A stretch of DNA of 64,000 bases from Tetrahymena thermophila SB210 (Eukaryota > Ciliophora > Oligohymenophorea > Hymenostomatida > Tetrahymenidae): contig NW_002476495.1 of the NCBI RefSeq assembly GCF_000189635.1, forward strand, positions 310,001-374,000, written 5' to 3'. The position numbers and the translations under genes were made by a program. How positions within the stretch are numbered: position 1 is the first letter of the stretch; each line of letters starts with the position of its first letter. Below the pieces are notes generated by a model. The model did not search any database, was not told the DNA's origin, and saw only the letters and a program-made list of their open reading frames with translations. Positions 1 through 64,000 of this stretch are shown here, piece after piece.

Positions 1-3000
1 GTTGGAACTAAAGATTAACCATTTACAACTTCAAATAACTTTTTGACAGCAATGATTAAGGTATCTTGTTAGATTATTTTTAATAGCTTCATTTTTCATA
101 AAATTAATTAATAATTTAAATAATTTAAAAAAAAATTTTTTAATTTTGAAGCTAAAATTTTGCTCACAGAAATTAAATAAAAACATATAATATTTATTTT
201 TATTAAATTAGGCATAATATTACAAATAAATAGTTAGTGGAGTTTCAAATATGTTTGTTGATATCTTAGTAGTTCCAAATAGAATTTTAAATCTAAATTC
301 TAAGCTTATGAATTTCGATTTTAATAGTATAATTTCTTTGAATTTCAAAAGTACACAGATAGGATCATATGCTTCGCTATAATATCAAAATCGCTTAGAA
401 TTTATAAACTACAATTATGTTGGATTCTAAGATATTATAATCTATTTTGGATTAGATGATGAAAATAATAAATGTGGTCTTTATTTTTCTAATATAGAGA
501 ATAATGTGTTAATTAACAATATATAGCTCTACCTCTATTCTGCAACTTCTAAACCTTTAAGCTGTTAGTCTATTTACTCTGACAGTAGTGTATTAAACGT
601 TTAAAACTATCAAATATCTGGAGAAGATTTTACCAACCATGGGTCTGTACTATAGTACTTTAATGTAACTGATGTAAGTTTCATTTACAAATAAAACAAT
701 TTTTTAAAATATTTTAATATTAAATAAATTATTAGATTTTCTTTAACAACTTCTCTTTAACTGGCTGCACACTTGGAAATAGCTTTAGCATATTAACCTA
801 GGAGTCTAATCTAAAAGTTGCTGTATCTAATGTAACTCTAGCAAGCAATGTTTGCCCAACTGATGATAGTGGAACATAAAATAATTAAAAAATATCGGCA
901 CTATTTTCTGCAGGAGGATTTAATGTAAAGAATATGACAGTTAATGATAATATTTTTTGCAAAAAAATAGTTTTTTCTGTTGTTTCTAGTCTAGATTAAG
1001 ATAATTAAGTTTTTTCCTTTTAAGATATACAAATTTATGATAATCTCTTTCAAGCTAGAACTACATACTTGTTTTTCGATGCTTTATATTCAATGATGGC
1101 TAGTCCAAGTCATGAATTAGACTTAAATAATATTTAATTCAAGAATAATTCTCTTACAAAATATAATGATTTTGATTAAATAAGTGCATCATATTTTCAA
1201 ACAAGTAAAATATCAAAAATTTAAGCTCAAAGCATCATGCTAATCAATCACTTTGATATTTCATTTGGATTTTTTTAATATTTAGACAATATTAATGTTA
1301 TTAATTTTAATTGTGTAAACGATGATGACTATTTAGTCAAAATACCTAACCAATAAACATATAGTTGTCTTTAATTGAATGAATTTGCTTCTGCAAATAT
1401 TACTTAAATTAAAATAATTAATAAAAAAGCATAAGACACAAATTTATTATAGATGGAAAATAATAGTATTTAATCTGCTAATTTAATAATTACAAAAGGT
1501 GTGTTTTAAAATTTATAATTATATTAAAATGGAGTAAACACTGAAGCAATACCTATTCAAGTAGCCAGCAACTATTAAATTGAAATAACAATTGATACTT
1601 GTTTATTTTAGAATATCACCTTGAAAAGCATTCAATTTACTTTGACTTACTCTACTTCAGCTCTTTGGATTTAAAACTATGTAGGCAAAGTACTTATAAA
1701 AAATTCATAATTCTATGATTCTTATAGCAATTCCTAGTATGGCTTAATTTTCGTTCAGGCCAATTAATTAACTCTTGATACAGTTTAATTTAGTAATGCT
1801 ACATTTTCTTTAAATTAGCCTTTGCCTTTATTCAATTCATATGGAGCTATGTTGAATGTCAAAGCATAAACTGTCAATATTTTAAAGTCTGGTTTTAATT
1901 AAGCAACAGCCATAAAAGGAGCATTTCTTTACATGATATCATTTGGTTAAATCTTTTAAGTTAGCATTTCTGATACTATTTTTAGTGAAGGTTATGCTGA
2001 AGATGATGGTGGTGCAATTTATATTGATTCAGGAGGTTAATAACTCTAATTTAATTGCTAAAATTGTTAATTTAGTAACATCTATACATAATAAATATCA
2101 GCATCTACTATAGGTTAAGAGTAATTTTATTTTTTTATTTTTTTTTAAATATCAAAAATTGATAAATATTTTAAAAATAATACTTAGGAAATACTCAAAG
2201 ACTAAAACTAATCAGTTAAATAAAATACAATTCTAAGGAGGCTTTATAAAAAATGTATTTGGAGTTACAGACAACTACTTTATTGATATCTCTAATTCTA
2301 ATCTATAGTTTAATCAAATTCCTACTATCATCTCAGAATAGTTTAACTCAAATTCTTTACCATAATAACTCTACTTGACTAAATTTAAAGGGCTTCAATA
2401 ATAAGCTACTTTAGTTAACTTGTTAAAATCGTCTTTATAAATTTAAGGATGTAAATTTTCTAACATTAAAATATAATCCTAAACTTCACTTTTACCACTT
2501 CTCATAAGCTCAACTTTATCAAATATTACTATTACAAACACTTAATTCGAAGATAGCTTATTTAGTGGCAGTGCGATTTATGCTCTTTAAAGTAATGTCT
2601 AATTTGAGAACATTTCATTTAAAAATGTATCATAAGCCTTATTTGGTAGTAGAGTTTTACAATAGAATATTTATTAGAATCCTGACCCTTACGGAGCTTC
2701 CTTAATAATTTCTTATCAATCTACAGTCAGTATAAAATCAAAGAGTTCCTTTACAGACTCAAGCTGCAAGTTTAATTGTAATGGTGGAGCTATTCAACTT
2801 TTTCAAAGTACATTAACTTTAGAAGATACTACATTCTAAAATATTGATGTAAAATAGTTTATTTTTAGTAATACTTTCTTAAATTTTATTTTATAAAAGT
2901 CTTCTTTTGGAGGAGCTCTCTTTGTTTAAGGAATGAATAATTCGAATACTATTACTAACACCAGGTTTATAAACTGCAGATCATAAAATGATGGTGGAGC

Positions 3001-6000
3001 TCTCTATTTAAAAGCTTTGTAAAAAGATGTAAATTTTCTAAATATTTTACACTTAAATATATTTTTAAATGTATGAAATAGAAATTCGGCCTTTCTATCA
3101 CAAATAGTATTTTTGAATCTAATTCATGTAAAACTAGAGGTGGAGCAATTTATATTGACTCAGATGTTATGAATTCTCCATTACAAAGTATATCTATTGC
3201 TGACTCTAAAATAATTTAAAATGTAGCAAGTATTGGAGGTGGTATTTTTTAACAAAATATCTCTGTTAATACTGAAAAAAATAATGTTATTTCAAGTAAC
3301 AAAGGAACTGTCTTTGGAAACGATAATATTTCTTATCCTACAAAATTAAGAATAAGCAATATTGATGAATTCTTATAAGTGAATAATGGAAAAGTAGATA
3401 AAGATTAAATTGTTATTAACAACTTTAGAAGCGGTGCTAACTTGACTAATATTTAATTTTTGTTTTTGAATGATAAAAATGAAATTATTTATCCCATTAC
3501 ATAAGATGAATTCGATACATACAAAATTAGCGTAGCTTTTGATCCTAAAACTGCTAATCTAGTTCAATATTAAATAGATGGAAGCACTTAAGCAAGTTTT
3601 AATCCAAATATTAAATCGTTTAGTTTTGAGAATATAACATTATTAGGAAAACCAGGATCTTCTGTTCAAATATAATTTAGCTCTAAATAAATTTATGGTG
3701 TTGATAGTTAGCAAGCTAACTTTGTGTAAAACTATACTTTTAATATTCTTGTTCATTTCAGGTTGTGTGACTCTGGAGAATAGATAGCCTAACTTGGATA
3801 AGTTACTGAATGTTAAATATGCCCAGCTAACTATTACTCCTTTAATGTAGAGAATTGTTAAGAATGTCCTAAAGGAGCTACTTGTAATGGAGGAACAGAC
3901 ATAGTTACTAATCAAGGTTATTGGCGCAAATCAAATATTAGTGATTTAATAATAAGTTGCTCAAATCTACCTGATAACTGTGATGGAGGAAATTATGGAG
4001 ACGATATTTGCCATGAAGGACATATAGGTGCACTCTGTGAAGAATGCGATGTAAATTCTTAAAATTATTTTCAGTAAATCTAAAAAATATTTATTAATTT
4101 TTTTTAATAATTTAAGATATATGGCTAACATTGGGGAACATCTTATGCAAAATCAGCTAAATATTCATGCACTAGATGTGATTAAATTAAAGGAAATATA
4201 TGGATTGTTGTTTTGATGACTGTGTGGACTTTAATATCTATGTGCCTTGCAATTAAGGGTGATGTGGAAATCTTAAAGGAGCGAGTAGCTATTCTTACAA
4301 TTTAAAAAAGTTTAAAAAGAAAATAAATGATTAAAAGTTAATCAAGAAGATAAACTTCAGTGCATTAAGTAAATTAACAGTCTTTTAATACAATAACTAA
4401 CCAAAAAACAACTACTAGAAGTTCTATCTATGAAGTTAAAGAAAAACCATAAAAAGTGTAAATAATAAGGACTGATGAAGAAAAATCAGGAATTTATATT
4501 AAGATGTTAACAAATTACGTATAAATTGTTGGATCTATAGCTACTTTTAATCTCAGCATTCCTTCAGGTAAATATTTCCACTGTTTTTTTTTTCTTTCTT
4601 TCTTTGTATATTTTTTCATTTATATATTTTTAATTTATTTTATATGTTAATCAAAAGGTATTTTTGAGTTCCCTTAATCAGTAGGCTAACCACTTAAATA
4701 AACTATGAATTCTTTAGATTGTGCCTTATAAGAGATGAATTCCTCTATGCCAATAATTTATATGAGACTTTTATTTTCTATTTTAATACCATTTTTATAC
4801 ATGGCTTTATTTTTAATTTGTATGGGTCTGTATTACTTACTTAAGAAAATAAAAGCTAAAAAGAATAACAATGAGAATTAATTCCCTTGGTATATTTTGG
4901 CTACAGCTATCATGTTTTTAATTATTTATGTCTAGCCAGATTTAGTTGCTTAAATCATTGCTTTATTGTCATGTAGATAAATTGGTGACACATAATATAT
5001 TTTGTCTAATGTTTCCTTTGTGTGCTATGATAAAGAACATTATTTTTATGCCCTTGTCATGGTGATTCCTATGTTATTAGTTTGGGTTTTAATTTTACCT
5101 GGTATTCTTTTTATGTCCTTAAGAAAAAATAAAAATCGTTTAGAGGAAATTGATATTAAGCTTAAATATGGCTTCCTATACAAAGAATATGAAAACTATG
5201 CATTTTATTGGGAATTTGTGAAAATGACTGAGAAATTAGCTATTATTCTTGCATTAAACTTTTATTCACAGAGCATAAACATAAAAGCTATATTAGTCTT
5301 TGTAGTTATTACTGTTTATGGTATACTATCAATTATAATCAAACCTTATTAAGAATCTGATGTAAACGAAATTGATGTTAATTCTACTCATGTTTGTGCT
5401 TTAACAGTTTTACTTGGTCTATTTATGTATAAAAATCAATATGTATACTTTGTTTATAGTTCTTTAGGTCTAATTGTTATGATCAATCTTTGGTTTATTG
5501 TTAAAATTCTAAATAAAATTATTGGAGGCTATATGCCAAAAATTAAAGATATCTTGCAGCAGCTAGTGCAAATTCTCTCTTCTAAAATATCATACTTTAA
5601 GAGGTTTGTAAAATAGGAAGAAAATGCTAAGAAAAAAATGGATCCTGAAATCAAGAAAAAGTTCTTATTCTTGTTTTAAAAATTTTAAAATTTGAATAGC
5701 GAGTAAAAGAAAAAGATAGTGATGGAAGTGTATGAGTAAAGACTAGGTAAAATTAAATTATTAATTAAGAAAAGTTAAATTTAATGTATTTTATAATTAT
5801 TTAGTTAAGTAATATGCCTACCTTTTTGATAAAAATGAAGAAAATGAAGAATAAAAAGGAAAAGATGAAGAAAATTTCAATTAATTAAAGTCATCATCCC
5901 AATTCTGTGGTACATTAAAATTCATAACCTAATAAGAAGAAGACAAGAATATCGAAAGCGGAAAATAAAATAGCAATCAAGAAATATTAAATAATATAAG

Positions 6001-6231
6001 TAATAAATATGATAAATTAAATTATTATTAAATTTATTTTTCATCAACTAATTAAAAGTCATACACAAAAAGGAAGACTCTAATAAAAGTCTCATTAAAT
6101 TTGATTCTTAAGAGTCTCCAAAATCTGATGAAGAGAATCCTAATAGTAAGTTTTATATTGAAAGTTAACAAAAAACTTTAAAAGAAGACTAGGTGAATAT
6201 AGAAATAAAAAGTTAAGGTGAAAATTCTTGA
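1..6231 (+). CDS. Gene 1 (5' partial): giant beta-helix, Cys-rich, multi-pass membrane protein
   Basis: The gene enters the window in frame at base 1, in the linker that closes the propeller half, and stops at TGA 6229-6231. Exons read as 1-60, 212-673, 736-2120, 2188-2848, 2900-3028, 3082-4050, 4117-4567, 4658-5746, 5805-5999 and 6059-6231. Their phases join into one frame of 1857 visible codons using TAA/TAG as Gln. Residues about 21-1100 form a beta-helix-like region with Pmp-type repeats (EDDGGAIYID, FGGALFV, DGGALYL, RGGAIYID). Residues about 1125-1222 are Cys-rich, with CPKGATCNGG, GYWR and GHIGALCEECD. An intron follows exactly after that Asp. Then come the first helix near 1250-1270, a basic loop, about six or seven more helices including KYGFLYKEYENYAFYWEF, and a charged tail ending GENS. 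It is probably a surface receptor-like protein; no ligand can be named. It is the closest relative of gene 2 and of the relic downstream. Confidence 0.88.
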
Positions 6232-6525
6232 AAACTAAACTAAAATCTTATTAATATCATTATTATGTTATATTAAATTATTTACATTATTTATTCATGT
6301 TTTCAAAATTATTTTTCTAAATATTTACAAAAAAACTTGATAATTAATTAAAAAACATTTTATTTTTTAAGTTCAATTCATAAATTTATAAAGCAATTAA
6401 TTAATTACATCAAATTAGTCAATTAAAAAATTAGGTTTTCTTTCTAATTTTTATTTTTTGCAAATTTTTATTATTCTAAATTTTTTGATATTCAGATAAA
6501 TTACCCAATCTTTATTTAAAATAAA
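6232..6525. other. Intergenic gap between gene 1 and the relic
   Basis: AT-rich sequence after the TGA of gene 1, with no family similarity and no RNA gene visible. It is presumably the 3' untranslated region of gene 1 plus spacer. Confidence 0.6.
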
Positions 6526-8399
6526 TGAATATATTTTCTTTTACCTCTTAAATAACAAAAATGAAATAATTTTTCCTATTTCTTAAGATGGCTATTAAAC
6601 ATTTGCTGTTAGTGCAAGTTTTGATCTTAATACTAAAAATATATAAGTATATTCTATTAGTGGTAATACAACAGTGAAATATAATAAGATTTATGTATTT
6701 AAATATTTAAGGTATATTTGAACTCCCTCAGTAAGTAGAACAACCATTAAAGTAAATAATGAACTCACTTGATTGTGCCTTACGAGAATTAAATTCTTCA
6801 GTTCCAATAGTATACCTTAGATTGATATTTTCTCTTACTATCCCTGTTATATATATGATATTATTTTTATTGTGCATGCTAATATATTACCTTATTAAGC
6901 AACTCAGTAAAGCTAAAAAATAAGATTATCATTAAAAATAATTCCCTTGGTATATTTTGACAACAGCAATTATGTTCCTGATAATATATATTTAGCCAGA
7001 TTTAGTTGCTTAGATTATAGCTTTACTTTCATGCAGGTAAATAGGTGATACTTAATATATATTATCAAACGTCTCTTTTGTTTGCTATACAAGCTAGCAT
7101 TATTTTTATGCCCTAGTATTAATTTTACCAATGCTAATACTATTGGTGATAGTACTTCCTGTTAATTTATTTTTATTACTAAGGAAGAATAAATATAATT
7201 TAGAAGATATAGATATAAAGTTAAAGTATGGTTTTCTTTATAAAGAGTATCAAAATTATCCTTTTTACTGGGAGTTCATAAAAATGGCTGAGAAATTGGC
7301 AATTATCTTAGCTTTGAACTTTTATTCATAGAGTATTATAACTAAAACAATTCTTGTTTTTATTGTTATTACTTCATATGGCATTCTATCTATGATAATA
7401 CACCCTTATCAAGAGCCAGATATAAATGAAATAGATATGAATTCCACTAATATTTTTGCATTGACTGTACTCTTAGGTTTATTTATGTACAATAATTAAT
7501 ATGCATACTTGTCTATATTTCACTCACTTTGATAGTAATTATCAATGTGTGGTTTATTGCTAAAATTTTGAACAAAATTATAGGAGGATATTTACCTAAA
7601 ATATAGGTAGTTATTTAGTCAGTACTCGTCTCTTTATCTAAAAAAATGGATTATTTTATGAGATTCGTCAAAGAAGAGAAGCCAAAAAAGTAAATAAAAC
7701 CTGAAGTTAAAGAAAAATATAAAATATTATTTAAAAAAATTTTAACTTTGAAACCTTAAGAAAAGAAGAATCTTTTCCTAAAGATATTGGAGCAGTAATT
7801 AGGTAGATTTTTTATAAATAAAAATAAACAAATTTTTTAAATTTATATTTATCAACAGTTTAATCATATGGACACTTATTTTAGAAAGACGATGAAGAAT
7901 AAAATAACCTTTAAATAAAACCTGAGTCAAATGGAAAAATCTCTTTTGAAGATTAGCAAGATAAACAAAAATAAATAGAAAATAGTATTTAATAACAAAA
8001 CTAATTAAAAGAAATATCCATAATTTCTTCACCTCCCTTATATTAAGATATGGGTATTAATTAACCAAAAGTCAAAGAAATAAAGTCAATGGAAATGGTT
8101 AAATTAGAAAGTCAATTTAATTAGCAAGGTACAAAATATTTTTATTTGTTCATCTATTAAATATTTTATTTTATTTTAATAAAGGGAATAAAGATGAATT
8201 TTCAAATAGAAATTCAAACTTTGATTCTAATTTAAGATTGTTTAATCTTCAAAAGTAATTTATTAGTTCTGAAAATAAATAAACTCCTAATAAAAACTTA
8301 CAAAATTAAACCATTAATGAAGTATAAATAAATATTGAATTAGACTAATGCTCTAAAAACTCAAAGGTTCAATATTTTTAACAATAAAATATTTGTTGA
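6526..8399 (+). pseudogene. Truncated, frameshifted copy of the family (C-terminal relic)
   Basis: Homology begins within the last beta-helix segment (LNNKNEIIFPISQ, compare LNDKNEIIYPITQ in gene 1). It then jumps at about 6710 straight to the exon starting GIFELPQ. Roughly 0.9 kb that in gene 1 encodes the Cys-rich stalk and first membrane helix is absent. The remaining membrane block is well conserved (QPDLVAQIIALLSCRQIGDT, KYGFLYKEYQNYPFYWEF). Near 7506-7512 one T is missing relative to gene 1 (TACTTTGT became TACTTGT), giving an in-frame TGA at 7530-7532; one base further on, homology resumes in the other frame. Introns 7803-7858 and 8129-8184 and a tail to TGA 8397-8399 are still recognisable and in phase. 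No signal peptide, propeller or start is present. The frameshift alone could be a sequencing error, but the 5' truncation could not. Confidence 0.85.
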
Positions 8400-9067
8400 T
8401 GTTTATTATATATATATTATTTCTGAAATTAGTTAATACCATTCAAATTATATTTTAGCAAATATCAAAAAATATATATTTTAAGTTAAACAGATTATTG
8501 AAATCTATTTTTAAAAACAAAATCTTCAATCAATATTGAGAAAAAAAAATTTGATATAAAATTATGTTTATATAATTAAAATAATAATTATAGCTACTTT
8601 AAAATTTTATTTTGATAATCCATCTTTTTTTAAATTAATTTGCATTTAAATTTTTTAAGGAATAAGTAATTAGAAATATTTAATTTTAATGTGTTAAGAG
8701 TTCTTGAAAGAAAATAATTGACTAAAAAAATTTATTTTCTAAAATAAAAACCTGATAATATTTTTTGTAAAATAAAAAATTAACTTAATAATTAATTAAA
8801 ACTATTTTTTTTTTAATTTCATTTTCATTACTTTCATGGCATAATAAATAAATATTCTATTTACTCTAAAATTCATAATTTATGTATCTATACTTTTTTT
8901 TCAGTAAATATTTTAATTTATATAAATACCATTAATATGTAAATCATTTAATTTGATGTTGTAGAAAAAAAGAATTGAAAGAACTCAATTATAAAGAAGA
9001 AAGATATCATTAATTGTAAGTGTGAAATTAATAATAAGATTAACTCTAATAAATTAATTAAAAGGTA
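8400..9067. other. Intergenic gap upstream of gene 2
   Basis: 668 nt of AT-rich sequence with homopolymer runs. I see no coding similarity, tRNA or repeat. It should hold the promoter of gene 2, but no motif stands out. Confidence 0.6.
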
Positions 9068-12000
9068 ATGTCTAAAGTTAATTTTAAAGGTATTAAGTTT
9101 TCAAAAATATTAATTAGCATTTACTTAGCTTTAAGGATTGCAAGTAGTTAAAAATGTCCTTAGTTGCAAACTTTCCATAGTAAGGAATTTTCTTTTTAAA
9201 TTTTTATCATATTTTTTATGCTTTAATTATTGAAATTAGATCCTATGGCAGCAAGTGGATATGCTGCTAGAAATGTCATCAGAATTCCAAAAACTAATAT
9301 TTTGATTATCAACACATTATATGAACAATATTAGGACTCAAGTATAGTTTATTACTATGATTTATCATCAATATCTGGCGAAACTATTAATGTCATCAAG
9401 CGTATTTCTTTCTTAACTCATATTTTCATTTTTAGAATCAATTTATTTCATAAATTAGCTGATTATGTAATAATTGATATGAAATATAACTCTCAAACAG
9501 ATTAATTAGTAGTATCTAATTTTGAAACTCTTATTTTTGCTGATCCCTATACATTAAAGGCTTTAGTTTCTTATTCTATTCCAAAGCTCTCTGCAATTAT
9601 GATTTTAGAACAGACAAATTACATATTATTGACTAATTTTTACAATCATCTACAAATATTTGATTTTTTGTAGCAGAAAGTTTTACTTAATATGGATAAT
9701 ACAAAATAATTGACAGCTCAATATGGTAGTACATAGCTTTATCAATTTAAATCGATTCTGTACTAACTTTCTACAGGAGATAAAATTATTATTACTTCAA
9801 ATGATGCCGGTTTAATTTCTTGGGGAATAGATCTTTAAAATTTAACATACTAATTTTATGGATTTATACCGAATTGTAAATTTATAGACAAATATATAAT
9901 AAATGTAATATTTAAAAAATAATTAGCTTAAGTAAATTTAGATGCAATACATAGATCATTCACTAAGCATCCAATAGATGATGTAATTTTTATTGGAGGT
10001 AACTCTACTTAAATCATAGCTGTAAAAATTCTAGATATCAAAAATAGCAAATATTAACTTCTATATAATACATGTAAGCACTTATTTAACGTTAAAATGA
10101 TAAAACTAACAAATATTTGTTTTAAACTAATATAAATAAAATAGCCTTGATGAATGTAAATTCTGTGATAACAAATTTATTATTTGTTAATCTTTCGAAA
10201 AACAAATACTAATTATGGGCAGGAGATGGAGTTAATATTTACTAAGTATATTTGAAGGGAAGTAGCTATACAATAAATAAATTTTATTATTACTAAGCTG
10301 ATACTTTCTATGATTGGTATTTAGTATAAGAAAGTTAATCAATAATTATATGTTCAAAGTTTTACTTAACAACTTTTAACTTTACCTCATACAAGCAAAC
10401 TTACTTTTTGTGTAATTTAATTTTAATTTTAAATTTAACTATTTTAAAATGATTTATTATTATATTTCTTTTTTAATTTTTAATTCACTACAATTTAATT
10501 TCTAAGTAAAATATTTCTTATTTAATAAATATCAAATTAAGATTTTTATCATAATATATATGCGAGAAGATTCATATGGCAAAATGATGGTTATAATGAT
10601 ATATTTGCTCTTCTTAGCGAAAACTAATTAAATTTATATGACAGAGGAAATTTCGGATATACTTCATAATACTCAACTAAGCCATATCTTTAAAAGTTTA
10701 TTAGGTTCAAATATGGTAGCTTTTATACAATCAAAATGCTAAATGGTACATGCTTTTACAAGGGGACAAATGATGGTTCAGATAAGGGAAATAGTTATAT
10801 AGGAATGTTTCCAATATTTCCATTTTCATAAGGAGATACAGTAAAAAATAAATTTAAAAAATATATTTTCACAAATTATATTTAAAATAGATAATTGACA
10901 TAACTAGTATTTACAATCTATAATGGCCCAGTATCAATTAAAATTTAGATCCATTCTTTTTGAATAATAATATATGGGTTGCGTTTGCTTTTCCTTCTAA
11001 AGCTTCTACAGAAAATTATTTATTTTAATTGATAAATTGTAACTCAACAAATCAGAGAATTTATCTTAAATCCAATCTTACTACAGACAATTAAGTAAAG
11101 ACAGCTTTTGCAGTAGCTTCTTTAGAAAATAAAAATAACTTAGAGCTTATTGGAGTTGATAATTTAGGAACTGTTTATTCATGGGATTTGAGTTAACAAG
11201 GATTTCCTTTTAAGTTCTTTATAAATTTTAGTAAATATTAGCTTAAATAATTCAATAAACTTATCATGTTCATTTATTTAAATAGGTTTATGCAAGAACT
11301 CTGTTATAGGTGATATATTTCATTATGATACTTAAAAAAGATTAATATTATCTTGTGATATATAATAGATAAGGGGAATTATTGCCGGTCAACCAATATA
11401 AAGAACCATAAAACCAAAAATTTAACTTAATGAAAACCACCAAAATTTTGAAAAAATATTGAATATTGTATTTGAACGCTTTTTATACTATATATTTATA
11501 TATTAAATACAATTTATGAATTTTATTGAATCTTGCCTTTACATACTTTTTCATAAATTCTTTTATTTATTTTTTAAATAATAAATTAAGCATAATCCAG
11601 GTATTAAAATATAATGCTATCCAGTTCATCATATTTTAATACCTGGATTAGCAATAGTTAGAAAGATATATTATAAATATACTAAAAAAGTTAAAAATGG
11701 AACATAAGGGTTAATAAGTAGTTTATATGGTAGTAAAATTGATATATTAAAGCTTTTGTGTAAAAGAAAAGGAGTAGCAGAGTGATTATTAGTCTACACG
11801 TATTTTAAATTCATAGATTAATAATTTTGATGAATAAAATGATATAAAAAGGTTTAATATTACACTTGAGGAATGAAATAAATCTAAAAAAATGCAAAAT
11901 AATTATGATCTTTTGTTTATTTTTTTAATGAATTTATCATTTAATAATTTATGGATATTTTATGAAAAAAATTTTGATAAATAAATTTTATAATTTAAAA

Positions 12001-15000
12001 AAAATTTTAAATAAATTATACAAGTTTTTAACTCCCTATTTTATCTTTTAATATAAAACTTATAAATTAAATTAAAAGGCTTAATACTATTAATAAATGA
12101 TAAATGGAGTATCTAATATGGGAGTAGATATTTTAATACAACCTGGATCAATATTAGATTTGAACAGCAATTTTATGAACTTTGATTTTAATTCAATAAT
12201 TTCTTTGAATTTTAAAAGTACCATTTAAGGGAATCCAGCTAGTTTGCTAAATGTAAATACTTTAGTCCTTCAAAACTATAATTAAATAGGATTTTAAGAT
12301 ATTATAATTTATTTTGGATAAAGTAGTCCACAAAATTAATGTGGTATATCTGTTTAAAACATTAAATAAGGTGTAACTTTTGATAATATTTAATTGTATC
12401 TATAATTCTAAGTTTCTGATATAAAAAGTTGCTAAGTAATTTAAGCAGATTCAACTTAAATTAGTATTTTAAAATATGAAATTTAAAACGAAGATTTCAC
12501 AAATCACTAATCTATTATTAGCTCTTTTAATGCCACTTAGGTAATGTTAACTTATTTTAGTTATTTATATTTATAAAATTTTAAAAACAAATAGATAATA
12601 ATATAAAATATGACTATAGCTAATAGTAAGCTTGGGTTAAATTTTAGCGTCTTGAAATAATTATCAAACTTGAATGCATACATAAGCAATCTTGAAATAT
12701 CTGGAAACACATGCTCTTAAGATTCATCAGATGATCAAAGTATATCTTAGTTATTCTAAGCTGGGTATTTTGTAGTGAAAAATGTAAACATAACAAATAA
12801 TATATTTTGCAAAAAAGTTATTTTTTAAGTAGAAAGTTTTCAAAATTAAGAATTTAAAAGTTTTTCTCTTCAAAATATTGACATGAAAAATAATAAATTC
12901 TAGGCTAGGACATAATATATCTTTTTTAGTGCTATTTATTCAATGATAGTTGTTCCATATCATGAATTAAATCTGTATAACATAAACTTTTACAACAACA
13001 CGCTATTTAAGCTAAATTTAAATGACCTAAGTTCTTCATAGTATTTTTAAACAAATAAAATAGGTTCTATATAAATTGAATAAACAACTATTTAGAATCA
13101 CTTTGATATATAATTAGCTTTGATTGAGTTTGTAAATAGTGTTTATATAAATAACTTTTAGTGTTTTAATGATTAATTATATCTATCATAGATTCCTAAT
13201 TAATTAGCGATAGGATGCTTAGAAATGAATGAAGTCTAGAACATCACCTTTTTTAATTTATAAACTATAAATAAAAAAGTTTAAGATTCTAGTATAATTG
13301 TAATAAAAAATAAATTTACTCAATCAGCTAAATTTAACATGACTAAAGGTAATTTTACAAATGTTTTTCTTAGTTAAACTGGTGTTAACACTGAATCGAC
13401 TCCAATTTATATAGTTAGCGATTATTAAATAGAAATTACCTTAGATTCTTGTGTGTTCCAAAATATCTTTTTAAACAGTGTACCTTTCACGATTACTATT
13501 TCATCAACTGCTTTATTTGTTTAAAATTATGTTGGATCAGTTTTAATTAAAAATACTCAATTTTATAACTCTTATAGCAATTCGAATTATGGTTTTATAT
13601 TCATATAAGCAAACACTTTTATCCTTGATACAGTATAATTTAATAATTCTACATTTCCTATAGATAAATCCTTGTCAATGTTCAATTCAGAAGGAGGAAT
13701 GATTAATGTAAAAGCTTAAGTAGTCAATATTTCTAATTGTAACTTTAGTAAATCAACTTCTTCATATGGAGCCTTTATATACTTTGAATCATTTAGTTAA
13801 GTATTAAATATAAATATAATAAGCACTAGCTTTAGTGAAGGATATGCCTTAAATGATGGAAGTGCTTTTTTCATAGATACTTTCGGTTAATAGCTTAATT
13901 TTAACTGCTAAAATTGTGAATTTAATAATTTATATACATTCTAAAGTTAAGCATCGACTATTGGAATAGAGTAAGAATAAATTTGTTTTTAATTAATTAA
14001 TTTGATTTAAAAACTATTTCAAATAGGAAGTACATCAAGACAAAAAGCAAAAACCAAAGTATCGTATCATTTTATGGAGGATAAATTGTAAATACTTATG
14101 GCGATATAGATAATTACTTTTTGGATGTAATAAATTATAATATCTAATTTAGTGGGAAATAAAGAATTCTATCAGAAGATTTCTCCTCTACTTCGCTAGC
14201 ACATTTATTTTTCAAAGCTTAAAATAATAATAATTATTAATATGCTACTTTATTAAATATAAAAGATTCAAATTTATCTATGCAAGATTGTTATTTTTAA
14301 AACATTTACATAACATCTAGTTTATCAAATTTCCCACTATTATTAAGTTCTACTAATTCAAGTGTTTAGATCTAAAATACACAAATCTTTGACTCAAGTT
14401 TTGTAACTAGTGCTTTATCTTTGATTTAAAGTAATGTATTACTCAGCTAAGTCACTTTTACAAATGTCAATTAAGAAATTTCAAATAGAAGAATTATTTA
14501 ATAAGCAGAAAGCTAAATTTCTTTTATAAATACTAATTAAACAATATTATAAAAGAGAGTTATGGAAGAGTAAATCAATCCAAGCTTATATAGTCATTCT
14601 TTAATTATATCTTACCAATCTAGATTAAATATTAACTAAAATAGTAATTTTACTTCAATAAATTGTAATACAAACTGTAATGGCGGAGCTATTTAAGCTG
14701 TACAAAGCACTCTAAATATTCAAAACACCTTATTTAAATAAATAAAGGTAATTTTATTTTCCTATTATAATAATAGTTTTTACTTAAATTTAAATCACTA
14801 TAATAGTCTACTTTTGGAGGTGCTGTGTTTATTTATGGAATTAATAACACCAATATTATCTAAAATACTTAATTCTAATATTGTTAAGCCCAAAATGATG
14901 GAGGAGGAATTTATTTATTTGCTTTGTAAAATGACGTAAATATTTTTTATTCAATTCTTATTTATTATGTTTAAAGTTAACATTTTTTTTATAACTTACA

Positions 15001-18000
15001 AGAAATTTAAATTAAATATTTCTGAAAGTCTACTTGAAAATAATTCATGTGGTTAAAGAGGAGGCGGAATTTTTATTTATTCAGAAACCCTAAACTCTCC
15101 AAATCAGTAAATAAAATTATAAAACTCATAAATTATTCGTAACAAAGCATCTGTAGGAGGTGGCATATTTTTATAAAATCTTTCTGCAGATGTTTAATAA
15201 CAAAATATAATATCGAGCAATACTGCTACAACGTATGGAAGTGATTAATCTTCATATCCTACAAAGCTTAGAATTAGTAATATTAATTAATTTTTGCAGG
15301 AAAATAATGGGAAAGTGAACAAAGAATAATTAGAGGTTCATAATTTTAGAAGCGGTGCAAATTTAACAAGTATAGAATTTTAATTTCTAAATTAAAAAAA
15401 TGAAATTATTATACCTATTACTCCAGAAGAGGAAGAATAATTTTAGATAAATGTTTAATTTGATATCAAAAGCCAAAACCTTTAATCGTATATTGCAAGT
15501 GGTTAAACATTCACTAAATATGATCCAAAATTATAGAGCTTTGCTTTTAATTATATTAATCTAGTAGGATTACCTGGTACTACTGCTTTTTTATAATTCT
15601 CTTCTCCATAAATCTATAGCGTTGATCCTTAAAGTGGATAGTTTATCTAAAATTATTCCTTTAATATCTTGATTAATTTCAGAAATTGTGGACCTGGAGA
15701 GTAAATTAATAAAGTAGGATAAGTCAAAGAATGCTAGATATGTCCTGAGAATTTTTATTCATTTAATGTAGAAAACTGCAAAGCCTGTCCTGATGGGGCT
15801 GAATGTCATGGTAGTACAAATTTAATTACTAAATTAGGATATTGGAGGAGATCAAATGATAGTGATATCATTTTAAAATGCTCTAATTTACTTAAAAATT
15901 GTAATGGAGGTAGTTATGGAGATAACATTTGCTATGAGGGTCATATAGGAGCCCTTTGTGAAGAATGCGATGTATAATTTTTTTAGTAATTTTTATTTAA
16001 TAAACAACATTTTTTACTAGATTTATGGAGAATATTGGTCACAAACTTATTCCAAATCTTCTAAATTCTCTTGTACTAGATGTGACTAAATTTAAGGAAA
16101 TATATGGATAGTTAGTTTAATGACAATTTGGACTTTAATTTCTATGGTTTTAGCAATAAAAGGTAATATAGAAATTCTATAAGAAAAAGCAGCTGCTTTG
16201 GTATTACAAAAAAATCTAAGAGGAAGAAAAAAGCTATATTAGAATTTGTAGCGAAATGACAAAAATAAATCTACCAATATTTATTTATCATCCACTTTAA
16301 AGAACAAGAATTAAATGCAGTATTAATCATAACCTACTTCAGATTAAGAGAAATCTGGAGTCTTTATAAAAATGTTAACAAACTACATATAAATTGTTGG
16401 ATCAATCGCAACATTTAATTTATCAATTCCATCAGGTAAATTTTTAATCATTAAAAAATATTTATAATAATAAATGTTAAATTAATTAGGAATTTTTGAA
16501 TTCCCATAATCTGTGGGTTAGCCTTTGAAATAAACCATGAATTCTCTAGACTGTGCTTTAGAAGGATTCAGTACTCAGATACCTATAATTTATATGAGAT
16601 TGCTATTTTCTCTGCTCATACCAATAATTTACATGTTTTTATTTCTATTTTGCATGGCTATTTACCACTTTTTGAAAAAGTTAATGACTATTTGCTAAAA
16701 AAAAGAAATCAAAAACTATTATTTTCCTTGGTATATTATGACTACAGCAATAATTTTCTTAATTATTTATGTATAGCCTGACTTGGTTGCATAAATTATT
16801 GCATTATTATCATGTAGATAAATAGGAGATACTAAATATATCTTATCTAATGTTTCGTTCGTATGCTACACAGAATAACACTTTTACTATGCTTTTGTAT
16901 TGTTACTTCCATTACTGCTTATGTGGGTTGTTATTTTACCTTTAATTTTGTTTTTAGCATTGAAAAGAAATAAAAAGAATTTAGAATCAATCTAAATAAA
17001 ATTAAAGTATGGATTTCTTTACAAAGAATATTAAAACTATGCATATTACTGGGAATTTGTTAAAATGGCAGTGAAATTAGTAATTATACTGGCCTTAAAT
17101 TTTTACTCATAAAGCATTGTTACTAAAGGTGTGCTAGTCTTCATAGTGATTACTGCTTATGGTATTCTCTCTCTCATAATACATCCGTACTAAGAGTCAG
17201 ACATAAATGAAATAGATGTTAATTCGACTAATGTTTGTGCTTTAACAGTTTTACTAGGAATATTTATTTATAACAATCCTTTTGACTACTTTGTTTACTC
17301 TTCATTTGCTATAATAGCCATTGTTAATTTATGGTTTATTTTTAAAATTTTAGGCAAAATTATCAAAGGCTACTTACCTATAATTAAATAAAGCATTTAA
17401 GAAATCTTCATTATATTATCTAAAAAAATACCATGCATAAAAAAATTTATAAAGCAAAATAATTAGAAAAAAGTAAATCCTGTGATTAAAAATAAATTCT
17501 AATAACTTTTAAAAAAATATTTATCTCTTCCTTCAAATGAAAAAAAAAGAATTTTGTTGAGTACAATTTAATTTTAATTAGGTAAATTTCTTTTTATTGA
17601 TTACTAAATATATTTAATCTTTTTTGACTATAGAAAATTAATTCGGACACTATCTAAGATCAAGTGAAGAATTCTAGCTGCTAGAATAATATTAAGGAAA
17701 TAAGATTCAAAGATATTCTGAAAAATAAATGAGAAGTTAAAATGAAGAAGATTTCATAAATAATTAAAATGATGATTAAAACAATTAAAAATATATTCCT
17801 ACAATTCAATTAGATACGCTACAAAATTTCAATAATTTTAACACAGAAACTGCTATTTAATATGGTAAAAATTACATTTTTACAAACTATTTTTGAATTT
17901 TAAAAAAATAAAATCAAAATATTTAGAAACAAAAGATGTTGGAACAAGTAGACTAAGATAGCAATAATCCAATTAGTAGCTTATTTAATTTCATTCAAGC

Positions 18001-18943
18001 ACTTCTATTTAAAATTAAAAGAGCTCAAATAATTAAAATCTAAATAATGGAAACACCTCAATATAATTAACAAATTATAGCCAATAAAACAAAACAAAAA
18101 TGACTAAATAACAAAAGATGCATAAAAACGTTCAAATAGAATCAAACAATCCTACAAATTATGAAAAAAACGAATAAGGTATATTTGCTCTTGTTTAAAT
18201 TATTTTTTAATAGAGAATAAAATAAAAAAAATTTAATATTAGTTTAAATTAATTTTTTAAATAAAATAAAGATATAATTATATTTTCTTTAGATGATTTA
18301 GATGCTTAAAATAATTTTTAAAGTGAGTTTTTCTCAGAACAATAAAATGAAAATAAAAAATAAATTTCAAGCAAATAATCAAACTTAGAAAAATAAAGTA
18401 ATGAAGAGTCTTTGTATTAAGATCCTAATAGTATATAATAAATTGCTAGTAGCACAGTTAATTATTAAGAAATTGCAATAAATTAACTAGAAACCATAAA
18501 CAATTTAGAAAATAAATAAAAAAATTCCTAAAGTAAATATTATTTAACTAAAATTTATTAAAATTATAAAATATTTAATATAGTTTCCATAATAGAGAAT
18601 AAAATAACATAAAATATTTAAGAGGTTATTTAATTTTCAGAAGAAGATTCAATCTATAATTAAGATTAATATGATGAGTAGATTTAAAATAATAGCAAAT
18701 AATCATAAAAAGAAATAGAAGATAAAATCAATATATAAAATAATGGGAACTGTGATCTTGAGTATAAAAGTAATTTATTTTATTTTTAAACTTGAAAAAA
18801 ATTTATTTATTTATTTATTTTAAGAATGTTAAAGCTAATTTGAGGATGATATAGTAAATAAAGATTTGATATAATTTTCTTAAAATGAAATTAACTTCTA
18901 GTAGAATTAATAAGATTAAAAAGATATAGTGGAAAATTTCTGA
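9068..18943 (+). CDS. Gene 2: giant propeller / beta-helix / multi-pass membrane protein with abnormal mid-region
   Basis: ATG 9068 opens a signal peptide (ISIYLALRIASS) followed by CP. Propeller exons are 9068-9179, 9240-9401, 9459-9875, 9927-10073, 10145-10411, 10542-10840, 10891-11230 and 11286 onward, with WD-like blade ends such as GLISWGID and GTVYSWDL. From about 11380 family similarity stops and the open frame runs to TGA 11783-11785. Similarity resumes at 12079 (AQYYQQMINGVSNM). The second half is intact: 12079-12540, 12595-13970, 14027-14747, 14807-14935, 15003-15971 (ending GHIGALCEECD), 16021-16435 and 16490-17581, then tail exons from 17634 to TGA 18941-18943. The tail is the longest in the array, mostly Gln, Asn, Ser and charged residues. 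The gene may be spliced through the odd mid-region, or may now be two units: a truncated secreted propeller, and a beta-helix/membrane part without a start of its own. Confidence 0.8.
11380..12078 (+). other. Non-family segment inside gene 2 replacing propeller end and linker
   Basis: Between the last recognisable propeller residues (RLILSCDIQQ) and the exon starting AQYY, the sequence does not resemble the corresponding part of genes 3, 5, 6 or 7. Those genes have about 150-200 residues there, ending in a C-x-x-C motif and a YGxGT-like tail. Here the frame stays open, encodes a hydrophobic, Phe/Tyr-rich stretch, and meets TGA at 11783-11785. The segment contains the inverted repeat at 11593-11650. 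It may be an insertion combined with a deletion, or an intron that swallowed the lost exons. Confidence 0.6.
11593..11650. repeat. Perfect 20-bp inverted repeat with 18-nt loop
   Basis: The left arm at 11593-11612 begins TAATCCAGG and is perfectly complementary to the right arm at 11631-11650, which ends CCTGGATTA. The loop is 11613-11630. The arms contain a CCAGG/CCTGG core that is GC-rich for this region, so simple AT composition does not explain the match. It lies in the part of gene 2 that has no counterpart in its paralogs. Possible readings are the footprint of a small palindromic element, a hairpin left by a rearrangement, or an RNA hairpin. Confidence 0.9.
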
Positions 18944-19311
18944 AAAAAAAAAAAATTGATTTTAATTTTTATTTCATTATAATTTTCATATTTAAGGGAT
19001 AAAAATTGTATTTTAATTAAAAACTAAATATTTCAAATAACTTATTAAGATTAGTATTTAATAAAAACAAGACCAAATTAGATTTTATGTTACAGTATGA
19101 GTTTAGTTAATTCAATTATGTGGAAATAAATTTTTATAATTTTTTTAGCTCTCATTTATAATTTTCATGTCAAGGAATACATAAAATTTATCAATTTACA
19201 TAAATCTAAAAGAGTTATTTTTGTTTTTTTTATAAAAATAATAAATTTTGCATATTGATTGAATAATCTAATCACTAAAAACCTAGCAAAAACTCCTTAA
19301 AGTTTAAATTA
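18944..19311. other. Intergenic gap between genes 2 and 3
   Basis: 368 nt starting with a poly-A run right after the TGA of gene 2. AT-rich throughout. No gene or RNA is seen. Confidence 0.6.
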
Positions 19312-22300
19312 ATGAACTATTTGATGAAAATTTACAAAAATTATTGGCAAAGAAAGATGCTCTTTATTTTAATGATGAAGCTATAATTAATATTAGCTAC
19401 AAACAACCAATGCCCTGATATTATATCCTATCATAGTAAATATTTATATCATTTTTAGCCATATATTTTTATACATTTTTTTATATTTAAGATCCAATAT
19501 TTGATTATAATTTTGGAGTTTATAGCTTTTTAAGAGTTCCTATGACAAATACTCTACTAATCAATACTATTGATTAAACTAGCTTCTCTTAAAATGTTGT
19601 TTACTATACAGATTTAAGCTCACCTTCAAGATAAATTATCAATGTTGTCAGACGTATTTAATTTCAATTAATATTAATTCTACATTTATACGTTAATTAA
19701 AAAATTAAAAGCTGATTTTACAATAAATGTTATGGATTATGTAGATTTAACTAATTAAATCTTAATAAGCAACTCTAATAAGTTAATATTAGCAGATCCA
19801 TACTCTTTTTAATCAGTTATGTCATTAGATTTATAATTTACTTCTCATCTTTTTGTGATTCCAAATACAAAATATGCTATCATTACTAGATGGAGAAATT
19901 AATTGTTAATTTTAGATATACTATCTTTTTAAATAGTAAAAACGCTAGATCACTCAAGTGATCCTGATGTTTATTTTAAATATCAATATATTTCTAAAAT
20001 ATACAATTTCACTTGCTCAACCGATTAAGTTATTATTTCCTCAAATGAAGGAGGGATTATTGCATGGAGTATAAATCTTAATACTATGGTTGGAACTTAT
20101 CATGGACTCATTGACTATAGTAAATTTATTTTCTAAAGTATGGTTTTTTAAATTTTATAAAATTAAAGCTAAGACTAATTATAGTAGTTACTATTACCGT
20201 TTTGATAAATTTCCTGGCTAAGACATAATTTTTGTAGGAGGTTAATATTATGAATTGATTGCAATAAAAATCTAACAGTTTAATAAAGGATAATATATTA
20301 AAATGATGCACACATGTACTTATATTAAGTTTATAAAATGACTAATTTTTTTTTAAATTAAATAGATTTATTTTCAGGATCAATTAATACAAGTATTAAT
20401 TAGATAATGTTTTAATATATCAATTATAATACATATAATTAAGCTGTTTTACTTGTAGCTGATAATAACTACATTAATTATGTTAATTTAATTGTCGATC
20501 TTCCAAACAATATAATAACAGCACCATATGATTACAATCCTTTTTATTATAATATTGTCTCATATTATGAATGGTATTATGTCTAAGGTACTACTCTAAT
20601 TTATATGTCCTACAAAGATAGTGCAACTATATTTAACTTTTAAACTGGCGATTTTGATAATCAACTATGTAACATTATAAAATTAGGTTTTATTTATTAA
20701 ATAATATAAAAAAGATTTTAGGAATGACAAACTTTCTAGAAGATTTATTTTTGAAGGAGAAGGTTAAAGTTTGCTTACAATTATATTTGGCTAAGATATT
20801 TATTATTCTTAAACAAATAGTTTGCAAGATTTTTATCATACATCTTATGATAAACTTTCTTATTAAATGTATTCCAATTACAATAGTTTTTTAAAAGTTA
20901 AAAACTGTGATGTTTGTCTTTTAGTAAAACTAAGAGATAATGCAAACTAAAATAAAGACTATGTATCTACTACTAAGATTTATCCGATGGATGAAAAAGA
21001 TTATGTAAAATTATTCAGAAATATTTAAATTAATACATTTTATTTATATTAGCCTTAACCTATACCGTTTAGCTGGGATTAAGTTGGAAGAAGTTTAGAT
21101 CCATTTTATTACAACAATCAAATATGGATAGTTTTAGCTTTTCCTAACAAAAATATTTTAAATTCTAAAGTAAATGGGTTGTTTTAATTAGTTAATGCCT
21201 AAAACACTACTTAATTTTTTGTCCTTACCTCACCTAATTAAACTTAAAATAATTATAATACATCGTTTGCTGTTGCTTCTATCTACGATTTAATTAATCC
21301 AGAAATAGTAGGAGTAGACTAATAAGGCAGTGTTTATTCATGGGACTTACTATCTCCAACTTTAAATTTCAAGTTCTCTCTTCAGTTGAGTAATAAAAAC
21401 AATTTATAAGATTAAATTAGGTTTTTTACAAAAATATATATAACTTCAATAAAATGATCATAATTTTTTTTAAATTAAACAAATTATCTTCTGAATAAAT
21501 TTATTTTAATAATAAATTGTTGAATACTAAAAAAAATTTTTAAATAAAATAATTTCATCAATCTATTAAAGAAATGTAAATTGTTTAAGCGAAAAAAAAT
21601 ATAAAATATTTTTATTTGCATTTTTTAATTAAGTAAAAGCACTTATATAATATTATTCTGTATATCTTATTTTTAATTGTTAACTTTTATGACATTTTTG
21701 ATTTTTTTTAAATTTCATTAATATCCTTGTATTAAAACATAATTTTTGAATTTATAATGAAGTAGTAAAATTTTTATTTTAACATATAAATAGAAAACTG
21801 CTTTAACAGTTAGATAGGAGAAATATTTTAATACAACATAACTAGAAAATTGATAGTTGCTTGCGATGATTACTCAGTTTATAGCTTTGACTTAAAAACA
21901 TAAGATTAATAATTATTAACTACTTTAACTTCTGTTCCTATATCTATAAGAGCCTTTAACAGTATTTAAATGGTTGTTCTTCCAGATTATATTGGCAGTA
22001 TTGTATACTTATATAAATATAATAGCAATTCAAATACTTTTGTCTACCATTTATCAATTTATTAAGGTTAACTGACTGATTATTTATTTCATGTAGAATT
22101 ATTAAAAAATAATATTCTTTGGATACAGTATAAGTACAGTTTTACATTTTATCCGATTGATGGTTGTATAGATGATCCTACAGTATGTACTTAATGTTCA
22201 TAGAATTATTATTTCAATATAACAAATTAATTAGATAAATATGGTAGCTATGGATAAGGTAGCTCTTTAAGTTCCTATACAACTTCATAAAATTATTTTT

Positions 22301-25300
22301 AGACTATCTTAAATGTAAATTTTCTTTATTTAGTATTTTTAATTTTTCATATTCATTCAATTTTTTAATTAAAAGGCATAATTTTACAAAAGTATAATAA
22401 AAGCTGTCAATAATATTTAAGTATTTATTCAAATTAATCCTAATAATTCATTTTATTTAATATCTTAACTCACAAATTTTAGCTTTAAGTCCTTAATCTC
22501 ATTAACTATATCAAGTGTTTCTGATTAATAACTAGCAACAATTGTATATTCAAACTCTCTTATCTTTGAAGATTACAATTCAGTAAACTTACTAAATATT
22601 CAAATAATGTTTTTAGATACTGATAAAAATACATGTGGGTTAGAGTTTTCTAATATTAAAAATGTAGTCCAAATAAATAACATTTAGCTAAGAGCCTACA
22701 AAAATCCTTTAATTTCTTGTTAAAGTATTGAAATAAGCAATACTTATGTTTAAGTACAAAATTATACAATAACTTCAGAAAACTTTGCAAATAATTATTT
22801 CATTTTTTCTACACTAAATACGAATTAAGTAAAATTAATTTTATTTTAATCATTATTAATTATACATCTTTTTTATTAGATTAGTATTGCTAATTTTTCA
22901 TTATTAAATTGCTAATTCGGAGATTAGTTTAGTATTTTATAACAGAACACTGATGTTTAAGCGATTATCTAAAATATTGTTTTGGAAAATAACTATTGTT
23001 CACAAGCTAATTCTATTTTTTAGAACCCTACTGCTTTGTTTAGTGCTGGTCATTACACAGTTTCATCTGTTTTTATATAAAATAATACTTTTTGCAATAA
23101 AAATATTTTTTAAGCAATAACCTCTATCAAGCACTTAAGTCAAACCTTTTCTTTTTTAAATATTTCTTTAATAAACAATAAATTTCTTACAAGGACTACC
23201 TATCTTTTATTTAATTCCTTTTACTCTATTCTATCAGATCCATCTCATTAATTGATACTTAAAAATTCCAGTTTTTATAATAATTCTCTTTTCACTTAAT
23301 CGTAAAGAGATTTAAAAGGAGCTTCGCTTATTCAGACAAATAAAATCTAAAATATTTCAATAGAAAATGTTAATTTTTTAGATCACTTTGATATTTAACT
23401 AGGAGCTTTTGATGAGTCATAATTAATAAGTGTTAATAATTTTAATTGTACTAATAACCAGTTCTTTTTAAATTAACTTAATAATTAATAAACATAAGGA
23501 TGCTTATAAATAAATGAAGCTGCTATTGTTCTATTTGATACAGTTTAAGTTAACTATAAAAAAGCATAAGATAATTCATTGTTTTTAATAAGCAATTATA
23601 ATTATAAATAATCATAAGTTAATATATCAAACGCATAATTTACAAACTTAATTTTAAATTAAACTTAAATGAATACATTTGTAAACCCACTTTAGATTAT
23701 TGGTAGTTATTAAATAAATTTAGACATTTAAAATAGTTATTTTGTTAACAATTCTTTAATAAGCTTATAATATTCATTAACTTACTCAACTACAGGTTTG
23801 TGGTTTGAAAATTTTGTAGGTTAATCAATCATATTTAATGGTACATTTGAAAATAATTACAGTAACTCTATCTATAATAATATTCATATTTAAACTGATA
23901 GTTTAATTATATAATAATGCAAATTTTAGAATTCAACTTTCTCAGAAATAAACTTATATGATAACTAGTATAACAAATTATTTACTTAATTGGGAGGAAT
24001 GATCAACGCGATTATTAACTCTGTCATAATAACTAATACTTAATTCAAATAATCAACAGCAATAATGGGTTCTTTTCTTTACTTTTAGTCATTTGGATAG
24101 AATCTTAATATACTTATCAATTCTACAAAATTTACAGAGGGATATAGCTAAATTGATGGAGGAGCAATGTACTTAAATCCAATAAATAATTTACTAAATT
24201 TTTCATGTATTGATTGCGAATTTAGAAATATTTTTTCTTTAAGCTAATTGTCTTCTTCAATAAAAATATTGTAACTTATTTACTTAAATATTTAAAAATT
24301 TTTTTAATAAATTATTTACATTATTGATATAGGTAGTAAAATTAGAAAAATGGTACAAATAATATTACATTCAATGGTGGAATCATATAAACAATATAAG
24401 GTATTTTAGATAATTACTTTATTTAAGCAGCTAATAGCTAAATTTAAATGATTGATATAAGTTAAGTAACATATTAACAATTTTAGTCAAGCGAACTACC
24501 TTTCCTTATTTACTAAGCAAAATAGAATTAATAATAGTCTACTATTATTTATTCTTCATTTTCAGTCCTTTATATTAATAACTGTAATATCAGTAATTTA
24601 AGTATTACCAATTAATAATCATCGATTCCATTAATTATTTAATCTGAAAACTCAACAATAACAATATCTTCAACATATATATCTAATTGTGAATATACAA
24701 AAAATATGGTTCAGTTAAATGGAGGAAAGCTTATTCTAGATAATATTTTATTTTAAAAAATTTAATAATATCAACAAACATAAATGCTATCAAATGATTT
24801 ATAATTAATACCAAACTTAAACTAATATTCTATTTTAGTTGCTTCTGGTGCTTTTATTTAAATCTAAAATAATTCTAGTTTTTCTATGTTAAGTTGCACT
24901 AGTTGTAATGGTGGTTTACTTTAAATGTTAAATGGCAATATCAAAATCTCAAACTCCTCATTTTATTAAATAACAGTAATTATTTATTATTAACTTTTAT
25001 TCATTTTTAAAAATATTTAATAAAGAGCTAATATGGTGGAGCATTTTTCATTACTGGATTATTTGGAACAAATTAAATTATAAATTCTAAATTTTAAAAT
25101 TGTTAATCTTAGTATAATGGAGGAGTTGCTTACATATAATTTAATGATGAAAATGTAAAATTATTAAGAGTTATTATACAAACCTAATTATTTATTTTTT
25201 AATTATTTAAACAGTAACTTAGCTTAAATATTGATTCAGCATAATTTTTCAATAACACTTCATTAAATGGTAGAGGAGGAGCAATATATGCTATTTCTTA

Positions 25301-28221
25301 GAATATAAATCCCCAGTTTATAAATTTTAATATTAATAACTCCAATTTTATAAATAATATAGCTTAAATTGGAGCAGCGATATATGAATAAAATATATCT
25401 TTGTAAGTAAATAGCTCAATATTTAAAAATAATTTTGCTAAAATATTTGGCAGTGACAAAATTTCTTACGCAAGTAAGCTAGACCTTGCTAATATTGAAT
25501 AATTAATTTCTAAATATAATGCAAAATAATATGATGATCATTTAGAAATTAATGATTTTAGGAGTGGAGATGTAATAAATAACATAAGCTTTAAGATGAT
25601 GAATTCTGATAATGAAGTTATATTTCCAATAAATAAGCAAGAATATTAGACTTACAGTGTTTAAGTAAAAATAAATCCAAACACATAAAACAAAGACAGC
25701 TATGAAATAAGCGGAGACTAATAAGCTTATTATAATATTTCATCATAAACCTTTACTTTTTCTTAATTAAATATTGTTGGTACTCCTGGATCATCTTTTA
25801 AAATTCAATTCTTTAGCGATTAAATATTTATTTTAAATGAATTGACAAACTAATTTGAATAAAATTATACATTTGATTTTGTAATAAATTTTAGAAAATG
25901 CATATCAGGAGAATAAATAAAAGAATATAATAGTCTGGTACAGTGCGATATTTGCTAAAACAATACTTATTCTTTTGATGTTTAACCTTGCCAAAATTGC
26001 CCAACAGGAGGTATATGTTTAGGTGGAGATAAGATAGAAGTTTAGTATGGGTATTGGAGAAAATCAGAAGATAGTGTAATTATAATAGATTGCGAAAATT
26101 AAGAATCGAATTGTGTTGGTGGGTCTTTTGGGAATTCTGTATGCTATTAAGGCCATATAGGTGCACTATGTGAAGAATGTGATGTAATCATTTTAGATTA
26201 TTTTTAAATCAATTTGTATGAAAATTTTTTATTTATTTGAAATTTATTAAAAGATTTATGGTAAAATTTGGTAAAAAGTATTCGCAAAATCAGCTAAGTA
26301 TTCTTGTGCAGAATGTGAAAAGATGCAAAATAATACATGGATTATTTTAGGTTTAACTTCTTGGACATTATTTTCTATGATGATTGCAATTAGAGGCAAT
26401 ATCAACTATTTAAAAATAGAAGCTATTTAAAATAATATAATGAAGAATACAATTAAGAAAATGTAAAATAGAAAAAAAAGTGAAATTGAAAACTCATAAA
26501 GATTGAAATCAATATCTTTTTCAAAAGGATTACATACTTTTTTTAAAAATAGACCCAAATCAAAAAGTCAAAATAGGAGATTAAACCTTACTAATTTGAA
26601 TGACTAAATGAAATAAAGTATTTATATTAAAATGTTTACTAATTACTTTTAGATTGTTAGTTCTATTGCTACTTTTAATTTAACGATTCCATCAGGTAAA
26701 TTATAAAAATTTTTATTAATTTGATCACTAATTATTTTAATGTATAAAGGTATATTTGAGTTTCCATAATCTGTAGGATAACCTATCAAGTAAACTATGA
26801 GCTCAGTAGACTGTATGCTTGTTAAAATTAATACTGAGATTCCGATTATTTACTATAGAATGATTTTTTCTTAGATCATACCTATTATTTATTTACTTAT
26901 TTTCTGCTTAGGTTTATTCATTTATCATATAGTTAAGAGCAAAAATGAAAAATTCCCATATTATGTACTTTCAACAGCTTCTATATTTTTAATTATTTAT
27001 GTTTAGCCTGATTTAGTAGCTTAAATAATTGCATTATTGTCATGCCGAAGAATAGGAGATACAAGTTACATTCTCTCTAATGTATCCTATGAATGTTATA
27101 CAGACTAGCATATTAAATATATCCTTTTAGTAATTTTACCTCTAATGTTAATTTGGATTTTCTTGCTTCCTTTTGTTTTATTCATTTCAATTAAAAGGAA
27201 TTAAAATTAGTTATCTAATCCTAATATAAAGCTTAAATATGGATTTCTTTACAACGAATATTAAGATCATGCATACTATTGGGAATTTATTAAGATGGCA
27301 GAAAAACTTGCTATAATATTATCATTAAACTTTTATTCATAATAGATAGTCATAAAAGGCATACTAGTATTTTTAGCAATATCATTGTATGGGATTTCTT
27401 CAATGATTATTAAACCGTACAAAGAAGAAGATATAAACTAAGTTGATATAAACTCAACGAATGTCTGTGCTATAACAGTTTTATTTGGAATTTTTATTTA
27501 TCAAAATCCATTCCCTTATTTTTACTACACTGCTTTAGGAATAATTATTTTAATAAACTCTATCTTTATTTTTAATATGCTGAAATAAATTATTAATAAC
27601 TACTATCAATTGTTGAAATAATCCTTTAAAAACATATTAAGCTTTCTTGCTAGCAAAATTCATATTTTGAAAAAATATGAACAAAAAACCAATCCAAAAT
27701 AGAATACTTGTAATCCTGAAATAAAAGCTAAAGTTTAAATGGCATTTTAAAGATACTTATAAATGAATTAAAACGAGAAAAAGCAGTTTTTTTTAAATCT
27801 ACTAGAATAAAGATTAAGTAAAGTTTTCTATATTGAATTACTATTTATTTTTTTCATCTTTAATAAAGTGCTATGTCATAAAGATATTTTTGTTGATAAA
27901 AGCTAAGCTAAAATTTAAACTCCTTACTAAATTCCTGAATTAAGAAAATAAGATTAAGAATCTGAAAAAAATTCTTTTATACTTGAGCAAGATGTAGATT
28001 AAGCTTTGAATAGTGTGAAAACAAACAACTTTTAAACTTTAGAATGTAAATAATTTTAATTTTTTTAATTTTAAATATGTTATTAAATAAAAGAACACTT
28101 CGCAAAAGTTACACCAAATTAATAGAACAGAAATATTTTTTAGAATAATGAGGTACCCAACTCTCCTTGTCTTAGTATTTTTGAAATAGATGGTTTTTCA
28201 ATATAAAAAGTTAATTAATGA
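19312..28221 (+). CDS. Gene 3: giant propeller / beta-helix / multi-pass membrane protein
   Basis: ATG 19312 is preferred because the frame is open and places a hydrophobic signal (MLFILMMKLQLILA) before QCP; ATG 19324 in the same frame is the alternative. Exon 1 ends at 19435 in phase 1, as in its paralogs. The propeller half runs to about 22320 (GGIIAWSIN, GSVYSWDL) and closes with the linker CTQCSQNYYFN. The beta-helix half starts at 22376 (exons 22376-22828, 22880 onward, 25026-25154, 25215-26183), with GGAFFI, GGVAYI and RGGAIYA repeats. The Cys-rich stalk ends GHIGALCEECD. Membrane exons begin at 26254 and 26750 and include KYGFLYNEYQDHAYYWEF. The tail ends at TGA 28219-28221. All conserved blocks are intact with no frameshift, so this is the best single example of a complete member in the window. 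Confidence 0.88.
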
Positions 28222-29659
28222 CAATCTAAAAAAATACATATTAAACTTTTATTTTACTTATATAAATAAAATTATTAATTACACAAAAATGATTTATAAT
28301 TTTGATAAAATATCTTCAAAAAGTAATATATTTAGAATTTAATTTACATTTTATGCCAAAATAATATTCCAATATTCAAAAGCATAATATAAATATTAAT
28401 TTGTTAATATAAAAATTCAAATAAGAAAAATTAATCAAGAAAAAATTATTTTTCAACTTTACTAAATTAAGCAAATGAATTATTTAAAATATTCAATAAA
28501 TTATTATTAAAAATCAAACTACTTGAAAATATTTATTTCTAAATTTTTATTGATAATTATTCTAAAAAGTCAGAATTTTTTGTAAAATTAATTTATTAAA
28601 ATAATTTATATAATAATTAAGAGAAATAATGTGTTTTGTTTTTCTTAACACTAGTTAAAGTATGTCACATTCTGATTGGATTATAAAAAAAAACTTAGTT
28701 CGAATTAAAATATTATGAATTGATATACAAAGTTGAGTTAATATTTGTGGTAGGGATAGTATTTGTTAAAAAAAGGTAAAATCCCCAAATTATTTACAAA
28801 TTATCATAATCAAGTAAAAACACTAAATTCAAAATAAATTATAAAGCATCATATTCAATTTTCTTAATTGATCTAAATAAAAAATATGAAATGTTTATAC
28901 CAATCATAAATTAATTATTAATTTATATTAGATTCATTATTGAATATTCTTTCATTTTTTGTTTGATAATATTTAGAAGAAGGATAATAAATATAATTTG
29001 TTATCTTTAAATATAGACTTTAATTCTTAACACTTTTTTGATTATAAATTTTATAAATTTAATATAATAACTAAATTATATCTTAAATCTACAATAAATT
29101 TTGATGGTTTTTTGGTAATTTAATTTAGAAAAAAAAATAATTTAATAAAAACAAAAAGAATATACGTTTTTTTATAAGTTATTTAAATATTTCTTTATAA
29201 TTTTGATTTCATCTAATATTAGAAAGCATACACCACCAAAATTTATGTGTGAAAAATATCCAAGAAATAATTGAATTGAATAAAAATAAATCTGTAAAAA
29301 AGACAAAAAATTGAATATTTATTTTCTAAAAGATAGAAGCAATCTTCATAAAAAAGCAAATCTTAAGTTAATTAATAAATAAAGTTATCACTTTTTGTTT
29401 TGATAATTAAAATACAAAAGAAGGATTTTCAATTCAATAGACCTTTTTTTTCACAATAAATTTTTATTTAGGTCTTTCTTTCCACTTATTGTAATTAAAA
29501 AGTTGGGTAAAAGAAAACATAAAAAAAATAGAATCTTCAATAGAAATTAGGAATCAAAATAATTATATAATTGATTTTAAATTACTTTATGATAATTTAA
29601 AAAGCCAAAAAATTTAAACAATATTAAGAAATTAAAATTTTAGGTAAGTAAATTGAAAA
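28222..29659. other. Longest intergenic gap (1.4 kb), between genes 3 and 4
   Basis: Both strands were read. The sequence is AT-rich with many TGA stops in every frame, and I find no family remnant, tRNA, repeat array or convincing open frame. It is two to four times longer than most other gaps in the array, so it may separate two duplication blocks. Confidence 0.55.
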
Positions 29660-32600
29660 ATGATAGAGCTTTCTTTTCAAATAATCCATAAATAAAGCAA
29701 AGGATTGAAATATTTATAAAAGTTAGTATTCATATCTATTTTACTATAGATAGCTCTCGCGGATATGTAATGTCCGACTCTTTTATCTCAGCACAGTAAA
29801 TTATATACTTCTATATCACCTATTTTATTTCTTTCTATTATACTATAGTTCCCAGATTAGATTAGGGATAGTATGTTCAAAACATAGTGAAGATTCCTAA
29901 TACTAATATCATGGTAGTAAACACTCTATAATAACAAAGTCAAGATAATAGCATAGTTTATTTTATCGACATGACTACCCCTTCTGGTTCAATCATCTAG
30001 ATAACTTAGCGTAAAAATCCAAATTAAAATTAGAAAGCTCTTTTTGATGAATTCAATTAAAAAGCAATTATCTAAATGAATAAACTAACGCTACATTATT
30101 TTTATTTAAAAAAAGCATCTTACGTCATTTTGCAATTAATTTATGTTTAATAGACAAACTAATTTCTGATCACAAACTAAAATAACATAATTGTGGCTGA
30201 TATATACACTTTTAAGGCAGTAAACGTATTTCTGTATGAAAACATTCAGAACATATCTCTCATTCCAAAAACCAATTTAGCAATACTAACTGCAAGATAA
30301 TAATTTCTTTACATTTTTGATTTAGTAAATATGAAAGTTATTAACACTTTGCAAAGCAGCTAAGCAGATTTAAATTTAGTATAATATCAATCTTAATTGT
30401 ATGTGCTTTAACTTGGAGCTCAAGTAATTGTTACGTCAACTAATAAGTATCTCTATGGATGGATAGTAGATCCATAAAATAACTATAAACCGATCTCATA
30501 GAAAATAATATCAGAAAGTAAGTTACCATTATTTTTTTAAAAAGTAATAAATAACTTATATTTAATAATTTAAAAAAGCTTCATTTACCTCTTCATCTAC
30601 TCAATAATATTAAGTTTTTGCAAAAGAGTTTTCTCAGGATTTCATTTTTTATTCAACTATTGGGACAAACTTAATATCCTCATTTTTAATTAAAGACTCT
30701 TAATTAGATATTATTGCGTAAGGAACCTATCAAAGTAAATTCCAAATTTTGTATTTGATTAATTATTTATTTCTTGTTAAAAATGACCTTTAAAATAATT
30801 GGATTTAAATTAATTTTGGTATTTACCAATAGTATAATAAGGATTAATTACTTAGATATTTTCTTTGGATGACACTTAAATATATATTGTAAGTAATAGT
30901 CAATTATTTACTGTCTCACTTTCAATTACTCAATCATCTTTGTACTTTGCTGCAAATTAAGCTTAGACTTAACTTTTTCAAGATAACAAATAAAAAATTA
31001 CATAAGCATATTATGATAGCTATCATTTTATTGTAGTTAGCTAAGATACTTCGAGTTAGTATAATAGAATATCTTTGATTCAGTAGTCAAACCCTGCTTT
31101 AATCTCAAATAATATGTGTAATTTTAAAGAGTCTCACTTAATAAAATATTAAAATTATTTTTAAAAATTAGTCTTTGATACAAAAATAGGTTATAGGCAG
31201 TTTATTTATGAATCCAATTCTATTGTCTACTATGGATTATTTTCTGAGCAAAATTAATTTAAATTATACATTAGATCAAGTAATATTTAAAGCCAATCTA
31301 AGCAAATATATTTACCTTCATAGTTAACTATATACGATAACAACAGTAGTTTATATCAAGTCAAAAATTAATAGTAAGTCATACTAGTCAAAGCGCAAGA
31401 CAGCAGCAATAATCCATATATTGTTATTATAAATCAAAACAATTTATCTACTTAAGTATGTTTGCTCAATAAAAATTGGTTGATTAACTTATTCTTTAAT
31501 TAAAATAGCTCTCTAAAATATAAGAAGTTTAAAGTTGGAATGGCATAAAATTGGATCCCTTCTATTATAATTCTCATTATTATATAATTATATATGATAC
31601 AACTAAACCAAATTCATTTTTGCTAATTTAGGATGGAGATACTTCATATTCTTTTAGCTCAGACACTGCTTTAGATTAAAATAGCATATTGATTGTATCT
31701 GCTTAAAATAATATCTATGCTATTAATTCATAAGGGTAACTTGTAATTTGGAAAATAGCTGACATTATTTTAGCAAATAAAAATTCTTCTACTCCTTCAT
31801 AAATAAGTAAACTATTTATAAATTCAACTATTTAATAACTTATTTTTAAAATAGATAACTGCAGTTAACCTCAAATGGCTGAGGAATTTTAACTAACTTA
31901 AACAGAATATGTTCTTATTTTAAGCTGTTAAGATCAAAGTTTAGTTTATTATGATTTATAAACTTATACTACTTAAGCTATCTAATTAAATAAAGAAGCA
32001 ACACTTTTTATTAAATCTTTTAGTTTTATGTTAAATTCATAGAGTTAAAATATTTTAGTAGTAGGAGGTAAATAAAGCAATAATGTCTATATCTTTTAAT
32101 TCAATTAAAATAATAAAATAATTGAATTAATTTTAACCATATCAAGTGGTTAATTCTAAGATGCTCCACTTTATGTTGATTTACTTACTGACTAAACTTT
32201 ATGGATTTAATATAAGTATAGTAATATGTTTTACCCTTTATAAAACTGCTTATCATCTCCAAGTAATTGCTAAAACTGCTCCTTTAAAGTATCTATTTCT
32301 GAGTAAACCTAATCTAACTAATACACTCTTAGTTATGGAGGAGCAAACAATTCTTACTAAACAGGTTCTAGTATAATGGTTTCCTTATTATAAGTAAATT
32401 CACTTTTTAACCTTATAAATTTTAATTTTAAAAATATAATTAATTTTACTTTAATTTATCTTTTGTACATAAATATTTGCTAAATTGATAATGCGAATTG
32501 CTATAATTTATCTTTGAAGTTAAATTTATTGATAAAAAATAAGCAAGGTTTTAATTTTAATTTTTTTAGGAAATACATAAATCAATGAAAAAGATTTATT

Positions 32601-35600
32601 TATTTTTTATTTTTTTACATTTTTTGTTTTTTTTATATCTCTTTAAAAACTTTTATATTTATCTATTAAAATACTTAAAATAAATATTCTATTTATTAAA
32701 AATCATACTTTTTAAATTAAATAGGCAAAATATTATTAAGTTATTTAACCTCTTTTAACACAAATTTCATTAGAAATCGATATTACAGCAGCAACAATAC
32801 CAACTAACTACTTTAACTTCGATATGAGTTCTATCACATCTTTAAAATTCTAAAGTTCATCCAGTTAAACAAGTGTTATATCATACTAAAGTTAAATAGT
32901 ATTTAATTAATATTAGAGTATATAAATCTCTAACACCGAATTTAATTTTTTAATAACTTAATAATACCCTAATTGTGGTTTAGTATTTTAAAATACGTAG
33001 AGTATATCATTAAACTCAATTTAAATAGCGACTGACACAAACTCAGTATCAAAAAATTAAAATTGTTATAATATAATTGCAAATAACACAGCTGCTTCTC
33101 CTTTACCTTTTACGATTAAAACAATGAGTATTCAAAACTTAGATTTTACTAATAACAACCAAATTATTTTATCAAATGGATATTAAGTAATCAATTTCAT
33201 ATTTTAAAATTATAATTCAACTTTTTTTTATTAAATTTTAGATTTCTATGGACAGTTTGACTTTATCAGGATGTACATTAGGAGATAACTTTTCTATTAT
33301 AACACAAACATAAGGTTCTTCTATTTCTCTAACTAATTCAATTATTTAAAATAATAAATGTGCTTTAAATTGGTCTTCAGGAATAATAACTTCAGCCTTG
33401 TTCTAGGGAAGCAAAATTACTGTGAATTCTTTACAAATATTAGGCAATACTTTTTGTAACAAATTAATTTTTTAGAGTTTGTAAGTTGTTGATACTAATG
33501 TTAAAGTAGGAGATTTAAATACAATAACAATTACTAATAATTAATTTGCAAATATTTAACCTACTGTTTTTTATTACACATTTTAATAGCAACCGATTAA
33601 CGCCATTTAGTTAAATGGATTAAATTTTTAAAAAAATACTATTCAATAAATTTCTAAATTACAGTAAGCAACATATATCTCTTTATTTAATGTTGATACT
33701 GTGACTGCAACTTAAGTTGATATTAACAATGAATATTCATTTTAATTTGCAAATGTGACTTCAATAAATTCTCTTTCTTTTACAACTATTAATTTTGTAA
33801 ATGATGTAACATTTCAACCTACAATACCTTAATCTAATAATATTCCATCGTGCTTCTAATTATATGAAGTTTCAAATGCTAATATAAATTAGATCTAAGT
33901 TTCGTACAAAAATTCTCTCGATTAGCCATTAATATTAATTAAAAACACTTAAACTTAAAATTCATAAATATCTTTTAAAGCAGGTCAATTTTAAAATCTT
34001 AATCTTAACCAACCTTCATTTAATACTAATGCAAGCCCAATTCAAGTAACATCAGTGCTTTATCTGAATTTAATATTTGATAATATTGTATTTTCAAATA
34101 ATAATTTATATATTAACTCTTTTCCATCAGTCTATTCAGCATCTGCTCTATGGATAGAAAACTAATTAGGTAATAATACAATATAAAATTCTAAATTTCT
34201 AAACACGTATAGTAATTCTCATTACAACTTTATCAACTGTTTTGGAAATAATGTAACTATAAATGCCTCCTCCTTTTAGAATTCATCATTTGTAGCTTAA
34301 CCTAAAGGAAACTTATTTCTTTAAAAAGGTGGAATGATTCATATTAAGACTTCTAACTTGAATATATAATAATCAAACTTTACATAGGCAACAGCTTTTA
34401 AAGGTTCCTTCATGTATTTAAAATCTGTAGGAAATCCAACTAATGTAAATATATAATCCACTAATTTTACTGAAGGTTATGCGTTTTTAGATGGTGGTGC
34501 TTTTTATATTGATAATGTCGGAGTCTAACTCATCTTTTCTTGCAATAATTGCATATTTAAAAATATCTTTACACTATATATGGGTGCCGCAATTATAGGT
34601 TTTGAGTAAAATTATTATTATTATTTTATAAAAACTATCAAAATGATTTAAATAAAATTTTTTAAAAAATTTAAAACATTAAACTAGTACATAAAATCAA
34701 AAAAGATATTAATTATTTTATCTTTTAAATTTTTGATTTTATTTAATTATTAGATTAAAGCACATATTAATATTTATTTTTTTATCTTTATTTATAGGTA
34801 GCAAGGAAACATTTAAATAACAAATTTAAATTAAATAACATTTGATGGTGGATCTATTTTAAACATGTATGGAGTCTAAGATAATTCTTTTATTGAAACA
34901 TATTATGCCAACATTCAGCTATAAAACATAAAAAGTATAGGATTAGATAGTGTTGCTCCAAGTAGTTCAGCAGCTTATACTCTTTATTAATCAATGCAAA
35001 TGTAATAAACTTCTCTTCTAAATATTCTAAACGGAGTGGCTACTATTAAAAATTGTGGAATTTCTAACTTCACAATTAAAAGTTCAGATTCAACTTACTC
35101 CTTATTTGTGACTGCAGTAAACTCTTAAATAACATTAGATACAGTTGTTATATAAAATAGTGTATTTTATTAAAACGCTTTCTAAATATCTAAGGGATCT
35201 ACTTTAAATTTGATAAACACTTAAATTATAAATGTTAAGCAGTATGTTTCAGGCTCTAGATTTATTTAATCATTAGTACCTACCTATACTCCAAGCCAAC
35301 AATCTTTCTCTCTAATTGAAGTAGATGGTTCAACTCTTAATATAAGCAACAATAGTTTAATATCTTAAATAATATGTACTTCTAATTGTAATGGAATTAT
35401 TTAAATAACTAATAGTTCAATGAATGCTGATTCTTCCACTATCAGTCTTTCATAAGTAAATTAAATTCTTTTAAAGTAATCAAAAATTAATTAATAACTA
35501 TTTTTTTTTCTTTTAATTTAGTCTAATTTTGGTGGTGCAATCTTTGTGAAAAGCTTTACAGGTAATAACTAATGGAATTCTTTGATTTTAGACTAAAACT

Positions 35601-38069
35601 CAGCTTCTTATGATGGTGGCGCACTTTATTTTAGCGCTTTAACTAGTGATGTAATTCTTTTTAAATTCATAATTAAATATTAAATATAATTTTTTTAGAA
35701 ATTTAAGCTTACTTTAAACTAGTGTACGATCTCAAATAATGTATCAAAAAATGGCAGAGGTGGTGGTATGTATATTACATCTTAAATATCTAATTCACTA
35801 GTTTAGTCAATAGTTATAAATGACTCTAAAATCTTAAAAAATAATGCTAAAGTAGGAGGTGGAATATTATATAACAATATTTCTCCTAAAATAAAAGGAA
35901 CTACAGTTTTCCAAGGAAATAAAGCCTTTTATTTTGGAAGTGATTCATTCTCATATCCTAGCCATCTTTATCTTTAAAATTACACTTAAACAAATAATTA
36001 AGTTATTATTGATTAATTTAGGAGTGGTGGAGCATTAAATAATTTAACATTTGAATTTTAAAATGATAAGAATGAAAAAATTTTACCTGTAAGTCTTTTA
36101 GACATTTAAAGTTATAGTATTTACGTCTAAATAGACCCAAACAACCCAAATTTTTCAAAATATACTATAAGAGGTGATGATACAATATTTTACAGCTTAA
36201 AAACTCAGTCTTTTACATTTAACTAACTTCTATTTGTAGGAACACCAGGAACATCAGCAAATATATAATTCAAATCTGATCAAATTTAAATTCTTGATAA
36301 AGATACAAATACTTTTAGTAATAATTATACCTTTAATATCTTAATCAACTTTAGGGCATGCGAAAGCGGAGAAGAAATTAAAGATTACAATGAATTAGTA
36401 GAATGTGCAGTTTGTCCAAAAGGATCATATTCTTTTCATATTGAACCTTGTGCTAGCTGTCCTGAAGGGGCTACATGCTAAGGAGGAAACAATGTTACTG
36501 TAAATGAAGGCTACTGGAGAAAAAAATTTGATAGTGTTCTTGTAGAGAGTTGCTATAATTTGCCTGCTAATTGTCCTGGAGGTACTTATGGAAATAACAT
36601 TTGTTTCGAAGGTCATATTGGAGCTCTTTGTGAAGAATGTGATGTAAATCTATCTTTTTTCCTCAAATTATTTATTTATCTCAAAAAAAATTATTTTCTT
36701 TTATTTTAAATTCTATAAGCCAAATTTAATTTTAACTAATATAAATTATTATTTTTCCTCCAAAAAATCCCTCTTCATAAAATTTTAATTTTTATTTAAT
36801 AATAAACCTTCTATCTTTTAGCAAGTAGACTAATTTAAGCTTTTTAATATTTAAATTTACATAATATTTAGTAATTTAAATAATGATTAATTAAAATAAT
36901 TTTTAAAATCTTATCTATCATTTCAAGTCCTTATAATAAGTAAGTAATTTTTATGAGCAAGATGTTTTCCTGCATTTATTGTTCAGTTTTTATAAATCAG
37001 CTATTATAGTGGCTTAAATGCTTTCCATTTGCAAGAGCATAATATTAAATAGTTCTTAGATATATTTCACTCAATGATTTTTGTCAATAGCCTCTATTAT
37101 CAACTTATATAAAAACAGATTTTTCAGAAGAATTGTCTCTTTAAATCATATCAACAATATATCAGTTTGAAAAGAGTTTCCTTTCTTTCTTATAATTTTA
37201 TCTAAAGTGATTTCATTTATTTTTATTATTTCACCATTTTTTCAAAATTAAAGGCTTTTAATGTAGCTTTTTAATGCTATATAATAAAATTTTAAATATA
37301 TTCTTACATTACTGTAATTATATGCCTTTAAATATTTAATTAGACTTAATTATTCCCTATTCAGAGATTTCTTTAAGAAATGCATCATTTTATTTTATTA
37401 AATCCAATTTGCTAATTTTTTTTGGCTCTAAATTATCATCTTGAAAATTAAATTTATACCAAAATATTTAAAAAATAATGTTTAGATTTTTTAAGAAAAA
37501 TTTAATTTAATCACAGTAGGAAATTCAGTTTTTCAAATTGTATAAATTGAAATTTTTTATTTTATTTTTAATTATATCTTGATATGGATGATTAACAAAG
37601 AAAGAAGCTTTTTGTCAATGTATTTGAGAGAAACATAAGTAATTATTTATTTTCATTTTTTTATTTAAATTCTTAAAATATTAAAAAAATAAATAGATGA
37701 TAGATATCATGGAAACCCTAAGTCTAAGTAAAACACAAAAAATAACCTTATTTCTCAACAATTATCTGATTCAGCAAAAAGTTCTGATTCAAAAATTCAT
37801 ATTGAAGAAAATGAAGATTATATAGTTCCTAATGAGAAGGACCAATAAGGCATTTAAATTAAACATTAAGATACAAAAAATTTAACAAGTAAAATACTTC
37901 TAATTTTATTATAAAAACATTCATTACATTTTAAATTACAGGTGTTTAAAATTTGCTTCTAAGACATCAAACTGAATCAACTCCTGCGAATTATAATCCT
38001 TCACCATTATAAAATTTTTATCCTAAAATCGAAGATTAAGATTCATTAAAATAAATAAATCTAAATTGA
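29660..38069 (+). CDS. Gene 4: giant propeller / beta-helix protein with degraded membrane block
   Basis: ATG 29660 gives a basic N-terminus and the signal LVFISILLQIALA, then QCP. Exon 1 (29660-29795) ends in phase 1 and exon 2 starts at 29849. The propeller half ends with the linker SNCQNCSF and YGGANNSYQ near 32395. The beta-helix half starts at 32725 and keeps the 129-nt exon 35522-35650 (FGGAIFV, DGGALYF) and exon 35699-36643, whose Cys-rich stalk is complete (CPEGATCQGG, GYWR, GHIGALCEECD). Beyond 36643 no intact membrane helices are found, only weak remnants. A tail related to its paralogs (QQRKKLFVNVFERN) reappears near 37590 and remains open to TGA 38067-38069. If the intron after 36643 is retained, translation stops at TGA 36884-36886 after 80 extra, rather hydrophobic residues. 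The product may be secreted, anchored differently, or non-functional. Confidence 0.75.
36644..37590 (+). pseudogene. Decayed membrane block of gene 4
   Basis: This interval should encode the IYG exon and the seven to eight helices. Only scattered likeness remains, in shifting frames with TGA stops between. VAQMLSICKS near 37010 resembles VAQIIALLSC. LFKSYQQY near 37140 resembles FLYKEYQNY. NFFWLQIIILKIKFIPK near 37410 resembles the last helix and its IxxGYMPK end. The order of these fragments matches the family. I infer loss of function of this module after the extracellular exons; extreme divergence is the alternative. Confidence 0.6.
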
Positions 38070-38443
38070 TCGCAATAGATTTGTGTTGTTTCAGCAAGCA
38101 AAATAAATAAAATAAATATAAATTTATATATTTTTTTTATAATATAATATTTTTATTGAAATTAATCATAAAATAATAAGTTTGTTTGTTAAATATTTAA
38201 AAAATAATGAATAAAAGATGCTTAATATAAACCAAATATTGTTTTGTATTATGAAAAAACTTAAAGTTTAATTTTATTGTGTATCTTTAGTTTATTTTTT
38301 CATTAAAATTTTACTTACTTTAACAAAAAAATTGGTTTTGTTTAATTTTGTGTAATTTGTTTATTTCTTCATTTACAAATAAAACACTAATCTAAATCTT
38401 AATATCTCAAGGATTAAAATTATAAAACACAGACCATAGAAAA
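38070..38443. other. Intergenic gap between genes 4 and 5
   Basis: 374 nt of AT-rich DNA. No gene, RNA or repeat was recognised. Confidence 0.6.
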
Positions 38444-41400
38444 ATGAATGTCCTAAAATTTCACTTTTCATTTTTTCTTCTGAATCTACTTTAAAATATA
38501 GTTCATATATCAGGTGTATAATGCCCTAGCTTGATAAGCTATCAAAGTAATCATTAGCCCTATTTTATTATTCAACATTTATTTCGTTAATCAACAAATA
38601 GGTTGCAATTATTTTATGAGTTTTTTTCCATAAAATTTTTTGCTTATCCCGAATACCAGTATTCTTTTAATCAATACTGTGAGTTATGCTAGTTCGTAAG
38701 ATAGTATAATCTATTACGTAGACTTGCAATCAGTAGAATACTAAGTTTTAAATGCGATAAAGTGTAAACAATTAATTTTTTGATCATCAATGTTAAAATA
38801 ATTATGAATAAATAATTAGCACAATTTCTAGTGTCTGAAATGGTATATATTTCAAAGACAGATTAAATACTCGTTTGGAATATAGAATAAGTTATTTTAG
38901 CTAATCCTTATAATCTAGATATAGAAAACTAAATAAAACTTAAATACATTTAAAAAATAAATTTGATAGAAAACACTGATTTTGCAATTGTTACTTGCAT
39001 AATAGAGCTATTCATTATTAACTAAAGTACTTTATAAATACAAAAAATAATAGATATAGATGTATTTGGTTATATATAAGGTTATATCAATGCATTTTCA
39101 AAATATATAGCATTTTCAAATCAATAAAATTCTTTGCTAGTTTCTACTACTAAAGGAATATAGGTGTGGACATTAAATTTAAATACATTTGATCATGAGT
39201 ATTATGGATATATACCATCAAGTAATTGCTTATTTTGATATTATAAACTCAATCAAACTCTTTATAAATAATCAACTAGCCTTGATGGATCCCTCTCAAA
39301 ATTAAATAAAATAATTTATCAAGCATCCAAATTATGATATAATTATTTGTGGCGGTTAGTATGTTGGAATATAGTTTATTTAAATTTTAAATGCTCAGCA
39401 GTTAAGTTTCTATTAGGTATTTGCTAATAGTAAATATATTTAAATATTTATCATAAAATATTTCATTTGTAATTAATATTTATAAATATTAAAATGTAGG
39501 ATTTTTGCCTAGTTAATATTCTTGGATAAGTGTAAAGGACATTATATTTATTCCTAAAGATTCTAATAATAAAAACTCTTAAGATTTAATTCTTTACAAT
39601 TTTTAATATGGGATATTTTAGTTTTCAGCTGATTTTTCAATCAATTCAAACAATCTTATCTAAATAGCAAATATACACACCTAATTCATAAATTATTCTG
39701 GGCTAGGCTGGTTTTATATTCCTTAATATTAGCTTATTGCAAGTGGATATTATTATAGTGCCTACTTATATAATATATCACAGCAAACAGTTACTTAAAT
39801 GCTTTGTAAATTAATTAAAATAAATGATGTTTAAGTTTATTTTTATTCAAAAAAATAAAACAAAGAATAAGCAGGTGATGGAAACAATAAAAGATTCATG
39901 ATAACATATTAAAGCTAAGATTATCAAGTATATATAAATCCAAATGGTTTTTATGTGGCAGATAGAAATTATATTGGGAGAAAAGTAATGTAAAAAAATA
40001 ACCCACCATTTCCATATTTATAAAATATGGGAAGTTTCTTATCTGTAAAATATTGTCCATTGTGCTTTTTCATAATTTGTAATTAATCAGGTAACTTATA
40101 TGATGCAGCAAACTTATACTTCGCTGTAACAACAGCTTTCCCAATTAGCTCTACTTACTAGGTAAAGATAAGAATTTCAGAGCAATCTTATTAAATATTT
40201 TTTATTATTTAAAAAGTATATTTCCTTAAAATAATATAACATTTCAAGAAACACAATGCCACTTAATTTAGATCCTTTTTATTATGAAAATGCTGTATGG
40301 GTCACTGTTGGGATTTATTATACTTCAAATAACTCAGGTTGTATTTTTTTACTATTAAATGTATATGACTAAAATACATATTTCTGTTTAAAATCCCCTA
40401 ATCCTAGCGATAACTCACTTGAATCAGTATATGCTATTTCTTCTCTTGAAGATATTTCTAATTAGGAAATAGTGGGAATAACGAGAAAAGGTATAGTGTT
40501 TAGATGGAATATTAAAACAAAAGAATATAAAGAATAAATTTTGATAGGTAAAACTATTTATTTATCTTCTTTTTTTGAAAATTATAGATTAAATAATAGA
40601 ATGATTTACTAAAATTTTAATTAAAATAAGACAAATCTAATGTAATATTAATATTTTTAATTTAAAAAAAGACCGTTGCTTAGATTCTTAAATGGGTAAC
40701 ATATATCATCACGTATAAGATGACAAATCTATTTAAAAGTACTTTTTTGCAGTCTGTGAAACTTTTTATACAGTCGTGTTAAATTTATAAACAAAATAAT
40801 CAATCATACTTGATAATCCTATGAGATCTTTGAGTAAAACAATGTCAATGTTTGAATCAATAGGGTTAGTTGCGATTGGATCTAATAATGGCTTGACATA
40901 CTTATATAGATATGACACTAAAAATTAGAAATTTTATTTATTTATGGAATTAGGAGCAAATAAACTATTAGAGCAAGTTTTATTTGTCACACTAATTCCC
41001 AAAAATATATTATGGATTTAATACTAATTTAGAGATTTATACTACAGCATTGACTAATGTTTACAAAATGTCAATGATTGCCTAAATTGCTCCTTTGATT
41101 TTTACTTTCAAACAACAGAAACCTTGCAAGGAACTAATTATTATGGAGCGGGAACACAAGACGTTTCTTTTACTAGTTCTAATCATTTACTTACAGCTAT
41201 ATTAAAAGTAAATAAATTATTTTTTTCACTAAATTTTAATTTATGAAAATAAAAACTTTAAAGTTAATTAATATTATCTATATAATGTAAAATTTATTTT
41301 TATTTTTACTATAAAAACTAAAAAAAGGCATAATAATACATAAATACGGTTAAAGGAGTTGTAAATATTGAAACCAATATCAATATATCAACAAGCAATC

Positions 41401-44400
41401 CCTTCTAGTTGAAAGAAGAGTTCTTAAATTTCAATTTTAATCAACAGATTTCATTATCAATAAAAAGTACTACTTAAGGCTAAATGGCTTAAGTTTTTAC
41501 TTATAACGAACTTAGCTTTACAAACTATAATTCAGTCAGCATGAAAGATATTGATTTTATTTTTGATTTGAAAAATTATTAATAGGCTACCTGTGGTTTT
41601 TCTTTTAATAATCTTACTTCAATAGTGATAGATAATATATCCTCTACAGGATAAAATATGCCAAATACTCTAAATTGTTATCTTTTTACTGTGATGAATA
41701 GTAATCTTTAGCTTTATAACTATACGCTTCAAAATAAGAATTTAGCATATATAACAAATCTCATCAGTATTTATAATTCAAAATAAGTAATTTTTAAATT
41801 AATTTTAAGAAAGATTTAAAATCAAAATACTTTACTTAATTACTTAGAGCTATTTATTTGTATTATTTTAGAAAAAAATAATTTTTCAAAAAATAAGTTT
41901 CTTTGAGATTAATGAGTCTTAAATTTTCAATAAGTAACAAACAATTAAATTAATTTCAAAAGGTTAAAAATAATAATAAGATTTTGATAGAAGAAATAAA
42001 TTTTTAACTCTATTTTAAATGAAACTATAAAATATCTAGACTATCAAATTTTTATTTTTGAAAGCTCTAAACTCAATTTAAATTAAATAGAATTGAATAA
42101 ATTTTATTAATAAAAATGTTTTTTTTGGTTTAATCTAATTAATATTTAATCAATTTTCTCTTTATTTTTCCTGAAAATATAAAAAATATATTTTAAATAA
42201 TTTTTAAAAATTTTATTTAGATAATTATTTAGAATCTTGTAATTGATAACTGCTAATTAGATCCTGGTTTTAGCATATTAAATTCCTAGAGTGATGTTTT
42301 CTTTACAGGAAGTCACATAAATATAACAAATAATCAACCATCATAAAATATTTAAAATTAAAGCATTTCTTCTTTATTTTAAGCAGGTTAATTCAATATT
42401 ACAGATATAAACATAAATTAAAATATTTTAATTAATATCAAGATTTTTTCTGCAATGCCATCTTTATCACAATAAAATTACAGTTTTTCAATTCAAAACA
42501 TTAATATGGCACAAAACATTTTTAAATTAAACAGTGATCATATTTTATTCAATGCATTATACTCCTAATTATCAAATCCAGATCATACTTTTATCCTTTA
42601 AAATGGAAATTTCTTTAGAAATTAATACATTTACTAAAATTAACTAGTTTTAAATCCATAAACTAATTAGTAAAATTCAACTAGCTTCTTAATTCAAAAT
42701 ATAAACATAAAAAATGCTTTGCTTAATAACATAAATTTTTCAAATCATTATGAAATTTCTTTTATGAAATTATATAATGCTTTTATAGCAAATATTACCC
42801 AATTTAACTGCTTTGATGTTATAGATTAAACAAATTAAATAGAAACTACAGCTGGATGCTTATTAATAAAAGATATCTAAAATGCCAATTTAAATTAGAT
42901 TCAAGTTTATAATAAAACTTGTAAAGACAATTCGCTTTTATAAATAACTAATTCATAATACTAAAATACAACTATTTAAATTTATAAAGGTGTTTTTAGC
43001 AACTTAAATTTGTTATAGAGTCTCCCTAATTCATAGCTTAATCCTTTATAAATAATAAGCCAATAATAATCAAACATTACTATACAGCTTTGTGAATTTT
43101 AATAAAACTAATTGAGATCTCCTAGTTCAGTTTTAATAAATTCAGTAACATCGCTTTGGATATAAAATGTGTTAGGAAGCACCTATATAAATAACTCTAA
43201 ATTCTTAAACTCAACAAGCAACTCCCTTTATAACTTTATATATGCTCAAGCGTCAAGCCTAATAATTTAAAATTGTATCTTTGATCAATCTTCCTTTTAG
43301 CTTAAAGACTAGCTTGTTGAGAGTAAAAATACAAGCAATATTAATTCTCAAGGTGGATTTATAAGAGCTAATGTGCTTAATTTTATCATTTAAAATGTTT
43401 CATGTACTAATTCTATAAGTCTAAAAGGTTCTTTCATCTATACAGAATCTTTTGGGTAAACACTAAATATTTCCATCTTAAATTCTAATTTTTCAAACGG
43501 ATATTCTGTAATAGATGGGAGTGCTTTGTATTTTGATATTACTAATTTAAATTTTTACTTAACTTGTGAGGAATGTAACTTTTAAAACCTATACAACTAT
43601 TAATAATAATCTTCAGCGATTGCCTTTAAGTAAATTTATTTTTTCTTGATTAAAATATTAAATTTGTAGAGTTAATTTTTTTAAATAAGTTTTAAAGACC
43701 CAAGTTTTTTTATTTTTAATTTTCTAAGTGAATTAATTTTTATAAAGTTAAATTTATTTTAAAATAAATAATATAGCAATAATGTGTAAACATAATAAAA
43801 GAATCTAGTTAAATTTAGTAAAGGCAGTATATTAAATATTACAGGTTTATAGTTTGGATATTTCATAAAAGTTGTAGGATTATCTGTAATTTTTGAAAGC
43901 ATCTAAAAAATTAGTAATTAAAACTCATTCTAAAATAGCTTTAATGTATACTAATCTTTTATGTCTTCTTACAATTCAACAATAAAATTTGTTGATTGCT
44001 AAGTATCAAATTAAAAATAATAATAATTGTATCCGTCATTAATCGATTCTTAGCTATCTTCAGTGATTATTTCACAAACTATCTTTTAAGATTCATTTTT
44101 TACCTAAAGTTTCATATCTGTTGATTAAGGGTCTCTTCAAATAATTAACTCAACTTTCAAGAATATTTAACAGCACTAATATTTAATATAGAATCTTAAT
44201 AGAATGCTTTAAGTTGAAAACTAAAGCTAAAATCCAAATTCTTTAATTAAAATAAACTCCAGTACTCTTACTGTAAGAAGTGATTCACTATTTTAAAATA
44301 TTGAATGCAATTACATGTGTTCCGGCTCAGCTTTCCAAATTTAAAATTCTAATTTTTCTATATAAAAGGCAGTTTTTTCTGGTTTAAAAGTAAATTTTTA

Positions 44401-47400
44401 TTGGATCACTTCATTTTACTTATTTTTATTTTATTTTTTTCATAAGTGTATCCAAGGAGGAGCAATCTATATTCAAAGCCCTACATAAATAAATAAAATA
44501 GATAATTGCCTTTTTTATAATAATACTTCTAATTAAAACGGAGGGGCTTTAGTCATTCTTTCATAAATAGGAAATGTAAAATAAAATTAAATCTTTAATT
44601 ATTTATTAAACAATTTTTATAAAAAGACATATAATATCTATATACAAAGCACATAATTCATAGAGAATACATCTTTAAATGGATACGGAGGTGCTCTATA
44701 CATTTATTCTGAATCTTTAAATGATTCAAATTAATCTATTTTTCTTTAGTCTACATAAATAACTTAAAATAAAGCTTAATAGGGAGGAGCTCTTTATTCT
44801 TTTAATATTTATCCTCAAATTGATCCACAAACAAATATTCAAAATAATCAAGCAACAAAATGTGGATAAGATACTTTTTCTTTTCCAACTAAACTTTACC
44901 TTGTAAATCAAGAATAATTTTTATCTTAACAATAAAATTCTGAGTTAATAAACAACAAAATAGTAATTAATAATTTTAAAAGTGGTTCGGGTTTATAAGA
45001 ACTTAGATTCTAGATGTATAACGAATAAAACGAATTATTTATACCTTAAAATAATATTGATCCTTATTATGTAGAGGCAAAAGTTAGTAATAAAACGATC
45101 AATGCTTCCAATTTTTATATTAGAGGTGAAGTCTAGTAGAAATATGTAATTAATTAAGTACCAGAATAAAGCATCATTAAATTTGATTCTTTATAAATAA
45201 TTGGAATACCAGGTTCTTTAGGAATCATAGAATTCTACTCAAATTAAATATTTTAACTTGACCCTTCTACAAACAAATTTATTTAAAACTAAACATATGA
45301 AATAATAATTTTTTTTAGAAATTGTACTGCTGGTGAATATATTAGTTAGTATAATAACTACTAGGAATGTGTAAATTGCCCATAAGGAACTTATTCAATA
45401 AACCCTAAAGTGTGCTTAAATTGTCCTGATGGAGCATATTGTTAAGAAGGTAAAGGCATAATTTGCAAAGAAGGATTTTGGAGATCTGGAGAATATGATG
45501 ATTATATAGTGAAATGCAAGTAATCTGCTCAGAATTGTGTAGGTGGTAGCTATGGAAATAAAATTTGTAAAAAAGGTAGTATAGGTGCTCTATGCTAAGA
45601 ATGTGATGTAAATTTATAAATTAAATATTTTTAAATTTATCTTATTTAATTTGAGTTTATTTTATTAATTCCATGAAAATTTAATTTAAGAAAACTAATT
45701 AATTTAAAAAAAAAAATTTTTAATTTAAAATTTTCTAAAAGCATAATTTTTAAAAAAATTTATTTTGCCTAAAGTTTAATTATCAAAATTAATATTTTTA
45801 AAAAATTTCTTTCTTGAATTTTAAATATTTCAGATAATATATAAAATTGATAATCATTTTTCTATCTATAATTTTTTTAATTAGATTTATGGTTCCTACT
45901 GGGAAAATGAATAATACACTAAAGCAAATAACTAAAAAGATTGTGTACATTGTTCTTAGGCAAATGATTATATCTATAAGCTTATATTAATTAACTTATG
46001 GTCTTTAGTTTCTCTAGTATATACAGTTAAAAAAAATGAGGAAAACTCTTTAATGAGGAGAACTTCTACTATTTTATCAAAGTATTTTACAAAGGAAAGA
46101 AAAAAATATAAAACTGATACGAAAGAAATACCATAACCATCTTAGAGGATGAATCCTATGATTTCAAATAAAACTGGAATATATATTAAGATATTTATGA
46201 ATTATATTTTTATTATAAGCTCTCTAGGATAGCTTAACTTAGATCTACCAAACAGTACATATATATTATTTTATTTATCAAACGAATAATATTAAAATTC
46301 TAAATAATTAATAAACAGCTTTTATTGTATTTCCAAGTTTATTTGGTAGGCCTATAAGTACATAAGTTAGTTCTCTTGAGTGCTTTTTAGTAGAGAGCAA
46401 TAGATAAATCCCTATAATTTATCTGAAATTGTTGTTTTCTCTTGGCTTACCTTTCTTACATTTTATTTTATTTGCTTTATATTTAATTTTTGAAAAAATT
46501 ATATTTAGATCAAAATAATTTTCATGGCATAAACTAACAACTTCTATAGTGTTTATTGTATTTTACACTTAACCTGACTTAATATCTTAGATGATTTCAC
46601 TTTCTTCTTGTGTATAGATTGGAGATAACAAGTATATTCTGGCTAATTTTTCTTATTAGTGCTATGCAGATGAAGAATATTATAAATATACTTATTACCT
46701 AGTTTTTCCTTGCTTGATAATATGGATTGTAGTATTTCCAGTTGCTTTATTTTTAATTTTATTTTTAAATAAAAAAAGATTATAAAAATTAAATTTAGAA
46801 CTTAAGTATGGGTTTATCTATAAAGAATATAAAATTAATGCTTATTTCTGGGAGTTTGTAAAAATGTTTATCAAAATAATAATCATACTCTGTTTGAATT
46901 TTTATTCATAGAGCACATAAGTAAAAGGAAATCTAATTTTAGTATCAATTATTTTTTATGGTTATTTGCTCAAAACTATTAAACCTTATAAAGAAGAAGA
47001 AGTAAATCATATTGACTTTTTGTCTACTTTATCATGCTCTGTCTCAATCTATTTAGGACTTTTCATTAGCGAAATTTAGAACGATTTTATTTACTACTAA
47101 TATTTAGGATATATACTAATAGGAATTATTAATACAGCCTTCTTCAGTTTAGTTTTTTGGAAAATTTTTGAACAAAAATTTTTAATAGTTTAAAAAAAAA
47201 TCTTAAAAATAATTAAAAATATATTTAAAAAATCAGAATAGAAAGATAAAATATAAAAATAAATCAATAATTTTCCTAAATAAAGATTTAAAAAATATTT
47301 TTAAACATTTTTGGAGAGTAATGCTGAAATAAGAAAAAGCAGATTAGCATCTATCAAAGACTAAATTTAATCAAAATTTTTGGAAGATAAAAATTAATCT

Positions 47401-48136
47401 AAGTTTTAAAAGTATATAAGCAAAGATATTTTTAAAATTTCTAATGAAGAAAATGCTTTGAGTTTAATAATTACTCCTAAAAATCAAACTTCTTAGGAAT
47501 TTTAAATTGAAAAATCTTTTTAAAAAGGTTTAAATAACAGAACAGGTGTAAAATAGGATTTTAATAATAACCAAAGTAAATTTATAAAATTGATTTCTTA
47601 ATATTGAATTTGATTGGTGTTAAATATTCTTTTTATAAACTAGGTTAATTTTTCTCTCAATAGAAAGAATTAAGTTCATAAAGATAGGATATCAATATAA
47701 ATAGCTCATAGGTTAACTTACAAAATACATTAGGTTTAAATTCTAATAGGACTATTAACTAATAATCTCCCTTCTTAATTTCCAGCTCAAAAATATAAAA
47801 TTAAAATGGTATAAATTTTTTTAATTTGAAAAAAAAATCAATAATTTTTAAATTCTAATATATAGATAAATAGTAAATTAAAGATAATGATTTACTAAAA
47901 TCTGATTTATTTTAAGCAGAAATAAAAGATGTTAACTTAGATAAATTAAGCGATAGATGTAAACATAATTAAATAGATACATTACTTAAATTAATAATAT
48001 TTTTTTTAATTATAAAGCTATGTCAAACATACCTTAGGAAAAGTCATTTAATGATGAAATTCAACCTTCTAATAAAATAAATGAATTTAAAAATGGAAAA
48101 ATATTAAAAAATTAGATTTAAAATCTTAAAAAGTGA
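38444..48136 (+). CDS. Gene 5: giant propeller / beta-helix / multi-pass membrane protein (GSIGALCQECD subgroup)
   Basis: ATG 38444 gives a signal (FFLLNLLQNIVHISG) then VQCP. Exon 1 ends at 38546 (phase 1) and exon 2 begins at 38602 (CNYF). The propeller half ends with the linker CLNCSFDFYFQ and YGAGT, just before an intron to 41328. The beta-helix half has exons 41328-41786, 42221 onward, 44447-44575 and 44627-45607. The stalk ends KKGSIGALCQECD, differing from genes 1-4. The membrane part starts at 45885. The cytosolic loop after helix 1 is shorter than in genes 1-3, and the signature reads KYGFIYKEYKINAYFWEF. The Lys/Gln-rich tail ends at TGA 48134-48136. Two introns are unusually long for their positions, 41787-42220 and 45608-45884. 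Gene 6 is the nearest relative, and the pair looks like a recent duplication. Confidence 0.87.
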
Positions 48137-48666
48137 AATAAATTAATATTTTTAATCTTATTATAGCTTTTAAGAATAAATAAATATCTTTTCATGAAAA
48201 AATAAAGTTAATAAAAATAAATTTATCACTGCAACTAAAAAAAGTTTACAAACAATTAAATTTTTTGGCTATTTTTGTTTTTGATTGTGATTGATATAAA
48301 TATAGATTCATTAATCTTTATGTATGTGTAATTAATTGTTGTTTTTTCGTGAAACTTAATGGTTTTAGTTATTTATTATGGACTGAGTTTTTTATTGATT
48401 AAAATGACTATTATTTTAATTAATATTTTTAAATATGAAAAGTCTTTTATACATAACCACTTTTTAGTGTGTTTACTCATGTATAAGGCTTTAATTACAA
48501 ACAATTAAAACTCGAACTTTATAGCTGAGCATTTAATTGATTTTATGATGAATAAATTGCTAAGTAATCTAAAAAATATCTTAAATACATTTTTTATAGA
48601 TTAATAAACGAAAAAAAAAAAAAAATAGATAAAAGAAACAAAACGTAAAGCAATTTGGAACAATAA
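48137..48666. other. Intergenic gap between genes 5 and 6
   Basis: 530 nt, AT-rich, with a long poly-A run near 48610. No gene or RNA is seen. Confidence 0.6.
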
Positions 48667-51600
48667 ATGAGCTATAAATAAGTTTTGAAATACATTAATT
48701 TTTTGTTGATTTTCTATCAAAATATTTTTTAAGTAAGCTGCATCTAATGCCCTAACCTAATTATCTTTTAAAGTATATTTTGATATCTTAGATATTTACA
48801 TATAAATCACATTTTTACTTATTAGGTTGCAATTATTTTGAGTATTATTACCCTGCAAATTTTGTCTTAATTCCAAAAACAAGCATTTTAATTGTAAACA
48901 CTATAAGTTAAATGAACTCTTAAAATACTATTTTGTATTACATTGACTTGCAATCAACGGAATTTTAAGTATTAAACTCAATTAAATGTAAATTTTACTT
49001 TGAATTAAAAAATTTTTTAAACATTATTCAATTATTTCTAATTAGCATCTTTCTTGATATATTAGATGTATTATATTGAAAAAATTGATTAAATACTTGC
49101 ATGGAATAATGAATAAGTTATTTTAGCTAATCCTTATACATTAAATATACAAAATTAAGTTATATTTTAGTACATTAATACAATAAATTTGATAGAAAAT
49201 ACAGATTTTGCAGTCATAACAATGGGGTTAGAAATATACATAATAAATTAATATAATTTATAAATTATTAAGATATTTGATGCCTATTTAATTTATTATG
49301 TTTACAATTATTGGGGATTGTACTCAAGCTTTTTTATCCTCTCTAATCAAGAAAATGTATTGCTTGTTTAAACAACTATAGGAATTTAAGCATGGACCTT
49401 TGATTTAAAATCATACGACCATGAACATTATGGCTATATTTAAGCAAGTAAAATTAAGATTTATGAATTTAATTTTAAAAATATTTTTATATTTAAAGCT
49501 TTTTAGAATTAGCAAAAGTAATTTGTTAAGCATCCTAATTATGATATGATTATTATTTGCATAGTAAATGGGAATAATATATAATTACAATTTATATAAA
49601 TCTAGAGTGTTGTTAACAGTTAATACACTTCATTTTACACATAATGTAATTTTTTATTTGAATTGAAACTCTATTTTAGTTCTAAAAACTTAAAAAGACA
49701 GGCATATATATATTAATTTATATAAATAGAATATCAATCTTTATAATCTCCTTTTTAAGTAATTGGCATGATTGTAATCCCTAAAAATTAAAATATTCCA
49801 AATTCTAAAGACAAATTGCTAGTAAATTATTCTGTAGGTATTCTGAGTATTGATATGGACTTTAGTTTAGATGAACAAAAAAATATAATAAACACATTCT
49901 TTTAGATTAACTAAATTAATTAAACTTCAAGTGCTTGGCTTTATTTATCTGAATAGAATTATTTAATATTAGGATATCAATTCTACGCTTATTTATTTGA
50001 TATGAAAACACAATCTTCTACTTAGATGTTATGTAATTAATTTTATCTTGAAAACTCTCAATTCTTTATTTAATTATATATTCAATAGAATAGGCATCGG
50101 ATGGAAATAACAGGAGATATATATTTGAATATTAAAATTCACAGTACTATATTTACATAAATCCGCATGGATTTATAGTAACAGATAGAGATTATAATAA
50201 CAGAAGAACTTTCTATAAAAATAATCCTCCTAAACCATATGTCTAACTCAAGCACGGTACATTCTTTTCAGTTAAAGGTTGCGAATTATGCTACGTTCTC
50301 ATTTGTAACGAATCTGGTAATAAAGCTGATCCAAATAATCTTTATATTGCCACAACTTTAGCCTTTCCAATTAATTCTACTTATTAGGTTAAATATAAAT
50401 TAAAAATTTTTAAATATTTCTAAAAAACAAAAATTTATTAAATAGTACATATCTTTAAGCGCTCATAATATTCAAATCAACACAATGACTTACAATTTGG
50501 ATCCCTTTTTTTATAACAATTAAGTATGGGTAGCTATTGGTGTTTCCTATACTCAAAATAATTTAGGGTGTATCTTCAAGTTATTGAATATATAAGATTA
50601 GAGTTAATATTTCTGCTTAAACTCCATAAATCCAAATGATAATTAGTTGCAATCTATGTTTGCAATTGCTTCTTTAAAAGATACAAATAGTTAAGAAATA
50701 GTAGGAATTGCCAGAAACGGAATAGTTTTTAAGTGGAATTTGTAAAATTAAGTTAATACTGGAAGGATTTTAATACGTAATTGTTTATAAATTCTTTTAT
50801 AATAAATTTAATTAAGTATTCACAAATTTTGATTACATTACACTTCTAATATGATAATGTTAGCTTTATTTATTTTATATTAATTAATTAAGCTAATTGC
50901 TATAATTCTGAATCAGGAAACATGTATCATTATGTGTAGAGCGACTAGTCAATCTATAAATATTTCATAGCAATATGTGAAACATTTCAAGCAAATATAT
51001 TAGATTTATAAACTGAGTAAGTTAAAATTATTGATTTTTAAATGCATGCTATGAGCAGAGTAGTTAGTGTATTTGAATCAATAGGAATAATTGCTATAGG
51101 AGGTAATTTCGAAATCACTTATCTATTTAAATACGATCATTAAAACAAGCAATTCACACCATTTATGTAAATTGGGTCATAAAAACTGTTAGAATAGGTG
51201 TTTTTTATTTAGTTAGTATCATAAAATACTCTTTGGATTTAATATACATTTCGAGATCTCTATTTACCTCTTGACAGTTGTTTGTAAGACATTAACAATT
51301 GCTTAAATTGTTCTTTAGATTATTATTACTAAGTAACTGAAAACCAATAAGCAAACAAGTTTTATGGATTAGGCACAGCTGACTAACCTTTCTCGAGTTC
51401 TAACAATTTATTCACAGGAATATTGCAAGTATTAAAATACATTAATTTTAAATAATAAATAAATAAATAAATATTAAATAAAGGCATAATTATACACAGA
51501 TAACATAATTGGGGTAGTTAATATAAATGCAAATATTATAGTAAGCACTGATAACGTCTTTGAAATTAAAAATTAGTTTTTAAGCTTTGATTTCAATTAG

Positions 51601-54600
51601 AAAATTTCATTATAAATAAAAAGTCTAAGAGATGGAGATTAAGCTAAAGTTATTAGTTTAAATTAACTATAGTTTTATAATTATAACTTTATTACTTTCA
51701 AGGATATTAATATTGTCTTTGACTTGTAAAACCTCCAAACCTCTACCTGCGGTTTAGTATTTCAGAATGTGTAAAATATAATCCTTGATAATATTTCAAC
51801 AACAGCTTAAAATCTAACTATCCAATAAAACTTTTATTTGATTAGCGTCTATAATGGTTTTTTATAGCTTTTAAATTACTAATTAAAGAATAAAATACTA
51901 TCATAAATACCTTAATTGATTCATATACAAAGTTCTAACTAAGTAAATTATTTTTTTTATAAACAAATTATAATAAAATTGTTCATTCTATTTTTGTTTA
52001 ATAGGTGTTAATTTAAAATTTTACCTTGGAAAGCTGTTAATTCGATCCAGGTTTTGCTATCATGTATAGTGAAAGCGACATTATTTTTTAAGGTTCTTAA
52101 ATAAATATATTGAATAATAATACTACTTTCAGCATTCAAAATTAAAGGATTTCTTCTTTGTTCTTAGCAGGTCAGTATAATCTAACGAATATTAATATAA
52201 ATTATAATTAATTTGGAAACATTAAGATTTTTGACTCTATGCCATAATAATCCTAAATTAGCTACACATTTTCATTTTAAAATATCAAAATGCTTTCAAA
52301 TTAATTTACATTAAACAATTAAAATTTGTTATTCAGTGTACTTTACACTTAGCTCTCATAGCCAGATCATAACTTCTTTCTTTCTAATGGAACATTTTAT
52401 AATAACAATTACATTTCAATGAATTAATTAAATTCAAACACATTTGCATATTCTTCATCCTAAAAAAGCTTTTTAATCTAAACAGAAAAAATAAAAAATA
52501 TTCAAATTTAGAATGTTAATTTTTCTAATCATAAAGAAATATCATTTATTTAATCGCAATATTCTAAATAAATGAATATTAATTAATTTAATTGCTTTGG
52601 TACTCCAAGTGAAAGCTAAAAGCTAACAACAATTGCTGGATGCTTTTAGATTTAAGAAATATAAAATATTCAACTTGTTTAGTTATAAGTGTTTGGCATT
52701 ATAAGTCAGGATATTTCCCTTATCATACTAGAAAATAAAATATATAATGATACTATTATATAAATTAATAAATCCAATTTCACTAATTTATAAATGCTGT
52801 AATTGCTTCCCAGCTCTAACGCAAATCCCATATAAATACTAACCTAGTAAAAATCTACAGTAATATTTTAAAATTGTGTGTTTTAAGATATTATATTAAA
52901 CTCACCTTTGTCTGCTTTAACTTATTCAGTTACTTCAATTTGGGTGCAAAATGTTTTAGGTAGTATAACCATATAGTAATCATAGTTTTATAAATCTTAG
53001 AGTAATTCGAAGTATAATAATTTATATATTTAAACTTAAACTCTTTCTTTACAAAACTCAATCTTTGATTCGTTTTAAGTAGAAAGTAAATAAAAGCTGA
53101 TTTTAAATTAGGATTCATCAAATATAATTACAGAAGGTGGTTTTATCAGAGCAAATGTCTATGACTTGTAAATTCAAAATATCTCATGTAGTAATTCTAT
53201 TAGCTTCAAAGGCTCTTTCCTATATGCTGAATCCTATGGCTAAGGCTTAAGCATCAATATTTCTAATTCTAATTTTACAGAAGGTTATTCAGTTTCTGAT
53301 GGGAGTGCATTCTACTTTGATGTATCAAATATAAATTTTTAAATGATTTGTTCAAATTGCAATTTTAAAAATTTCTTCAACTTTTAAAGTGGTTCTTCAG
53401 TTATAGCATTTAGGTAAATCAAATTTATTAAAATAACCTAGCTAAGTAATTAATATTTTTTTAAATAGCAATTAAACCTAAGTATAGAAAACTCAATAAA
53501 TTCAGTTTAATTATGGGCTAATCTATAATATAACAGGTTATTAGTATGGTTATTTCATTAAAGTAAATAATTAATAGCTAAGTTTTTAAAATATTAACAC
53601 AATTAAAAATGAAAAATAAACATAAAGCTTTTTACATTAGGATTAATCTCTAATATACTCTTATAAATCATTTGTTAATTTTTTGAATAGTACATTATCT
53701 AACTTTTTTATGAGGCAAATAAATCCATTATTTATAAATTCATATTCTTCATAAATAACTCTTTAGTAGACTTACTTGCTCGATTCAGAATTTAGTTCAA
53801 CTTTTATTTCAATAAATAAAGGCTAATTAAATATAAATAATTCTTCATTCACAAATATAAACTAAATCAATCAACCGAATAACAAAAGGAGGATATTGTA
53901 AGTAGCTTTAAGCTAGTCTACGTAGAGTAATTCTTTGATATAAATAAGCAATGCCATACTTTAGATCAATAACAATTCTACATTTAATGGAATATTATGT
54001 ATTTAAAATTGTTAAGGTTCCTCTTTAAACATTTAAGAATCAACTTTTAATATAAAAAATACATCCTTTTCAAATTTACAAGTAAATTTATTATGAATAA
54101 GTAAATTTATATTAATTTATCTCAATTATTAATTTAGGCAACTGAAGGGGGAGCTATTTATATAGAAAATGCTATATAAAATAATATTATAAAATATTGT
54201 GAATTCAAAAATAACACTTCTATTTACGATGGGGGAGCATTAAATATTAATTCGTAGTCTAACAATGTAAATAATTTTAATTTTATTTACAAACTAATTA
54301 ATTATTCTACATATTAAAATAGGAATTCCAATTAAATATTGATTCTTGTAATTTTACTGAAAATCAATCTTTAAAAGGAAAAGGAGGTGCAATTTATATT
54401 TATTCTGAAACCTTGAATGATAATAATTAAAAAATATTTGTAAATAATTCTAATATATCAAATAACAAAGCTGAGATAGGAGGTGGAATTTAATTTTAAA
54501 ATAATAACCCAGTAATTGATGATAGTAATAACTTACTTAATAATAAGGCAAAAATGTATGGATAAAATACATTCTCTTACCCAACTCGCCTTCATTTTGT

Positions 54601-57600
54601 TAATCAAAATGATTTTTTAACTAAAAACCCTGGCTCAAAGATGATAAATGATTCTAAATTAATTGTACAAAATTTTAGAAGTGGTTAAAACCTATCTTCA
54701 ATATATTTTTAAATGACTAACGATTAAAACGAATTAGTTGTTCCTTAAACTGAAGAAATATCATATTATGTCTAAGTTAGAATAAGCAATTAAACTGCAA
54801 ATTAAATTAATTATTAAATTAGAGGGTAATAATAATCCAAATATATAATTAACACAATTCCATAGCTTAGCTTAATTTCGTTTGACTAAATTTAAGTTAT
54901 TGGAATACCAGGATCAATAGGAATTATTGAATTTTATTCTGATTAAATATTTAGAGTTGACCCATAAACGAATTAGTTGTAACCAGGATCTGTTTTCCAA
55001 ATATAAATTAACTTTAGGAACTGTACTGCTGGAGAATTTATTAGCAAATACTCTAATTACTAAGAATGTATAAATTGTCCTTAAGACACATATTCTTTTG
55101 ATCCTAAAGTTTGTTTGGATTGCCCAAGTGGGGCAGTGTGTGAACCTGGCAAAGGTTTAAAATGTAAAGAGGGATTTTGGAGATCTAGTGAATTGGATAA
55201 CTAAATATTAGAATGCACTTACTCAAAATATAATTGTGTGGGTGGTTCATACGGAAATTACGTTTGCAGAAAAGGGAGTATTGGGGCTCTTTGCTAAGAG
55301 TGTGATGTAAAAAAATTTATCTTAATTAATGGTAAATTAATTTTAATAAATAGATATATGGAAAATACTGGGACTAGTAATATACAAAATAAAATGAATA
55401 GGATAATTGTATACCATGTTCTTAAGCTAATGAATATCTATACAAATTAATATTAATTTAATTATTTGTCATCATCTATCTAGCCTTTATTATTTAAAAG
55501 AATGAAGAAAATACTCAAAAATAAAGGGTTTAAAATATTCTCACTAAATATTTTTAAAAGAAATCTAACACTCAAAGTTCAATTTAAGAAGTAAACCAAA
55601 AAAATAATTTTAATTTAAATAAAACAGAAGTATATATTAAAATATTTATGAACTACATTTTTATTATCAGTGCTCTAGGTACTCTAAAATTAAATATTCC
55701 TAAATGTAATTTTCTAATACAAATTTAATTCATTCAATTAATTTACTTTTATAATATATTAAAGAAATATTGCTGCTTCCTAATTTTTTAGCTTTTCCAC
55801 TCTATACATCAGTAAGTGCTCTTGAATGTTATTTAGTTAGCCTAAAAATTGAGATTCCTGTAATTTATTTGAAGTTGATAATTTCTCTTTGCATACCTTT
55901 AATTCTTTTTATTCTATTTATTACTTTCCTGAAAATTACTCAAAAGACAAAGCAGTTTCCCTACCATAAGATAACTACATCTATAATTTGTATAACTCTA
56001 TATTACTCACCTGATTTAATTACCTAAATGCTTTCTTTGTCTACTTGCATATAAATAGGTAGTGAGAGTTATATCTTAGAAAATCTATCCTACTAATGCA
56101 ATGTTGATAACTACTATGTATACACTTATTATTTTACTGTGCCTTTCTTAATACTCTGGATGTTAATTTTACCATTTACTTTATTTTTCCTACTATTTGT
56201 CAACAGGAAAAAGATCGATACTATAAAATAGGAATTAAAATATGGATTTTTATATAAAGAATATAAGCCTAAATTTTACTATTGGGAGTTCTTAAAATTT
56301 TTTATCAAAGCAATGATAATATTTTTATAGAATTTTTATTCTAAATTTGCTCAAGTCAAAGGCAATTTGATGTTAATAGCTATTGCTATTTATTTTTATT
56401 TGTTAAAAAAATTCAATCCATACAATGAAGAAGAAATTTAGAAAATAGAATTAAATTCTATACTTACTCTTGCTGCTTCCATTTATTTAGGAGTTTTCAT
56501 TAGTAGTAGCGATGATACTTATGATTATTACATTTATCTATCTTATGCAATAATTGTTTTAATTAATTTAAGATTTATTTTTATGATAACATAGAAAATA
56601 TTAAAAGAAAATATAGAGAAAATTATAAAGAACTGTGGATACTTTATAAATAAATACTTAACAAAAAACAATTAATAAGTTCAAACAAATAAGTTAGTAA
56701 AATTGAGTAATAAATAGCTAAAATTAAAAATTTAAAAGTCATTAGCCTCCTTCTTATAATAAAGTAAAGAAGACAAAAAATAAATCCTAATTTCCTTAAA
56801 AGATCAACTCCAAACTGGTATTTATTTAATTAAATAATATTTTAATATATTTAAATTTAAATATTTATTAGATAATGTCAAACTCTAAACTTTACAGGAA
56901 AGTAATAATGAAAATAATTGCAAAAATTTTTTGGGTAATGCCAAAATTTTAAATTCTATTTAGTCAAAAAGTGTAAAAGCTTCTATTAGCGATTTAGATG
57001 AGCAAAATGATTTATAATTAGATTATTTTAGAAATCAAAGTAAAATAGCTTTTCAAAAAAAATAAATTTTCATTTTTTTATGATAATAATTAGAATAATT
57101 CAAAAAGTTAAAATCTTAAAATCCTAATGAGTTATTAAAACAAGATAGTAAGTAGTAAGAAGAGGAATCATAAAAATTTATGACTCACCTATTAACTCTT
57201 AGTCCAGTATCCTCAAATTAATAGCCCATAATATAAAACTTAGATTAACTTACAAAATAAGATGATTAAATTTATGATAAAAATACTTAGCCATTAGATT
57301 CTCAAAGTAGGATTTATAAATCTTATATCCTAAATTTTCATATTTTTAAACTATTTATAATAGGTTAGAATAATTTTAAGATAGATTGTAATAATTTTAA
57401 TATTTAAGAAGAAACAGATATACACATTGAAGAGTAAAATAATCTATAATTGAAATCTCTACATAGATAATGTAAAAAATATTTTAAATTATTGATATGT
57501 AATTTTTTATAATATTAATATAGTTAACTAAAAAGAATTATAAAAGTATTCAAAATAATCTAAAAAGCTAAACATAAAATCATAATAGCTTCCTTAAAAT

Positions 57601-57687
57601 TTTTAGGAGTAATAGGTTTAAAATAAATCTCTCGATAGGTCTTTTAGCATAAATACAATCAACTCAAACTTGGAAAAGTAAAACTGA
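48667..57687 (+). CDS. Gene 6: giant propeller / beta-helix / multi-pass membrane protein (GSIGALCQECD subgroup)
   Basis: ATG 48667 leads a signal (INFLLIFYQNIF) and then IQCP. Exon 1 is 48667-48772 and exon 2 starts at 48826 with the same CNYF as gene 5. The propeller closes with CLNCSLDYYYQ and YGLGTADQPF. The beta-helix half starts at 51484 (51484-51942, 52005 onward, 54138-54266, 54323-55306) with EGGAIYI, DGGALNI and KGGAIYIY repeats. The stalk ends RKGSIGALCQECD. Membrane exons begin at 55354 and near 55766, and include KYGFLYKEYKPKFYYWEF. The second of these starts EILLLPNF, where genes 1-3 have GIFEFPQ. The cytoplasmic tail is long, split by several introns and Gln/Lys/Ser-rich; I choose TGA 57685-57687 because its frame keeps the hydrophilic composition. 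No defect was found in the conserved blocks. Confidence 0.86.
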
Positions 57688-58331
57688 TTAAAATAGTAAA
57701 ATATCTTTAAAATATTTTCAAAATAAAAACATTTTTATAATAAATAGGAAAAAGAAAGAATGAACAAAAATATCAAAAAAGTAGAATATATTTTATATTT
57801 TTTACTGTGTTAATTTAATTTAATTTTTATATTTCTTATTCTTATCAAAACACTTTTTTTTATTTGATTATTTATTATATTTTAATCATTTTTAGTAATC
57901 CTATTAGTTTTATGCCTTTTTTTAATACCTTAGTCATTAAACAAAGATTTTTTTTTTTTAATTTTCTTTAAATAATTCTTTCAATCATTATTATTAATAA
58001 TTGTTGTGTTTTTTAAAGCCAAGATGTTATATAAACTTTTTTAATAGAAAAATAATAAATCTTTTTAATGAATCAGTGGTAATACTTATTTTGTGACCTA
58101 TTTATGTGTTGCGCTATTTTGTTTGCAAAAAAAAAATTTTTGAGAAATGAATATTGAAATGTAATTGTAAAAATAAATATCTTTATCAAAATGAGTGATT
58201 GAAATGCTTACTTAGTTAAAATAACTTATCATATATACAAGTAATACAAAGCTAATTAGTATATCTCAAATTAGGATATTTGTTTATTTTAATAAAAAAG
58301 TAAAGAGGTATATCATATTTAATACAAAAAA
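57688..58331. other. Intergenic gap between genes 6 and 7
   Basis: 644 nt of AT-rich sequence with several T and A runs. I see no coding similarity, RNA gene or repeat. Confidence 0.6.
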
Positions 58332-61300
58332 ATGAAAAAGAGTGATTTTTTCAAAATTTTTACTCTAATATCTTTGATATTCTAATAGCATAAAGCTTCT
58401 CTTTGTCCAAAATTTTCTAGACAACACTGTAACCTTTAAAATATTTGCATATGTTATTAACTTAACATCCATTTATTAAATAGAAGCTAAGTTTTTTGAT
58501 GGATATTTAGTATCTAATTATTTAAAAATACCAAATACTAACATACTTTTGGTGAACAATATTGTCTATTAAAATGGTGCAGAGGCTTCTAGCATAGTTT
58601 TTTATAATGATATTACAGATATAAAAGACAATATAATCAATGTTGTTAAACGTATCAATTCTTACTTTTATTTATGATTTATATAGTATTCGTTTTTTGA
58701 AATTATTAGCGAACTACATTATTGTTTAGATGGAGTATATTTAGGAAAGAAATCAAATATTAGTAATGAATGCAGAGAAAATAATCTATGCTGATCCATA
58801 CACTCTTGAATCAATATAAGATCTTACATTTAGCAGATTAAAAGGAATGTCTTTTATCAAAGGATCTAATTATGCTGTCCTTCAAACATACTTATTTTTC
58901 ATATATGTAGTAGATGTTGTTGCTGGATAACAGATATTAGCTTTAGATATTTCGCCATATAATTCTAGTTCTAGCAACACTATAAATATGGCTAAATTTT
59001 TCTCACTCTAAAATGGATAAAAGTTTATCACTGTAATTGATTAGAAAGGAGCATATACCTGGTCTATAGATTTTAAAACTCTAAGTTTCACCTTTAATGG
59101 ATATATATAAGAGCAGTGTATTTAATTTATTAAAACATTTACTAAAAAGTTAATCTTTTTTAAAGAAAAAAATAGTGATGGAACTTCAAGATATAAACTA
59201 GTTGACCTTCATTCAAGTTATGATATTTTATTTTTAGCTGGTACATATTATCAAATAAGCGCTTTTTAAATTGTAGATTTAGCTAATAAACAAATCAAAC
59301 TATTATTAACACAAAGTATCTTTAGAATTATTTAATAAAATTTTTATATTTTTACAAAATTAATATTATTAGGTCTTTAAAATGCAAATTAAAATACAGT
59401 ATTTTAAAGCTTAAATTTCATAGCTTTATAAAATGGATAAAATTCTTTATTTTTAGGCGATAATAACCTAGCTTATAGGATAGATTTGTAGATAAATTAC
59501 AACAAAATCACTAATAATGTTGACAATTTTAGCTTTTAAAATATCTAAAATCCGTTTATTATACCTTTTCCTGGATATTCATCTTTAAGATGGTCTTACA
59601 TAAAATAAAATACTGTAGGTTCTCATTAATTAACACCCACCCCCTTGTCTGTTTTTTACTCAATTTTTGGATGTTATAAAATGTTTCTAAAACAGCTTTT
59701 CTTCTTCAGCCATTATTTTGATTTGAGGATTTACAGTATTTTTTATTAATAATAAAACAATTATTATTCTTAATAAAATATTAAATTTATTTATTAAAAA
59801 TAATTTTACAATAATTAAAACTTTATAAATAATTTAGCTTATACATCTGGAGGATTTACTAAAATTTTTAGTTTCTCATTAAATTAAAATTAATACTTTG
59901 CAGTAGCTAAAGTCAATAACATATATATCACATAAGACTCTCCTAGTAACTAACCAATATAAATTGTTCCAATAAATGGTACAATAAAATTAAGACAAAA
60001 CACATTTCTCTCTGTTAAGGGTTGCGAAAATTGTTTTGTAAGTATGGTAGATAGTTATTTAGTGAGCTTTTAAATCTAAATTACCTCATTTTCTAGAAAA
60101 GTATGTATTTTTTATCTATTAATTTAAATATTTCTTTTCTAATTAAATTATTTAGGGATTTAGTATAGGGCAACCTCCTTTAAATTTATAATTTGATAGG
60201 ATTAATTATAATGTAGAATGCTATTTTGGAAGTAATAACTCTATTTGGTGTATTTTAGGTCTGCCATACAAAGACAACTAAGAAAATTGTTTATTTTATA
60301 ACATAGATATAAATAATAAATAGTATTACAAGCTCATTTCTAACAATTTAACAGATAATTAGTTATTGTCTAGTTATGCTCTTTATTCTATTATTGATAA
60401 AGAAATTATTGGAGTAGACGTTTTTGGAAGTATATATGGTTGGGATGCTGTAAGTTAATCATTTAAATATAAACTGCAAATAGGTAATTATAATTATTCA
60501 ACAACAAAAAAAATAATAAAATTTTTAAATACCTTTTCAAATTTATTTAGATATTTCTTATAGATTTAAACAAATATTTAAATATTTAATTCTAAAAATT
60601 AAATTTTTTATCAAAAGGTTAGTTTAATTGCTCTGGTTCAATCATTGGATAATTATTTCAAACAAGTAATTATAAATTTATTATAATGGTTTGTGGTGAT
60701 TATAAAACAATCAGCTACAATTTTATTACAGGTTAAACATAATATTTGATTACTTTGGCTTCAAGTCCATACCATATCAACTCTTTTGAATCTTAAAATA
60801 TTATTGGCTTAGGAGATTAAAATAGTGGTGATGTTTACATATGGTAATTAAATACTACAAGTTCGTAATTTTAGCTTTTTATGCATTTCTAATCTCCTCT
60901 ATACAGTGATACATCTAATAATATGTAGTATTTACCATAAAATTAAATTTTATTTATTTAGTACTATTACAGTAATTTGTTTTTCCCTATTGGTTCATGT
61001 TTAAATAACCTTACAAGTTGCTTAAGCTGCTAAATGAACTTTTATTTTAATAATACTGAGACTGCTGTAAATAATTACTCTTATGGAATAGGCACAGCAG
61101 ATAATCCATTTAGTTCATCTTATAGCATAATATCAGCATTTTTATAAGTAAGAGTTATTTTTCCTTATGTTTTAATACTAAAATTATTTTGACTTAAAAA
61201 AAGGTTTAGCAATAAATATAATTAATTAATGGTTTTCAAAACTTATAAGCTTTTGTTTTATTTGATAGTCATAATTAAATGAATTACTATAATGAGCTAT

Positions 61301-64000
61301 TTAATCTTTAAACATTTAAATCAACAAATTTGACATTATAAAGTTGGTTTTCTGACAAATAAGCATAAATAAATACTAAATAAAAAATTTAATTTTCTAG
61401 TTTAAATATGCTAAGCTTAAATAATTTAAATTTTAACTTTATAAATCAAACCAGTGATTAATTGTAATGTGGAATACTTTTCAGTAATATATAGTAAGGG
61501 GTTATTATAGACAATATTGATATATCTTCTTCTAATAATTTATCAGAATGCTATTAGATTATAATTGATAATTCTTATGTTTCTTTAAACAATATTACAA
61601 TAAAGAATGTAGATCTTTCAAAGAATTATGAGTTGATTAGTATTTAAAATTCTTAAAAAGTAATTTATTAAACATTTATTTAAACTCTGTTAAGTTTATT
61701 TAATTAATTTTACTATAATTAGATTGCTTTTAATAATTTCATTTTAGATGGTTGCACTCTATCTTAGAATTTTAGTATATTAACCTAATAAACTGATGTA
61801 AAAGTTATAATTAACACTGCAGTAATTCAAAATAATATTTGTGATGTAAGTAATTTAAACTAATTGTCATTTGCAGGTGAGTTATTCGAAGCTGGATAAT
61901 ATGATATCACCGATATGACTATTATTGGTAATTCTTTTTGCAATTTAAAGATATTTTCAACTGTTAGCACGATAGAATAGAAAAATTATATCTTTTCATT
62001 CAATAAAATAACTTTATCAAACAATAATTTTTATACTACGGCTTCATATTTATTTTTTGATGCAATCTATTCAATTAATCCTGCTCCTTAACACACCCTA
62101 ATAATGAACGATTTAATGTTTTATAATAATACTTATCTGCCTTCTTCTACAGTGTAAACAGAAGTAAATATGGAAATTACTTAATTTGTTCTGTTAGAAA
62201 AAATTCAAAGTGTAAATTTATCTTAAATCACCATGAAAAATCATCAAGAAATAGCCTTTTGCTCCATATCAAAATCATAAATTATTTAAATCAGCTATAT
62301 TAATTGCTTAAATGAAAAAAATTTTTATAACAGTTTAGGTTAAAAATAATATGCTGGATGTTTAATTTTTAATGAAGTGAAATAACTCACCTTATCTAAT
62401 CTTTTATCAAGCTATATAAAAAGTATTAATAACTCTATCTTTTTTATCTAAAATTAGATTTACACAAATACATTAATAACTCTTTAAAAAATCTAAATAT
62501 TTAATTGCTATTTTGAATAAAACTAAATTAATTCATCAGCTAATCCAATTATAATAACATCTATAAATTATTCAGATATAAAAATAGATTCATCATAATT
62601 TTATTCAAATAAATTAAATGGATTATAAGGTCCTTAACTTTAATCCACCACTGCGATACAAATATAAAATCCATTAGGAACAATAAATCTACTTAATAAC
62701 TAATTTAATAATTCAAAATCAAATTCAATTTATAATTTCGTATATTTAATAGCTTTGAATGTTACTTTAAATTAAATAAGCTTTTAGTAATCCTCCTTTG
62801 ATTTATAAGACATCTAATCAAAATTTGTTTAGTTAGGAGGTTGTCTAAGAGTTAAAACATAACTTTTAAATATTTAATCATCTAATTTTAGTTAATCTAC
62901 TGCAAATAAAGGTTCTTTTCTTTATATAGAGAATATAAGTAATCAAATCAATATTACAATCGAAGATTGTTTATTTAAAGAAGGTTATGCTGAAGATGGT
63001 GGAGCAATTTATATAGATTCTTAGAACTCTAATTTTAATTTTGTTAGTAAAAAATCAAATTTTAGTGATATTTATATTTTTAAAAGTAACTCAGCTTCAA
63101 TATCAATCAAGTAAATAAATATTTCATATTTAATATTTAGTTAATTTTTAGTTTATTCCCATTCACTAGAATCAACTTATTTTATAAATTTGATAAAAAT
63201 TATTTTTATTTTAAACATTAAACATTTATAGATAATCATAAAAAACACTTGGAACAAACTCAATAATACTTGACTAAGGAATTTATAAAAATATAATTGG
63301 ACCAATAAATTCAGTTTTTTCAGATGTTATAAATACAAATATCACAATTTAAGGTATAGAAAACATAGGATTTAATGGAATTTATCCTGATTATTTAAAT
63401 ACTATATTTAAAATTACAGATCTTTAATCTGTACTATTTCTTTAAACTGAATCATCGACAATTCAATTATCAAATTGTAAATTCTAAAACATTACAGTAA
63501 AAAGTTATTAATAAAGTATCCCTATCTTACTAAATTCCACATTATCAAAAATAACTTTATAGTAAGTAATTATATAAAACTCATCATTTTATACAAGCCT
63601 AATAAGCTCACTTTAAGGATAGATTTCTATTATAGACTCTTAATTTATAAATATAACATAATTCAATAACAAAAGAATATTATAGGCAACTAATCAAATA
63701 GATTTTTTAGGAAATTCTTTAATTTTACTTACATCTTCAAAATTAATTGTGCAAGGATAATCTATTTTTTCATAAATTTCTTGTATTTAGTGCTTTGGTT
63801 CAACTTTATAGTTAGTAAGTACCTAATTTAACATTTAAGATGCTATATTCTAAGACTCTAAAGTAATTATTTTAATTAAATATTAAATATAAAAAAGAAT
63901 ATTTTATATTAGGCAAACAATGGTGGAGCAATTACACTTAATGGATTATCTTCTCAATAAAGTGTAATTCATAATACATAATTTATACGAAATACAGCAC
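58332..64000 (+). CDS. Gene 7 (3' partial): giant propeller / beta-helix protein
   Basis: ATG 58332 in a run of A gives a short signal (FFKIFTLISLIF), then LCP. Exon 1 (58332-58428) ends in phase 1 and exon 2 starts at 58484 with the conserved segment LKIPNTNILLVNN. Propeller blades follow (GAYTWSID, GSIYGWD), and the linker CLSCQMNFYFN with YGIGTADNPF ends at 61147. The beta-helix half opens at 61204 and includes EDGGAIYID near 63000. The window ends inside the exon starting at 63913, which begins with the same GGA pattern as the 129-nt exon of genes 1-6. The Cys-rich stalk, membrane block and tail are expected downstream. No stop or frameshift was found in the blocks that I translated. Confidence 0.86.

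Follow-up and report, generated by a model that had tools for sequence, protein, structure and literature searches.

Introduction

Membrane-anchored proteins with Pmp-type repeats have been reported from trichomonads (PMC6701047). Exons of constant length are also on record in Tetrahymena, where LRR genes are described as containing arrays of 90-bp exons, exact in length, each following a phase-2 intron and together numbering in the tens of thousands (PMC6564038). A third system is MRC2, a protein of the Tetrahymena thermophila mating-type recognition complex, which is described as having eight membrane helices and a pectin-lyase-fold domain (PMC10901506). Intron positions are shared between ciliate orthologs, with 5022 introns reported for Tetrahymena and Ichthyophthirius, and introns whose length is a multiple of three are reported to be under-represented in Tetrahymena (PMC5014332). 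Within the literature collection searched, queries on Tetrahymena polymorphic membrane proteins and on Pmp and beta-helix proteins found no paper on the gene family treated here, and in the wider literature, among the matches listed, none is plainly concerned with it by title, the MRC2 lead aside.

The window is a stretch of 64,000 nucleotides from Tetrahymena thermophila SB210, whose genome is available as 445 contigs totaling 101 Mb. Genes in the window are read with ciliate code 6, in which the frequent in-frame TAA and TAG codons specify Gln and TGA is the stop. Genes 1–7 of the family are neighbors in the window and all lie on the same strand. One of their exons, exon X, had been described in a first-pass annotation as invariant in length in every paralog, as expected of a fixed piece of a beta-helix. 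Exon X is very probably an ordinary exon, the near-constant length of which is explained by shared splice points together with a fold that resists insertions.

Exon X in the Window

Exon X is found on the forward strand at 2900–3028 (gene 1), 14807–14935 (gene 2), 25026–25154 (gene 3), 35522–35650 (gene 4), 44447–44575 (gene 5), and 54138–54266 (gene 6). As the first-pass annotation had stated, each of these six exons comprises 129 nt, or 43 codons, with phase-0 borders, reads in frame, and is flanked on both sides by GT...AG introns with predicted splice sites. Gly-Gly-Ala or a close variant (GGG in gene 2, GGV in gene 3) occurs at codons 4–6 and again at codons 32–34, 28 codons apart, in all six genes, also as described. 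The exons were said to differ widely in sequence, and the mean pairwise protein identity of exon X among genes 1–6 is indeed 36%. Such divergence is hard to reconcile with recent gene conversion having homogenized the tandem genes and thereby given them like exon lengths. Though the genes adjoin one another on a single strand, the same lengths recur in members on other contigs, and gene conversion is considered exceedingly improbable.

Gene 7 (L004) contributes only the first 88 of 132 nt of its exon X to the window (63913–64000, forward strand). With the sequence beyond the window included, the exon extends from 63913 to 64044, ending 44 nt outside the window, and has 44 codons with the Gly-Gly motifs spaced 29 codons apart, so that the spacing attributed to gene 7 in the annotation is not kept. 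The end of this exon was placed by eye from the donor site and the resemblance of the following sequence to gene 10.

In gene 1, exon X lies between an upstream exon, U1 (2188–2848), and a downstream exon, D1 (3082–4050, 323 codons), both on the forward strand, as are all D1 exons of the window. In gene 1, D1 carries the last Gly-Gly motifs followed by a Cys-rich end. D1 of the other genes is located at 15003–15971 (gene 2, 323 codons), 25215–26183 (gene 3, 323 codons), 35699–36643 (gene 4, 315 codons), 44627–45607 (gene 5, 327 codons), and 54323–55306 (gene 6, 328 codons). The C-terminal exons of gene 1 (4117–4567 and 4658–5746, together spanning 4117–5746 on the forward strand) encode six hydrophobic stretches, and a TRP-type channel profile (PF06011) aligned to this part with E 3e-4 and 20.2 bits, below the cut-off of 28.5. 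Directly downstream of gene 1, positions 6435–8400 hold a second, partial copy of its C-terminal part (73–74% DNA identity over 300-nt blocks) with no ectodomain in the gene models, which is either a short gene or a decaying fragment.

Exon X Length Across the Family

A genome search with D1 of gene 2 as the query returned at least 124 matches, at least 58 of which are near-full-length by our count, in that the alignment begins no later than query position 14 and extends to 323. Exon X was read in 50 of these 58 members, 10 in or around the window and 40 at other loci; eight near-full-length and 66 weaker matches fall outside the counts. Because automatic gene-finding fused some genes, divided others, and ran through some introns, manual reading was used for exon X of L012, L016, L019, L033, L036, L037, L038, and L048 and for that of genes 7 and 0. 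In L019, about 720 nt separate exon X from the next exon.

Exon X measures 129 nt in 25 members, 132 nt in 23, 126 nt in one (L039), and 135 nt in one (L027), so lengths are whole codons without exception. Invariance in every paralog is contradicted close by, since g0 upstream and g9 and g10 downstream on the same contig, all outside the window, have exon X of 132 nt, and it is contradicted by the survey as a whole, in which 25 of the 50 members differ from 129 nt, an outcome that the annotation itself had named as refuting. The original observation is correct locally and over-generalized, because the window stops inside the first copy of a different length. Three of the 132-nt entries (L037, L038, and L048) are segments of a longer exon and were assigned this length by alignment, since the upstream border is present and the downstream intron is absent. 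Two members on different contigs, L043 (C372) and L044 (C420), do not differ in exon X or in the lengths of the introns beside it. This pair may have arisen by very recent copying or by duplication in the assembly, possibly representing one gene on two contigs, and each was included in the counts.

Introns Flanking Exon X

In gene 1, exon X is preceded by a 51-nt GT-AG intron (2849–2899) and followed by a 53-nt GT-AG intron (3029–3081), both on the forward strand. The gene-finder runs through the first of these unless exon X is imposed, and in-frame introns next to exon X are read through in genes 1, 5 (second intron), and 7. A 51-nt intron follows exon X of gene 7. In genes 4 and 5 (34799–36643 and 43778–45607), the introns on either side of exon X have lengths divisible by three and contain no TGA, which leaves the reading frame open across them.

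Intron lengths were tallied in 40 members per side, that is, in the members read other than g0, L012, L016, L019, L031, L033, L036, L037, L038, and L048. The upstream intron is 47–66 nt in 34 of the 40 and the downstream intron 48–69 nt in 38 of the 40. Although such lengths are reportedly scarce among Tetrahymena introns (PMC5014332), 23 of the 40 upstream introns have a length divisible by three, a count inflated by near-copies. A short exon between introns this short might be expected if its length were constrained at the RNA level, through splicing or exon definition, rather than at the level of the protein. However, exons of all four lengths are present, differing by whole codons only, and in the three members that have no intron after exon X the protein runs on unbroken and the segment is still 44 codons long. 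An RNA-level constraint is thus highly improbable. These three members apparently reflect either precise loss of the intron or an ancestral intron-less state.

Length Constancy in the Surrounding Protein

The length of exon X was compared with that of its surroundings in a single MAFFT alignment of 26 members, covering exon X, D1, and the final 120 residues of the exon upstream; g0, L012, and L016, with a bad upstream exon, and L019 were left out. This region was divided into 444 overlapping alignment windows of 43 codons, and counts include exon X's own window unless given as strict. Exon X has its modal length in 18 of the 26 members. A share at the modal length equal to or above that of exon X is reached by 202 of the 444 windows, as few distinct lengths by 307, and as small a standard deviation of length by 150; exon X ends at exact splice points, whereas the ends of the other windows hang on the alignment. 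Among genes 1–6 alone, length is equal in 151 of the 444 windows, and 31 of these 151 have an identity no higher than that of exon X.

On the tree, the length of exon X requires three changes among the 26 aligned members. Strictly fewer changes are required by 208 of the 444 windows and as many or fewer by 263; windows far upstream require up to 11. By spread, exon X belongs to the more uniform third of the windows. Together, these last two results place exon X in a calm part of the gene, where it is not exceptional. D1, which is 7.5 times as long as exon X, has 323 codons in 16 of 29 members and requires 10 changes on the tree, its length in the family being measured to a conserved CD motif instead of the splice site. 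Exon X does drift in sequence while its length is maintained, as had been stated, but this part of the protein as a whole behaves likewise, and the length is not fixed (126–135 nt).

A tree was built from the D1 sequences of 29 members, without L019, in which 10 of 26 inner branches are well supported. Exon X length requires four changes on this tree compared with 8.1 when lengths are shuffled, and none of 200 shufflings gave a value as low. Length thus clusters by descent, although part of this clustering is due to near-copies. The 132-nt form alone requires three changes and does not, therefore, constitute a single clade. In the 26-member alignment, the extra codon of most 132-nt forms falls in the loop that separates the Gly-Gly motifs, and in L022 and L025 it follows the second Gly-Gly motif.

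Exon X as Part of a Predicted Beta-Helix

Placement of exon X inside a right-handed parallel beta-helix (pectin-lyase-like fold) is supported by profile and structure predictions. Chlam_PMP scans (PF02415) were run on genes 1 and 6, and the spliced exon X and D1 start of gene 6 scored 29.3 bits against a cut-off of 20.6. Pieces from single exons fell below this cut-off, at 15.5 bits for exon X of gene 1, 15.8 bits for D1 of gene 1, and 18.6 bits for D1 of gene 6. The structure model of gene 5, in which exon X corresponds to residues 130–172, is beta-rich and matches solved pectate-lyase-type structures. It was predicted from a 6-row alignment (A3), two rows of which cover exon X, with introns read through. 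Coding residues 42–58 of the model have pLDDT below 50, and low confidence alone is therefore no marker of an intron. A 15-row alignment for structure prediction was dropped because MAFFT had set the rows with a 43-residue exon on another Gly-Gly turn. A PDB sequence search with a D1 profile gave no matches at E 0.1, and the first 650 residues of the gene 6 protein, at its N terminus, matched no Pfam family.

The Gly-Gly motifs around exon X are spaced 25, 28–29, 31–32, and 32 residues apart in the majority of 29 members. Given turns of 25–32 residues, the 43 residues of exon X amount to about 1.4 turns, and its introns cut turns. Thus, of the earlier suggestion of a fixed piece of a beta-helix, the location within the helix is retained and the discreteness of the piece is not. 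This bears on the proposal that exon X acts as a module, structural or shuffled, in which a symmetric 0-0 exon specifying one set unit of the helix keeps its exact length through duplication or exchange as a block. Phase-0 borders on both sides would suit such a module, and the 90-bp LRR exons show that arrays of exact-length exons are reported in Tetrahymena (PMC6564038). However, the models of genes 1–6 contain no second 129-nt exon, 43 residues do not make a whole number of 25–32-residue turns, and skipping exon X in gene 1 would leave 41 residues between Gly-Gly motifs. The departures from 129 nt in half of the members read, and the three members without a downstream intron, also argue against a module, which is very unlikely.

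Proposed Origin of the Near-Constant Length

The favored explanation, shared splice points and an insertion-resistant fold, would begin with an ancestor in which one phase-0 intron lay three codons before a Gly-Gly motif and, as in most members, another about ten codons after the next. Tandem and dispersed duplication would then have spread the family with these intron positions already present, so that they were inherited by the paralogs. The resulting family is large and partly tandem, and its proteins would combine a beta-helix with a Cys-rich part and several hydrophobic stretches that probably span the membrane, with exon X encoding a section of the helix near the membrane. Since each turn of such a helix must stack on its neighbors, insertions and deletions would rarely be kept in exon X, and the fold constraint is the probable cause of their low rate. 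Sequence would drift while length shifted by about one codon, giving the 129- and 132-nt main forms, which cluster on the family tree, the 132-nt form having arisen in more than one place.

Comparison with Known Systems

Exon X itself is of small import, as shared splice points and an insertion-resistant fold can mimic an "invariant exon" among neighboring genes. The larger matter is the family, with at least 58 near-full-length D1 relatives in one ciliate genome. Exon X resembles the reported LRR exons of Tetrahymena in that constant-length exons of a repeat protein occur in an expanded gene family (PMC6564038). In contrast to those 90-bp exons, it ranges from 126 to 135 nt, is in phase 0, occurs once per gene as modeled, and is no repeat unit.

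The family shares repeated GGA[I/L/V] motifs with the chlamydial and trichomonad Pmp (Chlam_PMP, PF02415) proteins as reported, and the membrane anchoring described for trichomonad Pmp proteins is similar to its own probably membrane-anchored layout (PMC6701047). By eye in exon X, FxxN precedes GGA[I/L/V] only sometimes, as FYNN in gene 5 and FKNN in gene 6, and is absent from gene 1 (FINC). Unlike Pmps, the Tetrahymena family has intron-rich genes, and its helix is succeeded by a Cys-rich part and then by several stretches of hydrophobic residues. No chlamydial Pmp autotransporter domain was detected when the C-terminal part of gene 1 was scanned with Pfam (E 0.1); with six hydrophobic stretches in its place, the protein is one with Pmp-type repeats rather than a chlamydial-type Pmp protein.

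The layout of the family is also similar to that of MRC2, as far as the published description of MRC2 allows comparison (PMC10901506), and this likeness may serve as a lead for function. A location and role at the cell surface seem plausible for the family. It could further be proposed that its members are diversifying surface receptors, with a beta-helix ectodomain, a Cys-rich stalk, and a TRP-like membrane part; the turns close to the membrane (25, 28–29, 31–32, and 32) would be kept near-rigid so as to relay to that part a signal from a variable tip. This proposal is unlikely as it stands; if true, such receptors may suit cell-cell recognition like that of MRC2.
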